A stretch of 64,000 nucleotides of DNA from an uncultured Saprospiraceae bacterium. GTDB lineage: Bacteria > Bacteroidota > Bacteroidia > Chitinophagales > Saprospiraceae. The notes under the pieces were generated by a model. The model saw only the letters and a list, made by a program, of their open reading frames with translations, was not told where the DNA came from and made no database searches. Made by a program: the position numbers and the translations under genes. Below are positions 1 to 64,000 of the stretch, piece after piece (within the stretch, counting starts at the first letter, position 1; each line of letters starts with the position of its first letter). The stretch covers positions 248,001 to 312,000 of the forward strand of contig CALLPI010000008.1 of assembly GCA_938015595.1 (NCBI GenBank). Reading direction: 5' to 3'.

Positions 1-271
1 GCAGCAGTTTGAAGTCATAGTAGATGGCCACTTGGCTACGCGCTCCAAGCCCGACCCCCAGGTATTCCTGATAGCGGCAGAGGCCATGGGGTTGCTCCCG
101 GGGCAGTGTATCGTTTTTGAAGATGCTGAAAGCGGAGTGGAGGCGGCATTGCGCGGCGGATTTTATGCCGTAGGCGTGGGCAGCCCAGCGGTGCTGGGCA
201 AGGCGCATTGGGTCATTCCGGGCTTTGAAGGCCTGCATTTCCAAGAGGTACTTCGGCACATCCAGGCTTGA
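1..271 (+). CDS. pgmB: beta-phosphoglucomutase, C-terminal fragment (HAD family)
   Basis: This is the last 89 residues of a HAD-superfamily phosphatase/mutase; the frame is open to the window edge, so the start lies upstream. The segment SKPDP carries the conserved HAD motif III lysine and VFEDAESGVEAA is motif IV with the metal-binding acidic pair, both in the form typical of beta-phosphoglucomutases. The enzyme would convert beta-glucose-1-phosphate to glucose-6-phosphate in the cytoplasm. It is followed after 30 bases by a GH65 phosphorylase, whose product is beta-glucose-1-phosphate, so the pair forms a classic phosphorolytic disaccharide module. Another HAD phosphatase cannot be excluded without the N-terminus, but the neighbour supports the call. 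Confidence 0.85.
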   Translation, partial: QQFEVIVDGHLATRSKPDPQVFLIAAEAMGLLPGQCIVFEDAESGVEAALRGGFYAVGVGSPAVLGKAHWVIPGFEGLHFQEVLRHIQA

Positions 272-301
272 TTCTTTTGAGTAAATACCACCCTGAACAA
301 T

Positions 302-2626
302 ATGAAAACCTACATCCAGCGCCACGAGTGGCAGATTATTGAAGAGGGATTCAACCCAGCGTTCAATCGAATTTCTGAAAGTCTTTTTTCCATAGGCAAT
401 GGCCGAATGGGGCAGCGTGCCAACTTTGAGGAACGCTACAGCGGCGACTCCCTCCAGGGTAGCTACGTGGCTGGCGTATATTATCCCGATAAAACCCGCG
501 TAGGCTGGTGGAAAATCGGTTACCCAGAGTATTTTGCCAAAGTGCTCAATGCGCCCAGTTGGATCGGCATTGACATTGCTTTCGACGGCGAGATATTCGA
601 CCTGGCATACTGTGAGGTGGAGCAATTCCGTCGCGTACTCGATATGCAAAATGGCCGTCTGGAGCGCCGTGTCATTGCCCGAATGCCCGATGGCCGCCGC
701 GTGGAAATCCAGTCGTGCCGCCTATGTAGCATTGCCGACGACGAAACCGGAGCCATTCGCTACAGCGTTAAACCGCTCAATTTTTCGGGTACCCTATCCA
801 TTACCTCTTACATCAATGCTGATGTAGTAAACCAGGATGCCAACTACGGGGAGAAGTTTTGGGTAGAAGTAGAAACCAGCACTAAGCGGAGCCAGGCCTA
901 CGTCACTGCCGAAACCCGCAAAACTGAGTTTCAGGTATGTACTGGCATGCGCTTTTCCATCTTCCAGCAGGGCCAAAAAGTGCGCTTTGACTCCATGTAC
1001 GTACATCGGGACAAATACGCTGGCCGCAGCGTGGACATTAAGTGCGAGAAAGGCAAAGAAACCGTCATTTACAAATATGCAGGGGTGGTTTCTTCGCTCA
1101 ACTACCCTAAGTCAGAGCTAATGGACCGCTGCCAGCAAGCCGTCAAGCGTGCCTACGACAAGGGCTTCGACCTCATACTGGAGGAGCAGGCAGCGGCTTG
1201 GGCAGCTAAGTGGGCCGAAGCCGACATCCGCATTGAAGGAGATGTGGCTGCGCAGCAAGGCATACGTTTCAATATCTTTCAGCTTTACCAAACTTACACC
1301 GGAGAAGACGACCGGCTCAATATCGGGCCCAAGGGCTTCACCGGCGAAAAATACGGCGGTAGTACTTACTGGGACACCGAAGCCTACTGCCTGCCTTTTT
1401 ACCTGGCTACGGCCGCCCCCCACGTGGCTCGCAACTTGCTCCTCTATCGCTATCGCCACCTGCCCAAAGCTATTGAAAATGCCCAGAAACTGGGCTTCGG
1501 CCAGGGTGCAGCCCTCTATCCCATGGTGACTATGAACGGCGAAGAGTGCCACAACGAATGGGAGATTACCTTTGAGGAAATCCATCGCAATGGCGCTATT
1601 GCCTACGCCATTTATGACTATATCCGCTACACTGGCGAGCAAGAATACCTCATTGAGTACGGTGCCGAGGTGCTCCTGGGCATTGCCCGCTTCTGGGCGC
1701 AGCGCGTACATTTTTCTACTGCCAAACAGCAGTATGTCATGCATGGTGTCACTGGGCCCAACGAGTACGAAAACAACGTGAACAACAACTGGTACACCAA
1801 CTACGTAGCCGTGTGGTGTATGCAGTATGCCGCCCAGGCATTGGGCTATGTGAAGCAACAAGCGCCCGAGCGATACGCTCAGCTGGCTGCCAAAACCGCC
1901 TTTGACGAAGCCGCTGAACTGGCCCAATGGCGCGATATTGCCACCCGCATGTATTTGCCACAAGACCCTGAGCGCGGTATTTTTTTGCAGCAGGAAGGGT
2001 TTCTGGACAAAGACATCTACCCGGCCTCCCAAATCCCCGCAGAGCAGCGTCCGCTGAACCAAAACTGGTCGTGGGATCGCATCTTGCGCTCCTGTTTCAT
2101 CAAGCAGGCCGACGTACTGCAGGGGCTGTACTTTTTTGAAGACCACTTCTCAGAGGAGGAAATCCGGCGCAACTTTGACTTTTACGAGCCGCTCACGGTG
2201 CATGAGTCTTCGCTTTCGCCTTGCGTGCATGCCATTCTTGCTGCCCGCCTGGGCAAGGAAGAAAAAGCCTACGAAATGTATCTGCGCACTGCCCGCCTCG
2301 ACCTGGACGACTACAACAACGATACCGAAGACGGGTGCCATATCACCAGTATGGCCGGCACTTGGATGGCTTTTGTCAAAGGCTTCGGTGGTATGCGGGT
2401 GTATGATGGAGTTGTGCAGTTCAGTCCTATGATTCCTCGGCAATGGGTGTCTTATTCTTTTAAGGTGCGCTTCCGGGGGGCGGTATTGCACGTCAAAGTG
2501 AGGCAGGGGCAAGTTGCAGTATCCAATCTTTCTGAACGCGCATTGGCGCTAAAACTCTATGGAAAGACCTATGCACTGGAGGCAGGCCAGGAGTTGAGTG
2601 TATTATCTGCTGCCACTGAGGGCTGA
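302..2626 (+). CDS. GH65 disaccharide phosphorylase (maltose/kojibiose/nigerose/trehalose phosphorylase type)
   Basis: 774 residues, the usual GH65 length, with no signal peptide, so cytoplasmic. Residues 417-431 (HNEWEITFEEIHRNG) hold the acidic catalytic segment of inverting GH65 phosphorylases; YWDTEAY near 357 and the GPNEYENNV stretch further on are also family hallmarks. The enzyme would phosphorolyse an alpha-glucosyl disaccharide to glucose and beta-glucose-1-phosphate, which the upstream beta-phosphoglucomutase channels to glycolysis. Maltose is the commonest substrate of this subfamily, but linkage specificity cannot be read from sequence by eye. It points towards the thioredoxin pair and is separated from it by a strong hairpin at 2698. 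Confidence 0.88.
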   Translation: MKTYIQRHEWQIIEEGFNPAFNRISESLFSIGNGRMGQRANFEERYSGDSLQGSYVAGVYYPDKTRVGWWKIGYPEYFAKVLNAPSWIGIDIAFDGEIFDLAYCEVEQFRRVLDMQNGRLERRVIARMPDGRRVEIQSCRLCSIADDETGAIRYSVKPLNFSGTLSITSYINADVVNQDANYGEKFWVEVETSTKRSQAYVTAETRKTEFQVCTGMRFSIFQQGQKVRFDSMYVHRDKYAGRSVDIKCEKGKETVIYKYAGVVSSLNYPKSELMDRCQQAVKRAYDKGFDLILEEQAAAWAAKWAEADIRIEGDVAAQQGIRFNIFQLYQTYTGEDDRLNIGPKGFTGEKYGGSTYWDTEAYCLPFYLATAAPHVARNLLLYRYRHLPKAIENAQKLGFGQGAALYPMVTMNGEECHNEWEITFEEIHRNGAIAYAIYDYIRYTGEQEYLIEYGAEVLLGIARFWAQRVHFSTAKQQYVMHGVTGPNEYENNVNNNWYTNYVAVWCMQYAAQALGYVKQQAPERYAQLAAKTAFDEAAELAQWRDIATRMYLPQDPERGIFLQQEGFLDKDIYPASQIPAEQRPLNQNWSWDRILRSCFIKQADVLQGLYFFEDHFSEEEIRRNFDFYEPLTVHESSLSPCVHAILAARLGKEEKAYEMYLRTARLDLDDYNNDTEDGCHITSMAGTWMAFVKGFGGMRVYDGVVQFSPMIPRQWVSYSFKVRFRGAVLHVKVRQGQVAVSNLSERALALKLYGKTYALEAGQELSVLSAATEG

Positions 2627-2697
2627 CGAGGCGCTTGGCAAGAAAAAAGGAGAGAGAGGAGCCTTATTGAAAGGCAGGTGGAAGCCTCGCCTAAATG

Positions 2698-2727
2698 GCA
2701 GACGCGAGATAAGAATCTCGCGTCTGC
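2698..2727. terminator. 13-bp perfect hairpin between convergent genes
   Basis: GCAGACGCGAGAT and its exact reverse complement flank a four-base loop (AAGA). It lies between the ends of the rightward GH65 gene and the leftward thioredoxin-like gene, which is where a bidirectional terminator is expected. Neither side has a clear T-run, so it may stop transcription weakly or act as an mRNA 3' end stabiliser. Confidence 0.7.
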
Positions 2728-2732
2728 TTCGT

Positions 2733-2740
2733 TATCTTTG
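2733..2740 (+). promoter_or_regulatory. orphan Bacteroidota -7 element (TATCTTTG)
   Basis: TATCTTTG is a perfect match to the TAnnTTTG consensus and follows the 2698 hairpin. No rightward gene lies downstream before the 3' end of the leftward thioredoxin gene, so if active it would make an antisense transcript. No clear -33 TTTG at standard spacing was found; it may be chance. Confidence 0.25.
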
Positions 2741-2826
2741 TACTATTGGTGCGCGGAAAATAGCTGCCAGTGAGGGAGCAACTCCCCTCTCCTCCTAGCC
2801 AATTAGTGTGTGGAGGTTGTATTGCC

Positions 2827-3450
2827 TCAGTGAGCTGTCTTCTTCTTCACTTTAATAGTGCACCCTACGGCTTTGACTTGGGCTGGTTCAGGATTTTTGC
2901 CAGCTTCCAGGGCGGCGATGGCGTCTTCTACGTAGCGCTTGGTCACGGCGGAGGCATCCTGGGCGTTGTCGTCAATGGCGCCAGTGTAGCGTAGTGTCAG
3001 GTTTTTATCTAGCAGATATACTTCGGGCGTGCGGGAAGCGCCGTATTGAGGATAGACTTTCTGACCTTCGTCAAAGAGATACACAAATGGGAAGTTTTTT
3101 TCTTTGGCGCGCACTTGCATTTTGTCAAAGGCATCGCCTGGCTGAACTTCGGGGTCGTTGGGCTGGATAGCCACTACGGGGTAGCCCTCGGGCGCGAATT
3201 TGTTGTGCAGGTCAATAATGCGGTCTTCATACATTACGGCGTAGGGGCAGGTATTGCAGGTGAATATGACGATATAGCCTTTCACATTTTTCATGCTGGC
3301 CAGGGACACCATTTGCCCGTCTACATTTTTGAGCTGGAAATCGGGTGCTTTATCGCCGACTTTGAGGCCAGTGTTAGCAGGCAAGGCGGCAGCGGCCCAC
3401 AGTGCCAGGGCGGCAAGCATAGGAAGCGCGAACAGGAAGTTTTTTTTCAT
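2827..3450 (-). CDS. exported thioredoxin-fold (redoxin family) protein
   Basis: 207 residues from the ATG at 3450; a longer open frame exists, but this ATG is followed by a proper signal peptide (MKKNFLF then a hydrophobic stretch to about residue 24). The mature part has VGDKAPDFQL, typical of AhpC/TSA-redoxin domains, and the redox motif C65-N-T-C68 followed by PYA. This CNTCP form marks a Bacteroidota thioredoxin family of unknown substrate. The lysine-rich C-terminal tail is unusual. It follows another thioredoxin gene after 16 bases in an apparent two-gene operon, suggesting shared extracytoplasmic thiol-disulfide work. Confidence 0.8.
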   Translation of the reverse strand: MKKNFLFALPMLAALALWAAAALPANTGLKVGDKAPDFQLKNVDGQMVSLASMKNVKGYIVIFTCNTCPYAVMYEDRIIDLHNKFAPEGYPVVAIQPNDPEVQPGDAFDKMQVRAKEKNFPFVYLFDEGQKVYPQYGASRTPEVYLLDKNLTLRYTGAIDDNAQDASAVTKRYVEDAIAALEAGKNPEPAQVKAVGCTIKVKKKTAH

Positions 3451-3466
3451 GATTTGAATTCGTGTT

Positions 3467-4015
3467 TTACAGGTTAACGAATGTCTTGACAATAGTTTCG
3501 AGTTCTTCATAGTCCCCCAGTTCCTGAAGGATGAGGTGCTTGTGCGGCCCCTTGCGCACGATAGTGATGGGTATGGCGCCACTCCATTGCGAACTCACCT
3601 GATCAATCCAGGTATTGTAGTTGTTGTCGGTGAGGGCAATGACTTGCGACTGAATATTGCGCTCGGCCACGAAAGGTACGAGCTTGGATTCCAGTTGGCG
3701 GGCAAAGTCCAGACTTACAAGCAGCACTTTTACCTTTTGGTTGCGGTAGGCTTGGTGGAGTTGCTCGAAGTAGGGCATTTCCTGCACACAGGGTTTGCAC
3801 CAAGTAGCCCAAAAATTGATGACATAGGTAGTGTCATTGTGTAGGTTGAGTTGAGGTGCAAGAGCGTCAAATTTATCGTACACGGGTATTTGGCCCAACA
3901 TGCGTGCTGGCGCTGGGGCTTGCACGCCCTTAATTGTCAGGTCAGATGCTGGTTCCTGGGCGGTGGCTGTCAGCGGAGCAGCAAGCAGCAAACCGAAAAG
4001 CCATAAGTTTCTCAT
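3467..4015 (-). CDS. TlpA/ResA-type periplasmic thioredoxin
   Basis: 182 residues from the ATG at 4015, chosen because MRNLWLFGLLL...TAQ forms a clean signal peptide; the 20 upstream in-frame residues look like leader sequence. The domain shows the TlpA pattern: INFWATWCKPC with Cys73 and Cys76 as the CXXC pair, then VKVLLVSLDF and a cis-proline region near IPITIV. Such proteins reduce periplasmic or outer-membrane cysteines, for example during cytochrome c maturation. It is the first gene of the pair with the 2827-3450 thioredoxin. Confidence 0.85.
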   Translation of the reverse strand: MRNLWLFGLLLAAPLTATAQEPASDLTIKGVQAPAPARMLGQIPVYDKFDALAPQLNLHNDTTYVINFWATWCKPCVQEMPYFEQLHQAYRNQKVKVLLVSLDFARQLESKLVPFVAERNIQSQVIALTDNNYNTWIDQVSSQWSGAIPITIVRKGPHKHLILQELGDYEELETIVKTFVNL

Positions 4016-4219
4016 AGTGCGGCAAATAATGTTCGTACAATTATAACGCAAAAACGGCAGGGTTGTTGTGGGCATTTAGCAGGAGGGACAGTACGGTCTT
4101 TGCGGTCCTTTACTTTCTTTGCCAATCTTTTGTGCGTGAACCGGCGCAATGTCGTCTTTGCCAGAGTTGGCACAGAAAGCGGTTGGATGATGGCACATTT
4201 CTCATATACATTGAGCAAT

Positions 4220-4267
4220 GCCAAGTTTTGTACATGATTTGCGGATGTTGTGCTCAAAAAACTTGGC
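4220..4267. repeat. dispersed palindromic repeat, copy 1 (48 bp)
   Basis: Starts GCCAAGTTTTGTACATGATT, contains TGCGGATGTTGTG and ends AAAACTTGGC, so the ends are inverted repeats of each other. The same element recurs at 11362-11407 and 33491-33536. This copy is slightly degenerate on the right arm (an extra AA and a C-to-T-type change near GCTC). It is followed by GAAGTATA, also found after copy 2. Confidence 0.85.
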
Positions 4268-4278
4268 GAGTCGAAGTA

Positions 4279-4286
4279 TATCTTTG
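4279..4286 (+). promoter_or_regulatory. possible -7 promoter element (TATCTTTG)
   Basis: A perfect TAnnTTTG match 12 bases after the palindromic repeat. The next rightward gene starts at 4538, implying a long leader if this is its promoter. It may instead be part of the repeat's flanking sequence. Confidence 0.35.
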
Positions 4287-4537
4287 ATGGTAACGTTTGG
4301 GTATGCTCAAAACTGCGAGTTTCGAAGCCGTAGGCTTTGGGCAAAAAGATCCTGCTTGGAGAATAAATATGAGGAAAATTGAAATTCGCCTTCTTGGATA
4401 CGAAACATTTTTAAATTTATAGCGCCGAGAATCATAGCTCACGGCTTGCCACTTGAGGAATAAACGAGGCTATGGCAATATACAGAGGCTAATAGCTGGC
4501 AAAATTGCCCTTTGGCAAGGAGCACTGCACAGACAGT

Positions 4538-5119
4538 ATGTCAAAACAGAACATTTTACATAAACCATCGCGCCGGCAAAGGCAAGCCCGCGCACTGCGT
4601 TGGGTGCGCAAGATTCATCGGGTGGCAGGTATTTCGCTCTTTGGCTTTTTCTTTGTAGTGGCCGTTACAGGGCTGTTGCTGGGCTGGAAAAAGCACAGCG
4701 GTGGGCTTATCCTGGCCAAGTCTTACAAGGGGTCCAGCACTGAGATGTTGGCCTGGCTACCTATAGATAGCCTACATCGTATAGCTTGCAAAGCCTTGCA
4801 CGAGCAGGTAAACCCTCAACTTTCTTTGAAGTTAGACCGCATAGACATCCGCCCTGACAAAAGTATGGTCAAATTCGTATTTGCTGAGCATTTCAACGCG
4901 CTGCAATTAGACTTAGCCACTGGTAAGGTGCTCCATCTCGAAAAACGCCGCGCCGACTTCATCGAAAAGGTACACGACGGCTCCATTCTCGATCACTACT
5001 TGGGCACGAGTAACGGCCAGCTCAAACTTCTATATGTCTCGTTGCTGGGTACGGCACTGATGGTATTTACCATTACGGAGTTTTGGATGTGGTATGGGCC
5101 TAAGCGGATGCGGGGATAA
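4538..5119 (+). CDS. PepSY-associated transmembrane protein
   Basis: 193 residues from the ATG at 4538, preferred over an upstream TTG because it begins a basic N-terminus (MSKQNILHKPSRRQRQ). Layout: basic cytoplasmic start, transmembrane helix at about 28-50, an extracytoplasmic PepSY-like region with a short alpha-beta pattern (DLATGKVLHLEKR, then FIEKVHDGSILDHYLG), and a second helix near 165-187. The HDG and similar motifs match the PepSY_TM family, often linked to iron/siderophore reduction or flavin reductase partners. No such partner is adjacent, so the role here is unknown. Confidence 0.7.
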   Translation: MSKQNILHKPSRRQRQARALRWVRKIHRVAGISLFGFFFVVAVTGLLLGWKKHSGGLILAKSYKGSSTEMLAWLPIDSLHRIACKALHEQVNPQLSLKLDRIDIRPDKSMVKFVFAEHFNALQLDLATGKVLHLEKRRADFIEKVHDGSILDHYLGTSNGQLKLLYVSLLGTALMVFTITEFWMWYGPKRMRG

Positions 5120-5384
5120 GGAGAGGGCGCCCAAAATCGGACTATACTCCTTAAAATTGCATATACACCTCTGCGCCGAAAGCTATATCAGTAAAGTGCA
5201 AATGCACCAAATAATTACTTGATTTTTAGCATTTTGTCGTGTAGTTTTTGAGTCTGCTCTGCTTTGCTTTTTCGCCTGTATATACAATGTATATGCGATA
5301 GTGTGCTTCAGATGCCATTAAGTTTACGGTGCATTCTGCTTTTTGCCTGTATTGGCAGGCTTTTGCGGCATAAAAATCTTTTGT

Positions 5385-8300
5385 ATGAAAAATTGCGCAC
5401 AAAAAATTGTGCTGGTATTTGTTTTGGCCGGCATTTCCTTCCTGTTGCCTGCTCAGCCTGACAGGGTGTTCTTAGAAAAAAATGACAATGGAATAAAGCT
5501 GATGGTCAATGGCCGGGACTTCATGGTCAACGGCATTAACTGGGATTACTTTCCAATAGGAACCAACTACTCGTACAGCTTATGGAACGCGCCCGATGCT
5601 TTCATCAAGAGAGCCCTGGACGATGAGATGTCGTTGCTCAGAAGCATGGGGGTCAATACTATTCGGGTTTACACCGGCATACAGCCCAAGTGGATCAAGT
5701 ACATCTACGAAGAGTACGGCATTTACACCATGCTCAACCACTCTTTTGGTCGCTATGGCCTTACCCTCAACGGAGCTTGGTTTCAAAACACGGAGTATGC
5801 CGATGCGCGGGTGCGCGAGTTGCTGCTTCAGGAAGTAAGCCAACTGGCGCAGGAATATAAAAACACACCTGGCCTGCTGCTGTACCTGCTGGGCAATGAA
5901 AACAACTACGGTCTGTTTTGGGATGGCGCCGAAACGGAGGATATACCTTTGGAGAACAGGCGAGCCACTCAACGCGCACGATCTATGTACAAGCTATTCA
6001 ATGAGGCAGCTTTGGCTATGAAAGCCATTGACCCTTTACATCCGGTGGCGATATGCAACGGCGACCTGTTGTTTCTGGACATCATCGCGCAGGAATGTAA
6101 GGACGTGGATGTCCTGGGTATCAATGTGTACCGGGGGGCTTCCTTCACTGACCTCTACACTCGCGTAGAAAAAGAGTACGGCAAGCCCGTATTGCTCACT
6201 GAGTTTGGCTCTGATGCTTTCAATGCCATTACTATGGAGGAAGATCAGCAAGCCCAGGCTTGGTACCTGAAGAGCAACTGGCAGGAGATTTACGAAAACG
6301 CTGCTGGCTTGGGCAAGTCGGGCAACTCGTTGGGTGGGTTTACTTTTCAGTTTAGCGATGGCTGGTGGAAATATGGCCAAACCAAAAACCTGGACGTGCA
6401 CGATACCAACGCCTCTTGGTCGAACGGTGGCTACCTGTTTGACTACCAGCCTGGCCAAAACAATATGAACGAAGAGTGGTTTGGCATCTGTGCTAAAGGC
6501 CCGACCAACGCGCAGGGCTTCTATCAACTCTACCCCAGGGCGGCTTACTACGTGCTCAAGGAGGTGCACCGGCTCAATCCTTATGCTGCCGGAATGAACC
6601 CGAGTATGATTAAAAAACACTTCGACAATATCCTGATCATGGACGCTGTGCTCAGCGCCCGGGCCGACAAGGCCGCACTGGAGGCGGAAAAGAACAAAAA
6701 AATCAGATTGAGCCGTCTCACAGCGGAGTTGAGTACTTTCAATACCGGCGGCAGCCTGATCTCCACGCCCAGAGCCCCTGTGCCCAACAGCCAGGTATTT
6801 CCCAACCAACTGGGTTTTGACCACATGCAGTCCTTCTTTGTGGGCGTAGAAGCCAATCCGGCCTCTAACATGCGTGCCAATGTGGAGGTGAACGTCCTGG
6901 GCAATGTAGCCCAGAACCCGATTGACCAAATATTTTACGAAAATCGCGGCCGCCCCCTTGCTGTGCGCACGCCTAATGGCCACGTCAACCTGGAGGCCAA
7001 CAACCGCGTCCAGGTGTATCGCGCCGAGTACCACTGGAATCACAAGTGGTTTGATCTACATGGGTTTTACCGCACGGGGCACTACCACTGGGGCTACGAA
7101 GGCGACTTCTTCGGCTTGTACCAGGAAGCCAACTACGGCCCCGTAATTGACATTTACAACGGCATTGCACCCTTTGGGTTTGAAATGGAAGGCAAGAGGC
7201 AATTGCATGGCCTCAAGGCGGCATTTGGCCCGCAGTTGTGGTGGGGCGCCAACCCAGCCTTATTGCTTAAGTACAGCAAAACCCTGGCGGGTGTAAACCT
7301 AACGGGCGTTTTTCACGAAGACTTGGAGCAACTAGGCCTCACCGAAAGTTCCTTTGCTATACCCCAGCCCCAAACCCGCCGCATGACCTTGCACGCTGGC
7401 AAGAAACTGGGTAAGCTGGGTATTGATCTCGGCGGCATCTGGGGAGGACAGCCGCTACAAGGCAGGCCGTTCCAGTTGGTCAGGGGCAAGGAAGGCAACT
7501 ACACAGTGTACGAAGACGTCATTCGCCCAGAAGACAACTGGGGCGGCAAAGTGAAACTCACCTACGAGGGCGGCAAGTTTAAGTGGTATGTGCAATCGGC
7601 GGTGATGGGCCTGGTAGCCAATGGCGGCCCCAACTACACCCAGACCTTCACTGGCTGGAAACTCAAAGATAGCGGCAGCGGCAACCAGTACAACTTCCTG
7701 TCGGGGTTTACCTACAACATTGGCAACCTGCAAATTGCGCCCAACTTCCTGTGGCAAAAACCCATTGAAGGCCCCATTCCTGCCGATGTACCCGCGCCAG
7801 GCCGCCCGCGCAACATCCTGGACGACCCCTTCGTGGTGCGGGGCAACCGCGAGCAGGTAGCCGGCGAGATTCTCTTCACCTACGACCCCACTCCCTCCAG
7901 TTGGATGTACCAGTGGGATAGCGACCGCTCGGAAGACGCCAAATTTGCCCTGAGTACCGGGTTCGTCTATCGCCACCTGCCCACTACCCAAGATGCGGCC
8001 ATTGGTATCTTGCCAGACGGGCGCACGGTATTTGCCTTTCCGGGCGCCGCCCCTGCCCAGGATTTGTGGGAAGTGCACGCGCGGGTGGTGTCTAAGTGGA
8101 GCAGTAAGTTTGGCCTCATTGCAAATCTTTACGCCGGCGACGCCCAGGCCAACGGCAGCGATACCAGAACCATACGTCGCTATGGTATAGATGTGCGCGT
8201 GATTTCTGGCTCGGTCAAGTTACATTCCTTCCTTAAGCTCAACGACTGGGGGCCTTACGACTATCACCGTGACTTCAACCTGACCTTCCCGCTCCAACTC

Positions 8301-8531
8301 ATGGCAGACGCCTCCATCTCGGTGGGTAAACCCGACTGGTTCCACCTGCCGGATACCCGCATAGGCGTGCGAGGGCTATGGCGTACGCTCAACCAGTACT
8401 CGCCGCGCTATGCGCCCACCCAAACCCTAAACGGCGGCAACAACCTAGGCCCCGACCCCAACGCCATCGGCTTTGACAATGGCAACGAATGGGAAATCAG
8501 AACCTATATAATCATCAATGTTGGCAAATAA
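5385..8531 (+). CDS. clan GH-A glycoside hydrolase fused to predicted outer-membrane beta-barrel
   Basis: 1048 residues from the ATG at 5385, which starts a signal peptide ending near PAQ. Residues about 30-430 form a (beta/alpha)8 hydrolase like the catalytic part of GH2/GH5 enzymes: the acid/base is Glu172 in LLGNENN and the likely nucleophile Glu273 in LLTEFGS. A charged linker (about 440-460) leads to roughly 580 residues with alternating aromatic/polar strands, many Gly, Trp and Tyr turns, and a C-terminus IRTYIIINVGK, as in outer-membrane barrels. A cell-surface or periplasm-facing glucan hydrolase tethered to its own pore is the reading. The first gene of the beta-glucan operon, 14 bases from the next. 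The exact GH family was not assigned. Confidence 0.7.
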   Translation: MKNCAQKIVLVFVLAGISFLLPAQPDRVFLEKNDNGIKLMVNGRDFMVNGINWDYFPIGTNYSYSLWNAPDAFIKRALDDEMSLLRSMGVNTIRVYTGIQPKWIKYIYEEYGIYTMLNHSFGRYGLTLNGAWFQNTEYADARVRELLLQEVSQLAQEYKNTPGLLLYLLGNENNYGLFWDGAETEDIPLENRRATQRARSMYKLFNEAALAMKAIDPLHPVAICNGDLLFLDIIAQECKDVDVLGINVYRGASFTDLYTRVEKEYGKPVLLTEFGSDAFNAITMEEDQQAQAWYLKSNWQEIYENAAGLGKSGNSLGGFTFQFSDGWWKYGQTKNLDVHDTNASWSNGGYLFDYQPGQNNMNEEWFGICAKGPTNAQGFYQLYPRAAYYVLKEVHRLNPYAAGMNPSMIKKHFDNILIMDAVLSARADKAALEAEKNKKIRLSRLTAELSTFNTGGSLISTPRAPVPNSQVFPNQLGFDHMQSFFVGVEANPASNMRANVEVNVLGNVAQNPIDQIFYENRGRPLAVRTPNGHVNLEANNRVQVYRAEYHWNHKWFDLHGFYRTGHYHWGYEGDFFGLYQEANYGPVIDIYNGIAPFGFEMEGKRQLHGLKAAFGPQLWWGANPALLLKYSKTLAGVNLTGVFHEDLEQLGLTESSFAIPQPQTRRMTLHAGKKLGKLGIDLGGIWGGQPLQGRPFQLVRGKEGNYTVYEDVIRPEDNWGGKVKLTYEGGKFKWYVQSAVMGLVANGGPNYTQTFTGWKLKDSGSGNQYNFLSGFTYNIGNLQIAPNFLWQKPIEGPIPADVPAPGRPRNILDDPFVVRGNREQVAGEILFTYDPTPSSWMYQWDSDRSEDAKFALSTGFVYRHLPTTQDAAIGILPDGRTVFAFPGAAPAQDLWEVHARVVSKWSSKFGLIANLYAGDAQANGSDTRTIRRYGIDVRVISGSVKLHSFLKLNDWGPYDYHRDFNLTFPLQLMADASISVGKPDWFHLPDTRIGVRGLWRTLNQYSPRYAPTQTLNGGNNLGPDPNAIGFDNGNEWEIRTYIIINVGK

Positions 8532-8545
8532 AAAAGATACGCAAC

Positions 8546-10414
8546 ATGAATACCAATGTGTGCTATACGTCGAGGTTATACCTAGCCCTGGCGTGGTGTT
8601 GGCTCTGGCTACTGTTCTCTGCCTGCGAGCGCGAGGTAGAAGGGCTGGAATCTCCGGCTTATCCCTCCAATCCGGAAGTATTTATTGACGGCTTCAGTCC
8701 GGGGCTAAATTATGCGGCTTTTGGCGGCTCTGTACTTACGGCTTTTGACGTAGATCGAGAGGTGACCTACAACGGCTCTGCGGCGTCTATGCGTTTTGAA
8801 GTGCCCGACGTCAATGACCCCAGGGGCGCGTATGCCGGCGGAACGTATTATACTACCGTAGGCAGGGATTTGTCAGGATACAATGCGCTGACCTTCTGGG
8901 CCAGGGCTTCCCAGCCTGCCAATATTGACGTAGTGGGCTTTGGCAATGACCTGGGTGAGTCTCGTCATCAGGTCACTATTTCCGGGTTGCCAGTCAATAC
9001 TAACTGGAAGAAGTACATCATCCCTATACCTGATCCCTCCAAGCTCAAGGCAGAGCGCGGGATGTTTTTTTATTCGGAAGGCCCAGAAAATGAAAAAGGC
9101 TACACCTTTTGGATAGATGAAGTGAAATTTGAAAAACTCGGCACGCTGGCACACCCTCGGTATCTCATCCTCAACGGGCAGGACCAGACAGAGACCTCTT
9201 TCATCGGCATCACCAAAACCATAGGTGGCCTGAAATCTGTGTTCAATCTGCCTGTCGGGGTGGATCAGGAAGTTACGGTAGCACCTGCATATTTCGATTT
9301 TTCTTCATCTGACCCCTCTATAGCCACGGTGGACGAGAGTGGTCGGGTAACGGTCCGTGGCGGTCCGGGCACAGCCCGTATCACGGCTCGGGTAGGCGGC
9401 GCGGTAGCTACAGGTTCGCTGACTATTCAGTCGGCTGGCAATTTCCAGGCAGCACCGCGCCCAACGCGCCCTGTGGCTAACGTCATTTCTGTGTTTAGCG
9501 ATGTGTATCCCAACGTGCCGGTGGACTACTACAACGGCTACTGGGCGCCGTACCAGACCACTCAGTCGGCAGACTTTACCGTGGACGGAGACAACGTACT
9601 GCACTACACCAACTTCAACTTTGTAGGGATTCAGTTTACCTCTCCTACGATCAATGCTTCTTCCATGACCCATCTGCACGTGGATGTCTTCATCCCGAAT
9701 ACCTTGCCGGCCAACGCTCGGTTCAAGATTGAAATGGTACACTTCGGCACGCCCAACATTACGGGTGCATTCACCACCATCATCACAGCGGTGCAGTCTC
9801 GTCAATGGGTGAGCCTGGACATTCCGCTGGTCAGCTTTGCCGGGCTGAGCAATCGGTCGAATCTGGCACAAATCATCTTCGTGGACGATAGCAACAATAT
9901 TGACAGTTTCTACGCCGACAATATTTATCTGTATAATGCCGGCACGCCGCCCTCGGCGCCCACTACGCCTGCGCCGACACCCACGCATCCTGCGGCCAAT
10001 GTCATCTCGGTGTTCAGCGACGCATACACCAACATTGCCGGCACCAACCTGAACCCCAACTGGGGGCAGGCCACTGTGGTCACCCAGGTGAGCATTCAGG
10101 GCAACAACACTCTGCGCTACGGCGGCCTCAACTACCAGGGCATACAGTTGGGCAGCAATCAAAATGTATCGGGCATGCAGTTTTTGCACCTGGACTTCTG
10201 GAGTGCCACTTCTACTTCGCTCAAGGTATTTCTCATCAGCCCAGGGCCGTTGGAAACGCCGTTCATCCTGACTGTGCCCACCAACGGCTGGTCGAGTGTA
10301 AACATTCCCCTGTCGGCTTTTGTGCCGCCGGTCAATTTGTCCAATGTGTTTCAGCTCAAGTTTGAAGGCAACGGGGATATTTTTCTCGACAATATCTACT
10401 TCTTTCGCAACTAA
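8546..10414 (+). CDS. multi-modular glycan-binding lipoprotein
   Basis: 622 residues from the ATG at 8546. The signal peptide ends in LFSAC with the lipidated Cys27, followed by acidic residues (EREVEG), compatible with surface export in Bacteroidota. Modules: a jelly-roll carbohydrate-binding-like domain (about 35-190, ending WIDEVKF), a Big2 Ig-like domain (about 225-290, SSSDPSIATVDESG), and two copies of a module starting VISVFSD (about 305-460 and 470-622) joined by a Pro/Thr linker. No catalytic motif was found. The last two modules are related to the duplicated module of the secreted protein at 22285. It probably takes the place of a SusE/F-type surface glycan-binding protein for beta-glucan. 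Confidence 0.75.
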   Translation: MNTNVCYTSRLYLALAWCWLWLLFSACEREVEGLESPAYPSNPEVFIDGFSPGLNYAAFGGSVLTAFDVDREVTYNGSAASMRFEVPDVNDPRGAYAGGTYYTTVGRDLSGYNALTFWARASQPANIDVVGFGNDLGESRHQVTISGLPVNTNWKKYIIPIPDPSKLKAERGMFFYSEGPENEKGYTFWIDEVKFEKLGTLAHPRYLILNGQDQTETSFIGITKTIGGLKSVFNLPVGVDQEVTVAPAYFDFSSSDPSIATVDESGRVTVRGGPGTARITARVGGAVATGSLTIQSAGNFQAAPRPTRPVANVISVFSDVYPNVPVDYYNGYWAPYQTTQSADFTVDGDNVLHYTNFNFVGIQFTSPTINASSMTHLHVDVFIPNTLPANARFKIEMVHFGTPNITGAFTTIITAVQSRQWVSLDIPLVSFAGLSNRSNLAQIIFVDDSNNIDSFYADNIYLYNAGTPPSAPTTPAPTPTHPAANVISVFSDAYTNIAGTNLNPNWGQATVVTQVSIQGNNTLRYGGLNYQGIQLGSNQNVSGMQFLHLDFWSATSTSLKVFLISPGPLETPFILTVPTNGWSSVNIPLSAFVPPVNLSNVFQLKFEGNGDIFLDNIYFFRN

Positions 10415-10431
10415 CTCAAATTGATATAGTG

Positions 10432-11238
10432 ATGAATGCGAAAATGTGCGCGCTAGCCTTGCTTCTCACGTTGATAGGCTGCAAAGCGGACGACTTCCAA
10501 AAACTGGAGCCGCGCAACTGGCAACTGACCTGGAGCGATGAATTTAACGGCGCGGCTGGCGCTCTGCCCGATCCTGACAAGTGGACTTTTGACCTCGGTA
10601 CGGGCAATGGCGGCTGGGGCAACCAGGAGTTGCAGTCTTATACCAACAGCCCCGACAATGTGTCTATGGATGGCCAGGGCAACCTGGTGATTACCGCCAG
10701 GCGGGCAGGCAATGCCTTCACCTCGGCCAGAATCAAAACGCAAGGGCTTTTTGAGCAAAAGTATGGCCGCTTTGAAGCGCGCCTAAAAACACCCTACGGC
10801 CCAGGATTGTGGCCTGCTTTCTGGTTGCTTGGCGCCAACATCTCGTCTGTGGGATGGCCCCAGTGCGGCGAAATTGACATCATGGAACTACGGGGGCAGG
10901 AGCCCCACATTGTACATGGCTCGCTGCACGGGCCGGGCTACTCTGCCGGCAATGCCATCACCAAAAAATATGCCTTGCTCAATGGCCGCTTCGACGCCGA
11001 CTACCACGTGTATGCTGTGGAGTGGGACGCCAATAAGATTGATTTCTTCGTTGACGACTTCCTCTACCAGCGCGTGGAGCGCAGCAAGGTGCCTGGCGAG
11101 TGGGTGTACGACGCTCCGTTTTTTCTGATTTTCAACGTAGCAGTGGGCGGCACATTCGTGGGGTTTCCTACAGCACAGACGCCCTTCCCGCAGCGCATGA
11201 TCATTGACTACGTGCGGGTATATCAGGAGGCGAAGTAA
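10432..11238 (+). CDS. GH16 lipoprotein, laminarinase-like endo-beta-1,3-glucanase
   Basis: 268 residues from the ATG at 10432 (a GTG lies directly before it). Lipobox LIGC gives lipidated Cys17, then KADD, an acidic/lysine tag resembling the lipoprotein surface-export signal known from Capnocytophaga. The GH16 signature GEIDIMELRG contains the nucleophile Glu147, Asp149 and acid/base Glu152; the bulge methionine (EIDIME) is typical of laminarinases and lichenases. FGRFEARLKTP-like and WPAFWLLG segments also fit. It would cut internal beta-1,3 bonds of laminarin-type glucans at the cell surface. It lies 17 bases after the binding lipoprotein in one operon. Confidence 0.9.
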   Translation: MNAKMCALALLLTLIGCKADDFQKLEPRNWQLTWSDEFNGAAGALPDPDKWTFDLGTGNGGWGNQELQSYTNSPDNVSMDGQGNLVITARRAGNAFTSARIKTQGLFEQKYGRFEARLKTPYGPGLWPAFWLLGANISSVGWPQCGEIDIMELRGQEPHIVHGSLHGPGYSAGNAITKKYALLNGRFDADYHVYAVEWDANKIDFFVDDFLYQRVERSKVPGEWVYDAPFFLIFNVAVGGTFVGFPTAQTPFPQRMIIDYVRVYQEAK

Positions 11239-11361
11239 GGTTTTTTAGTGGCGGTCGCGATCCATTTGTCATGCAAAGAAGGTGGTGTTTGCGCCGGGGT
11301 TGCTTGCAGCGTAAGCCACAAGTGCACGGGGCCGCAAAGTAGTCTTTTATACTAAAGCAAC

Positions 11362-11407
11362 GCCAAGTTTTGTGTATGATTTGCGGATGTTGTGCACAAA
11401 ACTTGGC
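11362..11407. repeat. dispersed palindromic repeat, copy 2 (46 bp)
   Basis: GCCAAGTTTTGTG at the left end is the exact reverse complement of the right end CACAAAACTTGGC, with a loop containing ATGATTTGCGGATGTT. It sits in the 280-base gap between the GH16 and GH149 genes, about 110 bases before the GH149 start, and is followed by GAAGTATA as in copy 1. The rest of this gap shows no gene. Confidence 0.9.
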
Positions 11408-11518
11408 AGGCCGAAGTATACATCTTTTCGATTCTTTGCCTTTGCTGTGTGAATACGCTGGCAAAACAGAGTCGCCTTGTTTCGGTAAAATTAGAAACCA
11501 GAAATCTTTCCTTAAAAC

Positions 11519-14500
11519 ATGCCGTCAACTGCCCAAACAGACAAACCCGCCCACAAAACCGTGGATCTGCGCCTGGTAACGCACGACAACGAGCGCTGGC
11601 TCCGAATATCCCACTGCGATGCCATGCGCCCGTTCTTCATGAGTGTGGTGAGCGATTCTAATCACTGGATGTTTATTGCCAGCAATGGAGGGCTTACTGC
11701 AGGGCGCAAAAACCCAGAGTATGCGCTGTTTCCCTACTATACCGATGATAAAGTAACCGAATCGGCAGAAATCACGGGTAGCAAGTCCATCTTCCAGGTG
11801 TGGGCCGGCCAGGAAACCTGGGTGTGGGAGCCATTTTCGGAGCGTTTTACCGGTCGCTATGCCATCAGCCGGCATTTGTACAAAAGTGTCTGGGGCAACA
11901 AAATCATGTTTGAGGAAATCAACCACGACCTTGGCCTCACTTTTCGCTACCGCTGGTGCAACAGCCACCGATTTGGATTTGTGCGGCAGGCGGAACTGCG
12001 CAATGACTCAGACAGATACTACACCATCACTTTACTAGATGGCCTACAAAACCTCATGCCCTATGGTGTACCCAGCGACCTGCAAGCCAAAGCTAGCAAC
12101 CTGGTGGACGCTTACAAGCGCAGCGAACTGGAGCCAGCCTCTGGCGTAGGGATCTTTGCCCTCAGCGCTATTATTGTGGACAAAGCCGAACCCGCCGAGG
12201 CGCTCAAAGCCAATGTAGTTTGGTCATTGGGACTGGAGCGCCCCAGGTATCTGTTGTCTGCTTTGCAATTAGATAATTTCAGAAGAGGGCAGGCCATCCG
12301 ACAGGAACACGACGTCAAGGGCGAAAAAGGCGCGTATTTCGTATGCGCAGACATTGCGCTGCCCGCTCGTGCTGGCAAGAAGTGGATGATAGTGGCCAAT
12401 GTCAACCAGAGCCATACCCAGGTGGTGGATCTTCGCCGGGTCATCCTCTCTGAGGCTGACCTGGAAAAACAACTTCACGACGACATTGCCGCTGGCACGC
12501 GCCGACTGATTCATCTGGTAGCTAGTGCCGACGGGCTGCAGTGCACCGCCGACGTGCTCAACGATACCCGCCACTACAGCAACGTACTTTTCAATATCAT
12601 GCGGGGCGGCATTTTTGACAACCACTACCAAATAGATAAAAAGGACTTTGTGACCTATCTTGCCAAAGCCAACAAGGAAGTGGCCGCAAGAAACCAGTCT
12701 TTCATTGAGGTGTTGGAAGAGACCTTTGGCCAAGCAACACTCAAAGACCTGGCGCTGCGCAGTGGCGATGTCGACTTCATACGGCTGGCCATTGAGTATT
12801 TGCCTCTGAGGTTCAGTCGCCGGCATGGAGATCCCAGCCGTCCGTGGAACTACTTTTCTATCAATACCCACAGCGAGGCCGATGGCTCCAAAATTCTGGA
12901 TTACGAAGGCAACTGGCGCGACTTGTTTCAAAACTGGGAAGCCCTGGCCCTGGCCTACCCAGAGTTTATCGAGGGCATGATTTTTAAGTTTCTCAACGCT
13001 TCCACTTTTGATGGCTACAATCCCTATCGAGTGACTAAAGACGGCTTTGACTGGGAAACTATTGAACCCGACAACCCCTGGTCGTACATCGGCTACTGGG
13101 GCGACCACCAGATCATCTACTTGCAGAAGTTTTTCGAGATCATCGAAAAATACCATCCCGGTGCCTTGCAGGCTTTTTGGGACAAAGACTGGTTTGTGTA
13201 CGCCGCAGTACCCTACGTCATCAAGCCCTATGCACAAATCCTGGACAACCCGCAAGATACCATTGAGTTTGACCACCGCTGGGACGCCGCCATCCGCAAG
13301 CGACGTGAGCAACTAGGTGCCGACGGCGCACTGCTAGCTAAGCCAGGCGGGGGTGTTTATCACGTCAATTTCACCGAGAAACTGCTAGCCGCCCTGTTGG
13401 CCAAGTTGTCCAACTTTGTACCCGAAGCCGGCATCTGGATGAATACCCAAAGGCCGGAGTGGAACGACGCCAACAACGCTTTGGTGGGCAATGGTGCCTC
13501 CATGGTCACGCTGTATTACTTGCGTCGTTTCCTGGCGTTTTTCCATCAGTTATTGAGCAGCAGCCCACTGGGGCAGGTCAATATTTCGGCACAACTGGCC
13601 GAATTGTACCACCACATCTTGGAAGCGCTACAGCACTACAGCCCCTTGTTGAAGGCGCACTTCTCGCCGCAAGACCGAAAAGCCGTCATGGATCGGCTCG
13701 GTAGCGCTGCTTCCAACTACCGGCATCAGGTGTATCAGTATGGGTTTTCGGGAGAGAAAAGCGCTATTGGCCTGGATGAACTCCAGGACTTTATCCGACT
13801 GGTGCTGGACTACCTGGAGCACTCTATCCGCGCCAACCAAAGACCAGACAAGCTGTATCACGCCTACAACCTCATTACTGTAAAAAATGACAGCGCGGAG
13901 GTGGCGCGCCTCACAGAAATGCTGGAAGGGCAGGTGGCCGTGCTGAGCGCTGGGTATCTGAGTGCAGAGCAAGCACTAGAGGTATTGGATGCCTTGAAGC
14001 GCAGTGCGCTGTTCCGCGAAGACCAATACAGCTACATCTTGTATCCCAACAAAAACCTACCCGGATTCTTACAAAAAAATATCCTTTCTGGCAAGGATGT
14101 ACAGTCGTCGGCACTACTCAGGCAACTGCTGGCCGACGGCAACCCAGCCATTGTGGAGCAGGATATGGAGGGCGATTTCCACTTCAATGGCCATTTCAAA
14201 AACGCCAAAGACCTGGAGCAGGCTCTCAACGCCCTGGGGGGCAAGTACAGACATTTAGTGGAGCAAGACCGGCCACTGGTGCTGGATCTTTTTGAGAAGG
14301 TGTTCCAGCACAAGGCATTTACCGGGAGGTCGGGCACCTTCTTTTCTTATGAAGGGCTTGGCTCTATCTACTGGCACATGGTGTCCAAACTGCTACTGGC
14401 TGTGCAGGAGTGTTGTATGAGTGCTATTGAAAATCGTGCTACTCCGGAGGTAATCAGCAGGCTGCTGGAGCACTACTACGAGATAGAAGCCGGTATAGGC

Positions 14501-14998
14501 GTGCACAAGCCGCCGGAGTTGTATGGCGCGTTTCCTACTGACCCCTATTCGCACACCCCCCTGCACCGCGGCGCGCAACAGCCGGGCATGACGGGCCAAG
14601 TGAAGGAAGACATCCTCTCGCGATTCGGAGAGTTGGGGGTATTTGTCAAAAATGGGCAGTTGTATTTCGATCCCTGCTTGCTGCGCAGCGCGGAGTTTCT
14701 TCAGGCACCACAAGTCTTCGAATACTGCACTGTAGCTGGTGATACCAGGCAGTTGGTACTGCGCGAAGGGCAGTTGGCTTTCACGTGCTGCATGGTTCCT
14801 GTGGTGTACTCGTGGGCCGATTCAGACACCATCACTGTGCACTATACTGACGGGAAAGCAGAGCAAATGATCGGGAATGTACTAAACCGCCGAATTAGCA
14901 GCCTCGTGTTCAGGCGAACAGGAAAGATAGAACGAGTAGAAGTGTTCTTAAACCAAAATAGATGTGCATCGCATGCTTGTATCAGAGGAGTGACATGA
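11519..14998 (+). CDS. GH149-type beta-1,3-oligoglucan phosphorylase
   Basis: 1159 residues without signal peptide, hence cytoplasmic. The (alpha/alpha)6-barrel core with RPEWNDANN (Asp650 as likely catalytic acid), GYWGDHQIIYLQKF and SRPWNYFSINTHSEADG resembles GH94-type inverting phosphorylases, but the length far exceeds GH94 enzymes (about 800-900) and matches GH149, the family of beta-1,3-glucan phosphorylases from Euglena and bacteria. It would convert beta-1,3-oligoglucans plus phosphate to alpha-glucose-1-phosphate. The GH16/GH17 neighbours agree with that substrate. Its stop overlaps the next gene's start (ATGA), so the two are translationally coupled. Confidence 0.82.
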   Translation: MPSTAQTDKPAHKTVDLRLVTHDNERWLRISHCDAMRPFFMSVVSDSNHWMFIASNGGLTAGRKNPEYALFPYYTDDKVTESAEITGSKSIFQVWAGQETWVWEPFSERFTGRYAISRHLYKSVWGNKIMFEEINHDLGLTFRYRWCNSHRFGFVRQAELRNDSDRYYTITLLDGLQNLMPYGVPSDLQAKASNLVDAYKRSELEPASGVGIFALSAIIVDKAEPAEALKANVVWSLGLERPRYLLSALQLDNFRRGQAIRQEHDVKGEKGAYFVCADIALPARAGKKWMIVANVNQSHTQVVDLRRVILSEADLEKQLHDDIAAGTRRLIHLVASADGLQCTADVLNDTRHYSNVLFNIMRGGIFDNHYQIDKKDFVTYLAKANKEVAARNQSFIEVLEETFGQATLKDLALRSGDVDFIRLAIEYLPLRFSRRHGDPSRPWNYFSINTHSEADGSKILDYEGNWRDLFQNWEALALAYPEFIEGMIFKFLNASTFDGYNPYRVTKDGFDWETIEPDNPWSYIGYWGDHQIIYLQKFFEIIEKYHPGALQAFWDKDWFVYAAVPYVIKPYAQILDNPQDTIEFDHRWDAAIRKRREQLGADGALLAKPGGGVYHVNFTEKLLAALLAKLSNFVPEAGIWMNTQRPEWNDANNALVGNGASMVTLYYLRRFLAFFHQLLSSSPLGQVNISAQLAELYHHILEALQHYSPLLKAHFSPQDRKAVMDRLGSAASNYRHQVYQYGFSGEKSAIGLDELQDFIRLVLDYLEHSIRANQRPDKLYHAYNLITVKNDSAEVARLTEMLEGQVAVLSAGYLSAEQALEVLDALKRSALFREDQYSYILYPNKNLPGFLQKNILSGKDVQSSALLRQLLADGNPAIVEQDMEGDFHFNGHFKNAKDLEQALNALGGKYRHLVEQDRPLVLDLFEKVFQHKAFTGRSGTFFSYEGLGSIYWHMVSKLLLAVQECCMSAIENRATPEVISRLLEHYYEIEAGIGVHKPPELYGAFPTDPYSHTPLHRGAQQPGMTGQVKEDILSRFGELGVFVKNGQLYFDPCLLRSAEFLQAPQVFEYCTVAGDTRQLVLREGQLAFTCCMVPVVYSWADSDTITVHYTDGKAEQMIGNVLNRRISSLVFRRTGKIERVEVFLNQNRCASHACIRGVT

Positions 14999-16350
14999 CG
15001 CGCTTCGCTGCGCTTCTTGCAAGAGGCCTGGAGGCGAGCAAGGAGCTTTCGCACTGGCGGCGTCAAGCTGTGTTCCTATGCCTGTGGGTATTGGCTATGG
15101 CGACATTCTCGTCTTCTTGCAGCCCTACCAAGGTGCCTGCTGATAAAACTGCCGCCGACATCCTGGGCAACCCTGCGTACCAGGCCATTTCCTTTGGCAG
15201 TTACCGGGGGTTGTCGTGCGATATTCAGCCCACCATACCCCAGCTCAAGGAAGACCTGAAGATACTGTCGGCCATGGGTATAAAGTTGCTCAGGACATAC
15301 AATGTGTACTACGGCGAAGTGGCCAAACTGCCGGTAGTCATCCGTCAGCTAAAAGCCGCAGACCCTTCATTTGAAATGTACCTCATGCTGGGCGCGTGGA
15401 TAGACTGCAAAAATGCCTGGACGGATCAGCCCCCCAACCACGACGAAGAAAGCGAAAAAAATGCCAGCGAGATAGACCGAGCGGTGGCATTAGCTCAAAA
15501 GTATCCCAACATAGTGAAGATCATTGCCGTAGGGAATGAGGCCATGGTAAAGTGGGCCGAAAGCTACTATGTACAGCCCAGAGTAGTACTCAAGTGGGTC
15601 AACCACTTGCAAAACCTCAAAAAACAAGGTAAACTACCTCAAACCCTGTGGATCACTAGTTCCGACAACTTTGCCTCTTGGGGCGGTGGCGGCAGCGAAT
15701 ACCACGTGGAAGATTTGAATGCCTTGATCAAAGCCGTGGACTTCATCTCCATGCACACTTACCCCATGCACAACACACACTACTACAACCCCAACTTCTG
15801 GGGCGTGCAAGAAGACGAGCTGAGCTTATCAGATGTGGAAAAAATCAACGCCGCAATGTTGCGCGCTAGAGACTACGCCGTAAGCCAGTACGAAAGCGTG
15901 GTGCACTACATGAAAAGCCTCGGTGTGGACAAACCCGTGCACATTGGCGAAACCGGCTGGGCCACCCAGGCCAACGAACGCTACGGCAACAAAGGCTCCA
16001 GAGCATGCGACGAGTACAAATCGGCACTCTACTATCAGCACATGCGCAACTGGACTAATACCGCCGGCCTAACTTGTTTTTACTTTGAAGCCTTTGACGA
16101 ACAATGGAAGGATGCGGCTAACCCCGGCGGTTCGGAAAACCACTTCGGGTTGTTCAATCTACAAGCACAGGCCAAGTATGCCATCTGGAATCTGGTGGAC
16201 GCCGGCGTGTTTGAGGGCCTCATGCGCGACGGGCAGCCTATCACCAAGACTTTTAATGGAGGAGATATGGCCGCTATGATGCGCAACAATAAAAGCACCC
16301 CCAACAGCAGCAGAAACCAAAAGCCAACATTGAAAACAGCAGCGATATGA
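14995..16350 (+). CDS. GH17 lipoprotein, beta-1,3-glucanase or glucanosyltransferase
   Basis: 451 residues from the ATG at 14995, which has a strong Shine-Dalgarno (AGAGGAG) and overlaps the GH149 stop. A long N-region leads to lipobox SSSC with Cys42. The GH17 barrel shows Glu182 in AVGNEAM (acid/base) and Glu319 in GETGWAT (nucleophile), and FYFEAFDEQWK near the end, all family hallmarks. It should act on beta-1,3-glucan at the periplasmic or outer face. The C-terminal tail after about residue 415 is low-complexity (Asn/Ser/Lys). It overlaps the following GH30 gene by four bases. Confidence 0.88.
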   Translation: MTRFAALLARGLEASKELSHWRRQAVFLCLWVLAMATFSSSCSPTKVPADKTAADILGNPAYQAISFGSYRGLSCDIQPTIPQLKEDLKILSAMGIKLLRTYNVYYGEVAKLPVVIRQLKAADPSFEMYLMLGAWIDCKNAWTDQPPNHDEESEKNASEIDRAVALAQKYPNIVKIIAVGNEAMVKWAESYYVQPRVVLKWVNHLQNLKKQGKLPQTLWITSSDNFASWGGGGSEYHVEDLNALIKAVDFISMHTYPMHNTHYYNPNFWGVQEDELSLSDVEKINAAMLRARDYAVSQYESVVHYMKSLGVDKPVHIGETGWATQANERYGNKGSRACDEYKSALYYQHMRNWTNTAGLTCFYFEAFDEQWKDAANPGGSENHFGLFNLQAQAKYAIWNLVDAGVFEGLMRDGQPITKTFNGGDMAAMMRNNKSTPNSSRNQKPTLKTAAI

Positions 16351-17876
16351 CTACAGGTGCAAGATACATAGTAGAAACGAGGAGGCCTCAAAGTAGCTAT
16401 CTCCTCTTCTGGGTAGTATTAGCTTTTCTAATCAGCAGTTGTATGCAATCCAAATCATTGGACGTAGAAGTGTATGAAACCTCCGCAAGTGGCCATAAAC
16501 TAACGCGGCTGTCTGAGTTTCCTACCGCACACACCACGGCAGAGGTCAACCTCTTGCCTGAAGAAGCCTTTCAGACCATCACCGGCTTTGGCGGTGCTTT
16601 TACCGAGGCATCTGCTCATCTGCTCAACTGCCTGAGCCAAGAAAAACGGGCGCGCATCCTAGAAGCGTACTTCGGAGATACCGGCGCCAGATACTCCCTG
16701 ACTCGCACCCATATCAACTCCTGTGATTTCTCCTTAGGCAACTACTCCTATGCTCCTGTACCCGGCGATGTGACGCTGAAAAACTTCTCCATTGCGGAAG
16801 ACTTAAACGACCTCATTCCTATGATCAAGGAGGCCATGGCTGTTTCCAAAGATGGCTTCAGAATCATCGCCTCACCTTGGACGGCGCCACCCTGGATGAA
16901 AGACAACAAAGACTGGCGCGGTGGCAAACTCCTGCCCAAGTACTACCCTGTCTGGGCGCTGTTCTTTTCTAAATATCTAGATGCCTACAAAGCCCAGGGC
17001 ATTGATATCTGGGGCTTTACGGTAGAAAATGAACCCTTGGGCAACGATAGCAACTGGGAAAGCATGCACTACACCCCGGAGGAAATGAACGAGTTTGTAA
17101 AAAAACACCTGGGGCCAAGACTGAAAGCCGATGGGCACGAAGTGAAAATCCTGGGCTTTGACCAAAACCGCGACGAAGAACTTAACAAATGGACAGACGC
17201 CATGTATGGCGATGAAGCGGCCGCAGCATTTTACGACGGAACTGCCGTGCACTGGTATGCCAGCACCTACGACTACTTTCCCGACGCCCTGCTGTACGCG
17301 CACCGCAAAGCACCTGGCAAGCACTTGATCAATACCGAAGCTTGTGTGGACGCCCAGGTGCCTCAATGGCAAAACGACGCCTGGTACTGGGCACAGGAAG
17401 CTACCGACTGGGGCTGGACCTGGGCCCCCGACGACCAAAAGCATCTGCACCCCAAGTACGTGCCCGTGTTTCGCTATGCGCGCGACATCATCGGCTGCCT
17501 CAATCACTGGGTGGACGGCTGGGTGGACTGGAATATGGTGCTTGATCGGCAAGGCGGCCCCAACTGGGCAAAAAACTGGTGCACAGCTCCCGTCATCGTG
17601 GATCCCGAGCAGGATGAAGTATATTTCACGCCTTTGTATTACGCTCTGGCCCACTTCAGCCGCTTTATTCGGCCGGGCGCGTTGCGCATAGGGTTCAAGC
17701 ACAACGATAGCGACCTGATGGTCACGGCGGTGCGCAACCCCGACGGCAGCACGGCGGTCGTTTTGTTCAATCCTACGGTACAAGTCAAAGGTATCAGGCT
17801 GACCATGCAGGGCAAAACAGCCGGATTTTCCATTGCCGCCAAGGCCATACAAACGGTTGTCATTCTTGATAAGTGA
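16347..17876 (+). CDS. GH30 lipoprotein, probable endo-beta-1,6-glucanase
   Basis: 509 residues; the signal peptide ends LISSC (lipidated Cys32). The GH30 core begins at QTITGFGGAFTEAS; the acid/base is Glu229 in TVENEP, and Glu331 in INTEAC is the likely nucleophile. SPWTAPPWMKDN and the C-terminal side beta-sandwich (SRFIRPGALRIG onwards) fit GH30 subfamilies 1/3. Given the GH16 and GH17 neighbours, removal of beta-1,6 branches from laminarin or yeast-type glucan is the likeliest role; beta-glucosidase or glucosylceramidase activity is the alternative. Its start overlaps the preceding GH17 stop as ATGA. Confidence 0.86.
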   Translation: MTTGARYIVETRRPQSSYLLFWVVLAFLISSCMQSKSLDVEVYETSASGHKLTRLSEFPTAHTTAEVNLLPEEAFQTITGFGGAFTEASAHLLNCLSQEKRARILEAYFGDTGARYSLTRTHINSCDFSLGNYSYAPVPGDVTLKNFSIAEDLNDLIPMIKEAMAVSKDGFRIIASPWTAPPWMKDNKDWRGGKLLPKYYPVWALFFSKYLDAYKAQGIDIWGFTVENEPLGNDSNWESMHYTPEEMNEFVKKHLGPRLKADGHEVKILGFDQNRDEELNKWTDAMYGDEAAAAFYDGTAVHWYASTYDYFPDALLYAHRKAPGKHLINTEACVDAQVPQWQNDAWYWAQEATDWGWTWAPDDQKHLHPKYVPVFRYARDIIGCLNHWVDGWVDWNMVLDRQGGPNWAKNWCTAPVIVDPEQDEVYFTPLYYALAHFSRFIRPGALRIGFKHNDSDLMVTAVRNPDGSTAVVLFNPTVQVKGIRLTMQGKTAGFSIAAKAIQTVVILDK

Positions 17877-17900
17877 ATCAGTAATGAAAAAAACGCCATT

Positions 17901-20306
17901 ATGTCGGCTAGTACAACAATAAGTGCACACAAAGTTCCTTTCGGCCAGAAAGTGGCCTTTGGCCTGGGCATGTTGGCCAATCAAATGTTTCCGGCGGCGC
18001 TGGGCATATTCATGGTAGTGCTCGTGCAGGATTTAGGTTTTCCGGGCTGGATGTGGAGCGCCATTTACTTCTTTCCTCGAATATTTGACTCCCTTACCGA
18101 TCCCATTATGGGATTCATCTCTGATAATACCCGCTCGGTGTGGGGCCGACGGCGGCACTACGTATTTTCCGGTGCTATACTTATGGGTATAGCTTTTGTG
18201 ACCATGTGGCAGTTGTACCGCGAAAACGGCGTGACGTACAATTTCATTTACTTCATCCTGTGGTCGTTCATTTTCTACCTGGGGCTTACTATTTTCAGCG
18301 TGCCTTACGTGGCTATGGGCTACGAGATGAGCGACAACTTCCACGAGCGCACCAGCATCATGGCCACCGCCCAGTGGATTGGGCAATGGGCCTGGGTTAT
18401 TGCGCCCTGGTTCTGGGTGATCATGTATGACCCTAAGTGGTTTCCAAATGCCGATACGGCTACTCGGACCCTGGCTGTTTGGGTAGGGGTGGGGTGTACC
18501 TTGTTGGCCATAGTACCAGCTATTTTTATCAAGAGTAAGTCCACTAAAGACGATACGAGCCTGGCACCCCTTACGCTAAAGGGTATTGGCGGTAGCCTGG
18601 TGCAAATTTTTGAAGGGTTCAAACAGGCCTTTCAGTCCGTTCCCTTCAGGAAGCTTTGTATTGCCACTTTCCTCATTTTCAATGCATTCAATACCGTAGC
18701 GGCATTCTCCTTTTTCATTATCGTGTATCATTTGTTCAATGGCGACACGAAGGCTGCTGGTGTTTGGCCTACTTTATTCGGTAGCCTGGGGGCGCTGGGT
18801 ACTACTTTTTTGGTCATTCCTTCAGTGGCCTGGCTGTCGAAGCAACTGGGCAAGAAACGGGCCTTTTTGCTCTCGCAGGGCATTTCCATTTTGGGCTACA
18901 TTCTGTTGTGGTTTTTGTTCGTCCCTGGCAAGCCATATCTATTCATTTTTGCACTGCCATTTTTCTCCTTTGGCATAGGGAGCCTGTTCACGCTGATGAT
19001 GTCCATGACTGCTGACGTGTGCGACCTTGACGAACTGAATACCGGCAAACGGCGGGAGGGCATCTTTGGCGCTATTTACTGGTGGATGGTCAAATTCGGC
19101 TTTGCTATAGCTGGCGGTCTGAGTGGCCTGATCCTTACAATTGTAGGCCTGAACCCCGATGCTGCTGTGCAGCCGGAGGGTGCTGTGACAGGCCTGCGCT
19201 TGTTTTTTTCCGGCGTGCCTATGCTCGGTACCATGCTGGCCATGTGGGTTATGCGCAACTACGATCTGGATGAGCAGCGCGCACGCGAAATCCAGGCAGA
19301 ACTGGCCTCCCGAAAAGTGCAAAAACCTTCAAGAGGCTACATTGTCTCGGCACTCGGTTTAGAGGGCTTGTCCAAAGCAGAAATCCTGGCTCGCTTCCCG
19401 CAGTTTTTTGCCGTGCCACTGGACTTTGACACCATGGGCGAAGAGGAACTTCGCCATAGCTTCCAGGAGCAACTCAACAAAGGCATGCACGGGGTTTGCT
19501 TTAGCCCCTATTTGCCAGGGCAAAACCCCGGAGACCCCATTACGGAAGAACAGATACGCAAAAGGCTGGAGTTGGTCAGACCTCACACCCGGTGGATACG
19601 CACGTTTTCTTGCACTAACGGGCATGAACTGATTCCTGAAATAGCCCGCCAAATGGGACTGAACACCATGATTGGCGCCTGGATCAGTCATGACCTAGAG
19701 CGAAACGAACGAGAACTGCAAGTGCTTATGCAATTAATTCATCAAGGCTGGGTGGACATCGCCGCAGTGGGCAATGAAGTGTTGTTCCGGGGCGAATTAT
19801 CTGAAGAAGCCATCTGCCAATACATTGGCCGGCTCAAGCAAGCGGCCGGCTCCACACCAGTGGCCTACGTGGATACGTACTACGAATGGCTCAACCGGCC
19901 CAGGTTAGTAGAAGTTTGCGATATCGTATCCATCAACTGCTACCCGTTCTGGGAGGGTGCCAGTATTGAGACGGCCGGCTTTTACCTCCAGGAAATGTAT
20001 CACCGAGCTGTGGAGGCCGCTGGCGGCAAGCAAGTTATCATTGCCGAAACGGGCTGGCCCAGTATGGGCAGCCCTGTGGGGCAGGCTGTGCCTTCGGACG
20101 AGAACTACCTCCGCTACTTCCTCAGAACACAAATGTGGGCGGAGCGCTTTCACGTGCCTTATTTTCATTTTTCCTCCTTCGATGAATCCTGGAAAATTCA
20201 TGCCGAAGGCTGGGCCGGCACTTCCTGGGGGATTTGGGATGTACACCACCAACTCAAGTTCGCGCCGAGCGAGGGGGGGAGCGTCCACTCGTCGAAAACG
20301 TGCTGA
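17901..20306 (+). CDS. GPH-family sugar symporter fused to a GH17 beta-1,3-glucanase domain
   Basis: 801 residues in one open frame. Residues 1-455 are a MelB-like (GPH) sugar:cation symporter with about 12 membrane helices, the cytoplasmic GRRRHY motif, YVAMGYEMSDNFHERTS and ADVCDLDELNTGKRREG. Residues about 480-790 form a GH17 domain with Glu626 (AVGNEVLF) and Glu716 (AETGWPS) in the catalytic positions. Because GPH carriers have both ends in the cytoplasm, the hydrolase should face inward, ready to process imported oligoglucans. The domain is a close relative of the separate GH17 protein that follows. No stop or frameshift separates the halves. The last 12 residues are low in order. Confidence 0.88.
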   Translation: MSASTTISAHKVPFGQKVAFGLGMLANQMFPAALGIFMVVLVQDLGFPGWMWSAIYFFPRIFDSLTDPIMGFISDNTRSVWGRRRHYVFSGAILMGIAFVTMWQLYRENGVTYNFIYFILWSFIFYLGLTIFSVPYVAMGYEMSDNFHERTSIMATAQWIGQWAWVIAPWFWVIMYDPKWFPNADTATRTLAVWVGVGCTLLAIVPAIFIKSKSTKDDTSLAPLTLKGIGGSLVQIFEGFKQAFQSVPFRKLCIATFLIFNAFNTVAAFSFFIIVYHLFNGDTKAAGVWPTLFGSLGALGTTFLVIPSVAWLSKQLGKKRAFLLSQGISILGYILLWFLFVPGKPYLFIFALPFFSFGIGSLFTLMMSMTADVCDLDELNTGKRREGIFGAIYWWMVKFGFAIAGGLSGLILTIVGLNPDAAVQPEGAVTGLRLFFSGVPMLGTMLAMWVMRNYDLDEQRAREIQAELASRKVQKPSRGYIVSALGLEGLSKAEILARFPQFFAVPLDFDTMGEEELRHSFQEQLNKGMHGVCFSPYLPGQNPGDPITEEQIRKRLELVRPHTRWIRTFSCTNGHELIPEIARQMGLNTMIGAWISHDLERNERELQVLMQLIHQGWVDIAAVGNEVLFRGELSEEAICQYIGRLKQAAGSTPVAYVDTYYEWLNRPRLVEVCDIVSINCYPFWEGASIETAGFYLQEMYHRAVEAAGGKQVIIAETGWPSMGSPVGQAVPSDENYLRYFLRTQMWAERFHVPYFHFSSFDESWKIHAEGWAGTSWGIWDVHHQLKFAPSEGGSVHSSKTC

Positions 20307-20375
20307 AACGCCGCCTGCGCAACCGCCACAACTCTTGATAATGCCATTTTTTGAATACCGAAAATCACCTCCATT

Positions 20376-21296
20376 ATGTCTTACAGAGTAGATAAATACT
20401 TGAGCTTCAAGGCATCGGCGCAGGTTACGGGCGAGGGCTTCTTCGATGGCAAATCGAATGAAGATATCAGAAATCTGTTTTTGGAAGTATTGTACAGCGG
20501 GGTGCACGGCTTCTGCTTTAGCTTATATGAAGACGGCCAAAAACCTGGCGACATTATTTCGGAGGAGCAGGTGCGCCGGCGAATGCAGATACTCAAACCC
20601 TACATACAGTGGGTGCGCTCGTTTTCCTGCACTGAAGGCAATGAATACATACCCAAAGTGGCCAAGTCCATGGGCATACACACCCTAGTTGGCGCCTGGC
20701 TGGGCAAAGAGGAAGACAAAAACCGCTTGGAAATTGACGGCTTGATCCAGTTGGCTAAAGATGGAGTTGTGGACATTGCTGCCGTGGGTAATGAAGTGCT
20801 CTACCGCAAAGACCTCACCGACGACCAACTACTCGGCTACATAGAGGAAGTAAAAAGTGCCCTGCCCGGCATCCCCGTAGGCTATGTGGACGCTTACTGT
20901 GAGTTTGTGCAAAAGCCGCACATCACTGCTGCCTGCGATGTCATCCTGTGCAATTGCTATCCTTTCTGGGAAGGCACGGATTTTGGCCACTCTCTTGAGC
21001 ACATGCGGCAGATGTACCGCCAGGCCAAAACTGCCAGCGAAGGCAAGAAGGTCATCATCACCGAAACCGGCTGGCCCAGCCAGGGCGAACGCCTGGGCAA
21101 TGCCGTACCCTCTATGCTCAACGCTATGAAATACTTTATCAATACCCAGCTTTGGGCTAGCGACGAAAACGTAGAAGTTTTTTACTTCTCCTCCTTTGAC
21201 GAATCCTGGAAGGTGGGCGCCGAAGGGGAGGTGGGCGCTTACTGGGGGATCTGGGACAAATACGAAAAACTCAAGTATGCCAATGGACACCTTTGA
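20376..21296 (+). CDS. cytoplasmic GH17 protein (paralogue of the transporter-fused domain)
   Basis: 306 residues without signal peptide or lipobox. It aligns by eye along its full length with the GH17 half of the preceding transporter fusion (FSCTEGNEYIP against FSCTNGHELIP, CNCYPFWEG against INCYPFWEG). Catalytic residues are Glu140 in AVGNEVLY and Glu230 in TETGWPS. It should hydrolyse or transglycosylate beta-1,3-oligoglucans in the cytoplasm before phosphorolysis by the GH149 enzyme. A 69-base gap precedes it with no clear promoter, and its 3' end overlaps the next gene. Confidence 0.87.
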   Translation: MSYRVDKYLSFKASAQVTGEGFFDGKSNEDIRNLFLEVLYSGVHGFCFSLYEDGQKPGDIISEEQVRRRMQILKPYIQWVRSFSCTEGNEYIPKVAKSMGIHTLVGAWLGKEEDKNRLEIDGLIQLAKDGVVDIAAVGNEVLYRKDLTDDQLLGYIEEVKSALPGIPVGYVDAYCEFVQKPHITAACDVILCNCYPFWEGTDFGHSLEHMRQMYRQAKTASEGKKVIITETGWPSQGERLGNAVPSMLNAMKYFINTQLWASDENVEVFYFSSFDESWKVGAEGEVGAYWGIWDKYEKLKYANGHL

Positions 21297-22236
21297 CGTA
21301 CTCGGCATACCTCCTGGCAGGGCAATATGCTACTCCGGCTTCCGGCATGGCCAACAACCGGGGGGGCAGTATCCCAGCTACGAGGAAGTTAAGGAAGACC
21401 TACTACTGCTGCATGGCCACTGGAAATACCTGCGCCTGTACGATTGCGACCTGCATGCTGAAACCGTACTAAGCGTCATCCAGCAGGAAAAACTCGATTT
21501 TAAGGTCTTGCTGGGCGCATTTATTGAAGCCGAGATGAACAACTTTAACTGCCCCTGGGGCGGCGGCGTATATGCCGAGGAGCAGTTGGATGCCAATGCC
21601 CAGAGCAATGAACGGAAAATCCACCGGCTTGTAGAGTGGGGCCAGCGCTATGCTAATATTGTTGTCGCGCTCTCGGTGGGCAACGAAGCCTGCGTGGACT
21701 GGACTGACCACTGCGTGCCTGAAAGTCGCGTGCTAGAGTTTGTTCATCAAGTAAAGGCCAAGGCCTCACAACCCGTGACTTTCTGCGAAAACTATGTGCC
21801 TTGGCTTTACAAGTTAGCATCGCTGGCTGATGCTCTCGACTTCATCTCCATTCATACCTATCCTGTGTGGGAATACCGGCACATTGAGGAATCACTCGAC
21901 TACTCCAAAGCAAACTACTACGCCGTAGCCGAAAAATACCCACACAAGCCAATTGTCATTACTGAGGCCGGCTGGGCTACCTGCTCCAACGGGAGGGGTA
22001 TCCCCCCAGAGAATGTCGGCGAGGAGTACCAGAAGCTCTACTTTGATAAACTGACGGAATGGGTAGGGCAAGAGCGCATTCTTACCTTCTTCTTCGAGGC
22101 ATTTGACGAACCGTGGAAAGGCTCACCCGACCCCCTCGAGCCCGAAAAGCACTGGGGGCTTTTTAACATAGACAGAACACCAAAACTGGCAGTACAACAC
22201 CTGGTGTCAGAAGGTCTCGCACTGAACAGCCGATGA
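21283..22236 (+). CDS. third cytoplasmic GH17-type glucanase
   Basis: 317 residues from ATG 21283 (an alternative ATG is at 21277); the start overlaps the preceding gene by about 14 bases, so coupled translation is likely. There is no signal peptide. GH17 features: Glu135 in SVGNEACVDW, Glu228 in ITEAGWAT and FFFEAFDEPWKGS near the end. It is more like the lipoprotein GH17 at 14995 (FEAFDEQWK, HWGLFN ending) than like its immediate neighbours, so this locus contains two GH17 lineages inside the cell. Substrate should be beta-1,3-linked oligoglucan; exo- or transferase action is possible. Confidence 0.83.
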   Translation: MDTFDVLGIPPGRAICYSGFRHGQQPGGQYPSYEEVKEDLLLLHGHWKYLRLYDCDLHAETVLSVIQQEKLDFKVLLGAFIEAEMNNFNCPWGGGVYAEEQLDANAQSNERKIHRLVEWGQRYANIVVALSVGNEACVDWTDHCVPESRVLEFVHQVKAKASQPVTFCENYVPWLYKLASLADALDFISIHTYPVWEYRHIEESLDYSKANYYAVAEKYPHKPIVITEAGWATCSNGRGIPPENVGEEYQKLYFDKLTEWVGQERILTFFFEAFDEPWKGSPDPLEPEKHWGLFNIDRTPKLAVQHLVSEGLALNSR

Positions 22237-22284
22237 TGTCAACTTACTGGAAAACGTTTTTTTAACTTATTAAATACTTTGCTT

Positions 22285-24129
22285 ATGCGTCATCTCATTT
22301 TTATATACCTTTTCCTCCTGCTGGGCACTTTGCAGGGCTTTTCGCAAAACGCTCCCATCAATTTTGAGACGGGCGGCGTCGGCGCCAACTGGACCTGGAC
22401 GGTCTTTGAAAATCATACTAATCCGCCCCTGGAAATCGTCAACAATCCGGCACCCGGCGGCATCAATGCCTCGGCTAAGGTGGCCAGGTTCACCGCATTG
22501 CAGGCCGGTAATCCCTGGGCAGGCTGCGAATCGGCTCACGGCAGTGCCAACCTGGGGCCTTTTGTGCTCAACGAGAGCAACGCCATCATCAAGATCATGG
22601 TGTGGAAGTCTGTCATCAGCGACGTAGGTATCAAGTTGGTTTCAAATACCGGATGGGCGCAGCCCGAAATCAAGGTAGCCAATACCGTGGTGAATCAATG
22701 GCAGGAACTCACCTTCGACTTCTCCGGCTATATGAATCCGCCCAACGGCCAGGGGCAATTAGACCAGATTGTTATCTTTCCTGATTTTAATCTGAGCGGC
22801 AGAGGACAAGATAACATCATCTTCTTTGACAATATCACCTTCAATCCGGTAGGCAGCACCAGTGATGAACCCACCACCCCCGCCCCTACGCCTACGCGTA
22901 GCCCGGCAGATGTCATCTCTCTGTTCAGCGAGGCCTACACCAATGTGCCGGTGGATACCTGGCGTACGCCCTGGTCGTCGGCAGTGCTGGAAGACATCAC
23001 CATACAGGGTAATGCAACCAAGAAGTATTCCCAGCTCGACTTTGTAGGTATCGAAACCATTGCTAATCAGTTGGACATCACCGAGATGACCCACTTCCAC
23101 ATTGATGTGTGGTCGCCTGATTTTACGCTCTTTGGGGTAAAGTTGGTGGACTTTGGCGCCAATGGCGTGTTTGGTGGTGGCGATGACGTAGAGCACCAGG
23201 TGGACTTCCCCACGCCGACGCAAGGGCAGTGGCTTAGCCTCGACATTCCGCTGAGCGCCTTCACTGGCCTGACCACCCGCCGCAACATTGCGCAGTACAT
23301 CCTGGTAGGCCGCCCGGTGGCTGCAAACACCATCTTTGTGGACAATTTATACTTCTTCCGCGATACTACCAGTGCCACCGAACCCAGTACTGCCGCCCCT
23401 ACGCCTACGCGTAGCCCGGCTAGTGTCATCTCCCTGTTCAGCGAGGCCTACACCAATGTGCCAGTGGATACCTGGCGTACGCCCTGGTCGTCGGCAGTGC
23501 TGGAAGACATCACCATACAGGGTAATGCAACCAAGAAGTATTCCCAGCTCGACTTCGTAGGTATCGAAACCATTGCCAATCAGTTGGACATCACCGAGAT
23601 GACCCACTTCCACATTGATGTGTGGTCGCCTGATTTTACGCTCTTTGGGGTAAAGTTGGTGGACTTTGGCGCCAATGGTGTGTTTGGTGGTGGCGATGAC
23701 GTAGAGCACCAGGTGGACTTCCCCACGCCGACGCAAGGGCAGTGGCTTAGCCTCGACATTCCGCTGAGCGCTTTCACTGGCCTGACCACCCGCCGCAACA
23801 TTGCGCAGTACATCCTGGTAGGCCGCCCGGTGGCTGCAAACACCATCTTTGTGGACAATGTGTACTTTTACAATGAAATGGTGCGCAGCCGAGACGTAGC
23901 CGCTTCGCCTAATCGCGTGTACGTTTATCCTAATCCCGTATCAGCCGGCGAGCCGCTGCAATTTAGCCAACCTGTAATCCGGGTAGATGTGTTTGATCCA
24001 CTTGGTAAGTTGGTCTTCTCTGGTAGTAGCGCCCAACTGCGTACCCACGCGCTGCGTCAGGGTGTTTACTTCTTGAATATGCACGCTGCGGAGGGAGGTA
24101 TTCAGATGCAAAGACTCGTCGTGCGATAA
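22285..24129 (+). CDS. T9SS-secreted protein with tandem duplicated glycan-binding-like modules
   Basis: 614 residues from ATG 22285 with a signal peptide ending near FSQ. Layout: an N-terminal jelly-roll-like domain (about 22-190, ending IIFFDNITF), then two almost identical modules starting VISLFSEAYTNVPVD (about 210-354 and 381-525) after Pro/Thr linkers, and a T9SS type A sorting domain (about 540-614: VYPNPVS...FSGSSAQ...GVYFLNM...RLVVR). No catalytic residues were identified. The module is related to the two in the lipoprotein at 8546. It is the last gene of the beta-glucan set and probably an extracellular or surface-anchored glucan-binding protein. Confidence 0.8.
   Translation: MRHLIFIYLFLLLGTLQGFSQNAPINFETGGVGANWTWTVFENHTNPPLEIVNNPAPGGINASAKVARFTALQAGNPWAGCESAHGSANLGPFVLNESNAIIKIMVWKSVISDVGIKLVSNTGWAQPEIKVANTVVNQWQELTFDFSGYMNPPNGQGQLDQIVIFPDFNLSGRGQDNIIFFDNITFNPVGSTSDEPTTPAPTPTRSPADVISLFSEAYTNVPVDTWRTPWSSAVLEDITIQGNATKKYSQLDFVGIETIANQLDITEMTHFHIDVWSPDFTLFGVKLVDFGANGVFGGGDDVEHQVDFPTPTQGQWLSLDIPLSAFTGLTTRRNIAQYILVGRPVAANTIFVDNLYFFRDTTSATEPSTAAPTPTRSPASVISLFSEAYTNVPVDTWRTPWSSAVLEDITIQGNATKKYSQLDFVGIETIANQLDITEMTHFHIDVWSPDFTLFGVKLVDFGANGVFGGGDDVEHQVDFPTPTQGQWLSLDIPLSAFTGLTTRRNIAQYILVGRPVAANTIFVDNVYFYNEMVRSRDVAASPNRVYVYPNPVSAGEPLQFSQPVIRVDVFDPLGKLVFSGSSAQLRTHALRQGVYFLNMHAAEGGIQMQRLVVR
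22881..23346 (+). repeat. tandem intragenic repeat, unit 1 (466 bp)
   Basis: This unit recurs 513 bases downstream at 23394-23859. Only about nine mismatches were counted by eye; nearly all are silent, with one Asp/Ser difference at the start of the module. Each unit encodes one VISLFSEAY-type module. Confidence 0.92.
23394..23859 (+). repeat. tandem intragenic repeat, unit 2 (466 bp)
   Basis: Second copy of the module-encoding repeat. The spacer between the copies differs in sequence from the DNA before the first copy except for the CCTACGCCTACGCG linker, which belongs to the repeat. Confidence 0.92.
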
Positions 24130-24147
24130 GTCCAATTTTCTCATTTG

Positions 24148-24185
24148 CTGAAGGGGGGGTGTTGAATCTATGCGTCCCCCTTCAG
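24148..24185 (+). terminator. hairpin after the beta-glucan operon
   Basis: CTGAAGGGGG pairs with CCCCCTTCAG across an 18-base loop, 18 bases after the last operon gene. No long T-run follows. A second hairpin (TTGCCAGG / CCTGGCAA, 24222-24246) lies downstream. Together they occupy most of the 216-base gap before the regulator gene. Confidence 0.65.
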
Positions 24186-24292
24186 TCATTGCAAATGCTT
24201 GATTTTGCGGCTATGGGGCAGTTGCCAGGGAAGTGAAGCCTGGCAAAACTATTCCTTCGCAATAGCAAAAAACTACTATGCTAGGTATTTGC

Positions 24293-24300
24293 TATCTTCG
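24293..24300 (+). promoter_or_regulatory. probable -7 element of the regulator gene (TATCTTCG)
   Basis: One base off the TAnnTTTG consensus and 45 bases before the proposed TTG start of the regulator, consistent with the regulator having its own promoter separated from the glucan genes by hairpins. Confidence 0.4.
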
Positions 24301-24345
24301 CGCAAACGACATACGCAATCTTGGCGCTAACCAAACCAAATTGCC

Positions 24346-27048
24346 TTGAATATACAGGCACACATATTGACCGGGCTACTCGCTATTGGCATGGCTTTGG
24401 TCGGGATGGCTCAAAGGCTGCCAGACAAAGGCGTGCCGTTGCTGGACAATTTTACCCCAGCGCAATATCATCACAAAGGGAAAGTGTGGGATATCAAATC
24501 AGCGCCTAATGGCATTGTTTACATGGCTGCTGACGGCGGGCTGCTGGAGTACGATGGCAAAAACTGGCGCAGTTTCAGAGGAAGCAAGGGATTTACTCGC
24601 TCGGTGTGGGTGGCTAATGACTCGCTTGTCTATACTGGCTCTGACCTTGACTTCGGTGTTTGGAAAAGAAATGCTTATCAGGTATTTGAGTACAATTCGT
24701 TGTATCCATTTCAGGAAGATGCTTCGGATATCAGCGAGGAGTTCTGGGATGTATATTCCTTATTGGGTAAAATCATCTTTGTATCCTCCCAAAACCTATA
24801 CCTGACAGGCGGCGATAACCAGCTCACCAGGATTCCAGCGCCAGATAAATTTACCGGTAGTTTTCCTGGCCGGGACGCCGTCTATCTGGCTGACGAAACG
24901 CAAGGGCTATTTCGGTTTAATGGATGGACCCTCAAGAAGGTATTTTCCTATCCAAGCGGCAAAACCCTACAAATATCAGGTATATACGAAGACGATAAGC
25001 ACCTGAGGATTGTGACCCGGAACGAAGGGTTATACATATTTTCATCGGGGGTACTGAAATCAGTGGATAATACCCTGTCTCGGGAGCTGCAATCCGCCAA
25101 TGTATTTTGTTTTGAATCCATTGGCGAGGCATACTGGGCTTTTGGCACAGTGCTGAAAGGGCTGTACATCACTGATCTGAACGGCAACATCTTACATCAC
25201 ATCAATAAGTACAAAGGATTGCCTCACAATACTGTACTGAGCCTGCATTACAGCCCTGTTGGTAAGTTGTGGATGGGCATGGAATACGGGGTATCGTCGC
25301 TCGATCTTCAGCATCCGCTTACCTATTTTTTCGACTATCGAGGAGATTTTGGTACGGGCTACACCGCCTTGCTCAAGGATGGGGTCTTCTATTTGGGAGC
25401 CAACCAAGGATTGTACCGAACTCAATGGAGCGCATTGGACAATACCTCTGACTTTCATCGCTTTGAGTTGGTACCCAACTCCGAAGGTCAGGTTTGGGCG
25501 CTAGCAAATGTAAAGGGCGCCGTGCTGGTGGGTCATGACCGCGGCTTGTTTGTTCTGGGTAAGGATGGGTTGCGGCAACTTAGCCCACAAAAGGGCGTAT
25601 GGACGATTTTACCCTACAAGCAGTATCTGCTCACCGGCCACTACAACGGCATTTCCGTTTTCCACAATGTTGGGGGCCAGTGGGCATTGCTCAAAAAAAT
25701 GGAGCTTATCCTGGGGTCGTGCAACCAGTTGATAGCAGAAAACGAGCACACTCTTTGGGTCAACATTCCCAACTACGGCATCATCAGGGCGGTATTGAAT
25801 AATGAATTGTACCCTACCGACAGGCAGATATTTCCCGTTTCAGATTTTGAGGGCGAAAACCTCTGTTTACTCAAGGACGAAGACGGCGTACTCGTACAGA
25901 CCAACCGGTTTCAGTACCGTTTTATCCCAGCAGATAAAAAGTTTGCCCCTGCTGAAGCACCTATGCCTCAGCCTCGGGTAAAGGCGCTGTTGCCAGGGGT
26001 GTATCAACCCATTGCCTTGCATCCTGACTACGAGTTTTACCCGGTCTTCAACGGCTTTGCCCTTCGCTATCGGCACAAACTCTCCGCACAGGCCAGCCCC
26101 AGTTACGTTTTGATGGCCAGGAGTATAGAGGCTTTCAACAATGAAGAGCAAGCGCAATTTTACCCCGGAGCGGTCATTCCCTACCGGCTTAACAACCTCC
26201 GTGTTGAGTTTAGTGTGCCTAACCAGGACGACGTTTGTTTTCAATACAAAACAGCGGAATCGGCCGAGTGGAAGCACTGGACACCCACCAATAAATTCGA
26301 GTTCTTTGGCTTGAAGCCTGGAGACTTCACCATACAAGCAAGAGCAAAGGTAAAAGATACCCTCACCACCGAAATCACCCTCCCTTTCAGGATTGCCGCG
26401 CCCTGGTACTTGTCCTGGTATGCCTACCTGGCCTACGGTACGGCGTTTGCCCTATTGGTTTTGCTCCTGCGCCATCGCCACACCAGGGCGCTGAAAAAGC
26501 AGCGCCAGCAGCTTTTGCTTCAGGAGCAGAATGCCCTGCGCGAGCAAGCCGAGCAACATGCCCAGGAACTCCTGCGCCTGGAACAGGAAAAACAAAGACT
26601 TGAATTAGAGCAACTCCGGCAGCAGCTCAAAAGTAAAACCATAGAACTGGCTGGCAAAGCCAAAGACAATGAAGCCAAAAACCGCCTGTTGCTCACCTTG
26701 AAGGAAAAACTGGAAAGTATCCAGAAAAATACTTCTGCCTTGCCTATGCGCTGGCGCGAAATCCAGGCACTTCTGGATGCCCACATCAGCGCGGAAGACA
26801 AAACCTTTGAAATCCAAATGGATGAGTTGCACCAGGAGTTCTACAAGAAGCTCAAGGAAAAGTTCCCCGGCTTATCCCTCAACGATCTGCGGCTGTGCGC
26901 CTACCTCAAAATCGGCCTCAATACCAAAGAAATAGCCGACCTGCTGAACGTACTGCCCTCCAGTGCTTTCATCACTCGCTCGCGCCTACGCAAAAAACTC
27001 GAACTCAAGCCCGAAGAGGATTTGTACGACTATCTGAACCGCATCTGA
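24346..27048 (+). CDS. membrane-spanning propeller/Y_Y_Y sensor with C-terminal LuxR-type HTH
   Basis: 900 residues using a TTG start at 24346, chosen because it completes a signal peptide (ILTGLLAIGMALVGMAQ); the first ATG would truncate it. Residues about 25-560 carry two-component-regulator propeller repeats (KVWDIKSAPNGIVYMAADGG, GKLWMGMEYGVSSLD), then a Y_Y_Y-like domain to about 680, a membrane helix at about 688-708, a long Gln/Glu-rich coiled coil (715-800) and a LuxR-like helix-turn-helix (LSLNDLRLCAYLKIGLNTKEIADLLN). There is no histidine kinase or receiver domain. It probably senses glucan oligomers in the periplasm and controls the adjacent operon directly from the membrane. Confidence 0.8.
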   Translation: MNIQAHILTGLLAIGMALVGMAQRLPDKGVPLLDNFTPAQYHHKGKVWDIKSAPNGIVYMAADGGLLEYDGKNWRSFRGSKGFTRSVWVANDSLVYTGSDLDFGVWKRNAYQVFEYNSLYPFQEDASDISEEFWDVYSLLGKIIFVSSQNLYLTGGDNQLTRIPAPDKFTGSFPGRDAVYLADETQGLFRFNGWTLKKVFSYPSGKTLQISGIYEDDKHLRIVTRNEGLYIFSSGVLKSVDNTLSRELQSANVFCFESIGEAYWAFGTVLKGLYITDLNGNILHHINKYKGLPHNTVLSLHYSPVGKLWMGMEYGVSSLDLQHPLTYFFDYRGDFGTGYTALLKDGVFYLGANQGLYRTQWSALDNTSDFHRFELVPNSEGQVWALANVKGAVLVGHDRGLFVLGKDGLRQLSPQKGVWTILPYKQYLLTGHYNGISVFHNVGGQWALLKKMELILGSCNQLIAENEHTLWVNIPNYGIIRAVLNNELYPTDRQIFPVSDFEGENLCLLKDEDGVLVQTNRFQYRFIPADKKFAPAEAPMPQPRVKALLPGVYQPIALHPDYEFYPVFNGFALRYRHKLSAQASPSYVLMARSIEAFNNEEQAQFYPGAVIPYRLNNLRVEFSVPNQDDVCFQYKTAESAEWKHWTPTNKFEFFGLKPGDFTIQARAKVKDTLTTEITLPFRIAAPWYLSWYAYLAYGTAFALLVLLLRHRHTRALKKQRQQLLLQEQNALREQAEQHAQELLRLEQEKQRLELEQLRQQLKSKTIELAGKAKDNEAKNRLLLTLKEKLESIQKNTSALPMRWREIQALLDAHISAEDKTFEIQMDELHQEFYKKLKEKFPGLSLNDLRLCAYLKIGLNTKEIADLLNVLPSSAFITRSRLRKKLELKPEEDLYDYLNRI

Positions 27049-27219
27049 GCGGGGCTGCGAAACGGAGCCATCAGCGCTGGGGGGGAGAAAAGGTAGCGGT
27101 CAAATCAAGTAAATCCGCTTGAATAGAATAGAAAAGAGGTACCTCAACGCCAGGCCAGCCCTGTAGTCTCTCCTTGGCTAAGCAGAGAAGAAAGCAAGAA
27201 CACTAGTATATCCTCACCT

Positions 27220-28143
27220 TCAATTCATCGTCAGATTCCGGAACACATCTTCCAGCCTGGTTTCTAGCGGGATGAGTTCGGTGAGTATCCAGCCCCGTTG
27301 TACGCAAAGTTGGAACACCTCCCTGGCTGCCGGCACCTCAGGCAGGCTCTGTATCTCCACGCGGCCAGCCTCGGCATCCAGAATGGCAGCCGTCTCTACT
27401 ACCTCCAATTGCAGAAGAGCATCCAGTGCTTGCGAGGGGTCTACCCCTTCAAGGCGAACTTGAAGCAGTTGCTTGCCCTGGGCTTGCTTGCGCAGAGTAT
27501 CGGCGGTGCCGTCGGCGGCAATGGTGCCTCGGTTGATGATGAGGATGCGGTCGCAGGTGGCTTCTACCTCGGGCAGGATATGGGTACTGAGAATAACGGT
27601 TTTCTCCTTGCCCAACTCGCGGATGAGCTGTCGGATTTCTACAATCTGATTGGGGTCGAGGCCAGTAGTTGGCTCGTCGAGGATGAGAATAGCGGGGTCG
27701 TGTATCATGGCCTGCGCCAGGCCCACGCGCTGGCGATAGCCTTTAGACAACTCACCGATGCGCTTGTGCTTTTCTACGTCTAAGCCGCACAGGCGCACCA
27801 TTTGGCGTATGCGCCCAGTTATGTCTGCTGGAGGTACTCCGTGCAGGGCGGCGCAGTAGGCCAGGTAGTCCATCACGGGCATGTCGAGGTAGAGTGGGTT
27901 GTTTTCGGGTAGGTAGCCAATGTGGCGGCGCATATCGTGCGAGCGTAGAGATTTGCCGCCGATGAAGATGTCTCCATCGTCAGGGGTGAGGTAGCCGGTG
28001 ATCATCTTCATGGTAGTAGTTTTGCCTGCGCCATTAGGCCCCAGAAACCCCAGGATTTCACCAGTTTTTACTTCAAAAGAAATGTGGTTGACGGCCGTTT
28101 GAGAGCCGTAGCGTTTAGTCAGGTTGTCAATCCGAATATTCAT
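27220..28143 (-). CDS. gldA: GldA-type ABC transporter ATP-binding protein
   Basis: 307 residues from the ATG at 28143; the longer upstream frame is non-coding leader that crosses into the ompA-like gene. Walker A is GPNGAGKTTT (35-44), the signature LSKGYRQRVGLAQA, Walker B ILILDEPTTGLDP and the switch histidine STHIL. Length and C-terminal extension (LETRLEDVFRNLT) match GldA, the ATPase of a transporter first linked to Bacteroidota gliding; the family overlaps with general export ATPases. No permease gene is adjacent. It shares a compact divergent promoter region with the OmpA-like gene. Confidence 0.82.
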   Translation of the reverse strand: MNIRIDNLTKRYGSQTAVNHISFEVKTGEILGFLGPNGAGKTTTMKMITGYLTPDDGDIFIGGKSLRSHDMRRHIGYLPENNPLYLDMPVMDYLAYCAALHGVPPADITGRIRQMVRLCGLDVEKHKRIGELSKGYRQRVGLAQAMIHDPAILILDEPTTGLDPNQIVEIRQLIRELGKEKTVILSTHILPEVEATCDRILIINRGTIAADGTADTLRKQAQGKQLLQVRLEGVDPSQALDALLQLEVVETAAILDAEAGRVEIQSLPEVPAAREVFQLCVQRGWILTELIPLETRLEDVFRNLTMN

Positions 28144-28174
28144 GTGAAAGTGCGTTTGGCCGGTAAGAATGCGC

Positions 28175-28194
28175 GGCAAAGTTATATCTTTGCC
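28175..28194. promoter_or_regulatory. divergent overlapping -7 elements within a palindrome
   Basis: GGCAAAG-TTATAT-CTTTGCC is a 7-bp inverted repeat. It contains a leftward TAACTTTG (28177-28184, complement) for gldA and a rightward TATCTTTG (28185-28192) for the OmpA-like gene, directly back to back. Both are perfect TAnnTTTG matches, 34 and 18 bases from their start codons. Confidence 0.7.
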
Positions 28195-28209
28195 TACAAA
28201 AAAGGAACT

Positions 28210-28881
28210 ATGAAGACCACGCGCCTCCTTTGGCTGTTGTTGAGCCTGACCCTCGTTGTATATCCCTCTTGCAAAACCAACCGAACGGTGAAAGGCGCTA
28301 TCATTGGCGGTACAGTAGGCGGTATAGCAGGCGGTGTCATTGGCAAAAAATCGGGCAATACTGCAGCCGGTATCATCATTGGTGCAGCCATCGGTGGTAC
28401 GGCAGGCGCATTCATCGGCCGATATATGGACAAACAAGCCGAAGAAATTCGACGCGATATGCGCGGCGCCCGTGTAGAGCGCGTGGGCGAGGGAATCCTC
28501 ATCACCTTCGACTCCGGCTTGCTATTTGATACTGGCTCAGCGGAACTGCGTAGCACCACCCGACAAAACCTCAACGAACTGTCGCGCATTCTTAAAAAAT
28601 ACAAGGATACCAACATCCTCATTCAAGGCCATACCGACAACACCGGCAGCACTGCGCTCAATCAGACACTCTCTGAAAACCGAGCGCGCGCCGTCAAGAA
28701 CTACCTCATGCGCCAGGGCATAGAGATTGCCAGGCTGCACGACATGGGCATGGGCGAGGAGTACCCCGTAGCCGAAAATACCACTGCCGAAGGCCGCCAG
28801 GCCAACCGCCGTGTGGAAGTAGCCATCTATGCCAATAAGAAACTCAAGCGCGCCGCCAAACGGGGCGATATCGGGGTGTAG
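28210..28881 (+). CDS. OmpA-family lipoprotein with glycine-zipper segment
   Basis: 223 residues from the ATG at 28210, preceded by AAAGGAA. The signal peptide ends YPSC (lipidated Cys21). Residues 29-75 are a glycine-zipper (GAIIGGTVGGIAGGVIG and a second half), followed by an OmpA/MotB peptidoglycan-binding domain (about 100-210) with LIQGHTDNTGS and NRRVEVAI. It would tether the outer membrane to peptidoglycan, like the YiaD/OprF group. It ends five bases from the convergent glycosyltransferase gene. Confidence 0.9.
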   Translation: MKTTRLLWLLLSLTLVVYPSCKTNRTVKGAIIGGTVGGIAGGVIGKKSGNTAAGIIIGAAIGGTAGAFIGRYMDKQAEEIRRDMRGARVERVGEGILITFDSGLLFDTGSAELRSTTRQNLNELSRILKKYKDTNILIQGHTDNTGSTALNQTLSENRARAVKNYLMRQGIEIARLHDMGMGEEYPVAENTTAEGRQANRRVEVAIYANKKLKRAAKRGDIGV

Positions 28882-28885
28882 CCAT

Positions 28886-30013
28886 TCACAGCAATTCTAT
28901 TAGGGCCTCCGTCATGGCCTTCCATGAGAAGCGATGTTTTTCGTGCTGCACGGCCTGCGTCATGGCAGTGCTGCGCTGGCCCACAAAAAAATCTCGGATA
29001 GCAGCAGCAATAGCCTCCGGCTGTGGGGCTGTTACATAGCCGCTTCGGCCGTGCGTTACAATTTCCGGCAGGCCGCCTACGTCAGTCACCAGCATGGGTT
29101 TTTCAAAATGATAGGCCAGCTGCGAGATACCGCTCTGTGTAGCCGAGCGGTAGGGCTGCGCCACCAGATCGGCAGCACCAAAATAGTAGCGTACTTCCTC
29201 AGTGGGAATATAGCGGTCGAACAGGCTAAGCCGGTTTCCAAGGCCCAACTCAGCTATCAGACTGCGATATCTGGCCTCGTTACCATAAAACTCACCAGCC
29301 ACGATGAGATGCACGTCCAGTTCGGTTATCTCTGGCCTGGCCATGGCTTCGAGCAGCAGATCAAGCCCCTTGTAGTCGCGGATGAAACCAAAAAATAGCA
29401 CATAGCCGCCAGCAGAAGGCAAGCCCAGCCGTTGTAAAGACACTTCTTTGCTGACTATTGGCCCGTAGTTGTCGTACACTGGATGGGGTACAAAGGCCAC
29501 GGGTTTGCCAGGAGCAAATTCGCGCAACTGCTGCTCCACTTTGCGCGACATGGCGATGAATGCGTCGGCAGCACCAGTAAACCATCGGGTGAGCAGGTGG
29601 TCGCCAGGGCGGTGTTCGTGCGGTACGAGATTATCTACCAGCGCCACTACCCGCGTATGGCCATTGCGCCGCGTTAGCCGCATGATGCTGCCTATGCACG
29701 GCGCCATGAACGGCAACCAGTAGCGAACCAGCAGCGCGTCGAAACGCCGGGCAGCTAGCCAGCGCCCCACCTGCAGCCAGTTTAGCGGGTTCACGGAGTT
29801 GACCAGAGGGCGTATGAGTAGGCCTTCCGGCGGGGCATCGTGGGTGTATTGCGTTTTGCCAGGAAACAGAATGGCAGGGTATTGGAGCGAAAAGGAAATA
29901 ATCTCTACCTCATGGCCTTCTTTTTGCAATTGCATAGCCAGGCGCTCGCTGGAGGCTGCAATACCGCCTCTGAGCGGATGCGCTGGCGAGAGTATGGCTA
30001 TTTGCTTGCTCAT
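28886..30013 (-). CDS. GT4-family glycosyltransferase
   Basis: 375 residues with a two-Rossmann GT-B layout. The N-terminus IAILSPAHPLRGGIA has the glycine-rich loop; the C-terminal half has VLFFGFIRDYKGLDLLLEA and the EX7E-like stretch from YRSATQSGISQLAYHFEKPMLV, typical of retaining GT4 enzymes. Sugar and acceptor are unknown. The start overlaps the GT2 stop by four bases (ATGA), placing it at the end of a leftward operon with a polyprenyl-sugar synthase-like GT2 and two DUF4199 proteins, so a glycan or glycolipid role is likely. Confidence 0.87.
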   Translation of the reverse strand: MSKQIAILSPAHPLRGGIAASSERLAMQLQKEGHEVEIISFSLQYPAILFPGKTQYTHDAPPEGLLIRPLVNSVNPLNWLQVGRWLAARRFDALLVRYWLPFMAPCIGSIMRLTRRNGHTRVVALVDNLVPHEHRPGDHLLTRWFTGAADAFIAMSRKVEQQLREFAPGKPVAFVPHPVYDNYGPIVSKEVSLQRLGLPSAGGYVLFFGFIRDYKGLDLLLEAMARPEITELDVHLIVAGEFYGNEARYRSLIAELGLGNRLSLFDRYIPTEEVRYYFGAADLVAQPYRSATQSGISQLAYHFEKPMLVTDVGGLPEIVTHGRSGYVTAPQPEAIAAAIRDFFVGQRSTAMTQAVQHEKHRFSWKAMTEALIELL

Positions 30014-30960
30014 GCGCGCCCGCTGTCTGTTTGTTTTTCAATTAGATAGTGATTGCGGTCGGGGGCGTTGCGCGTCACCAGTTCGGCCAGAAAGCCAGTG
30101 ACAAACAACTGCGTGCCAATGATGAGTGTCAGAATGCCAAAGTAGAAAAGTGGCCGGTTGGCTATGCCGTATGTTTGATATACTAGCTTGGCTATACTCA
30201 AATACGCTAAGATAATCAAACCCATCACAAAGAACACAATGCCCAGCATGCCGAAAAAGTGCATAGGGCGCTTGCCGAACTTGCCCACGAAAGTGACCGT
30301 AAGCAAGTCCAGAAACCCATTGATAAAGCGCTCTAGGCCAAACTTGGATACCCCGTACTTGCGGGGCCGATGCTGCACCACCTTCTCGCCAATGCGGCGA
30401 AAGCCCGCCCATTTAGCCAGCAGCGGGATGTAGCGGTGCATTTCGCCATATACTTCGATGCTCTTGACTACATCCAGCCGGTAGGCCTTGAGGCCGCAGT
30501 TGAAGTCGTGCAAGGGAATTTTGCTGATCCAGCGTGTTACGGCATTGAAAAAACGCGAGGGCATAGTTTTCGATAGGGGGTCGTGGCGCTGCTGCTTCCA
30601 GCCCGATACAATGTCGTAGCCGTCTTGCTGAATCATTTTGTAGAGTTCTGGGATTTCGTCAGGGCTGTCTTGCAGGTCGGCATCCATGGTGATGACTACC
30701 TGCCCCTGCGCCTGGGCAAAGCCTACTTGCAAAGCAGCCGATTTGCCATAGTTGCGCCGGAATTTGACGCCCCTCACCTGCGGATTGGCTCGGGCCAGAT
30801 GCTCAATTACCCGCCAGGAGGCATCCTGGCTGCCGTCGTCCACAAAAATTATTTCGTAAGAAAGCCCTTCTGCCTCCACTACGCGGCGAATCCAGGCTTC
30901 CAGTTCAGGCAGCGATTCTTCCTCGTTGAGCAGGGGAACTACCACGGATACCTCTATCAT
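30010..30960 (-). CDS. GT2-family glycosyltransferase, DPM1/GtrB-like
   Basis: 316 residues from the ATG at 30960. A GT-A domain (1-220) has IFVDDGSQD and the DXD-type motif Asp93-Ala-Asp95 in TMDADLQDSP; two C-terminal membrane helices (about 228-255 and 265-290) match GtrB/ArnC-like polyprenyl-phosphate glycosyltransferases. It should transfer a sugar to undecaprenyl phosphate at the inner membrane. Four-base overlaps tie it to both the preceding DUF4199 gene and the following GT4 gene. Confidence 0.88.
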   Translation of the reverse strand: MIEVSVVVPLLNEEESLPELEAWIRRVVEAEGLSYEIIFVDDGSQDASWRVIEHLARANPQVRGVKFRRNYGKSAALQVGFAQAQGQVVITMDADLQDSPDEIPELYKMIQQDGYDIVSGWKQQRHDPLSKTMPSRFFNAVTRWISKIPLHDFNCGLKAYRLDVVKSIEVYGEMHRYIPLLAKWAGFRRIGEKVVQHRPRKYGVSKFGLERFINGFLDLLTVTFVGKFGKRPMHFFGMLGIVFFVMGLIILAYLSIAKLVYQTYGIANRPLFYFGILTLIIGTQLFVTGFLAELVTRNAPDRNHYLIEKQTDSGRA

Positions 30961-31469
30961 CGGCTGCGCTCTCTTTTGATAAATAACGCCATTATAGCCG
31001 ACAAAATAAAGCCAAAAATGAGACGCCACATAAAATCCAGTGTCGAATTGCGGAAATTTACCCGTAGGTCTTCAGCTTTGAGTTGCTCCATGGCATCCTG
31101 CATCTCGTTCATGCCGAGTTTTTGCGCCACCCAGCGCGATTGTTCCATGAGGACTTCCCGCTGGATTTCCGGTAGTTGGGGGTTCACATAGTTGAACATT
31201 ACGTAGAAAAACGCCAAGTATATGAGGCTAGCCAGCACGTACACGCCGAAAGCAGGGCGCACTGCCTGCCTGAACGTGAAGGAGCCTTCCGCATTGCGGC
31301 GTGCAGCTAGGGCGGCAGCAGCCATACACACAATGAAAATGAGCCGATAGCTCCACTGTACCACTACGTGAAACAGCAAAGGTGGATCTATAAGGTAAAA
31401 CACAAGCAGATATACTGCCGTACCTGCTCCTGCATACAAACCGTATTGAATAATGTAGCGATTGTCCAT
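30957..31469 (-). CDS. DUF4199 membrane protein, copy 1
   Basis: 170 residues from ATG 31469. Four hydrophobic helices: about 7-29, 35-58, 76-98 and near 147-165, with an amphipathic acidic segment between helices 3 and 4. This is the pattern of the Bacteroidota DUF4199 family, whose function is unknown. It is overlapped at both ends by its operon neighbours and is a diverged paralogue of the next upstream gene. Confidence 0.75.
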   Translation of the reverse strand: MDNRYIIQYGLYAGAGTAVYLLVFYLIDPPLLFHVVVQWSYRLIFIVCMAAAALAARRNAEGSFTFRQAVRPAFGVYVLASLIYLAFFYVMFNYVNPQLPEIQREVLMEQSRWVAQKLGMNEMQDAMEQLKAEDLRVNFRNSTLDFMWRLIFGFILSAIMALFIKRERSR

Positions 31470-32038
31470 CAATGGCGCGGCGGGTCTTTTTTCATGATGG
31501 CTGCCCCGATGAGCGCAAAGATAGCCCCGCTGAAAAGACCACCAAAAAGGGCGCTAATGGTCAAAAAGATCGGGCTGGTGAATATCTTCGTCATTTTCAC
31601 GGCGTTGTCAATTTGCTCATCGTCCAAGCCTTGCTCTTCCATCTTCGAAATGCCTTCATTTATAGCGGTTTCCATAATGTCAGGTGCAATAACCGTCATG
31701 TAAATAGCAGTAAAAATGGCCGAGAATACAGCTACGACCAGCGCCACTAGGAAACCGGTGAAAAATGCCTCGCCAAACGTAATGAAACCGTCGCGCTGCT
31801 GGTCGCGGTACTGTTTGATACCCGAGACGATAACGCCAAGCGAAATAGCCCAACCCAGCAACATGCTGAGCAAATTGGTAGCACTAAAACTGTTCTTGAA
31901 ATCAGTAAGCCCAGCCACGTGCCAAACCATAGTTAAGGCAGCACTGGCTAAACCGCCAATAACACCCCAGCGAATGGCCACTGGCCATTTGGAAGGCGCC
32001 GGCCCAGATGCCATGATTGGATTGTCAATAGTTGTCAT
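31469..32038 (-). CDS. DUF4199 membrane protein, copy 2
   Basis: 189 residues from the ATG at 32038. Four predicted helices with the family-typical YRDQQRDGFITFGEAFFTGF segment between helices 2 and 3 and a conserved acidic loop (GISKMEEQGLDDEQ). It is the first gene of the DUF4199-DUF4199-GT2-GT4 set and lies 64 bases downstream of the dihydroorotase-like gene on the same strand. Function unknown. Confidence 0.8.
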   Translation of the reverse strand: MTTIDNPIMASGPAPSKWPVAIRWGVIGGLASAALTMVWHVAGLTDFKNSFSATNLLSMLLGWAISLGVIVSGIKQYRDQQRDGFITFGEAFFTGFLVALVVAVFSAIFTAIYMTVIAPDIMETAINEGISKMEEQGLDDEQIDNAVKMTKIFTSPIFLTISALFGGLFSGAIFALIGAAIMKKDPPRH

Positions 32039-32102
32039 AAGACTCAAATTTTAGGTTTTTGCTCCAAATATCGCATTTGCTGCTGTCTATGGCAACTATT
32101 TT

Positions 32103-33377
32103 TTACAAACGGTCAAAGATTCGGTACCTATGCCCTTTTATCACTCCCAAAACGCGCCCCTGCATACGTTGCCCGACGAAGGGCGAGTTGGCTGATTTGG
32201 AGCGAATATCCGCCAGTTGAAACGTCCACTCAGTGCGGGGGTCAAAAACAGTAAGATCGGCTGGCTCCTCCACAGCAATGCGCGGCACGGGCAAGCCAAA
32301 TACCTCGCGCGGGCGGCAAGCCAACCAATGAACTATTTGTGTTGGGCTAAACCGCTCGTCCAAGTGGGTATATAATGCAGGCAGTGCGGTTTGCAGGCCA
32401 AGGGCACCAAACGCTGCATAGGGAAACTCCCGATCCTTCACCTCAGTATCTAGGGGTACATGATTGCTGAAGATGAAGTCGATTGTGCCATCCAGTAGCC
32501 CTTCGATGAGTGCTTCTCGATCGTCGTCACTGCGCAGCGGCGGCAGTACTTTGTATAAGGCGTCAAAGCCAGCCAGCGCTTCGTCCGTAAACAAAAGGTT
32601 CATGACAGCTACGGAGGCCGTCACACGCAGGCCTGCTTTTTTGGCTTGGCGTACTCGTTCTACAGCGCCTGCTGCTGACAGCCCCACCAAGTGCAAGCGT
32701 GAGCCGGTGTACTCTAGCAGGCGCAAGTCGCGCTCTACCATCAGTTCTTCGGCCAGCGCTGGTATACCGCGCATCCCTAGCCAGGCGCTAATATGCCCTT
32801 CGTGCAGTTGACCACCAGCTGCTAAGGTTTGATCGGTGGGGTGGTTTACCACAATGCCGTCGAAGGCCATGACGTACTGTAAGCCTCGCATCATCAGGCC
32901 TGCATGTTGCACTGGCAGTAGGCCATCGCCAAAGGCTATAGCGCCAGCGGCCCGCATGTCCATCAGCTCAGCTATGTCTTTGCCTTTACATTCTACTGAC
33001 AGTGCCCCCAGGGGGTATATATCCACTGGCAATTCACTTTGGCGGCGCATCAGGTAAGCCACTTCGCTCTTGGAATGAACTGGGGGGTTGGTGTTTGGGA
33101 AGGTAATCAAGGTGGTGAATCCGCCAGCCAGGGCGGCTTCGCTCAGGCTGTGCAGGTCTTCGCGGTATTCATGGCCAGGGTCGCCGCTTTGCACCCCAAA
33201 ATCGAGCAGGCCGGGACAACACCAGGCGCCATTAGCTTCTAGCACTTGAGCGCCATCTACCGCCAGCGAGGGAGCCATGGCAGCAATGCGGCCTTGCTGT
33301 ATGTGTATGTCCATCGCGGCTTGATGCGCTGGCGAGGCTGGGTCTATGACCACCACCTGGCGAAGCAGTAAGTCCAT
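32103..33377 (-). CDS. catalytically degenerate dihydroorotase-like protein
   Basis: 424 residues from the ATG at 33377 (preceded by AGGAGAG). The amidohydrolase fold is complete (CCPGLLDFGVQSGDPG, GFTTLITFPNTNPP, SNHVPLDTEVKD), but key residues of active dihydroorotase are missing: the metal-binding HxH is Gly61-Val-Gln63 and the SDHAPH motif reads SNHVPL. It is therefore probably not a catalytic PyrC. Comparable inactive homologues act as structural partners of aspartate transcarbamoylase in some bacteria; that role is inferred. It heads the leftward run with the DUF4199 and glycosyltransferase genes. Confidence 0.8.
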   Translation of the reverse strand: MDLLLRQVVVIDPASPAHQAAMDIHIQQGRIAAMAPSLAVDGAQVLEANGAWCCPGLLDFGVQSGDPGHEYREDLHSLSEAALAGGFTTLITFPNTNPPVHSKSEVAYLMRRQSELPVDIYPLGALSVECKGKDIAELMDMRAAGAIAFGDGLLPVQHAGLMMRGLQYVMAFDGIVVNHPTDQTLAAGGQLHEGHISAWLGMRGIPALAEELMVERDLRLLEYTGSRLHLVGLSAAGAVERVRQAKKAGLRVTASVAVMNLLFTDEALAGFDALYKVLPPLRSDDDREALIEGLLDGTIDFIFSNHVPLDTEVKDREFPYAAFGALGLQTALPALYTHLDERFSPTQIVHWLACRPREVFGLPVPRIAVEEPADLTVFDPRTEWTFQLADIRSKSANSPFVGQRMQGRVLGVIKGHRYRIFDRL

Positions 33378-33490
33378 GCTCTCCTGAAATTTATGGCAAA
33401 CATTCAAAAAAAATCCCGATACCTGCAAGCGAAAAGGGTTTTCCTGCAATTGGAATGTTGGTCAAAAGGCGCTATTTTATGCCTCGACTC

Positions 33491-33536
33491 GCCAAGTTTG
33501 GTGCATGATTTACAGTTGTTGTGCACAAAACTTGGC
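33491..33536. repeat. dispersed palindromic repeat, copy 3 (46 bp)
   Basis: GCCAAGTTTGGTGCATGATT ... GTTGTGCACAAAACTTGGC; the arms pair over 14-15 bases with one mismatch (TTTGG against the expected TTTTG). The loop is diverged (ACAGTTG instead of GCGGATG). It lies upstream of the dihydroorotase-like gene, on its opposite side from copies 1 and 2 relative to gene direction. Confidence 0.85.
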
Positions 33537-33673
33537 AAGCTGAGATACAGTAAAGTTTCTGCGTTTTTTTTTTGCTGTGCTTCCAAACTGGTGCGGCGCA
33601 ATATGTTAGTGTTGTTTGCCATATTTACGAGTATTCTCCTGTAGCATTATTGTTTGTCAGCGGGTACAAAAAG

Positions 33674-33715
33674 CGTCATCCCGAACACTGGCTGGAGCCA
33701 ATATTCGGGATGACG
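33674..33715 (-). terminator. Rho-independent terminator of the T9SS protein gene
   Basis: A 12-bp perfect stem (CGTCATCCCGAA / TTCGGGATGACG) encloses a second small hairpin (TGGCT/AGCCA). Read leftward it is followed by CTTTTTG, a U-tract, about 50 bases after the stop of the leftward gene at 33766. Confidence 0.75.
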
Positions 33716-33765
33716 TGTGTGTGTGTGGAGATAAATGTACAGGCACGAACCCTGTTTGCCAGTAT

Positions 33766-36099
33766 TTACCGGCTCACCACGATGCGGCCTACTCGGAAGC
33801 CTTTGGGCGTGCTCATTTTTACGTAGTACACGCCAGGCACCAGGTCTTTGACTGACATCTGGATGGTTTCTTTGCTCAGGTTGTCGAAGCGGCGGTTTTC
33901 TAGCAGTTGTCCATTGGCATTGAAGATGGCCAGCTGAATGTTCTGCGCTTCGTCCAGGTTCAGGCGTAGGTTGACTATGTCGTTAGCTGGCACAGGGAAG
34001 ATGTCCAGTGCCTCGGCGCTCAGCACGTTGTTGACGCCGGAGCTGAGGAATGCTGGCCCGTTGTAGTCTGGGTTATCGCCTATGGAGAGGCGGATGACAG
34101 GCGTTTGGGTATTGCCAGGACTGAAGCCAAACAGGTTGAAAGAAGGATTGCCACCAGAGCCAACAATGAGTGCTGTATGGAAGCGCGGTTTTTGCAGCGA
34201 ATCATACAGGAAGCGCATGGCGTTGTAATCCAGTCGGTCGTTGCCACCGAAGTACAGGCGTTGGTTATCTTCGGTGGAGTATTCCACGGCGGCTATGTAG
34301 TTCCAGCCGCTTTCCAGAGGCACAGGATTGCCTTCGTTGTCCACTGGTACGCGGATGAGTTCGGAGCCGCTTTCCTGCCCTGTAAAGGTATAGACATTGA
34401 ATGCAATGGGGGCGTTGCCATATTCGGCAGGTTCGGCCAGGTTATTGCCATTTTCATTGCGCCAGCGATACAGTAGGGTAGTAACCGAGCGGCCTTCCAG
34501 TTCTTCGGGGTTGGTCACCTGGAACGTGATGTAGCGCGCATAGAGCCCTGTGCCATTTACTACATGGAAGATATTGCCGTAGGTGAAACTAGGCTGTGCC
34601 GCAGGTGAGTATCGCACGGTGCCGGCACGGCCGCTCTCCTTGGCAAATAGTGAGTCAGTGACTACAAAATTCCAGTTGATAACATTGTTGGAGGGCAGGA
34701 AGTCGGTAGAGTCCAGTGTGAGCAGATAGGTAGCATTGAACTGCCCTATGCTGAGCCGGTTGGGGTCCATGCTGGTGGGGAAGATGTAATTCTCGGCCAG
34801 TACGCCTGCGGGCACATCTCCATAGAAGACGTTGCCATTGTACACTGTATCGGTCGTCTGATTTTTGACAATGGTCAGGTTCAGGTTCACGTTGGTGGAA
34901 GTAGCCGAGCCCACGTTTTCGACGTCGGCCAGGAAGTGGTAGGGTTCTACCTGGCTGATGGGCGTGGCAAAGTTGGGCGTGATGGCAAAGAAGTTGGTAT
35001 TTACGCGCATTTCATAGCGTGGTGGCTCCAGCAGTTGAATATCATCAATGGCCCAGTAGTAAAAGTCAGCAGACCAGATGAATTTGATGCGTACATTGGC
35101 TGAGCCTTGAATGCCCGGCAGGTTGAATATACGCTGCGCCTGCAAAGGCGGGCTATTGACGGCTACACCTTGGTTGACGTTGAGTGGGTCACTCCAGGTA
35201 ACCCCATCGTCGGTGCTGTATGAGATAGAGGTGCGCAAACCAGTAGGCCCATCGCTAGAAGGGTTGAGGAATCTCACTACCTGGAAGAAGGAAATGGACA
35301 CTGCACTAGTAACGCCGGAAAGGTCAATACGCGGCGAGATCAACTCGCTGGTGTACTGGGGGTATGGGGGTGGGCCAGTGGGTATATTTGAGCTAAGCCC
35401 CTGGGTAGTGTAAAAGTCAGCATTGAACACCATGGCGCCGTTGGTGTTGGTAGGCGAGTTGATGGTTACTTCGCCAGTGGCGGCATTCCACAGCGCACCG
35501 GAGCGCACGCTGCCATTGGGCGACCACCACCACAGCGTGCCGCAGTCGGAGGCCTTGGAAAATACCAGTTGTACGCTATTGTCAGAACTGGTAATGGTGA
35601 GCGTGCTGCCCGAAATGACAAATGAGGGCGTGCCTATGCCCATGAACGTCTTGCCCCATTCGTTGTAGGCGGTGTCATTCATATTCAGGTTGGTGTAGAA
35701 GATGGTCTGGCGGTTCACCGGGTTGTAGAAGTAGTTGGTATCGGCCAGCGGGATTACCTCATTGTTAAGGTTGGAAGTGAATACATTTGCTGCCAGCGTG
35801 TAGCGTGCCTGCACCTGAGCGCGGTTAGTGCCATCGCTGAAGAACAGAGAATAGTCCACGGCTGTATTTACGGAGAACTCGCCATTTAGATTGGGAATGG
35901 GCGTGCCATTTAGCGTAGCTTGGGTGAGCGTCCAGCGGCCAATGTGTGGGCCAATGTTGGATAGCGTACCGCACTGGGTGGTTTTGACTGTCCAACCAGT
36001 GGAGCCACCGTTAAAAGTTTCTGACCACAGTACCGACTGGGCAGCAACCCAGACAGAAGCGGTAGTCAGCAATGCAGTAAAGAGTAGCACTTTTTTCAT
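33766..36099 (-). CDS. T9SS-secreted multi-domain protein
   Basis: 777 residues from the ATG at 36099, which starts MKKVLLFTALLTTASVWVAAQ, a clear signal peptide; upstream in-frame residues were rejected. The N-terminal half contains a choice-of-anchor/MAM-like beta-sandwich (WSETFNGGSTGW; ISFFQVVRFLNPSSDG; YYWAIDDIQLLEP). The middle (about 385-690) looks like adhesion-type beta domains. The last 75 residues are a T9SS type A sorting domain (DIFPVPANDIVNLRL, GVYYVKMSTPKG, RIVVSR). It is probably surface-attached or secreted; no enzymatic motif was seen. It forms a single-gene unit with its own terminator. Confidence 0.82.
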   Translation of the reverse strand: MKKVLLFTALLTTASVWVAAQSVLWSETFNGGSTGWTVKTTQCGTLSNIGPHIGRWTLTQATLNGTPIPNLNGEFSVNTAVDYSLFFSDGTNRAQVQARYTLAANVFTSNLNNEVIPLADTNYFYNPVNRQTIFYTNLNMNDTAYNEWGKTFMGIGTPSFVISGSTLTITSSDNSVQLVFSKASDCGTLWWWSPNGSVRSGALWNAATGEVTINSPTNTNGAMVFNADFYTTQGLSSNIPTGPPPYPQYTSELISPRIDLSGVTSAVSISFFQVVRFLNPSSDGPTGLRTSISYSTDDGVTWSDPLNVNQGVAVNSPPLQAQRIFNLPGIQGSANVRIKFIWSADFYYWAIDDIQLLEPPRYEMRVNTNFFAITPNFATPISQVEPYHFLADVENVGSATSTNVNLNLTIVKNQTTDTVYNGNVFYGDVPAGVLAENYIFPTSMDPNRLSIGQFNATYLLTLDSTDFLPSNNVINWNFVVTDSLFAKESGRAGTVRYSPAAQPSFTYGNIFHVVNGTGLYARYITFQVTNPEELEGRSVTTLLYRWRNENGNNLAEPAEYGNAPIAFNVYTFTGQESGSELIRVPVDNEGNPVPLESGWNYIAAVEYSTEDNQRLYFGGNDRLDYNAMRFLYDSLQKPRFHTALIVGSGGNPSFNLFGFSPGNTQTPVIRLSIGDNPDYNGPAFLSSGVNNVLSAEALDIFPVPANDIVNLRLNLDEAQNIQLAIFNANGQLLENRRFDNLSKETIQMSVKDLVPGVYYVKMSTPKGFRVGRIVVSR

Positions 36100-36339
36100 A
36101 GGCAAGATTTTTAGCTTGGTTTCAAATGCAAAGAAAAGAAGAAAGCTGTACAAGGAAGTTACAGCGGCCAAATAAAAACTAACGAGATTGTCGCTTGCGC
36201 GTTAATTCAGCACGCAGCGGGCGGGATATCTGTGGGTTGAATACAAGCAGGATGCCGGGCTGAAGATGCGCAAGGGGCTCAATACTTGCTGCTGTTGAAA
36301 CTCCCCCTTCCTCAACGGATAGCGCGTTGGGTGTTTGTA

Positions 36340-36693
36340 TTATGCAGAGAAGGAGGTTCCGCAGCCACAGGTTTCTTTGGCATTGGGGTTTTGAAAGGAA
36401 AAGCCGCGGTTGTTGAGGCCATCCACCCAGTCAATTTCCATGCCCAGGAGGTAAAGTGCGTGTGATTTTTGCATCAGTACTTTGATGTCGTCCACATAGA
36501 AAACTTCGTCACCCTCTTTGGCTTCGTCAAAGCCCAAGACATAAGAAAAGCCCGAGCAGCCTCCGCCTTTTACGCCGACGCGCAAGCCGTATTCTTCCGG
36601 TACGTGCTGCTCAGCGCGGATGCGGCGCAACTCATTGCGGGCACCTTGGGTAAGCGTAATGGGGGGTACGACTACTTCAACAGTATGGCTCAT
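36340..36693 (-). CDS. A-type iron-sulfur carrier (HesB/IscA/SufA/ErpA family)
   Basis: 117 residues from the ATG at 36693. The three cluster-binding cysteines are Cys46 in GGGCSGFSY and Cys109/Cys111 in TCGCGTSF. The fold-specific LRVGVKGGGCSG and SFQNPNA segments are intact. It would bind and hand on Fe-S clusters in the cytoplasm. It stands apart from any suf or isc genes in this window. The 240-base gap to the T9SS gene upstream on the map shows no gene. Confidence 0.93.
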   Translation of the reverse strand: MSHTVEVVVPPITLTQGARNELRRIRAEQHVPEEYGLRVGVKGGGCSGFSYVLGFDEAKEGDEVFYVDDIKVLMQKSHALYLLGMEIDWVDGLNNRGFSFQNPNAKETCGCGTSFSA

Positions 36694-36784
36694 GTGATGT
36701 CGTTTCGTTTCTTTTTTTTTAAAAAGACGTTTTCCCACCACAACGTTCGCCGACGGACTTTGGTTTTAATGCTTGCGAGGATTT

Positions 36785-37630
36785 TTAGAAAGTAGGACAA
36801 CCCATACCTCTGCCGGGGCGATTTCTGCCGCCCTGCAATCGAAATGACAGCGTAATGCCGCCGATGTAGTACCAGTCATCAAATTGGCCGCCGCGCGTGT
36901 AGGTTACATCCTGGGGCTCTTTGATTTGCGGATTGCTGAGGCTGGCGGCCAGCGTGCCGTTGCCGGTGAGCACGTCTAAGTAATTGACCGGAGCACTGGT
37001 GACGTCGTCCAGATAATCATTGAAGAGCTTGCGTGCACCAAATTCCGCTCCTAACGACCAAGCCTGCCGGAAGGTGAATTTGAGCCCCACACCTAAGGGC
37101 ACGGCCACTTGCGTGAGGCTGTACTTGGGTTGGTAGCTGGCCAGGCCTTGCCCTTCTGTACCCAAGGGCTGGAGGTTGATCCAACTACCGTCGTACAAAG
37201 CCTGCGGATTGAAGCGATAGATGGCACCGCCGCCAAAGAGATAGGGCGCCACAACCAGCCGCTGGCGATAGTCGCCCAGTTGAAACGGGCTGATTTCTGT
37301 GCTCAGCGCAAATTCTGTAATGGAAGAACGAAAGTTGAGCATGCGGTCGGGATAGGAGGAGTTGGTATCGTCGCCGCCAACCTTGGCTTGGGTTAGGCCC
37401 AGGCGCAGGCTGAGCATCCGGTGCGGATTGACGCGCCCGAAAACACCCACGGCAGGATACAAGCTGTTGAAGTAGAGCCCAAGTTCGCGCGGGGCCAGGT
37501 CACCGCTGTATAAAGACAGGCCCGCCAAGAGGCCAATTTCTGTACTGGCGCTTTGGTGTTTTTGGGCTTGCAGAGGAGGTGTCATGCATATTAGCAGAAT
37601 ATAGGCTGTGAGGGCGAGGAGTTTTTTCAT
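36785..37630 (-). CDS. DUF6089-like outer-membrane beta-barrel protein
   Basis: 281 residues with a signal peptide (MKKLLALTAYILLICMTPPLQAQ). Mature sequence begins EIGLLAGLSLYSGDLAP, the start typical of Bacteroidota DUF6089 barrels, and continues with alternating strands (LSLRLGLTQAKVGG, APYLFGGGAIYRF, LGVGLKFTF, WSLGAEFGARKLFNDYLDD). The C-terminal tail after GGITLSFRL is basic and glycine-rich. Function is unknown; related proteins are abundant small barrels. It lies about 90 bases from the Fe-S carrier gene. Confidence 0.72.
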   Translation of the reverse strand: MKKLLALTAYILLICMTPPLQAQKHQSASTEIGLLAGLSLYSGDLAPRELGLYFNSLYPAVGVFGRVNPHRMLSLRLGLTQAKVGGDDTNSSYPDRMLNFRSSITEFALSTEISPFQLGDYRQRLVVAPYLFGGGAIYRFNPQALYDGSWINLQPLGTEGQGLASYQPKYSLTQVAVPLGVGLKFTFRQAWSLGAEFGARKLFNDYLDDVTSAPVNYLDVLTGNGTLAASLSNPQIKEPQDVTYTRGGQFDDWYYIGGITLSFRLQGGRNRPGRGMGCPTF

Positions 37631-37744
37631 GGTGCGGATAATTGTTTAATGTTCTCGGGATACAGATAATTTAAGCCTAGAAATAATATACAGACGGGAA
37701 ACGCAATTTAACTGCTAAATCTTGTTGGCCAGAGGTACAAAAAG

Positions 37745-38788
37745 TTATCGAAACACTACTTCTGTCGCACCGAAGCCATAGCGGGGGTGGAAATTATTGT
37801 GAAAGGTTTTGACCTCGTCCATTTGCAGGAGTCTGGAGGCAATGGCATCGCGCAGTTTGCCTTTTCCTACGCCGTGGATGACAAACACCCGCTCCGCGCC
37901 CACTTGAATGGCTTTTTCGATGAAACGCTCAAAGTAGCCGAGTTGCAGGCGTATGATTTCGCCATTGGTCATCCTGGAATGATAGCCCTGCAGATTTTCA
38001 GCGTGCAGGTCAATTTCGTGTGAGAAGTTAGCCAGTTCTTGCACTTCGTGTTTGTACGATGCCCTCGGGCTTGTGTGGCGTGAGGCAGGCCTGGCCTTGC
38101 GTAAGGTATAGGTTTTTAGGTCTTCAGTGGCGGGTGGCGGAGGGGTAGGCGCTTGCTGGAGTTCTTTGCGCTCAATGAGGCGAAACAAGTGCACCGGCCG
38201 GTTGAGTATGGGCGCCGTAGTGAGTTTAGAAAAGAATATCTTGGGCTTGATTTTTAGTTCTTTGTTTAGCTCTGGGCCTAGTCCTGCAGTAGTGATGCGG
38301 GCGCAGCGCAAGAGCAATACGGGTAGGTCGTTGAGTTCGTCTATGCTCATTTCACCTACGGGCAATGCGTGTACAGCAGGTAGCTTGCCGTGGCAGGTGC
38401 GGGCAGGGCGTCCGGTCTTTTCCTGAGAGAGATGAAACACCAGCTCAAAGTCAGTGTCGTTGAGCAGGAACAGGCTGAAAGCTTTGCCGTCCTGCCTGGG
38501 ATCAAAAGCCAGTTGTATGCCTACGCTCTTGAGAATGGCGTATTGGCTTTCGGCAGCGGGTAGGTCAGGTTGCAAGGCAGGAGGCGCCGGTGGGGTTTGG
38601 ATGTATCTGGCTTTTACGCTGCTTGTGTGCTGGTCTTGTGGGCGCTCCAGATCTTCGGTAAATACGGGTATTTCTATGTCTTGCCCGTCGAGGCGTACCA
38701 TGAGCAGGTCTTTGTCGAGAATGTCCGTTACCACCCCTTGCTCGGCAGAGTGGCGCAGTACTACCCGTGATCCTTTAGCAAACAGCAT
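37745..38788 (-). CDS. DUF2027 plus Smr-domain protein
   Basis: 347 residues. The N-terminal 50 residues form a small SH3-like domain (GSRVVLRHSAEQGVVTDI), residues about 80-215 a DUF2027 beta-domain, a Pro-rich linker follows, and the C-terminus is a Smr domain with EIDLHAENL and HGVGKGKLRDAI. Smr domains are nucleases or nucleic-acid binders; the combination is specific to Bacteroidota and its role is unproven, possibly ribosome or RNA quality control. It is divergent from the methyltransferase gene at 38864. Confidence 0.85.
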   Translation of the reverse strand: MLFAKGSRVVLRHSAEQGVVTDILDKDLLMVRLDGQDIEIPVFTEDLERPQDQHTSSVKARYIQTPPAPPALQPDLPAAESQYAILKSVGIQLAFDPRQDGKAFSLFLLNDTDFELVFHLSQEKTGRPARTCHGKLPAVHALPVGEMSIDELNDLPVLLLRCARITTAGLGPELNKELKIKPKIFFSKLTTAPILNRPVHLFRLIERKELQQAPTPPPPATEDLKTYTLRKARPASRHTSPRASYKHEVQELANFSHEIDLHAENLQGYHSRMTNGEIIRLQLGYFERFIEKAIQVGAERVFVIHGVGKGKLRDAIASRLLQMDEVKTFHNNFHPRYGFGATEVVFR

Positions 38789-38863
38789 ATTGAACGCGAT
38801 GCAATTTTAGCCTCAAAAATAGAGAATAAGCCTTACTTTGGCCGCACAATCTTGCCAAACTGC

Positions 38864-39517
38864 ATGTGGAAGCACTGGAAATGGCGCCTGGCACAACGCC
38901 TGGAGCTGGCTTGGTGGAAGCACTATCTACGCCGCCACGATGCCGGGCAATACCTGCAAGCTAAAAAGGTGTATTGGCAGCGGGTGCTGTCGGTAGCTAA
39001 CGTTGCGCTGGCGCCCGGCGAGCGCGTGTTGGATGCAGGGTGTGGTCCGGCGGGTATTTTCATAGCATTGCCTAATCAGCAAGTGGATGCAATAGACCCA
39101 CTGCTGGCACATTACGAGCGGCATTTGCCTTTGTTTCAGCCCACCGACTATCCAAATGTGCGCTTTTGGCCTCAGCCACTGGAGGATTTTCTCTGTACTT
39201 TGCCATATCGATATGTGTTTTGTCTCAATGCCATTAACCACGTGCATGACATTTGCCGCAGCATACAAGTATTGGCCAATGCACTAGCGCCCGACGGAGT
39301 ACTCATACTCTCAGTTGACGCACACCGTCGCAGCTGGTGCTGCCGGCTGTTTCGGCTGCTGCCAGGCGATGTGCTGCATCCGCACCAATACACCGACGCT
39401 GAGTATGTCCGCATGTTGGAAGCCAAGGGTTTGCGCATTGAACGAAAGGAAATATTGAAGTCGGAATTGATTTTTGCGCATTATCTTTACGTGGCGCGCA
39501 AGCCCACACAGTCATGA
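38864..39517 (+). CDS. class I SAM-dependent methyltransferase
   Basis: 217 residues from the ATG at 38864 (an upstream TTG adds four residues). Motif I is VLDAGCGPAG at residues 55-64, followed by acidic VDAIDP and a motif near YRYVFCLNAINHVHD, as in UbiG/Coq5-like enzymes. Substrate unknown. The basic, Trp-rich N-terminus could bind membranes. The stop overlaps the start of the next gene (ATGA), so it is co-translated with the giant membrane protein that follows. A near-consensus -7 (TTACTTTG) ends 24 bases upstream. Confidence 0.82.
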   Translation: MWKHWKWRLAQRLELAWWKHYLRRHDAGQYLQAKKVYWQRVLSVANVALAPGERVLDAGCGPAGIFIALPNQQVDAIDPLLAHYERHLPLFQPTDYPNVRFWPQPLEDFLCTLPYRYVFCLNAINHVHDICRSIQVLANALAPDGVLILSVDAHRRSWCCRLFRLLPGDVLHPHQYTDAEYVRMLEAKGLRIERKEILKSELIFAHYLYVARKPTQS

Positions 39518-42500
39518 GCCAGGTATTGAAGCACATATTGATGTCGGAGCTGACCTCTGCTCTGGAGGCAGAGGGCTATGATTTGGGCACGGCGCAATAT
39601 TTGCAAATGCAGCAATTGCTGGCTGCTGTGCCCGAACATACGCCACCGGAGCGGTACGCCTCGTTGCTGGGGCCTTTGTTTGCGCGTGGTCCGCAGGAGC
39701 AGCAGGATTTCTATCGGCTTTTTGAGCAATGCCTGGAGCGAGCGCGCCTGTTGGCGGCGTCGGCCATTGCCCCCAAACCCTACGAGCAAGAAGTTCGCCA
39801 AGCCCGACTGTGGCGCAATGCCCTGCTTATCATCACAGCTCTGTTTAGCATGCTGGGGGCGTACTTACTGGACTGGCAGGTGTTCTACGTGCTGCACAAT
39901 CCCACAGTGCCTTTGTTGCTGCTATCCATGCTGGCGGCAGCGTGGTTTGTAAGGCGCACGGTACGTACGCGTCGCAAACGCTGGTTTTGGCTGGCAGTGC
40001 AATTGCTGGCCATAGCTATCGGTGTTGTGCTAAAAGCTGTATGCAAACCCGTACCCCCGGCACCGCTACCACCGGAATACAGGGAATTTGTGCTTCATCC
40101 GGGCGATACGCTCATACAGCAAGTGCGGCAGATCAGCGATGATTCTTTGCTTTTGGCAAGGCTGGCTTCAGGCGCTTCGGTAGGCACAGACTCCGTCTTT
40201 GGCCATTACAGCATATCCAATACCGGCCGCTTCGTGTATGTGGTACACGATACCTTTGACTTTTTTAGGGATACCATCCTGGTGGAGGCTTTCTATGCTT
40301 CGGGCATTGTGGATTCTACTTTCTTTGTAGTGGTGCTGCAGCCAGGTATAGAAGACCTAAAGTTGCAGATAGATGCGGCCACAACTTTCTTGGCTATTAA
40401 ATTACCTCCTTATCCAAGGTCGGTCAATGCCCTGTTGCCGCCGCCGGAGCGCGTATGGCTGATCAACCTATACCGCCGCTATGCCAGCTGGGTGAAGATG
40501 CTCCTCATGCTGCTCTCCGGCTTGGGGGTATGGACGCTGCTCCAATGGCTTGAAAGAAGACGGCGTCTCATAACGCTGAGCACAGCTACTGAGCGCTCCC
40601 AGCCGCCGTACCTTTGGAAGTTGCCGGTAGATGTGCCTGCCGACATCCAGACCGGCGATAAGGCGCCCCTACTACTGAACCTCTTGCGCCAGCGCATTCG
40701 CAGCGAGGCTTTTTCACTGGACATTCCAGCCTCCATTCGGGCTACTATCGCCCAAACAGGTAGAGCGCAGTTTCGATATAAGCCATCTACTGCTCCGCCG
40801 GATTATCTTCTACTCATTGACCGCCAAAGCCCCAACGACCATCGAGCGCTGCTCTTCGACTGGCTGTGCCGGCAGTTCAAGATGCAAGAGGCACCATTGG
40901 CTCGATTCTTTTATCACGGCGACGCCCGCCTTTGCTTTGACGAAAACCACCCCAATGGCATTGCGCTGCGAGAGCTACAGCACCGCTTCGGCAATGCCCG
41001 CCTGCTGCTGCTGGGGCACGGTCACCAGATGCTCAGCCCCATCACCGGGCAAACTGAACCCTGGACCCACCTGCTGACTGAATGGCGACGCCGGGCACTG
41101 ATGACACCAGTGCCACTGCGCACCTGGGGGCGCAAAGAGACGCATCTCTCGCAGATTTTTACTTTGCTGCCAGCTTCCGTACAAGGATGGAGTGCAGCCA
41201 TTGAAGCCCTAGAAGCCCTGGAGCCTTTGCCCATAGACGAGCTCGCGCGGCGCATAGACGATGCCCCGCTAGACCCCATCCGCCTGGAAAACGGCGACCT
41301 GATTGGCTCTTTGCTCAAGCACTTCCCCCCGATCTTGGTGGACTGGATTGCCGCCTGTGCCGTATATCCGCTCCTGCAGTGGGAGTTGACCTTGTACTGG
41401 GGCGCCATTCTTTCACCGCCAGGGCAAAATCTGCTCACCTTCGACAATTTGCTGCGACTCACCCGCTTGCCCTGGTTTGTGACCGGCCGCATACCGGAAG
41501 TTGCCCGCGAGGAGCTGGTCGGCTACCTGAATGCTAGAGGCCTGGAGCAAACCGTGCGCCAGCATTTGCAACAACTTCTCGAAAAAGCTCTACCGCCCAA
41601 TGTCACCTCGGTGGCCTTCGATGAGTTCAGGATGAATGCCCTAGTGAATACCCTGGCACTTACTCATGACCGCCAGCAAAAACAACACCTGGAGGCCGAA
41701 CTGGCCTCTCTCCAGGCTGCTGGCTACACGCTAGATGCAGTAGCGCTGCGCTACGTGTCGGCTTCAGCGGCACAAGCTGACGTACTCATTCCCGCCAGGA
41801 AGCGAGCCACCTCTCACCTCTACCAGTGGGCTGTGAAATTGACGGGCGGCAAACCTGCCGTCGTAGAGCATCTATTGGCTTGGTCGTTGTGGCTGCTTGG
41901 TACGGTGGGTATATGGCTTTACCACCCACTCTTCGACCCCTGCGGAAATAAAAAGGCGTTGCCCTATCAAGGCTTGGAGGTATGCGTAGGTACACCTTCT
42001 GAGCAGTTGTACTACAATGGGCTGTTGCTGAAAGACTACATTCAGCAGAGCGATACGCTTCAGGCCAATGCCTTGCTGGCAAAAAGCCGTTTGCTTTTCC
42101 CTCTTGGTGCATCGGAAGACTCGATCGCCTTTCTGAAGAATGCTGCAGTGTTCTATTTCAATAAGGGCGTGGAATACTACTTTGACCTCGACATTGCCGG
42201 CGACTTAGACACTGCAGGACCGTGGCCGGCCAGCTTGTGCTACTGGTTTGAGCGCGCGTACAACTTAGAGATCAATGGGGGAGGAGTAGTAGATGCTGCC
42301 ATAATTTCGGCAATGGACAGGTGTGCCAATTTCCCGCCATTGCCCCCAACCGAGTTTGATGCGGATGAGCCATCACAACTCTCCTTGCCGGTGCGCATTA
42401 GGGGCAGGATACTGGAAGCAGATACTCAAAATGGTGTGGCTAATGCGCGTATCACAGCGGGGAGTTTTCAGGCAACTACCGACCGCGGCGGTTACTTTAG

Positions 42501-43623
42501 CATTGAATTTCCGGTGGCAGCAGCCGGTACTACATTGCTGCTGAGTGTGGACAAAAAAGGGTTTAAAACTTCTCAAAAAGCCGTGGTCATAAAGCCAGAT
42601 GCGCCGCAAGTACTCATTAGCTTGTACAGGCAAGATGTACAAACGCCCAGGCCAGAAATCTTCCGCCAGGGCGAACTACTGGGCTTGCGCGACGCCAAGG
42701 GCAATGTGTTGCTTCCTGCGGAGTACAACCGCATAGAATGGGATGCCATCGGCAATGGCTTCAAAGTGGAGCAACGCCTGCGCGGCAGTTCGGTTTTTGG
42801 CTTTGCAGACCCCAAAGGGCAAATTATAGTTCCAGTACGCTACCTCCAGCTTGGACTGCTGCGCGAAGGCTTGATACGCGCCCAGACGGAGGCTGGCTGG
42901 GGCTACCTCAACGCGCAAGGTCAAGTAGTCATTCCCTTCCGTTTTGCCCAGGCTTCGGACTTCAGCAACGGGCAAGCGCAGGTGAGCAATGTCGCTGGCG
43001 TACAGTTTACCATCAACCGCAACGGGGATTGCGTGGCCAATTGTGCTGCCATACAGGAAACGCCTGCAGTGCGTCCACCCACGCGCCTGCCTTTCTCAGG
43101 GGAGATAACCTTGTACTTCGGGGAGCAAATGCCCGATGCAGAACGCCGCAATTACGAAGATCTATATCCGCGCTATTACAGCAGTGCTTACAAAGAAGCT
43201 ATTGCTGCCGAAACGCAACAAAATCTTGCCAAAGGAGGTAATCCTCTGCTGCGTTTTGTAGAAAATGAACTCCAGGGCGGCCGCGATGAAATGGCGCGGC
43301 GTTGGCAAGAACTAATTAATATACTACGAAGCGGCTTGGCGCCAGGTGAGCAAATCGTAGTGGCAATCACGGGCTATGCCGATGTCAATGAACCCAATGC
43401 GGAGCGCCTTGCACTGTGGCGCGCACAGAGTGTGGAGACCTGGGCTTTGCAATTTGACAAGGGGGGGCTACAGCCTTTTGTGAAAGAGGGCCGCGTGCGT
43501 ATACTTGCCGAGGGGGGTGGTAGCCAGGGCATCCGCGGCAAAGAGCCTGCCGAGTGGCTGCGCAGCGCGCGCATGCGCCGGGCTACAGTGGCCATTTCAG
43601 TACAAACGACGCGCAAAGGATAG
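39514..43623 (+). CDS. giant membrane protein with VWA-like core, WG repeats and OmpA-like C-terminus
   Basis: 1369 residues. Order as seen: a helical N-domain (1-75, with LFARGPQEQQDFYRLFEQC like the start of CoxE/VWA-associated proteins); membrane helices near 100-120, 128-148, 155-178; an extracytoplasmic beta region (190-310); another helix (322-342); a VWA-like domain (about 425-560, YLLLIDRQSPNDH with a degenerate metal site); helical region to 780; a helix near 797-815; a carboxypeptidase-regulatory-like domain (970-1045); WG repeats (WGYLNAQGQVVIPF, about 1045-1165); and an OmpA-like end (AITGYADVNEP, RRATVAIS). It resembles large Bacteroidota signalling or conflict proteins with VWA-like cores. 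Function unknown. Confidence 0.65.
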   Translation: MSQVLKHILMSELTSALEAEGYDLGTAQYLQMQQLLAAVPEHTPPERYASLLGPLFARGPQEQQDFYRLFEQCLERARLLAASAIAPKPYEQEVRQARLWRNALLIITALFSMLGAYLLDWQVFYVLHNPTVPLLLLSMLAAAWFVRRTVRTRRKRWFWLAVQLLAIAIGVVLKAVCKPVPPAPLPPEYREFVLHPGDTLIQQVRQISDDSLLLARLASGASVGTDSVFGHYSISNTGRFVYVVHDTFDFFRDTILVEAFYASGIVDSTFFVVVLQPGIEDLKLQIDAATTFLAIKLPPYPRSVNALLPPPERVWLINLYRRYASWVKMLLMLLSGLGVWTLLQWLERRRRLITLSTATERSQPPYLWKLPVDVPADIQTGDKAPLLLNLLRQRIRSEAFSLDIPASIRATIAQTGRAQFRYKPSTAPPDYLLLIDRQSPNDHRALLFDWLCRQFKMQEAPLARFFYHGDARLCFDENHPNGIALRELQHRFGNARLLLLGHGHQMLSPITGQTEPWTHLLTEWRRRALMTPVPLRTWGRKETHLSQIFTLLPASVQGWSAAIEALEALEPLPIDELARRIDDAPLDPIRLENGDLIGSLLKHFPPILVDWIAACAVYPLLQWELTLYWGAILSPPGQNLLTFDNLLRLTRLPWFVTGRIPEVAREELVGYLNARGLEQTVRQHLQQLLEKALPPNVTSVAFDEFRMNALVNTLALTHDRQQKQHLEAELASLQAAGYTLDAVALRYVSASAAQADVLIPARKRATSHLYQWAVKLTGGKPAVVEHLLAWSLWLLGTVGIWLYHPLFDPCGNKKALPYQGLEVCVGTPSEQLYYNGLLLKDYIQQSDTLQANALLAKSRLLFPLGASEDSIAFLKNAAVFYFNKGVEYYFDLDIAGDLDTAGPWPASLCYWFERAYNLEINGGGVVDAAIISAMDRCANFPPLPPTEFDADEPSQLSLPVRIRGRILEADTQNGVANARITAGSFQATTDRGGYFSIEFPVAAAGTTLLLSVDKKGFKTSQKAVVIKPDAPQVLISLYRQDVQTPRPEIFRQGELLGLRDAKGNVLLPAEYNRIEWDAIGNGFKVEQRLRGSSVFGFADPKGQIIVPVRYLQLGLLREGLIRAQTEAGWGYLNAQGQVVIPFRFAQASDFSNGQAQVSNVAGVQFTINRNGDCVANCAAIQETPAVRPPTRLPFSGEITLYFGEQMPDAERRNYEDLYPRYYSSAYKEAIAAETQQNLAKGGNPLLRFVENELQGGRDEMARRWQELINILRSGLAPGEQIVVAITGYADVNEPNAERLALWRAQSVETWALQFDKGGLQPFVKEGRVRILAEGGGSQGIRGKEPAEWLRSARMRRATVAISVQTTRKG

Positions 43624-43644
43624 CGCAAAGTACAGCCTCCACTA

Positions 43645-44304
43645 TCAGCACTGCAAGAAGGCCAGTACCTCCTGCACCGATACAACATCGGCATACTTGA
43701 GCAGCATGTCAGTGAGATTGGCGTAGTGAAAACTCTCGTGCTTGTCAGCTACGCACTCTTCCGGTACGATAGTGCGATAACCACGGGAGAGGCTATCTAC
43801 AGCGGTGGCGCGCACACAACCGGAAGTAGAGCCGCCGGTGATGATTACTGTATCTACCTTATGCCATACGAGCAGGCTTTGTAAGGGGGTTTCAAAAAAA
43901 GCCGATGGCATCTTCTTGCAATAGATAACGTCTCTGATATGGTCAATGTGCAAGCGCGCGTCGAAAGCAGCGCGGTCAGAGCCAAACTTTATGTTTTGCA
44001 GTGAGTCCTCGGTATTAGTGCGCGTGCCCCACACGCCGGCGTCTTCGCCGGAGGCCATGTAGGCCACGTACGTCCACACCACGGGCCAGCCTTTTTGGCG
44101 AAAGGCTTCGGCCAATTGGTTGATGTATTCCATTTGCCGGGGGTCGTTTTCGTAGGCGGTTTTGTAAGTGCCTACGGCGGTGTAGGCTTTTTGAAGGTCA
44201 ATATTGACGAGTACAGCCTTTTGGCCAAAGCCGAATCGGGCACGCGTCGGGTTATTTTTTATTTCGAAGTAGAGCGCTTTGGCTGTTTTGTCGGTACATT
44301 CCAT
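43645..44304 (-). CDS. isochorismatase-family cysteine amidohydrolase
   Basis: 219 residues. The catalytic triad is visible: Asp36 in LVNIDLQ, Lys131 in CKKMPSAFF and Cys163 in TSGCVRATAVD. The SGCVRATAVDS form is that of N-carbamoylsarcosine amidase, maleamate amidase (NicF) and nicotinamidase relatives, which hydrolyse amides or carbamoyl groups. In a cluster with HyuA/HyuB and aconitase-family hydratases, hydrolysis of a ring-opened imide or hydantoin is plausible (inference). It ends 21 bases from the convergent giant gene and follows the DUF1838 gene after 12 bases. Confidence 0.88.
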   Translation of the reverse strand: MECTDKTAKALYFEIKNNPTRARFGFGQKAVLVNIDLQKAYTAVGTYKTAYENDPRQMEYINQLAEAFRQKGWPVVWTYVAYMASGEDAGVWGTRTNTEDSLQNIKFGSDRAAFDARLHIDHIRDVIYCKKMPSAFFETPLQSLLVWHKVDTVIITGGSTSGCVRATAVDSLSRGYRTIVPEECVADKHESFHYANLTDMLLKYADVVSVQEVLAFLQC

Positions 44305-44316
44305 AGCTCGTGCGGA

Positions 44317-45186
44317 TTATTTAGAGGCTTCATTCTTTTTGAGTTCATAAAAATACTTCCAACTGGTCATGTTGGGGGAGGTATAAGTTTCGGGGGCATG
44401 CATGAACTGCGGCTGGCGGGCCTTTACGTACTCGCGTATCTGGCTGGGCAGTGCATTAAAGGTGCCATTCATAAGTTTGTAGCCCCGGCATTGATATACT
44501 AGGTAGCCAGGGTGGTCGGCCATGCGCATCCAGGGTAGGAAGTCGCTGATGCGCGTCCAGGTTACTTCGGAATAGATGGAGTGTTTTTTGCGGTGGTTCA
44601 GCTCAGCTTCGTTGAAGAAAAACTGGAACAGTTCGGCGGCCTGGTAATCGTCAGAGCGAGAATGCTCGGGAAACTCGGCCTTTTTCAGTGGGGAAGGATA
44701 GAGCAGAAAGATGTCAGAGTTCATAGAAATGCGCCCGTCGCCGAGGCGATGCCAGGGCAGGCCCCAGTTGCCAGTGCGGCCTTTGAGCATAAGTTGCTGA
44801 TTGACTGGGTCATTCCACACATGTACTACATTCACGGTGTCTTGGATGAAGGGATTGTACCAGTGCTCTAGGACTTGGCCCGTTTGGAGGTCTTTGTACA
44901 AGGCTACTTCGCGGGTGAGCATCTGGTAGCCGCCCTCTACCTTCACGATACGGGCTATGTTGTAGGCTTCCAGCCCAAAAAGTGGCTGACTGCGCTGGCC
45001 AGGGATGTAACTATACACGGTACCATGCCAGTAATAGACAGTTTCTTCGCCTTCTTTGGTAGAGGCGCGCATCTTGATGAAAGCTATGAGATTGTCTTCT
45101 GGCTTATTAAGGTCGAGTTTGTGTTTTTGGGCCAGGCTTGTAGTGCACAGCCCTAGGAAGAACAAAGTGAGATAGCTGAGTTTCAT
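44317..45186 (-). CDS. exported DUF1838 protein
   Basis: 289 residues from the ATG at 45186, which begins a signal peptide (MKLSYLTLFFLGLCTTSLAQ). The beta-rich body has YWHGTVYSYIPGQ, DLQTGQVLEHWYNP and HVWNDPVN, the conserved DUF1838 segments; the family has no established function. A paralogue starts at 63758 at the other end of the cluster, so these proteins bracket it. Neighbours are the amidohydrolase and aconitase-type subunits, in one leftward operon with them. Confidence 0.75.
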   Translation of the reverse strand: MKLSYLTLFFLGLCTTSLAQKHKLDLNKPEDNLIAFIKMRASTKEGEETVYYWHGTVYSYIPGQRSQPLFGLEAYNIARIVKVEGGYQMLTREVALYKDLQTGQVLEHWYNPFIQDTVNVVHVWNDPVNQQLMLKGRTGNWGLPWHRLGDGRISMNSDIFLLYPSPLKKAEFPEHSRSDDYQAAELFQFFFNEAELNHRKKHSIYSEVTWTRISDFLPWMRMADHPGYLVYQCRGYKLMNGTFNALPSQIREYVKARQPQFMHAPETYTSPNMTSWKYFYELKKNEASK

Positions 45187-45267
45187 GGAGGGTAATATTT
45201 TGTTGGTATTGGGTTGTTGATTTTCAGAGCTTGGGAAGCGGGTGGGCGTCATTAACCTGTTGCTCTA

Positions 45268-45801
45268 CTACTGCAGTTCTGCGATGGTGTTATGCTCTAT
45301 TTTTTTGCGGATGAAGTTCATTAGCCCGCCAGCCTGGGCTACTTCTGCCACAAAGGGTGCTACAGGTACAGATTGTAGCGCTCTGCCATTGCTCAGGTTG
45401 GTGATGAGGCCGGAGTCGGTATCCCACTCCAGTTGGTCGCCGGTTTGGCAGATTTCAGCAATGCCTTTGCAGGTGATGAAGGGCAAGCCATAGTTGATGG
45501 CATTGCGAAATTGCAGGCGGGCAAAACTGTCGGCAAAAACAGCCTTGATACCTGCGCCCATCAGCCCAGTGACGACGTGCTCAATGCTCTTGCCACCACC
45601 GGCAAAGTTGTGGCCAGCAACAATGAAAGTATAGCCTTGATCTTTGAAGCCATTCTCGCGGTTGAACTCTTCTGCCACGCCGGCCATTACCCATTTGGCG
45701 TTTTCGGCAGGGTCAATGGGGGCAGTCCAGTATTTTTGGATAATAATGTCATAAGCCATCACATAACCAGAGGCTACCCATGTTTTTCCTTTTACCTTCA
45801 T
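45268..45801 (-). CDS. aconitase-superfamily small subunit (LeuD-like swivel domain)
   Basis: 177 residues, the size of separate isopropylmalate/dimethylmalate/citraconate hydratase small subunits. The swivel-domain active-site loop reads HNFAGGGKSIEHV where LeuD usually has a GSSREHA-type loop, so the loop is recognisably related but altered; LPFITCKGIAEICQTGDQLEWD matches the rest of the fold. It is 18 bases from the large-subunit gene and must form a heterodimeric (de)hydratase with it. The altered loop argues against standard leucine biosynthesis and for a different hydroxy-diacid. Confidence 0.85.
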   Translation of the reverse strand: MKVKGKTWVASGYVMAYDIIIQKYWTAPIDPAENAKWVMAGVAEEFNRENGFKDQGYTFIVAGHNFAGGGKSIEHVVTGLMGAGIKAVFADSFARLQFRNAINYGLPFITCKGIAEICQTGDQLEWDTDSGLITNLSNGRALQSVPVAPFVAEVAQAGGLMNFIRKKIEHNTIAELQ

Positions 45802-45819
45802 AATGGTAGGTTTGTAGCA

Positions 45820-47082
45820 TTACAGGTTTATCGTTCTTGGGTCGGTGATTTCTCCAAAGATGGCAGAAGCAGCTACCACAGCGGGGGAGGTCAGGTAAAT
45901 CTGTGCATTTTTGCTACCCATGCGGCCTTTCATATTTCGATTGCCAGCGCTGAGCACAATATCGCCATCACCAGCTACGCCGGTGTGTATGCCAGCACAA
46001 GCGGCACAACTGGGAGTGTCAATGGCAGCGCCTGCCTCCACGAGGGTTTGCAGGTAGCCTTTTTGCATGGCTTCGAGAAAAACTGCCTGGCTGGCTGGCA
46101 CTATAATCATATTGACGTCGCGGTGTATCCGTTTGCCTTTAAGTATTTTGGCCATGATTTCCAGGTCTTCTACGCGGCCGTTGGTGCAAGTGCCTACAAA
46201 TGCCTTATTGAACTTGCGTCCTGCGACTTTCTCCACGGGTACTACGTCGTCGAGTTTGTCGGGCAGGGCAACAGTAGGGCCTACCTCAGAGACATTGACC
46301 TCGTAAACGGCCTCGTAGTGGGCGTCGGAGTCGCTGAGCAGGGGTTCCCAGCTGCCTTTGGCGCGGCCTTGCAGGTACTGTCGGGTGACTTCGTCAGGTG
46401 GCACAATGCCGTTTTTGGCGCCAAGGTCCACGGTCATGTTGCAGAGGGTCATACGGCCTGCCATATCTAGTTGGGCAATAGCAGGGCCGGTGAATTCGAG
46501 GGCTTTATATATAAGGTGTCCATTCCAGTGCATCATACCCATAATGTGTAGGCTGAGGTCTTTGGCCATTACCCAGGGCTGCCATTCGCCGTAGATGACA
46601 AACTTCACCGTTTCGGGCACTCTGAACCAGCACTTGCCAATGGCCATAGCTACAGCGGCATCGGTCACGCCAATGGCATTACCTACTGCGCCTACTGCGC
46701 CATAAGTGTTGGCATGCGAGTCGGTGCCGATACTGATTTTGCCCGGTAGTACGTGGCCTTGCTCCACCATGATCTGATGTGCAATACCTTGCCGGCCCAG
46801 GTCATAAAAATGCGTAATACGGTGTTGCTTGACTACTTCGCGCCACTCGTTGAGCATGGTGGCAAACTCCACTGTGGGAGGTGGCACAAGATGGTCGGAA
46901 ACGCAGATGACGCGGTCTTTATCAAATACTTCGCTGCACCCTAGTTTGTGCAATTGCGTGAAGGTCTGCTTGCCCAGGTAGTCCATAGTCATGACGGTGT
47001 GCACGTCGGCCCAGACCAGCTCTCCAGGGGTTACTTTGTCTCGCCCGCTATTGATGGCCAGTATCTTTTCAGTGATTGTCAT
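45820..47082 (-). CDS. aconitase-superfamily large subunit (LeuC-like)
   Basis: 420 residues, the length of LeuC/HacA/DmdA-type large subunits. It carries the 4Fe-4S ligand cysteines in FVGTCTNGRVEDL and PSCAACAG, and GTDSHANTYGAVGA, the substrate/cluster region. It would catalyse reversible hydration of a double bond, as isopropylmalate, maleate/citraconate or dimethylmaleate hydratases do. No leuA or leuB is nearby, so a catabolic hydratase is more likely than leucine synthesis. A second large subunit is at 52102 but only one small subunit is present in the window. Confidence 0.88.
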   Translation of the reverse strand: MTITEKILAINSGRDKVTPGELVWADVHTVMTMDYLGKQTFTQLHKLGCSEVFDKDRVICVSDHLVPPPTVEFATMLNEWREVVKQHRITHFYDLGRQGIAHQIMVEQGHVLPGKISIGTDSHANTYGAVGAVGNAIGVTDAAVAMAIGKCWFRVPETVKFVIYGEWQPWVMAKDLSLHIMGMMHWNGHLIYKALEFTGPAIAQLDMAGRMTLCNMTVDLGAKNGIVPPDEVTRQYLQGRAKGSWEPLLSDSDAHYEAVYEVNVSEVGPTVALPDKLDDVVPVEKVAGRKFNKAFVGTCTNGRVEDLEIMAKILKGKRIHRDVNMIIVPASQAVFLEAMQKGYLQTLVEAGAAIDTPSCAACAGIHTGVAGDGDIVLSAGNRNMKGRMGSKNAQIYLTSPAVVAASAIFGEITDPRTINL

Positions 47083-47154
47083 TGGTCGGGATTTTTAAGC
47101 ATAGTACATAAGATGGCTACTGCACCGCCTACCACCTGTACTTTGTGCTGCCTG

Positions 47155-47661
47155 TCATACATCTGAGCGTGAAGGGCCGGTGGTGCGCAAATTAGGCAGT
47201 TCTTCCCAGAATCTGGGGTCAATTTCGTGCATTTTGGCCGTCTGGCGCTCTTCGATCATGGTAATGCCTTGGAAGTCGTCGTTTTCTGACCACTTCCAAA
47301 CGCGAATGCGGTGCGTACCGTCACCGATGAGGTCAATCATTTCGAAGAGTTTAGAGCCAGGGCGATTTTTGTAGCTCCATATCAGGCATACGCTGTTGTG
47401 GGTTTCCCAGGCTTTGCCTTCGATGCGTGGGCTGTCAAAGATGAGTTCGCCGTGTTCATTGAACTCACTAATGCCGAAGTCGTGGCATTCGGCGTGTCCA
47501 TCTGGCCAGAAGTATTGGTTTACCTGATGGTACTTGTTGCCATCGAACATGCGGATGGTCAGTTTACTGTTGAAACGGGTCAGGATTTCGCCGTTGGGAT
47601 TGATGCGAGTGTAAGTACCTTCCCAAATGCCGGTATGGAGCGGAAAAAGTCGGAGGTTCAT
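47155..47661 (-). CDS. DUF3598-like calycin-type protein
   Basis: 168 residues, no signal peptide. HTGIWEGTYTRINPNGE, KYHQVNQYFWPDG, RIEGKAWETHN and FEMIDLIGDGTHR follow the DUF3598 pattern, a lipocalin-like beta-barrel family of unknown function found in cyanobacteria and other bacteria. Ligand binding is suspected from the fold. It is the first gene of the leftward operon, transcribed from the promoter at 47685-47692 with a leader of about 17 bases. Confidence 0.6.
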   Translation of the reverse strand: MNLRLFPLHTGIWEGTYTRINPNGEILTRFNSKLTIRMFDGNKYHQVNQYFWPDGHAECHDFGISEFNEHGELIFDSPRIEGKAWETHNSVCLIWSYKNRPGSKLFEMIDLIGDGTHRIRVWKWSENDDFQGITMIEERQTAKMHEIDPRFWEELPNLRTTGPSRSDV

Positions 47662-47682
47662 GATGTAAGAAAAATTTTAGTT

Positions 47683-47717
47683 CACAAAGTTAACTGTTAA
47701 TTGAATTAATTAACTAA
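47683..47717 (-). promoter_or_regulatory. promoter/operator of the leftward catabolic operon
   Basis: Read leftward: TTAGTTAATTAATTC... then TTAACTTTGTG. The TAACTTTG (47685-47692) is a perfect -7 element 24 bases before the DUF3598 start. The AGTTAA...TTAACT arms form an interrupted inverted repeat, and the same arrangement occurs at 58506-58541, suggesting a common regulator. Confidence 0.55.
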
Positions 47718-47776
47718 TTTTACCTCGAAAAAAAAATCGGCTTCCTTTTTTAGTTCACCAAAATGGATACCTAACC

Positions 47777-50485
47777 ATGAAAAATTTTACAAGAAAGAGT
47801 TGGCTTGAGATACGAACATTGCTCATCGTATCTATTGCTCTGGTATCGGGTTCTACCCTTTTGGCTCAGCACAAGGTGCGTGGTACGGTCACTTCGCAGA
47901 GCGATAGCCAGCCCATGATCGGTGCCTTGGTCAAGGAGAAAGGTACTTCTAATGCCACAGTTACGGATTTGGACGGCGTCTATGAGATTACCGTGAGCAA
48001 CCCTAATGGCACGCTGGTATTCTCGTACGTGGGTATGGAGCCGCGCGAAGCGCCCATCAACGGGCAGAGCACTATTAACATAGCGTTACGCACCGATGTG
48101 ACCGTCCTGTCGGACATAGTGGTAACTACTACCCGTCAGCCGGTGCGCAAGATAGAAACTACCACAGCCATAGAAGTAATTGGAGCCAAGCAGTTGCAGC
48201 GCGCCAAGCCGGAAGGTTTTGCGGAGGCTATCCAGGCCACACCGGGGGTGTTTTCTAATACCTCGCAGGGGCGGCGTGGCAGTGTAGTCACCAGGGGCTT
48301 TCCTGATGGTTCGCCCACTGGGGGCTTGGTATATACCGCTATTTTGCTGGATGGTATTCCTACTTTTGGCACCCCAGGCAAGTTGCCTGATGCAGGCTTT
48401 GGCTTTGATGCCAATATTGAGCGCGTAGAGGTAGTACGTGGTGCAGCAGCTACGCTGTTTGGCCGGGCCTCGGGCGCTGGTGCGGTCAATGTCATCACTC
48501 GCACGGGTGGCAATAAACTGGGCGGCACAGTACGCCTTACCAATTATAATGATATACTGGGGCAAGGTCAGTTTAACTATCGGGCTGACATAAACCTAAA
48601 CGGCCCCATCACCCAAAATCTGCGTTTTAATGTGGGCGGCTGGTATCTGAATGACAATGGCTTCCGCAATACGGGCTACAACGACAAGGGCGGCCAGTTT
48701 AGGGGAAACCTGGACTACCTCTTCCCTGCCAACAAAGGCAGTATTCGCTTGTATGGCATGTACTCTGACTTCAACTTCCAGAACCTGACCGACATAGCCG
48801 TAAACGCCGCTACCTTGAAGTTGGCCGACGGCTGGAAAAACACCGATACCTATCAGTCGGATACGCTGGCCAAGATCAACTTCCGCATACGCGAAGGCTC
48901 TGGCGCAGCCGCCCGCGACGTGCTGGTCAATGGCCAGCCAGTGATTCGCAATCTGGGCGAGGCTATGGCCGGCGGTAGCTACGGAAAAGGCGGGCACATC
49001 GGGCTGAATTTTGATTACACCCTGGGCGGGGGCTTCTCCATCAGCAATAAGTTTCGCTACCAGAAAATTCAAAATGGCGTGAAGTATGGCTTTGCTCTAC
49101 CTTCCTTCTACCCGGCACCTACCCAGCAGACACCCGTTACACGCGTGCTACGCCTTTATCTCGACGGTGATGCCACAGATACCGACCTCATCAACGAGTT
49201 TCGCATCACTAAGGCGCTAGAGACCAACAACAGCAAACACAGCATCAGTGCCGGTGTGTATTTTTCTACTATCAATCTGTTGCCTACTACGTACAGCTAC
49301 CTGTACAACTCCACCACTGACCCCAATCGCATTGTGCCTTCGGCGGTATTTCCGCCTACAGCGCCAGCGCCCACTACTGGATCCATTACTCGCCGCGGCG
49401 ACTATGGCGAAAAAGTAACCGCTTTCTTCATCGGCGACGAGATGAAGTTCAACAATAAGCTCACCGTAAACGTGGGGCTCCGATACGACCTGCTCGACTT
49501 GGATATGCAGGAAACCAAGAACCCATTCGATTCAGTCATGGTGCGCCAGGAATCCTTCAAAGATTGGTCTGGCTCCATCGGGCTTAATTACTTGCTGAAC
49601 GAGCGCTCGGCCATCTATGGTAATTTAACCCGTGCCTTCCGCATGCCCGACTACTCTGCCTTCACTTCGCTGGAGAAGAACCCGCAGCGCCCGGGCAAAT
49701 TCCTCCGCGCACCGGATGGCATCAACGATAATGAAATCATTCTGAACACGGAAGTTGGCTACCGTACTGGCTTGGGCGACCTGGGCATTGACGCGGCCTT
49801 GTTTTTCACGAACATTAACAACCGCTTAGCTTCCATCTTTGAGGATGGCATCTTAGTGTCTAAACCTCTGGGGCAAAACCAAATCAAAGGCGGTGAACTG
49901 AGCTTGATATATGCGCCTTCTTTCCTCAAGGGCTTGCTATTGCGCGGCTCTGTTACTTATCAGGATGGCCGTTTTGTGGACTTTAAAATCCCTGTAGGTC
50001 GCACCAACAACCAGCCCAACGTCAACCCCAATGGAGAACTCTACGGCAATACCCTGATCAGAGAAGCTGACGGAGTCAACTACTCCATTGACCTCAAGGG
50101 CAAGCGCATACCCAGTGTGCCTAACATGATCCTCAACTTCCTGGGGGCGTACGACCACAAGTACTTCGGCCTCGACTTCTCCGCCAACATCAACTCTGGC
50201 CGCTTTGCCGACGCTACCAACATCATTGACCTAGGTACGCTGAGCATACTCAATGCCGGAGCTTACGTCAAGCTACCCATGAAAGGCGGCGCTAGCGAAC
50301 TGCGCTTGGGCGCCCAAGCCAAGAACCTGCTGAATGCTACGGCTGTACAAGGCATTGCCGGCGTAGCAGACAACGACACCGTGTTGCGTACCAAACAGCA
50401 AAACCCGACCTTCGCCAACCTGCTGGCGCACGGGTACGTACAGTTGCCGAGGCGCATACTCGTTACGCTCACATACTCCTTCTAA
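47777..50485 (+). CDS. TonB-dependent receptor, SusD-independent
   Basis: 902 residues. Signal peptide to about residue 31 (LLAQ), a carboxypeptidase-regulatory-like domain (32-115: VRGTVTSQSDSQPMIGALV), a plug (about 125-250: EAIQATPGVF, VEVVRGAAATLFGRASGAGAVNVITR) and a 22-strand-type barrel ending in TLTYSF with the C-terminal Phe needed for BAM insertion. No SusD lipoprotein follows, so the ligand is likelier a small hydrophobic molecule, chelate or pigment than a polysaccharide. It is divergent from the DUF3598 operon and is probably the uptake gate of the catabolic cluster. Confidence 0.92.
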   Translation: MKNFTRKSWLEIRTLLIVSIALVSGSTLLAQHKVRGTVTSQSDSQPMIGALVKEKGTSNATVTDLDGVYEITVSNPNGTLVFSYVGMEPREAPINGQSTINIALRTDVTVLSDIVVTTTRQPVRKIETTTAIEVIGAKQLQRAKPEGFAEAIQATPGVFSNTSQGRRGSVVTRGFPDGSPTGGLVYTAILLDGIPTFGTPGKLPDAGFGFDANIERVEVVRGAAATLFGRASGAGAVNVITRTGGNKLGGTVRLTNYNDILGQGQFNYRADINLNGPITQNLRFNVGGWYLNDNGFRNTGYNDKGGQFRGNLDYLFPANKGSIRLYGMYSDFNFQNLTDIAVNAATLKLADGWKNTDTYQSDTLAKINFRIREGSGAAARDVLVNGQPVIRNLGEAMAGGSYGKGGHIGLNFDYTLGGGFSISNKFRYQKIQNGVKYGFALPSFYPAPTQQTPVTRVLRLYLDGDATDTDLINEFRITKALETNNSKHSISAGVYFSTINLLPTTYSYLYNSTTDPNRIVPSAVFPPTAPAPTTGSITRRGDYGEKVTAFFIGDEMKFNNKLTVNVGLRYDLLDLDMQETKNPFDSVMVRQESFKDWSGSIGLNYLLNERSAIYGNLTRAFRMPDYSAFTSLEKNPQRPGKFLRAPDGINDNEIILNTEVGYRTGLGDLGIDAALFFTNINNRLASIFEDGILVSKPLGQNQIKGGELSLIYAPSFLKGLLLRGSVTYQDGRFVDFKIPVGRTNNQPNVNPNGELYGNTLIREADGVNYSIDLKGKRIPSVPNMILNFLGAYDHKYFGLDFSANINSGRFADATNIIDLGTLSILNAGAYVKLPMKGGASELRLGAQAKNLLNATAVQGIAGVADNDTVLRTKQQNPTFANLLAHGYVQLPRRILVTLTYSF

Positions 50486-50498
50486 AGGAAAGAAGGTG

Positions 50499-50511
50499 AG
50501 GCGATGCGCCT
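50499..50511. terminator. small hairpin between convergent genes
   Basis: AGGCG-ATG-CGCCT followed by TT on the + strand, in the 26-base gap between the TonB receptor stop and the stop of the leftward CpeT-like gene. Weak, but well placed for a bidirectional terminator. Confidence 0.3.
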
Positions 50512-51153
50512 TTAAGCCCTTCTGAAAGTGTACGCAGCCCATCCGGGCACTTTGAAAGCAAAGTTGCCGTCGGGCAGTTGGCCGCTTTCGCGATAAGAAA
50601 AGCCTCTGCGCGATACTGTAATGACGGCTTCCAACGCCATGTTGCGCCCTGAGCGCGCGGTGATGTAGCAGGTGTTCGGGTTGAGCAGCCCGTAGAAGAC
50701 GCCCTTCTCATAGCGCCAGTGTAGCGTGCATCCTTCGGGGTAGGCCACGAGGTCGTCGAGGGTCAGGTTTTTGAGGCGCTCCGGCTGGAGGTGCGCATCC
50801 TTGTAGAGGTCAGGATTTTTGAACGAATAAAAATCCATGAGGATGCGTCCTCCTTCTTGCCGGAATACCCATAGACGCTGCCGGTTGAGGGGGCCATCGC
50901 AGTAGGCTTCGTGCCATTGTAGGTATAGTGCGTGCGAGCCAAGTGCTGGCAGCGATATGCGCCGATGATGCAGGCAAAGCGGATTGAGCCATTGGCCGGT
51001 AAGTGCCGGTTTTTGGCTGATGCTGTCGGGTAGAGAGGCTGTTTGAGCAAAGTTGTGAAACTGGCCCTCGAGCCGGCTAACTAATGTAGCCAACGAGGGC
51101 TGGGGTGCACTGAACAAAGTGAAAAACTGAACAATAAAACAAATGGTAATCAT
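50512..51153 (-). CDS. CpeT/CpcT-family (chromophore lyase-like) protein
   Basis: 213 residues from the ATG at 51153, which starts a signal peptide (MITICFIVQFFTLFSA); a longer frame would overlap the divergent lyase gene. The segment LYLQWHEAYCDGPLNRQRLWVF, in shortened form YLQWHEAY...RQRLWVF, plus DFYSFKNP, GCTLHW and GLLNPNTCYI follow the CpeT/CpcT pattern. In cyanobacteria these calycin-fold proteins bind bilins and attach them to phycobiliproteins. Exported homologues in non-phototrophs are of unknown function; here bilin or pigment binding is an inference. It is divergent from the HMG-CoA-lyase-like gene. Confidence 0.72.
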   Translation of the reverse strand: MITICFIVQFFTLFSAPQPSLATLVSRLEGQFHNFAQTASLPDSISQKPALTGQWLNPLCLHHRRISLPALGSHALYLQWHEAYCDGPLNRQRLWVFRQEGGRILMDFYSFKNPDLYKDAHLQPERLKNLTLDDLVAYPEGCTLHWRYEKGVFYGLLNPNTCYITARSGRNMALEAVITVSRRGFSYRESGQLPDGNFAFKVPGWAAYTFRRA

Positions 51154-51196
51154 CGCTTTTTTTAGGTGAAGGTAGCGACGAATTACGAAAATACGC

Positions 51197-52105
51197 ATGC
51201 CAGAGAAGATCATCCTCGAAGAACAAGGCTTGCGCGACGGGCTTCAGACCCTGACGCGGGTATTCTCTACAGAACAGAAACTGGCCTGGGCGCGTCAACT
51301 GGCTGCATCGGGGCTGCGCCGCATACAGGTAGCTTCATTTGTACACCCCAAGCTCGTGCCGCAAATGGCCGATGCAGAAGCCATTTTTGCCGGGCTGCCA
51401 AGTGATAGCAGTGTGGTGTACAGTGCACTGGTACTAAATGTCAGAGGGGTAGAGCGTGCCATTGCTGCCGGCGTCAAGCACTTGGCTATATCACTTTCGG
51501 CCAGCGATACCCACAGCCAACGCAATGCCCGCATGACGCTAAAAGAGGCCAAGCAAGCCTTTCAGGAAATGACGCACTTGGCCAAAGCGCACGGCATAGC
51601 GGTGCGAGGTGGCATACAGTGCGCTTTTGGCTGCCGCTTTGAAGGGCATATTGAAGCCAGTATAGTATTACAACTTGTGGAGCATCACCTAGCGCTCGGT
51701 GTGGATGAACTGGCATTGGCCGATAGCACTGGCATGGCCAACCCACGTAGCCTCAAGGCATTGATGACCGAGGTGCTGCGCCTGGCTGGTTCAGTACCTG
51801 TAGCGCTGCACCTGCACAATACTGAGAACAAGGGCTACGCCAATGTGTATGCGGCAGTGGAGGCCGGGGTGCGGCAGTTTGATACTGCTTTTGGAGGGTT
51901 GGGTGGTTGTCCGTTTATTCGCAATGCTAGTGGCAACATTGCCACCGAAGATACCGTGCACATGCTGCATCAGATGGGGTGTGAAACCGGTATAGACCCT
52001 CGCGCCGTAGCCCAGGTAAGCCTCGGAATGGAAGCCCTGCTAGAGCAACCGCTGCCGGGCATGTTGTACAAACTGTTGCAAAACCAGGACATTTGTCTGA
52101 TATGA
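51197..52105 (+). CDS. HMG-CoA lyase family (HMGL-like) enzyme
   Basis: 302 residues forming a TIM-barrel lyase. EQGLRDGLQ (Arg13-Asp14) is the catalytic/metal start, ALHLHNTENKGYAN supplies metal-binding histidines, and GGLGGCPFIRNASGNIATED contains the loop cysteine of true HMG-CoA lyases. It would cleave 3-hydroxy-3-methyl acyl-CoA or a similar tertiary hydroxy acid such as a citramalyl derivative. Its stop overlaps the next gene's ATG (ATGA), so it is coupled to the aconitase-type large subunit, suggesting consecutive hydration and cleavage steps. Confidence 0.87.
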   Translation: MPEKIILEEQGLRDGLQTLTRVFSTEQKLAWARQLAASGLRRIQVASFVHPKLVPQMADAEAIFAGLPSDSSVVYSALVLNVRGVERAIAAGVKHLAISLSASDTHSQRNARMTLKEAKQAFQEMTHLAKAHGIAVRGGIQCAFGCRFEGHIEASIVLQLVEHHLALGVDELALADSTGMANPRSLKALMTEVLRLAGSVPVALHLHNTENKGYANVYAAVEAGVRQFDTAFGGLGGCPFIRNASGNIATEDTVHMLHQMGCETGIDPRAVAQVSLGMEALLEQPLPGMLYKLLQNQDICLI

Positions 52106-53334
52106 AATTGACCGTTGCTGAAAAAATACTTTCTCTTAAAAGCGACCGACAAGCCCGCGCCGGCGAGATCGTCATTGCCCAAGTGGATGGCGCCATGGCC
52201 ACCGATACCACTGCGCCCCTTGCTATTAAAGCCTTTGAAGAAATGGGCGGCCAGCAGGTGTGGGATGCGGCGCGCTTTGCCTTGGTCATAGACCACGCCG
52301 CTCCGGCGCCCAATGAACGCATTGCCAACCTACACTACACGATGAGAGCATTTGCTGCCCAGCAAGGCGTACATTTTTTTGAGATTGGTCAGGGTATTTG
52401 CCACCAGTTGATGATAGAAAAGCAGTTGGTCAGGCCAGGTAATTTGTTCGTAGGGGCAGACTCTCACACCTCTACCTATGGGGCAGTGGGCGCCATGGCC
52501 TGCGGCATAGGCAGCACCGATCTAGCCGCCGTCATGCTCACTGGCAAAATCTGGCTCAAGACTCCCCGCTCCATTCGCATTACCTGCCATGGGCCGTTGC
52601 CGGCCGGTGTACATCCCAAAGATTTGATACTTTTTCTCACGGGGCGCATAGGAATTTCGGGCGCTACATACCAGTCGGTGGAATTTGACGGCGACACCTT
52701 CGCGTATATGACCTTGGCTGGACGTATGTGCGTGGCCAATATGCTGGCCGAAATGGGCGCCAAGACGGGTTTTATACATCCTGCCGGCCTGACGCTGGAC
52801 TACCCGTTCGAGCCGCTCTGGGCCGATGAGGGCGCATCCTACGCCGCTGCCTTTGAGTATGACGTGTCGCAGCTGCAACCGCAGATTGCTGCGCCGGAGT
52901 CGCCCGACAATGTGAGCGACATCACCCCGCACCTGGGTAAGCCTATTCACTATGCCTTTATTGGTACTTGTGGCAATGGCCGCCTGGAAGACCTACGCGC
53001 TGCTGCCGAGGTAGTGCAAGGCAAGAAAATTAAGCCGGGCGTGCGTTTTGTGATCGCCCCCGCCTCTAAGAGTGTACTGCTTGATGCCATGCTCGATGGC
53101 ACAGCATATACATTGGTAGAAGCCGGCGCCACCATTATAAGCCCTGGTTGCGGCCCTTGCGTAGGTACTCATGAAGGAGTACCCGCTGACGGTGAGCGCG
53201 TCATTTCGGCAGCAAACCGCAACTTCCGTGGTCGTATGGGCAATCCCCGTGCCGAAATTTACCTTGCTGCGCCAGCTACAGTGGCTGCCTCGGCCATCGC
53301 CGGCGAAATTACTCATCCTAAATACCTGCTCTGA
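52102..53334 (+). CDS. second aconitase-superfamily large subunit (LeuC-like)
   Basis: 410 residues from the ATG at 52102 overlapping the lyase stop. Cluster cysteines are in FIGTCGNGRLEDL and SPGCGPCVGTHEG; ADSHTSTYGAVGAMACGIGS is the conserved substrate region. It is clearly homologous to the 45820-47082 protein but well diverged, and no small subunit is next to it; it could share the single LeuD-like subunit at 45268 or use one outside the window. It is followed three bases later by a transporter gene. Confidence 0.88.
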   Translation: MKLTVAEKILSLKSDRQARAGEIVIAQVDGAMATDTTAPLAIKAFEEMGGQQVWDAARFALVIDHAAPAPNERIANLHYTMRAFAAQQGVHFFEIGQGICHQLMIEKQLVRPGNLFVGADSHTSTYGAVGAMACGIGSTDLAAVMLTGKIWLKTPRSIRITCHGPLPAGVHPKDLILFLTGRIGISGATYQSVEFDGDTFAYMTLAGRMCVANMLAEMGAKTGFIHPAGLTLDYPFEPLWADEGASYAAAFEYDVSQLQPQIAAPESPDNVSDITPHLGKPIHYAFIGTCGNGRLEDLRAAAEVVQGKKIKPGVRFVIAPASKSVLLDAMLDGTAYTLVEAGATIISPGCGPCVGTHEGVPADGERVISAANRNFRGRMGNPRAEIYLAAPATVAASAIAGEITHPKYLL

Positions 53335-53337
53335 GCC

Positions 53338-54555
53338 ATGCAAGCTACCAAACGACAGGTTGCTTTAGCCATCATTGCCTCTGCCCTGGGTTTTTTTGTG
53401 GATTTGTACGACATTATCATCGTAAGCATTGTGCGCCGGGCCAGCTTATTGGGAGTTGGTGTGCCGGAATCGGAGTTGCTATCTAAAGGCGTGTGGTTGC
53501 TCAACGTACAGATGGCCGGTATGCTCACCGGCGGGTTTATCTGGGGCATTATTGGTGATCGCTTCGGGCGGCTGTCGGTGTTGTTTGGGTCTATCTTGCT
53601 GTATTCCAGTACTACATTTGCCAACGCGTACGTAGGCAGCTACGACTGGTATCTCGCGCTACGCTTCCTGGCTGGCGTAGGGTTGGCTGGTGAGTTGGGG
53701 GCTGCCATTACGCTAGTGAGTGAGCAGATGCCGCAGCGCTGGCGCGGATTGGGGCCGGCTGTCATTGCCTCGTGCGGCATGTTGGGCGCTATTTTCGGAG
53801 CGTATATCGGCGGGCGCTATTCCTGGCAGTTTACCTATCAATTGGGCGGCGTCATGGGGTTTGTGCTGATTCTGTTGCGCCTGGGCGTGGTAGAGTCGGG
53901 TATATATGAACGCACTAAGGCTATGACCAGCCGTCGGGGCGATCTGTCATTGCTCTGGAAGAAGAAAGGCTACTTGCTCAGGTACGTCAGTATTATATTG
54001 TTGGGGTTTCCAGGGTGGTTTGTCAATGGCGTAGTGATGACGTTTACGCCCGAGATAGCCAGAGCCATGGGCATGAGCCAGATACCTTCAGTAAGCACGG
54101 TATTTACTATGTTTTTCATTGGTTTTACTTTCGGAGACATGTCGTGTGGGGTGTTCAGCCAGTTTTTGCAGAGCCGTAAGAAGGCTATACTTTGGTATTT
54201 GTTGGTGTTTAGTGCCGGCATTGTGGCTTATTTTATCTGGGGTCGTACAACGCTCAGTCTTTACTACGGTCTGTTTATTTTGCTGGGTATCAGCGCAGGC
54301 TACACTATTGTGCTGCTAACGCTGGCGGCTGAGCAGTTTGGCGCCAACATTCGGGCTACGGTGACAACCTCGGCGCTCAATCTCATCCGCGGCTCTGTCA
54401 TTCCGCAAGCTACGCTCTTTAGCTGGCTTACGCTTTGGCTGGGTGCGGCATATTCGGCCATGATTGTAGGAGCCTTGTCCATTGGGTTGGCATTTTGGGC
54501 GCTGGGGAATCTGGAGGAGACCTTTCACAAGAACCTGGACTATGTAGAGGAGTAG
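53338..54555 (+). CDS. MFS transporter, metabolite:H+ symporter type
   Basis: 405 residues, about 12 membrane helices. The first helix has FFVDLYDIIIVS and loop 2-3 reads GDRFGRLSVLFGS, the MFS signature; RFLAGVGLAGELGAAITLVSEQMPQRWRG is the equivalent helix 4-5 segment of sugar/metabolite and aromatic-acid symporters. Cargo is probably an organic acid intermediate. Starting three bases after the aconitase-type gene, it is part of the same operon. Confidence 0.88.
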   Translation: MQATKRQVALAIIASALGFFVDLYDIIIVSIVRRASLLGVGVPESELLSKGVWLLNVQMAGMLTGGFIWGIIGDRFGRLSVLFGSILLYSSTTFANAYVGSYDWYLALRFLAGVGLAGELGAAITLVSEQMPQRWRGLGPAVIASCGMLGAIFGAYIGGRYSWQFTYQLGGVMGFVLILLRLGVVESGIYERTKAMTSRRGDLSLLWKKKGYLLRYVSIILLGFPGWFVNGVVMTFTPEIARAMGMSQIPSVSTVFTMFFIGFTFGDMSCGVFSQFLQSRKKAILWYLLVFSAGIVAYFIWGRTTLSLYYGLFILLGISAGYTIVLLTLAAEQFGANIRATVTTSALNLIRGSVIPQATLFSWLTLWLGAAYSAMIVGALSIGLAFWALGNLEETFHKNLDYVEE

Positions 54556-54709
54556 GAAAGGAGATCGCGGATTAGATAGATCAGAAAGGCCGCGTTTTGG
54601 CTGGAGACCAGTACATAGGCACAGGCCATCCGAAAGGCCAGGCCGAAAGAAGAAGCCAACATTACGGTATTTATTGTTTTCAAGCTTCGCAAAAAATTCA
54701 AAACCTGAT

Positions 54710-56815
54710 ATGAATTCTCAGTTGCCTTCATCCTCTGCCTCCAGGTACAAACTTGGTATAGACATCGGTGGCACCTTCACTGACCTCGTGTTGCTGGATG
54801 AAGCAGGCGGCCAAGTTACCTTTGCTAAAACGCTGACTACCTACCCCGACCCCACCGAGGGCATTCTCAATGGCGTGCAAGAAATACTGCAAAAAACCAA
54901 CTTGCCGGCTCATACCATTGGTACGATTGTGCATGGCACCACACTGGTGACCAACGCTGTTATCGAGCGCAAGGGCGCCAAAACAGCCGTCATCACTACT
55001 GCTGGCTTTGAGGATGTATTGGAGATAGGGCGTGAATTTCGCTACGACATCTACGACATCTTCTTGGAGATGCCGCGCCCGCTGGCGCCTCGCAACCTGC
55101 GCTTTGGCGTGCCAGAGCGCCTCGATAAGGCTGGGCAGGTGCTCACGCCATTGCAGGAGAGCGCCATTGCCGAAGTAGCCGAGCGCATGGTCAGAGCCGG
55201 TGTGCAGTCGGTAGCGGTGTGTTTCCTTCATGCCTTTGCCAATCCAGTACACGAGCAAGCCGTAGCTCATTACATAGACAAACACTACCCTCATCTATAC
55301 TACAGCCTGTCGTCGGACATCATGCCGGAGATACGCGAATATGAGCGCACCTCGGCCACTGTCATGAACGCCTACGTGCAGCCCCTAACTGACCACTACT
55401 TGCGCAATCTGGAGGCGAGGTTGCAAGCGCTCGGGCTGCACAGCGTCATCCACATCATGGTATCCAACGGCAGACTCACCACCGTAGAAGGTGCGCGTAA
55501 AGCACCGGTACAATTGCTGGAGAGCGGCCCTGCCGGTGGGGCTATGGCTGGAGTGTTTTTTGGCAAGTTGACTCACACGCCCAATCTGCTGGCTTTTGAC
55601 ATGGGCGGTACTACGGCCAAGGCTTGCCTTATTCATCAGTTTGCGCCCGAGATTACCCACCATTTTGAGGCAGCGCGGGTACGGCGCTTTAAGCGGGGCA
55701 GCGGGTTGCCGGTACGCATTCCTGTCATTGACCTCATTGAGATAGGCGCTGGCGGGGGTAGTATTGCCAGGGTTAATGAACTGGGCTTGCTGACAGTGGG
55801 GCCCGACAGCTCTTCCTCTCAGCCTGGGCCGGCCTGTTATGGGCGTGGCGGCCAGTGGCCTACCGTCACGGATGCCGACTTGGTATTGGGCTACCTGGAT
55901 GCCCGTTATTTCTTGGGTGGCGCCATGCCGCTACACGTTGATCTGGCCCGTGAAGCCATCCGGCAACACATAGCCGAGCCGCTGGGCGTCAGCGTGGAAC
56001 AAGCAGCCATGGGCATTCACCGAGTGGTGAACGAAAATATGGCTAATGCAGCCCGTGTGCACATTCTGGAGCACGGGCTTGACCCTCGCAAGTTTCACAT
56101 GATGGGCTTTGGCGGTGCCGGTCCAGTGCATGCCTTCCAGGTGGCTCGCCTACTGCGCCTGTCTCGGCTCATTGTGCCGGTGGGCGCTGGGGTCACTTCT
56201 GCATTGGGCTTTTTGGTGGCACCAGTGGCGGCAGAGCATATACAGAGCTATGTTTCGGTGCTGGAGCGTATGGACTGGGGCAAGGTCAATGCCATGCTGG
56301 GTGCCCTTGAACAGAAGGGGCTGGACTTCCTGCGCCATGCGGGGGTTAGCCCTGATACGGCTACCATCACCCGTATGGTGGATATGCGCTATCTTGGCCA
56401 GGGGCATGAAGTGACAGTAGCTTTTCCGCTGGGACAACTTTCTGCCAGCCACGTGCCACATATCGAGCGCGCTTTTCAACAAGTGTATGAGCAACGCTAT
56501 GGGCGCAATATTGCCGACATTCCTCTTGAAACTGTGACCTGGCGCGTGACAGTTAGCGCCCCGACACCCACAAGCCACATAGCGCAAGCTGTGCCGCGCA
56601 TCAGTACTGACGGTGCATTGAAAGGCCGCCGCATAGCATGGTTCCCTGAGTGCGCCCAACCGATGGATATCCCTGTGTACGATCGCTATGCGCTTGCACC
56701 AGGCGATGCCATTGTTGGTCCAGCTATTGTAGAGGAGGCTGAATCCACCACGGTAGTTGGCCCAGACAGCCGTCTTGAGGTTGATTCTTTCAAAAATCTT
56801 GTGATCTACTTATGA
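54710..56815 (+). CDS. hyuA: hydantoinase/oxoprolinase family subunit A
   Basis: 701 residues from the ATG at 54710 (a longer frame starts at 54674). The N-terminal actin-like ATP-binding part has KLGIDIGGTFTDLVLLD and HGTTLVTNAVIERKG; a second phosphate loop is FDMGGTTAKACL; the rest matches HyuA/acetone carboxylase beta-like proteins. The family uses ATP to open hydantoin, oxoproline or similar lactams, or to activate ketones for carboxylation. With HyuB overlapping by four bases it forms the usual heteromer. The 154-base gap before it has no obvious promoter. Confidence 0.92.
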   Translation: MNSQLPSSSASRYKLGIDIGGTFTDLVLLDEAGGQVTFAKTLTTYPDPTEGILNGVQEILQKTNLPAHTIGTIVHGTTLVTNAVIERKGAKTAVITTAGFEDVLEIGREFRYDIYDIFLEMPRPLAPRNLRFGVPERLDKAGQVLTPLQESAIAEVAERMVRAGVQSVAVCFLHAFANPVHEQAVAHYIDKHYPHLYYSLSSDIMPEIREYERTSATVMNAYVQPLTDHYLRNLEARLQALGLHSVIHIMVSNGRLTTVEGARKAPVQLLESGPAGGAMAGVFFGKLTHTPNLLAFDMGGTTAKACLIHQFAPEITHHFEAARVRRFKRGSGLPVRIPVIDLIEIGAGGGSIARVNELGLLTVGPDSSSSQPGPACYGRGGQWPTVTDADLVLGYLDARYFLGGAMPLHVDLAREAIRQHIAEPLGVSVEQAAMGIHRVVNENMANAARVHILEHGLDPRKFHMMGFGGAGPVHAFQVARLLRLSRLIVPVGAGVTSALGFLVAPVAAEHIQSYVSVLERMDWGKVNAMLGALEQKGLDFLRHAGVSPDTATITRMVDMRYLGQGHEVTVAFPLGQLSASHVPHIERAFQQVYEQRYGRNIADIPLETVTWRVTVSAPTPTSHIAQAVPRISTDGALKGRRIAWFPECAQPMDIPVYDRYALAPGDAIVGPAIVEEAESTTVVGPDSRLEVDSFKNLVIYL

Positions 56816-58449
56816 CAAATGCTATGCTTGCTCCAACAGCCTTGGATGCGGTAACGTTGAGCATTCTTTGGTCAAGACTCATTTCCATAGTGGACGAAGC
56901 GGGCGTCACGCTTCAACGCACGGCTTTCTCCACTGTCACGCGGGAGTCTAATGATTTTGCCGTGGTGCTCTTGGATAGCCAGGGGCGCTCCTTGGCGCAA
57001 TCCAGCGTGAGTGTACCTTCTTTTTTGGGCGTACTACCCATGCTGGTCAAAGCGCTGCTTCAAGATTATTTCCCGCCCGAAACCTGGCAAGAAGGCGATG
57101 TAGTGATGACCAACGACCCCTGGCTTTGCGCCGGTCACAAACCCGATATTGGCATTGTGTCTCCTATTTTTTACAGGGGGCGCCTCATCGGGTTCATCGG
57201 CACTATTGCTCACTCTCCTGATATGGGCGGCGCGCTCTGGGGCGCTGGTGCGCGCGACCTCTACGAGGAAGGTCTCATGGTACCGCCTACCAAGCTGATG
57301 GAAGCTGGCCGACCTAACGAAACACTCTTTCGCATCATTGAAGCCAATGTGCGTGCCGCCCGCCAAACGCTTGGCGACATCCGCGCCCAAATAGCTGCTA
57401 ACGAACAGGGCATCCGTTCGCTGCAGCAACTCTTGGAGGAGAATGGCCTGGAGGACCTTGATGCCTTGGGCGAACAGATCATTCAGGCCACCGAAAAAGC
57501 CATGCGCAAAGCTATTGCCGAGGCGCCTGACGGCGTCTATACATATACCTACGATGCTGACGGCGACGGCCTCCGAGAACCTGTGCGCTTGCAAGCTACC
57601 GTAACCATACAAGGCGATAGTATCCTGGTGGACTGGGCTGGCTCCTCGCCTGCGCATTACCTGGCCATCAACGCTGTGATGAATTACACCTACGCCTACA
57701 CTGCTTACCCCATTAAATGTGCGTTTAGCCCGGAAGTGCCCAACAACGAAGGTGCTTTTCGCCCCATCCGTGTCACTGCACCCAAAGGCTCGCTGCTCAA
57801 TGCTCAGAAGCCTTCACCGCTGGGCGGGCGCAACATTACCGGCAATATCCTGCACGCTGCCGTGTTTGGCGCTCTGGCGCAAGCCGTACCCGACAAGGTG
57901 CAGGCTGACTGTGGTAGCGCCTGCTGGTGCATAGTGCTCAATGGTCGCCACGATGATGGTCGCGAGTACGTGGAATACTTCTTTCTCAACGGCGGCTACG
58001 GCGCCCGCCCCGACCGCGACGGCGAGCATGTACTTAGCTTCCCCACCAATGTGGCCAACGTACCAGTGGAAGTACTAGAAAACAGCGCCCCTATACTTGT
58101 TACTCGCAAAACACTGGCCAATGATTCGGCGGGCAGGGGCAAGTTTCGCGGCGGGTTGGGGCAGGTATTTGCTTTCAGGAACATCGGCCAGGCGCCTATC
58201 CAGATTTCCATCCTTACCGAAAAAACCATCACCCGTGCCCATGGGCTGCTCGGCGGCGAGCACGGCGCTTACGGCAAGCTCGAAATCATACCACCTCGGC
58301 CTTTGCCACCCAAGGGGCTGGACAAACTCTACCCAGGCGAAGAAATCATCCTTACCTTGCCAGGTGCAGGCGGATATGGTCCGCCTGAACAAAGAAAACC
58401 CGAGCAGGTTGAATGGGATATAGCCATGGGATATTTTTCCCGATGGTGA
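56812..58449 (+). CDS. hyuB: hydantoinase/oxoprolinase family subunit B
   Basis: 545 residues. Family hallmarks are SIVDEAGVTLQRTAFSTVTRES, MTNDPWLCAGHKPDI, GFIGTIAHSPDMGG with metal-ligand type residues, and GGLGQVFAFRN near the end; GGYGPP at the C-terminus is also typical. It is the catalytic partner of HyuA, and the ATGA overlap couples their translation. Lactamase, imidase-like or carboxylase chemistry cannot be separated by sequence alone. It is the last gene before a new promoter at 58506. Confidence 0.92.
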   Translation: MTNAMLAPTALDAVTLSILWSRLISIVDEAGVTLQRTAFSTVTRESNDFAVVLLDSQGRSLAQSSVSVPSFLGVLPMLVKALLQDYFPPETWQEGDVVMTNDPWLCAGHKPDIGIVSPIFYRGRLIGFIGTIAHSPDMGGALWGAGARDLYEEGLMVPPTKLMEAGRPNETLFRIIEANVRAARQTLGDIRAQIAANEQGIRSLQQLLEENGLEDLDALGEQIIQATEKAMRKAIAEAPDGVYTYTYDADGDGLREPVRLQATVTIQGDSILVDWAGSSPAHYLAINAVMNYTYAYTAYPIKCAFSPEVPNNEGAFRPIRVTAPKGSLLNAQKPSPLGGRNITGNILHAAVFGALAQAVPDKVQADCGSACWCIVLNGRHDDGREYVEYFFLNGGYGARPDRDGEHVLSFPTNVANVPVEVLENSAPILVTRKTLANDSAGRGKFRGGLGQVFAFRNIGQAPIQISILTEKTITRAHGLLGGEHGAYGKLEIIPPRPLPPKGLDKLYPGEEIILTLPGAGGYGPPEQRKPEQVEWDIAMGYFSRW

Positions 58450-58505
58450 AAACGCCCTGCAAAAGCTAAGGTCAGCCGTCAGCAGCCCACAAAAAATGCT
58501 TGAAA

Positions 58506-58541
58506 ATAGTTAACTAAGTTAATTTATTTATTAACTTTGCG
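58506..58541 (+). promoter_or_regulatory. promoter/operator of the second catabolic transcription unit
   Basis: ATAGTTAACTAAGTTAATTT... ending TTAACTTTGCG. TAACTTTG (58532-58539) is a perfect -7 element 31 bases before the methyltransferase start. About 26 of 35 positions match the promoter at 47683-47717 with one base of gap, including the AGTTAA...TTAACT inverted arms. Confidence 0.6.
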
Positions 58542-58570
58542 CATAGTCGCTTAAAAAAGACATAGATGCC

Positions 58571-59761
58571 ATGAGTAGCCAACTTCCGCCGGTATGGAGC
58601 AAGATTGCTCGCCACGAGATGCTCCCCGAAACTACCCACGATGAACGAGCGCGGTTCAACTTCCTGGCGAACCTCAACAAGTTTCTCTCGGCCAGTGTAT
58701 CGCCAGGCAACAAAATCGCTTATGAACGGCGCGTGCGCCCCAGGTTCAAGCAGCAGCATGGCCGCGACTTCCAAACCCGCGATGAAGTGCGCCAGGCAAT
58801 GAAAACCGACCCGCACTACCAAACCTGGAGTGCCTTGCGCCGTAGCGCCATGGAAATGCGCCAGCAAGCGGGCCGCAGCCTCACGCTTCGCCAGGCCTAT
58901 GTGCTGGCTGCCAAAGCCCAACAACTCAGCGCTCGTCAGCCGCACACCCTTCGGCTCGACCCTTCCGTGAAGCCACCGCCCTACCTGGCTGCAGTGGACA
59001 ACCACCTCATGCCTGGAAGCTATCATACCGAGCTCATAGAGGGCGATGTGAGCGCTGCTGCCAATTATGATGCCGGCCTATTCGTGACTACTGGTGGTAT
59101 GCTGGGGCGGCTCAACGATGGCGGTGGCAAAGCCATAGCCAAGTGGCTGCGCGAGACACATCCAGACTTCCAGCCCAAGCACATCCTTGATATAGGCTGC
59201 GGCCTGGGGCACAATGTATTGCCCATAGCCCAGGCTTACCCCAATGCTAAGGTCATTGCCATTGACACCGGCGCGCCCATGCTGCGCTATGGCCATGCCC
59301 GCGCTCAGGCACTTGGCGTACACAACGTGGTATTCATGCAAATGGATGCCGCCAAGACCACCTTCGAAGATGAATCTTTTGACTGGATACAGACTACCAT
59401 GTTCCTCCACGAGACAGCGGGCAAAGCCATCTATGACATCATGCGCGAAATTCACCGCTTGCTAAAGCCCGGAGGCCTCACCCTGCACATTGAGCAGCCA
59501 CAGTACACCCCCGATATGGACCTCTATGAACAGTTTATCCGCGACTGGGACGCCTTCTACAACAACGAGCCGTTCTGGAGCAAAATGCATGACATTGACC
59601 CACTGGAACTCATGACATCTGCTGGCTTCAAAGCAGAGCATTTTATGCAGATCGGCGTCAGAGCCGTCAACGACCTGGACGATGGCAAAGCCAAAACTGA
59701 CGAACCTGAAGATCATGGCCGCACGCCAGTGTGGAACGTGTTTGGCGCCTGGAAAAAATGA
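58571..59761 (+). CDS. class I SAM-dependent methyltransferase with long N-terminal extension
   Basis: 396 residues from the ATG at 58571. The first 180 residues are helical and basic with no known domain; the C-terminal half is a Rossmann methyltransferase with ILDIGCGLGHN (about 205-215), a VIAIDTG acidic loop, and WIQTTMFLHETAG. It would methylate a small molecule, with the N-terminal part perhaps giving specificity or dimerisation. It is the first gene of the second unit and has its own promoter carrying the shared operator-like sequence. Confidence 0.83.
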   Translation: MSSQLPPVWSKIARHEMLPETTHDERARFNFLANLNKFLSASVSPGNKIAYERRVRPRFKQQHGRDFQTRDEVRQAMKTDPHYQTWSALRRSAMEMRQQAGRSLTLRQAYVLAAKAQQLSARQPHTLRLDPSVKPPPYLAAVDNHLMPGSYHTELIEGDVSAAANYDAGLFVTTGGMLGRLNDGGGKAIAKWLRETHPDFQPKHILDIGCGLGHNVLPIAQAYPNAKVIAIDTGAPMLRYGHARAQALGVHNVVFMQMDAAKTTFEDESFDWIQTTMFLHETAGKAIYDIMREIHRLLKPGGLTLHIEQPQYTPDMDLYEQFIRDWDAFYNNEPFWSKMHDIDPLELMTSAGFKAEHFMQIGVRAVNDLDDGKAKTDEPEDHGRTPVWNVFGAWKK

Positions 59762-59818
59762 GCATTTACTACACTGCAGTGCGCTGTGTACGCTTTGCAC
59801 GATCAAAATACCACATCC

Positions 59819-60178
59819 ATGGAACTCGACTATATAAACCTGGCAAGTGCCAAAGCCAAAGGGCAGCGCCCCTATTTTTTTGATGACCCTGCCGTGGAGC
59901 GCGTACTCAACATCACTATGGCTGTAGCTGGTGAACTGGCTGTCATGCACGAACGGCTCGACACCATAGAGCGCCTGCTGGAGTACAAAGGCCTGCTCTC
60001 CCGCAACGAAATAGACGCCTTCGTACCTGATGATACCGCCGCTGAACAGCGCCAACGCTGGCATGCCGAATACATTGCCCGCATTTTGCGCATCGTACAG
60101 CAAGAAATGGAAGCGCTGGCTCATCCTGAGCTCAACCAAGACGTAGCTGAAATTGCCGAACAAATGGCCTCCATGTGA
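59819..60178 (+). CDS. small uncharacterised helical protein
   Basis: 119 residues from ATG 59819 (a GTG at 59786 is an alternative). Mostly helical, with acidic character (DDPAVERVLNITMAVAGELAVMHERLDTIERLLE and a C-terminal EIAEQMAS). No family was recognised. The phrase YFFDDPAVERVLNI suggests a small accessory or subunit protein. Its stop overlaps the next start by one base, so it is co-translated with the SnoaL-like protein. Confidence 0.6.
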   Translation: MELDYINLASAKAKGQRPYFFDDPAVERVLNITMAVAGELAVMHERLDTIERLLEYKGLLSRNEIDAFVPDDTAAEQRQRWHAEYIARILRIVQQEMEALAHPELNQDVAEIAEQMASM

Positions 60179-60597
60179 TGACGCCTACTGCTACTGTCAA
60201 TGCTTTTTACCAGGCCATCATTGCCAAAGACGCGTCGGCTATCTGTAGCTACTACATGCCTGACGAACACACCTACGTGGTACTGGAAGGGCCGCGCCTG
60301 ACCACACGAGGCTTTGCCTTGATTGAAAAAGGCTGGCAAGACTTCTGCACCTCTGGGCTTTCGCTGCTGGCCATTGAGTGGACGGAGGGGCCGCTTGAGG
60401 AGGTTTGCACCGATATGGCCTGGGTGGCCGGTGTAATTCGCCTCCGGGTGGAGGTAAAACACCGGGTGTTTGAGCAGGTTTTTCGCGCCTCTTTCGTGTT
60501 GCGCAAATCAACCACCGAGTGGAAAATACGCCATGAGCACGTCTCTGGTGCCCTAGCCGACCCCTATGGCATTGGCGATTGGCTCAAGCAAAACTGA
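60178..60597 (+). CDS. SnoaL/NTF2-like protein
   Basis: 139 residues from the ATG at 60178. The opening TPTATVNAFYQAIIAKDASAIC and alternating strands (LEEVCTDMAWVAGVIRLRVEV, FRASFVLRKSTTEWKIRHEHVSG) give the SnoaL_3-type cone fold, shared by small ketosteroid-isomerase-like enzymes and non-enzymatic binders. A role in isomerising or hydrating a pathway intermediate is possible; no catalytic residues can be assigned. Confidence 0.75.
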   Translation: MTPTATVNAFYQAIIAKDASAICSYYMPDEHTYVVLEGPRLTTRGFALIEKGWQDFCTSGLSLLAIEWTEGPLEEVCTDMAWVAGVIRLRVEVKHRVFEQVFRASFVLRKSTTEWKIRHEHVSGALADPYGIGDWLKQN

Positions 60598-60603
60598 CGC
60601 GAT

Positions 60604-61725
60604 ATGAACAGGTTACTCATCAGTATCTGCTTTATCATAGGCTTGACGTGGCCCCCAGAGGCGCCGGCTCAGCCTCAGCCACCAGATACCGGCATTAGCG
60701 GCGTGTACGAAGTGGTGCTGGCAGTAGAAGACCTATCTTGGAGCTTTGCTTACTGGGCACAGTACGGCTTCCGCGTGGTGGACAGCGCCGCTCTCAACGA
60801 GGCACAGGCGCTCAAACTCTACGGCGTACCCAGCGCCCTGAAGAGCTACCGCCTGCAGAATGGCCTTATAGACAGTCACGGCTTGCTGCGCCTCATACAA
60901 TGGAGCAAGCCGCTCGGGCCAGGTGTAGGCTACAATGTGCCCGAAACCATTGGCTCGCGCATGGCAGTTATGAAAACCGATGACCTTTACCGACTCTACG
61001 ACCTTTATGTTTTTCTGCGCGATGAGAAAAAGGAACCCTGGCTGCCCACAGAACCCACAGTGGACGACCTCTTTGGCCTCAATAAAGGTGCCAAAGACTT
61101 CATCAATCGGCCGGTGCTCGTGCGCGAAAACGCAGTGTATGGCGCGTACTTCAACCATGTATTCTTTCAGCGCTACGGCTACGAGATTCCCGGCTATGGA
61201 ACAATTGACCCTGATACGCCGCTGAAGACCAGTGAGTTTACCCATCATGACTTCTTCATCAAAGCGCCGGATATGTCAGGTATTCAATACGTTGCCGATG
61301 TGCTGGGCTTCAGGGCAGAGCGCGAACCCGAAGTAAATGGCGACTGGCAAAAAGGCCCGCGCCAGGTATTCATGATGGAAAATGGCTACGCACATCTGTA
61401 CCAGGGGTTTGTATCGCCCAACAATATTTGTGGCAAGCTCAAGTTTTTTATCCCGTTGGGCGTGCGTCCTGACCGCTCTGCGCATCAGCGCCTCGGCGAG
61501 CTGGGCATTACCATGCACACGCTTTTTGCGCCTGACATCAGCAAGATTCATCGCACGGCCAGCCAGTACAAGGGGCTTGCAGCAACGCCCATTCAGTCCA
61601 ATGAGTTTGGCGAAAAATCCTTCGTGCTCCGGGACTCGGTCGGCATCACCTGGCAAATCATTGAAAAGAGCGATACCCAAAATAAACCGGTGAAAAAACT
61701 CGAATTTGTATGGACGAAGAATTAA
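60604..61725 (+). CDS. exported VOC (glyoxalase/dioxygenase fold) protein
   Basis: 373 residues with a signal peptide (MNRLLISICFIIGLTWPPEAPAQ). Two VOC-type beta-alpha-beta-beta-beta modules follow: the first from GVYEVVLAVEDLSWSFAYW, the second near HHDFFIKAPDMSGIQYVADVLGFRAE. VOC proteins are metal-dependent dioxygenases, isomerases or binding proteins and normally cytoplasmic, so export is unusual. It may cleave or bind the substrate outside the cytoplasm (inference). It starts six bases after the SnoaL-like gene. Confidence 0.72.
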   Translation: MNRLLISICFIIGLTWPPEAPAQPQPPDTGISGVYEVVLAVEDLSWSFAYWAQYGFRVVDSAALNEAQALKLYGVPSALKSYRLQNGLIDSHGLLRLIQWSKPLGPGVGYNVPETIGSRMAVMKTDDLYRLYDLYVFLRDEKKEPWLPTEPTVDDLFGLNKGAKDFINRPVLVRENAVYGAYFNHVFFQRYGYEIPGYGTIDPDTPLKTSEFTHHDFFIKAPDMSGIQYVADVLGFRAEREPEVNGDWQKGPRQVFMMENGYAHLYQGFVSPNNICGKLKFFIPLGVRPDRSAHQRLGELGITMHTLFAPDISKIHRTASQYKGLAATPIQSNEFGEKSFVLRDSVGITWQIIEKSDTQNKPVKKLEFVWTKN

Positions 61726-61776
61726 AGCCGCTCAGTTGTTTGTTTCACATCTACACTAAAAATATCCGCTTTGGTC

Positions 61777-62541
61777 ATGCAGCACAATACCGCCAGAACA
61801 AAACTTGAACAAGGCAATCCCATTTATGGCATTCTCTCGCCCACTAGCGACCCCGTCATCTGCGAGTACATTGCCTATGCTGGCTTTGATTTCTATATGA
61901 TAGACGCCGAGCACGGCGCCATTACCCTCACGGAAGCCATACACATGATACGTGCATGCGAGAGTGCCGGTATCCCTGTGTGGGCACGCATTCGCAGTGT
62001 GGACGAAAAACTCATCCTTCAGTTTCTGGACGCCGGCATCAGTGGCGTTATGATGCCTGGTATTCGCACTGCCGAGGACGTCAGACGCCTGGTGGCGGCA
62101 GTCAAGTATCCGCCCCTGGGCCAACGCGGGCTGGGGCCTGTACGTGCTGGCGACTATCTCATGGGCAAACTCAACCAATTGCAGTATGTGCAATGGGCTA
62201 ATACACAAACTGCAGTAATGCCGCAAATTGAAACCTTGGAATGCCTTCAAAATCTGGACGAAATCTTGCAAGTGGAGGGTGTAGATGGCTTCATCATTGG
62301 CCCGCGCGATTTGGCCATGGCTATGGGGTACTACGATGGCCCTGCGCATGACGAAGTGAAGAAAACCATAGCCGACCTCACGGTCAAAGTACGCGCTGCT
62401 GGCAAGTGGCTAGGCACTGTCGCTGCCACTGCCGAGCAAGCTAATGAGCTGGTAGCACAGGGCGCAAACATCATCCTCAATTCTACACAGGGGCTGATCC
62501 AGAGCGCAGCCAAAACTTTTCTCAAGGCTGTGGGAAGATAA
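61777..62541 (+). CDS. HpcH/HpaI-type class II aldolase
   Basis: 254 residues from the ATG at 61777 (a TTG six bases earlier is less likely). The family pattern is complete: YMIDAEHGAIT (general-base His), WARIRSVDE (Arg), QIETLECLQN (metal Glu) and IGPRDLAMAMG (metal Asp). It would reversibly cleave a 2-keto-3-deoxy or 4-hydroxy-2-oxo acid to pyruvate plus an aldehyde, as in lower aromatic-degradation pathways. It follows the VOC gene after 51 bases in the same operon. Confidence 0.9.
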   Translation: MQHNTARTKLEQGNPIYGILSPTSDPVICEYIAYAGFDFYMIDAEHGAITLTEAIHMIRACESAGIPVWARIRSVDEKLILQFLDAGISGVMMPGIRTAEDVRRLVAAVKYPPLGQRGLGPVRAGDYLMGKLNQLQYVQWANTQTAVMPQIETLECLQNLDEILQVEGVDGFIIGPRDLAMAMGYYDGPAHDEVKKTIADLTVKVRAAGKWLGTVAATAEQANELVAQGANIILNSTQGLIQSAAKTFLKAVGR

Positions 62542-62576
62542 AAAACCTCGTTTCAAGCCAACAAAAACCACTGGAT

Positions 62577-62888
62577 ATGCCAACGCTCATTGTTTTGTTT
62601 AATCTAAAATCTGACGCTGACAAAGCCGCCTATGAACACTGGGCGCAAACCACCGATGTGCCTACGGTGAAAGGTCTTCGTTCGGTGAACGACTTCCGTG
62701 TGTATCGCATGGGCAACCTGTTGGGCGCCACCGATCCTGCGCCTTACCAGTATTGCGAGCTTATTGAAATCAATGACATGGACGGTCTGTTTGCCGATAT
62801 TGGCACAGAAACTATGCAGCGCGTAGCGGCCGAGTTTCAGGCTTTTGCCGATAGACCACTCTTTATTGTGGCAGAACAATTTGCATAA
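62577..62888 (+). CDS. HapK/RedY-like small ferredoxin-fold protein
   Basis: 103 residues. LIVLFNLKSDADKAAYEHWAQTTDVPTV, shortened VLFNLKSDADKAAYEHW, and PYQYCELIEINDMDGLF match the HapK/RedY-type dimeric alpha-beta barrel family, named after a gene in prodiginine (tripyrrole) clusters; the biochemical function is unknown. Similar proteins occur in proteobacterial catabolic clusters. It lies between the aldolase and the SDR gene in one operon. Confidence 0.7.
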   Translation: MPTLIVLFNLKSDADKAAYEHWAQTTDVPTVKGLRSVNDFRVYRMGNLLGATDPAPYQYCELIEINDMDGLFADIGTETMQRVAAEFQAFADRPLFIVAEQFA

Positions 62889-62900
62889 AACGCTTGGGCT

Positions 62901-63734
62901 ATGTACAATTTGCAAGGAAAAACCGCCATCATTACCGGCTCCGGCCGCCGCAAAGGCATAGGCGAAGCCATTGCACTGCGCCTGGCTGCCGAGGGGTGCA
63001 ATGTGGTTATCTCTGACCTGGGCACGCCCAAAGGCCCAGAGTTTAGTATCGAGCACATTGGTGCCACGGACGAAATGGAAGCCATTGCTGCCGATGCACG
63101 CGCTCTGGGCGCCAAAGTCATTGCCGTGCCCTGCGACGTGCGCAGCGAAGCTGAGGTGCAACGCCTCATGGCTGCTGCTGTAGAGGCCTTTGGCAGCATT
63201 GACATACTGGTAAACAATGCCGGTGTGGGCTATATCATGGAGCCCTTTACCGAGTTTAAAGAAAGTAGTTGGGATGCCGTGCTGGCCGTCAATCTAAAAG
63301 GGGCATTTCTTTGCTCCAAGCATGCCGCCATTCAAATGATGGCCCAGGGCACCGCGGGCTGTATCATCAATATTGCCAGCCAGGCAGCCAAGTCGGGCTT
63401 CCCGTATGCGGCGGCTTACACGGCTTCCAAACATGGCCTTGTGGGGCTTACCCGTTCTAATGCCGTAGAGTTGGGGCCATATGGTATTCGCGTCAATGCA
63501 GTGTGCCCCAACCACATCACCACTGGTCTGGGGCACTGGCAAAACCAGTTCTTCAGTGCAAAATTTGGCCTCGACTACGATACCTACCTTCAGGGTATCC
63601 GCGACCGAAACCCCCTGCGCCGCACCGGTATGGTAGAAGATATTGCCAAAGCCGTAGCTTTCTTGGCATCCGATCAGGCGGCGTACATCACTGGCGAAGC
63701 CATGAATGTGAGCGGCGGAGAGGAGTATCATTAA
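62901..63734 (+). CDS. short-chain dehydrogenase/reductase (SDR)
   Basis: 277 residues, classical SDR. Cofactor loop ITGSGRRKGIGEA (slightly widened glycine motif), NNAG, active-site serine in INIASQAAKSG and Tyr/Lys in AAYTASKHG, then PNHITTG and GEAMNVSGG. It would oxidise or reduce an alcohol/ketone with NAD(P). A longer loop after GTPKGPEFSIEHIGA is unusual and could provide specificity. It starts 12 bases after the HapK-like gene. Confidence 0.93.
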   Translation: MYNLQGKTAIITGSGRRKGIGEAIALRLAAEGCNVVISDLGTPKGPEFSIEHIGATDEMEAIAADARALGAKVIAVPCDVRSEAEVQRLMAAAVEAFGSIDILVNNAGVGYIMEPFTEFKESSWDAVLAVNLKGAFLCSKHAAIQMMAQGTAGCIINIASQAAKSGFPYAAAYTASKHGLVGLTRSNAVELGPYGIRVNAVCPNHITTGLGHWQNQFFSAKFGLDYDTYLQGIRDRNPLRRTGMVEDIAKAVAFLASDQAAYITGEAMNVSGGEEYH

Positions 63735-63757
63735 AGCAAGGGAAAACAAGACAAGTA

Positions 63758-64000
63758 TGAAAACGGCAATTTACCTCTCTATCTATTGGGCATGCGCATG
63801 GCTTGGCGTGCCGCTCTGGGCACAAAACCTGGCTTTTGACCAAAAAACCTTCGACCTGTGGGTGGATATGCGCATCGGCAACGGCAAGCAGCCAGCTATT
63901 TGGTACTGCTATGGTGAAGTGTATAGCTACCCGGAGGGTAAGCTCATCAGTCGCATGGAAGGCGTGGATCTGGGGCAGTTTGAACGCCCGGCTAAAGATA
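63758..64000 (+). CDS. exported DUF1838 protein, N-terminal part
   Basis: 81 residues visible; the frame continues beyond the window. Signal peptide MKTAIYLSIYWACAWLGVPLWAQ, then DLWVDMRIGNGKQPAIWYCYGEVYSYPEGK, whose YCYGEVYSY aligns with YWHGTVYSY of the 44317 protein. It is therefore a second DUF1838 paralogue, 23 bases after the SDR gene and in its operon. Function unknown. Confidence 0.7.

Follow-up and report, generated by a model that had tools for sequence, protein, structure and literature searches.

Few sugars in the sea are as abundant as laminarin, and SusC/SusD (SusCD) is the importer usually credited with bringing it into Bacteroidota. A known arrangement is the SusC/SusD 'utilisome', which brings together SusC, SusD, a glycoside hydrolase (GH) and an SGBP (PMC11658791). 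A laminarin cluster published from marine Flavobacteriia matches the gene set described here (PMC6246565, PMC13188888), a fusion of an MFS transporter to GH17 has already been described in Formosa (PMC6246565) and one laminarin cluster without susCD is noted in PMC10108472. Here, we describe a locus from an uncultured Saprospiraceae bacterium in which an enzyme fused to a predicted outer-membrane barrel may be the laminarin entry pore where a SusC/SusD importer is absent.

The fusion gene lies near the start of the window, the whole 64,000-nucleotide stretch that was analysed (GenBank assembly GCA_938015595.1, contig CALLPI010000008.1, positions 248,001 to 312,000), and its features, together with those of the genes that follow it, are listed in Table 1. 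The protein runs from a signal peptide through a clan GH-A domain and a short helix to a predicted C-terminal outer-membrane barrel. As more than 100 genomes encode this arrangement as one ORF, the fusion is not an artefact. A full-length AlphaFold model (pTM 0.50) does not fix how hydrolase and barrel are placed with respect to one another.

Table 1: Features of the fusion gene and of the genes downstream of it (positions within the window).
Feature	Position	Strand	Basis
GH-A glycosidase/outer-membrane barrel fusion, single ORF of 1048 aa, start ATG 5385	5385..8531	+	>100 full-length relatives
Signal peptide I, residues 1-23 (...SFLLPA-Q)	5385..5453	+	Read off sequence; relatives' ...AQ ends at same place
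Clan GH-A (beta/alpha)8 domain, residues 26-416 (about 25-416)	5460..6632	+	PF02836; structure matches
N171-E172, predicted acid/base	5895..5900	+	Invariant; aligned with NE of 9oro, 6pal
E273, predicted nucleophile	6201..6203	+	Invariant; aligned with TE of 9oro, 6pal
Helix/linker, residues 419-436	6639..6692	+	Stand-alone GH relatives stop near here
Predicted 24-strand outer-membrane barrel, residues 440-1046	6702..8522	+	Model; no Pfam family
Loop 3, residues 563-596	7071..7172	+	93% conserved
Loop 7, residues 741-767	7605..7685	+	91% conserved
Loop 11, residues 955-967	8247..8285	+	95% conserved
Presumed surface glycan binder: lipoprotein with lipobox LFSAC, acidic residues following the Cys, and repeated carbohydrate-binding-like modules	8546..10414	+	Sequence
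GH16 lipoprotein (LIGCKADD)	10429..11238	+	PF00722, E 4e-26
GH149 beta-1,3-glucan phosphorylase	11519..14998	+	NF058639, 1756 bits (cut-off 1150)
GH17 lipoprotein	14962..16350	+	PF00332
GH30 lipoprotein (beta-1,6-glucanase type)	16347..17876	+	PF02055, E 3e-79
MFS (GPH) transporter fused to GH17	17901..20306	+	PF13347 + PF00332
Two more GH17-like proteins	20376..22236	+	
Type IX-secreted carbohydrate-binding-like protein	22279..24129	+	TIGR04183
Y_Y_Y/propeller-type regulator	24346..27048	+	Homolog directly upstream of fusion in many relatives

An earlier sequence-only reading had placed a clan A hydrolase at residues of about 30-430, with Glu172 and Glu273 picked out, and our analyses bear this out. 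Pfam matched only the hydrolase part of the protein (PF02836, E 1.7e-7, residues 38-288), the AlphaFold model resembled GH158, GH2 and GH157 enzymes (Z 25-27.5), and N171-E172 and E273 were invariant in 48/48 sequences, aligning with the catalytic NE and TE of two GH158 endo-laminarinases of known structure (9oro, 6pal). Mutating the corresponding residues of BuGH158 (N136, E137 and E220) abolishes its activity (PMC7157763). Given the (beta/alpha)8 fold, in which strand 4 is followed by NE and strand 7 by the second glutamate, assignment to clan GH-A is firm; the family within the clan is left wide by tied structural scores (GH158 27.5, GH2 26.9, GH157 26.6), GH158 being the best sequence match (E 5e-5). 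The C-terminal Ig-like domain of BuGH158 is absent from the fusion, in which residues 400-437 are helical and lead into the barrel. Neighbouring genes point to beta-1,3-glucan as the substrate. NCBIfam searches with the whole protein yielded weak matches, to beta-galactosidases; with Pfam recognising the hydrolase alone, public annotation is therefore likely to label the protein GH2 and to overlook the barrel.

Residues 440-1046, modelled alone from 69 sequences, were predicted to form a barrel and not a soluble beta-sandwich (pLDDT 79.7, pTM 0.77), in line with what had been read from the strand pattern of the C-terminal part. The model has about 24 strands, an approximate count given that some segments are of low confidence. 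Connections alternate between long odd ones (mean 23 aa) and short even ones (mean 5 aa), and the alternation of hydrophobicity along the strands lies 5.6 SD above shuffles. An even number of strands, alternation, long outer loops, short inner turns and a signal peptide are thus all present, as in outer-membrane barrels, and the matches listed by Foldseek are outer-membrane barrels. Among these, only the 24-strand ushers PapC/FimD matched over the whole length (Z up to 13.7), with partial matches to Occ channels, AlgE and chitoporin. As a prediction from modelling, the barrel is nearly certain. Both of its termini would be periplasmic, because the strand number is even and the loop pattern puts them on the side of the short turns, so the GH domain probably sits on the periplasmic side; the linker helix is of low confidence in the barrel model.

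The barrel family is undescribed in curated libraries: no Pfam or NCBIfam model covers it and the 69 barrels gave no meaningful Pfam match (at best five weak matches to DUF6882). No plug or TonB-dependent receptor domain (PF07715/PF00593) was found in the fusion or in the 69 barrels, nor did these match the usher Pfam family, and the locus holds no chaperone or pilin genes. A search of the open-access literature turned up no account of this barrel. Conservation is as high in the outer loops as in the strands (0.77 vs 0.75) and reaches 0.91-1.00 in loops 3, 4, 7 and 11. Such high conservation is unusual in outer-membrane loops and suggests binding or contact with a partner. The C-terminus (...EIRTYIIINVGK) is also conserved (...INIGK/N), so that the earlier claim of an outer-membrane-type end holds as far as conservation goes and falls short in that the terminal aromatic residue of the BAM signal is missing. 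That residue is common but not universal in outer-membrane barrels; about half of the TonB-dependent receptor ORFs of this genome have it.

All genes from the binder lipoprotein to the regulator lie downstream of the fusion on the same strand. A stretch of about 170 residues (VISLFSEAYTNVPVDTWRTPW...) occurs twice, almost unchanged, in the protein at 22279-24129 and is related to modules of the lipoprotein at 8546-10414. Upstream, a GH65-type enzyme (302-2626) is not obviously part of the laminarin cluster. As the sequence-only reading had stated, the locus has no SusC/SusD, and none was found elsewhere in the 64-kb window, leaving a hydrolase and an outer-membrane barrel joined in one protein within a SusCD-free beta-glucan locus. 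The nearest SusD on the contig (G000:C8:368308) lies about 112 kb downstream and one TonB-dependent receptor is 39 kb away (47777-50485). A separate SusCD cluster of the same genome (L247, G000:C18:25000-44900) carries two PF10091 (GH144-type) enzymes and a GH3, which suggests a beta-1,2-glucan locus.

The fusion is old and widespread in Bacteroidota, where it sits in laminarin clusters (GH149, GH17, GH30, MFS). A lipoprotein candidate for glycan binding, on which the earlier reading had been silent, always accompanies the barrel: it adjoins the fusion in 80/80 loci of relatives with 63-77% identity, and 37/40 of its own relatives have a lipobox-like motif. GH16 is nearby in 75 and GH149 in 62 of these 80 loci, some of which are on short contigs. 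Fifteen apparent loci without the binder turned out to be overlapping ORF calls, the binder gene being present there. Among 395 sampled Bacteroidota genomes, 33-34 encode the fusion, in one copy each, and none was found to encode a free barrel without the GH; GH149 occurs in 33/34 fusion genomes vs 37/361 others. The GH was present in 87 of the 397 genomes of one family (that of G342), nearly always fused to the barrel. No relative of the fusion was found on viral contigs. A weak match in the phylum sample, a 1417-aa ORF of G217, was dismissed as chance, as the barrel profile did not recover it. In Lewinellaceae bacterium SD302 the fusion gene (L067:9983-13141) has an in-frame stop after residue 326, possibly reflecting a pseudogene or a sequencing error; it resembles a barrel-free form but is a fused gene.

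SusC/SusD was present within the examined stretch in only 3/80 loci of relatives (77/80 without) and in 0/20 loci of the phylum sample. One family departs from this: SusC-SusD is encoded in 14/39 loci (25/39 without), just upstream of the fusion and between it and the regulator, so the fusion can also work beside SusCD. Across 13 loci with both, the barrel shows a mean identity of 73% vs 58% for SusC and is therefore not decaying in such company.

Eight stand-alone relatives of the GH stop close to where the barrel would begin. In a quick tree of 85 GH domains, with SH-aLRT support only, they imply about six changes of state. Apart from one basal form, all of them are nested among fused forms, and the GH appears from these sequences to have lost its barrel about four times. 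SusC-SusD is adjacent at three barrel-free loci (L166, L190, L214); L161 and L157 retain a reduced LacI-GH-GH149-MFS set, with neither binder nor GH16 in the examined stretch, and SusCD was not seen in the stretch examined at L153, L161 or L204. The presence of SusCD beside three barrel-free lineages is suggestive of substitution, in counts too small for significance. The binder directly follows 0/6 barrel-free GHs, whereas it adjoins the fusion in 80/80 loci; like SusC and SusD, barrel and binder thus form a linked pair. In one short locus (L149:2022-3629, G157), the stretch after the stop of a free GH matches the start of the barrel and lies directly before GH149. A fragment was considered and rejected there, since the tree puts this GH among barrel-free forms and a barrel-like remnant follows its stop; apparently the barrel, the binder and GH16 were lost here recently. 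The earlier proposal that the fusion replaces SusCD is therefore plausible for the many loci without SusC/SusD and for the three lineages in which SusC/SusD adjoins a barrel-free GH, but not universal, given the fourteen loci with both and the barrel-free loci with neither.

The fold, the catalytic residues, the conservation, the linkage of barrel and binder and the absence of SusCD from most loci were computed directly; a pore function for the barrel is the most economical reading of them. We consider it rather likely that the fusion is a plug-less enzyme-pore and that barrel and binder do the job of SusC and SusD. BAM would insert the C-terminal part as a barrel of about 24 strands, wide and without a plug; the clan GH-A beta-1,3-glucanase-type domain would hang off strand 1 and most likely face the periplasm. 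The lipoprotein encoded by the next gene would capture laminarin-type beta-1,3/1,6-glucan at the surface, where the GH16 lipoprotein would cut it; fragments would then pass through the barrel and be trimmed on arrival by the attached GH. GH17 and GH30 would carry on the degradation in the periplasm, the MFS-GH17 protein would move oligosaccharides inward and GH149 would phosphorolyse them. Conductance of glucan, the substrate, the sidedness and independence of TonB are all presumed in this scheme. More tentatively, at somewhat short of even chances, the fusion may define a new class of importer, in which a barrel of about 24 strands, lacking a plug and independent of TonB, is covalently joined to a hydrolase, has its own glycan-binding lipoprotein and operates alongside SusCD or instead of it across Bacteroidota.

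Other functions for the barrel can be envisaged. Unlikely, though the most serious of them, is that it serves chiefly to anchor the GH in the membrane or, like an autotransporter, to show it on the surface, while glucan enters via a SusCD or porin encoded elsewhere. An N-terminal enzyme with a C-terminal barrel does resemble type V passengers, strand 1 is preceded by a helix of about 18 residues, the linker might conceivably thread through the pore as in an autotransporter, and three or four barrel-free GH forms have a lipobox, which is another anchor. However, other free forms have plain signal peptides and surface enzymes of Bacteroidota are usually anchored as lipoproteins. Type V autotransporters have a 12-strand C-terminal translocator, not about 24 strands over 607 residues; 91-100% conservation in four loops exceeds an anchor's needs, and the barrel shares its fate with the binder lipoprotein, both being retained or both lost.

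It is less probable still that the fusion plays an accessory part, as a porin open to small sugars in general, and that a distant SusCD does the main work of laminarin uptake. SusCD beside the fusion in the family mentioned above and five SusD genes elsewhere in this genome would suit such a role; against it, the only GH16 and GH149 of the genome sit in this SusCD-free locus, and the genome's nearest relative of laminarin-locus SusC belongs to a beta-1,2-glucan-type cluster (PF10091, GH3). We regard as very improbable an AlgE- or usher-like channel exporting a self-made beta-glucan trimmed by the GH: the structural matches do include AlgE and ushers, but gene-by-gene domain annotation of the locus revealed a phosphorylase, endo- and exo-glucanases and a sugar MFS and no glucan synthase, and the literature links clusters with this gene set to the use of laminarin (PMC6246565, PMC13188888).

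If the enzyme-pore reading is true, a conserved barrel family fused to an enzyme and linked to a binder would provide a second outer-membrane route for laminarin and could account for laminarin clusters without susCD; loci that naturally have a single enzyme-pore but lack SusCD make this clearly testable. Genes reported as 'GH2 beta-glycosidase' or 'GH0' in published laminarin PULs share the GH16/GH149/GH17/GH30/MFS neighbourhood, from which they are probably the fusion gene or its barrel-free form; the text of those papers mentions no barrel (PMC13188888, PMC10108472).

The hydrolase shares its clan, its NE/TE catalytic residues and a beta-1,3-glucan locus with the GH158 endo-laminarinases BuGH158 (6pal) and GH158(Pro) (9oro), but has only about 20% identity to them, scores equally well against GH2 and GH157, and carries a barrel in place of their C-terminal Ig-like domain. 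PapC/FimD align over the whole barrel model as 24-strand barrels, yet there is no detectable sequence similarity, no plug insertion and no chaperone genes. The Formosa MFS-GH17 protein, whose counterpart at 17901-20306 is a second transporter-enzyme fusion in this cluster, likewise unites transport and hydrolysis in a single protein, but it is a helical transporter of the inner membrane. Closest in organisation is the SusC/SusD utilisome, which likewise encodes barrel, lipoprotein binder and GH together and occupies the same place in laminarin loci; the fusion differs in having no plug, no match to the TonB-dependent receptor family and no SusD, about 24 strands instead of 22, and a covalently joined GH. 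We see in it a variant of the module by which glycans are taken up across the outer membrane, with a barrel from a family that curated libraries do not describe.

Follow-up and report, generated by a model that had tools for sequence, protein, structure and literature searches.

Laminarin is among the largest marine carbon flows. The closest described relative of the gene studied here is FbGH17B (FORMB_24740, AOR29491.1), an MFS-GH17 fusion of Formosa sp. Hel1_33_131 presented in passages of Unfried et al. 2018 (PMC6246565). According to these passages, its GH17 domain was assayed and found to be exo-acting, cutting only debranched laminarin and yielding glucose. The MFS-GH17 architecture is called common in marine Flavobacteriia there, and two enzymes, left unnamed in the same passages, are termed likely periplasmic. 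A second relative, MlGH17B of Muricauda lutaonensis, is a cytoplasmic, signal-less GH17 encoded beside a separate MFS gene in a laminarin PUL; it is a transglycosylase, 53% identical to the GH17 module of FbGH17B (PMC11005184). Clusters in which GH149 occurs with a cytoplasmic GH17 and an MFS_2 transporter were reported by Kuhaudomlarp et al. 2018 (PMC5827456). Cytoplasmic bacterial GH17s are already published (PMC11005184, PMC5827456), and laminarin loci with the gene order GH17-GH30-MFS-GH17 are on record from Muricauda, Polaribacter and Formosa. Our searches of open-access papers turned up no transporter-CAZyme fusion other than that of the 2018 paper and of studies following it up.

An earlier, sequence-only reading of the DNA analysed here considered transport and hydrolysis in one chain unusual. 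The 2018 passages (PMC6246565) speak against this: since FbGH17B is published, the type of fusion at the centre of that reading was already known. What we add are members from Saprospiria, Cytophagales and Burkholderiales, evidence on topology, the finding that closely related carriers repeatedly differ in having or lacking the hydrolase, and one case that looks like an independent re-fusion.

The fused gene and its cluster

The window, by which we mean the whole 64,000-nucleotide stretch of DNA that was analysed, holds the fusion in a laminarin gene cluster, beside GH17A-like and GH30 genes. Its relevant features are:

10429–11238, + strand: GH16 with a lipoprotein-type signal (sequence and Pfam)
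11519–14998, + strand: GH149 beta-1,3-glucan phosphorylase without signal peptide (NF058639, 1756 bits, cut-off 1150)
14962–16350, + strand: GH17 with a lipoprotein-type signal, extracytoplasmic and laminarinase-like; its 3' end overlaps the GH30 gene
16347–17876, + strand: GH30 with a lipoprotein-type signal, putative beta-1,6-glucosidase debranching enzyme
17901–20306, + strand: MFS_2/GPH-like symporter and GH17 domain in one gene, 801 aa
17940–19316, + strand: symporter part of the fusion, residues 14–472, 12 TM helices and a C-terminal helix
19317–19439, + strand: linker, residues ~473–513, variable in sequence, pLDDT < 50 at 474–483
19440–20264, + strand: GH17 (beta/alpha)8 barrel, residues 514–788, catalytic E626 and E716
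20376–21296, + strand: stand-alone GH17 (N type), no signal peptide, 48% identity with the fused domain
21277–22236, + strand: third GH17-like gene, signal-less and more distant (25–28% to the fused domain)

The cluster runs head to tail in the order GH16, GH149, lipoprotein GH17, GH30, fusion, GH17, GH17, and from GH149 onward the genes overlap or are separated by gaps of at most 70 bases. It shares the GH17-GH30-MFS(-GH17) order with characterised laminarin PULs. As far as the 2018 passages describe FbGH17B (PMC6246565), the two fusions have in common an N-terminal 12-TM MFS part, a C-terminal GH17, a gene position after GH17A and GH30, and a laminarin cluster. The best reading of the window fusion is therefore as an FbGH17B-type protein, likened to it by architecture, gene order and enzyme family. 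Unlike the marine flavobacterium of those passages (PMC6246565), however, the host belongs to a Saprospiria lineage. The window also differs from the FbGH17B cluster in having two further signal-less GH17 genes downstream of the fusion, so that the cluster holds four GH17 domains in all, with a cytoplasmic location predicted for three. The first of the two, at 20376–21296, likely encodes a counterpart of the cytoplasmic MlGH17B kind; MlGH17B, itself encoded as a separate gene, likely matches this protein rather than the fused domain. For the third GH17-like gene the listed ORF opens at 21196, with a likely start near 21277–21283.

Between 16 kb upstream (L133) and ~28 kb into the window, no SusC/SusD-like gene was apparent among the large ORFs, most of which were inspected without profile scans. 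Positions 22279–24129 encode a protein of 616 aa in which two nearly identical repeats stand in tandem; its C-terminal end resembles Por_Secre_tail, scoring just under the cut-off. A similar repeat is present in the protein at 8489–10414. The 616-aa protein may be a surface protein that binds glucan and belongs to this cluster. The 774-aa protein encoded at 302–2626, upstream of the laminarin genes, is a candidate GH65-type phosphorylase or hydrolase.

The fused gene itself (17901–20306, + strand) reads from ATG to stop without interruption. Pfam MFS_2 matches residues 20–458 (E 3e-66, 224 bits against a cut-off of 27), and Glyco_hydro_17 matches residues 702–787 (E 5e-7, 30.0 bits against a cut-off of 28.2), a match that phmmer against solved structures widened to residues 540–771 (4wtp, E 4e-28). 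The full-length match to TIGR00792 (NCBIfam gph) scores 178.7 bits, below the curated cut-off of 231.35, so the label GPH/MelB-like holds and a narrower assignment does not. The sequence-only reading, which had described a GPH/MelB-like symporter and a GH17 domain in one frame with the catalytic glutamates Glu626 and Glu716 kept, is borne out on both counts: by the open ORF, Pfam and phmmer for the frame, and by exact positions for the glutamates. E626 lies within GNE and E716 within ETGWP, and both are invariant in an alignment of 42 fused relatives; in 4wtr, an active-site mutant, the position aligned with E716 is Ala. Judged by its sequence, the window protein is an intact fusion with a full symporter core and an intact GH17 active site.

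Probable role of the fused GH17 domain

The best explanation of the locus, and in our view a probable one, is a laminarin-cluster importer that carries, on a tether, a cytoplasmic exo-glucanase acting on laminari-oligosaccharides. Outside the cytoplasm, laminarin would lose its branches and be cleaved through the lipoprotein GH16, GH30 and GH17, and the cation-coupled symporter would bring in short linear beta-1,3-gluco-oligosaccharides. The tethered GH17 would then trim the imported oligosaccharides at the inner membrane surface, releasing glucose if it behaves like its homolog FbGH17B, and as a result little free oligosaccharide would build up around the carrier. The remainder would be handled in solution by GH149 and the other two cytoplasmic GH17s. 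Nothing in this explanation requires the fusion to pass its product directly to GH149.

With the same location and tether, the fused domain could instead act chiefly as a beta-1,3-glucanosyltransferase, rearranging oligosaccharides after their import. Its nearest solved structures are indeed GH17 transferases: Foldseek matched the GH17 half to 4wtr and 4wtp (TM by target 0.87 and 0.86), whereas the VIA-align list was filled with MFS folds and is uninformative on this half. These are structures of RmBgt17A, which has the GH17 barrel and both catalytic glutamates in common with the fused domain, but is a fungal single-domain beta-1,3-glucanosyltransferase with 26% identity to it. MlGH17B, 53% identical to FbGH17B, also transglycosylates (PMC11005184), which makes disproportionation by the fused GH17 possible. 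However, FbGH17B, which has the same architecture, is reported in the 2018 passages as hydrolysing to glucose (PMC6246565), and we infer that the likely counterpart of MlGH17B is the N type and not the fused type. A domain acting mainly as a transferase is thus unlikely, and we prefer the tethered exo-glucanase.

A stricter form of coupling would be vectorial channelling, in which the GH17 domain docks at the inner mouth of the carrier, cleaves the oligosaccharide on release, feeds GH149 and pulls transport. The sequence-only reading had leaned this way, with oligoglucan trimmed as it emerges and the product handed to GH149. We modelled the fusion with AlphaFold2, using 42 fused sequences as input (mean pLDDT 88, pTM 0.61). 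The model places the long helices of the 12-TM carrier at residues 14–451, an extra helix at 458–472 and the barrel at 514–788, and leaves residues 474–483 unstructured, with pLDDT below 50. Because the domains are confident and the pTM is modest, the orientation of the two domains is unfixed in the prediction. The linker is also the least conserved inner part of the protein (0.29–0.34 versus 0.66–0.87 for the domains); the spacing from Y454 to G531 is 69–82 residues in 41 of the 42 fused proteins. The disordered linker and unfixed orientation of the model do not bear out trimming at the point of emergence followed by hand-off.

The link to GH149 differs between the two groups of hosts. A GH149 gene lies within ~8 kb of the fusion in 43 of 45 Bacteroidota loci versus 1 of 17 Burkholderiales loci; N-type GH17 counts were left out of this survey, since the N-type query cross-matches the fused domain. 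Searched genome-wide, four fusion-bearing genomes gave no GH149 match (AAP51, AAP65, Rubrivivax ACE_PRO12 and one Hydrogenophaga), several of the Burkholderiales genomes searched being MAGs and possibly incomplete, AAP51 and AAP65 not being labelled as such. Comamonadaceae CG12 and Rhodoferax genomes gave weak partial matches only, and in Rubrivivax 53601_E5 a GH149-like gene lies outside the retrieved fusion locus. These Burkholderiales genomes rule out GH149 as an obligatory partner and leave hand-off to it unsupported as a general mechanism. Channelling would sit well with a fusion that is widespread and crosses phyla, and with one apparent independent re-fusion with the sister GH17 (in locus L121, below). 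Set against these points, the variable and predicted disordered linker, the several Burkholderiales with the fusion but no GH149 match, and the unfused stand-alone carriers found at several points of the tree make channelling distinctly improbable.

Membrane side and carrier sites

MelB has both termini in the cytoplasm. Its structure 4m64 aligns over fusion residues 16–470, which puts the GH17 domain after TM12, on the side where MelB has its cytoplasmic C-terminus. Among structural matches to the symporter half, those of MelB rank first (Z 40, 441 residues, rmsd 2.9); MelB (4m64, 7l16, 9old) shares the 12-TM fold and the two helix-II cation-site aspartates with the fusion but has no hydrolase domain. 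With loop borders drawn by hand from the hydropathy profile, the loops carry on average 28.2 K/R on the GH17 side versus 4.4 on the opposite side, and the difference has the same sign in all 42 sequences. Reading the cluster proteins for signals, we found lipoprotein-type signals in GH16, GH30 and the first GH17, and no signal peptide in GH149, the two downstream GH17s or the fusion. From its position after TM12, the K/R bias in 42 of 42 sequences and the signal-less sister GH17s, as opposed to the lipobox enzymes, the fused GH17 domain is most likely cytoplasmic and flexibly tethered behind TM12. That the GH17 faces the inside of the cell, as the sequence-only reading had it, is therefore very probable, given the positive-inside count, the MelB-like 12-TM core and the signal-less sisters.

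A periplasmic or otherwise extracytoplasmic GH17 domain is highly improbable. GH17s are frequently secreted, and the 2018 passages leave the side open (PMC6246565), but such a domain would require an odd number of TM helices and is at variance with the MelB-like 12-TM core, with the positive-inside bias that all 42 sequences show and with sister GH17s that lack a signal peptide. On the positive-inside pattern and the MelB homology, we reject a periplasmic GH17. The topology evidence favours the cytoplasmic version of the coupling proposed in 2018, so far as those passages set it out.

The carrier sites bear on the transported sugar. The cation-site aspartates of MelB helix II, D55 and D59, align with D63 and D67 of the fusion, and both are invariant in the 42 relatives. 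The MelB sugar contacts D19 and D124 are replaced by Q28 and S133 and thus unconserved. With the cation aspartates kept and the sugar contacts changed, the carrier is likely a cation symporter with a sugar specificity other than that of MelB; for the same reason, it is solely the context that points to the imported sugar.

Spread and history of the fusion

Searching other genomes for the same domain pair, as had been suggested with the sequence-only reading, returned 92 distinct uninterrupted fusions of ~757–821 aa, the window's included, in a sample made up of genomes of the window's order and phylum plus named genomes. The fusion ranges over Saprospiria, Flavobacteriia, Cytophagales and Burkholderiales. 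Isolates that have it include Phaeodactylibacter luteus, P. xiamenensis, Polaribacter glomeratus, Flavobacterium paronense and Cecembia lonarensis, and the beta-proteobacterial isolates AAP51 and AAP65 also carry an MFS-GH17 fusion. The fusion of a Formosa sp. MAG (L102) is 63% identical to the window's. Under even sampling it is a minority trait, found in 5 of 199 genomes of the window's order.

An assembly artefact or missed stop codon merging two adjacent genes, for which one could cite several relatives that have carrier and GH17 as separate adjacent genes, has a vanishingly small chance and is ruled out by 92 distinct intact fusions from independent genomes, isolates among them, and by the separate GH17 neighbours being the sister N type and not the fused type; this also excludes the frameshift hiding a stop between the halves that the sequence-only reading had named as one possible refutation. 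Relatives with 'stops inside' could likewise be taken for split copies of the same fusion. For those in the GH17 tree this is wrong, because the separate downstream GH17 there is the sister N type, ~50% identical to the window's fused domain.

In the tree of the transporter part, stand-alone carriers fall at several places among fused ones. Ten changes between the fused and unfused states are implied, at least 6 of them forced by well-supported branches. In the tree of the GH17 part, the stand-alone N type forms a clade to which 33 of the 34 fused domains do not belong. The exception, L121 (475–2937, − strand), combines a carrier with a GH17 domain of the sister N type, apparently an independent re-fusion of the carrier with an N-type GH17. 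The simplest reading of these sequences would start from a single old fusion, with the hydrolase lost repeatedly and the N-type neighbour fused to the carrier anew in one case, although both trees are unrooted and made by a quick method, so that gain and loss of the hydrolase are not firmly separable. The Burkholderiales fusions form a single clade nested among Bacteroidota carriers (support 100 in the transporter tree), which fits lateral transfer and suggests that the fusion moved laterally between Bacteroidota and Burkholderiales.

A carrier holding its own cytoplasmic exo-glucanase would be a natural test of the effect of enzyme tethering on uptake speed, and the wide spread of the fusion, together with its natural unfused relatives, provides ready pairs for testing tethering. 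The apparent L121 re-fusion and a GH149-independent move from Bacteroidota to Burkholderiales might mean that tethering is a real kinetic gain for uptake and was selected, but we hold this to be doubtful. The remaining interest of the system lies in its broad spread, its unfused natural relatives and this putative benefit of tethering.

In L068, L080, L064 and other Burkholderiales loci, the fusion occurs with GH16, GH30 and further GH17 genes, mostly without GH149. In L068 a GH1-like gene, read from sequence, lies beside the GH17 genes and could be a substitute for GH149.
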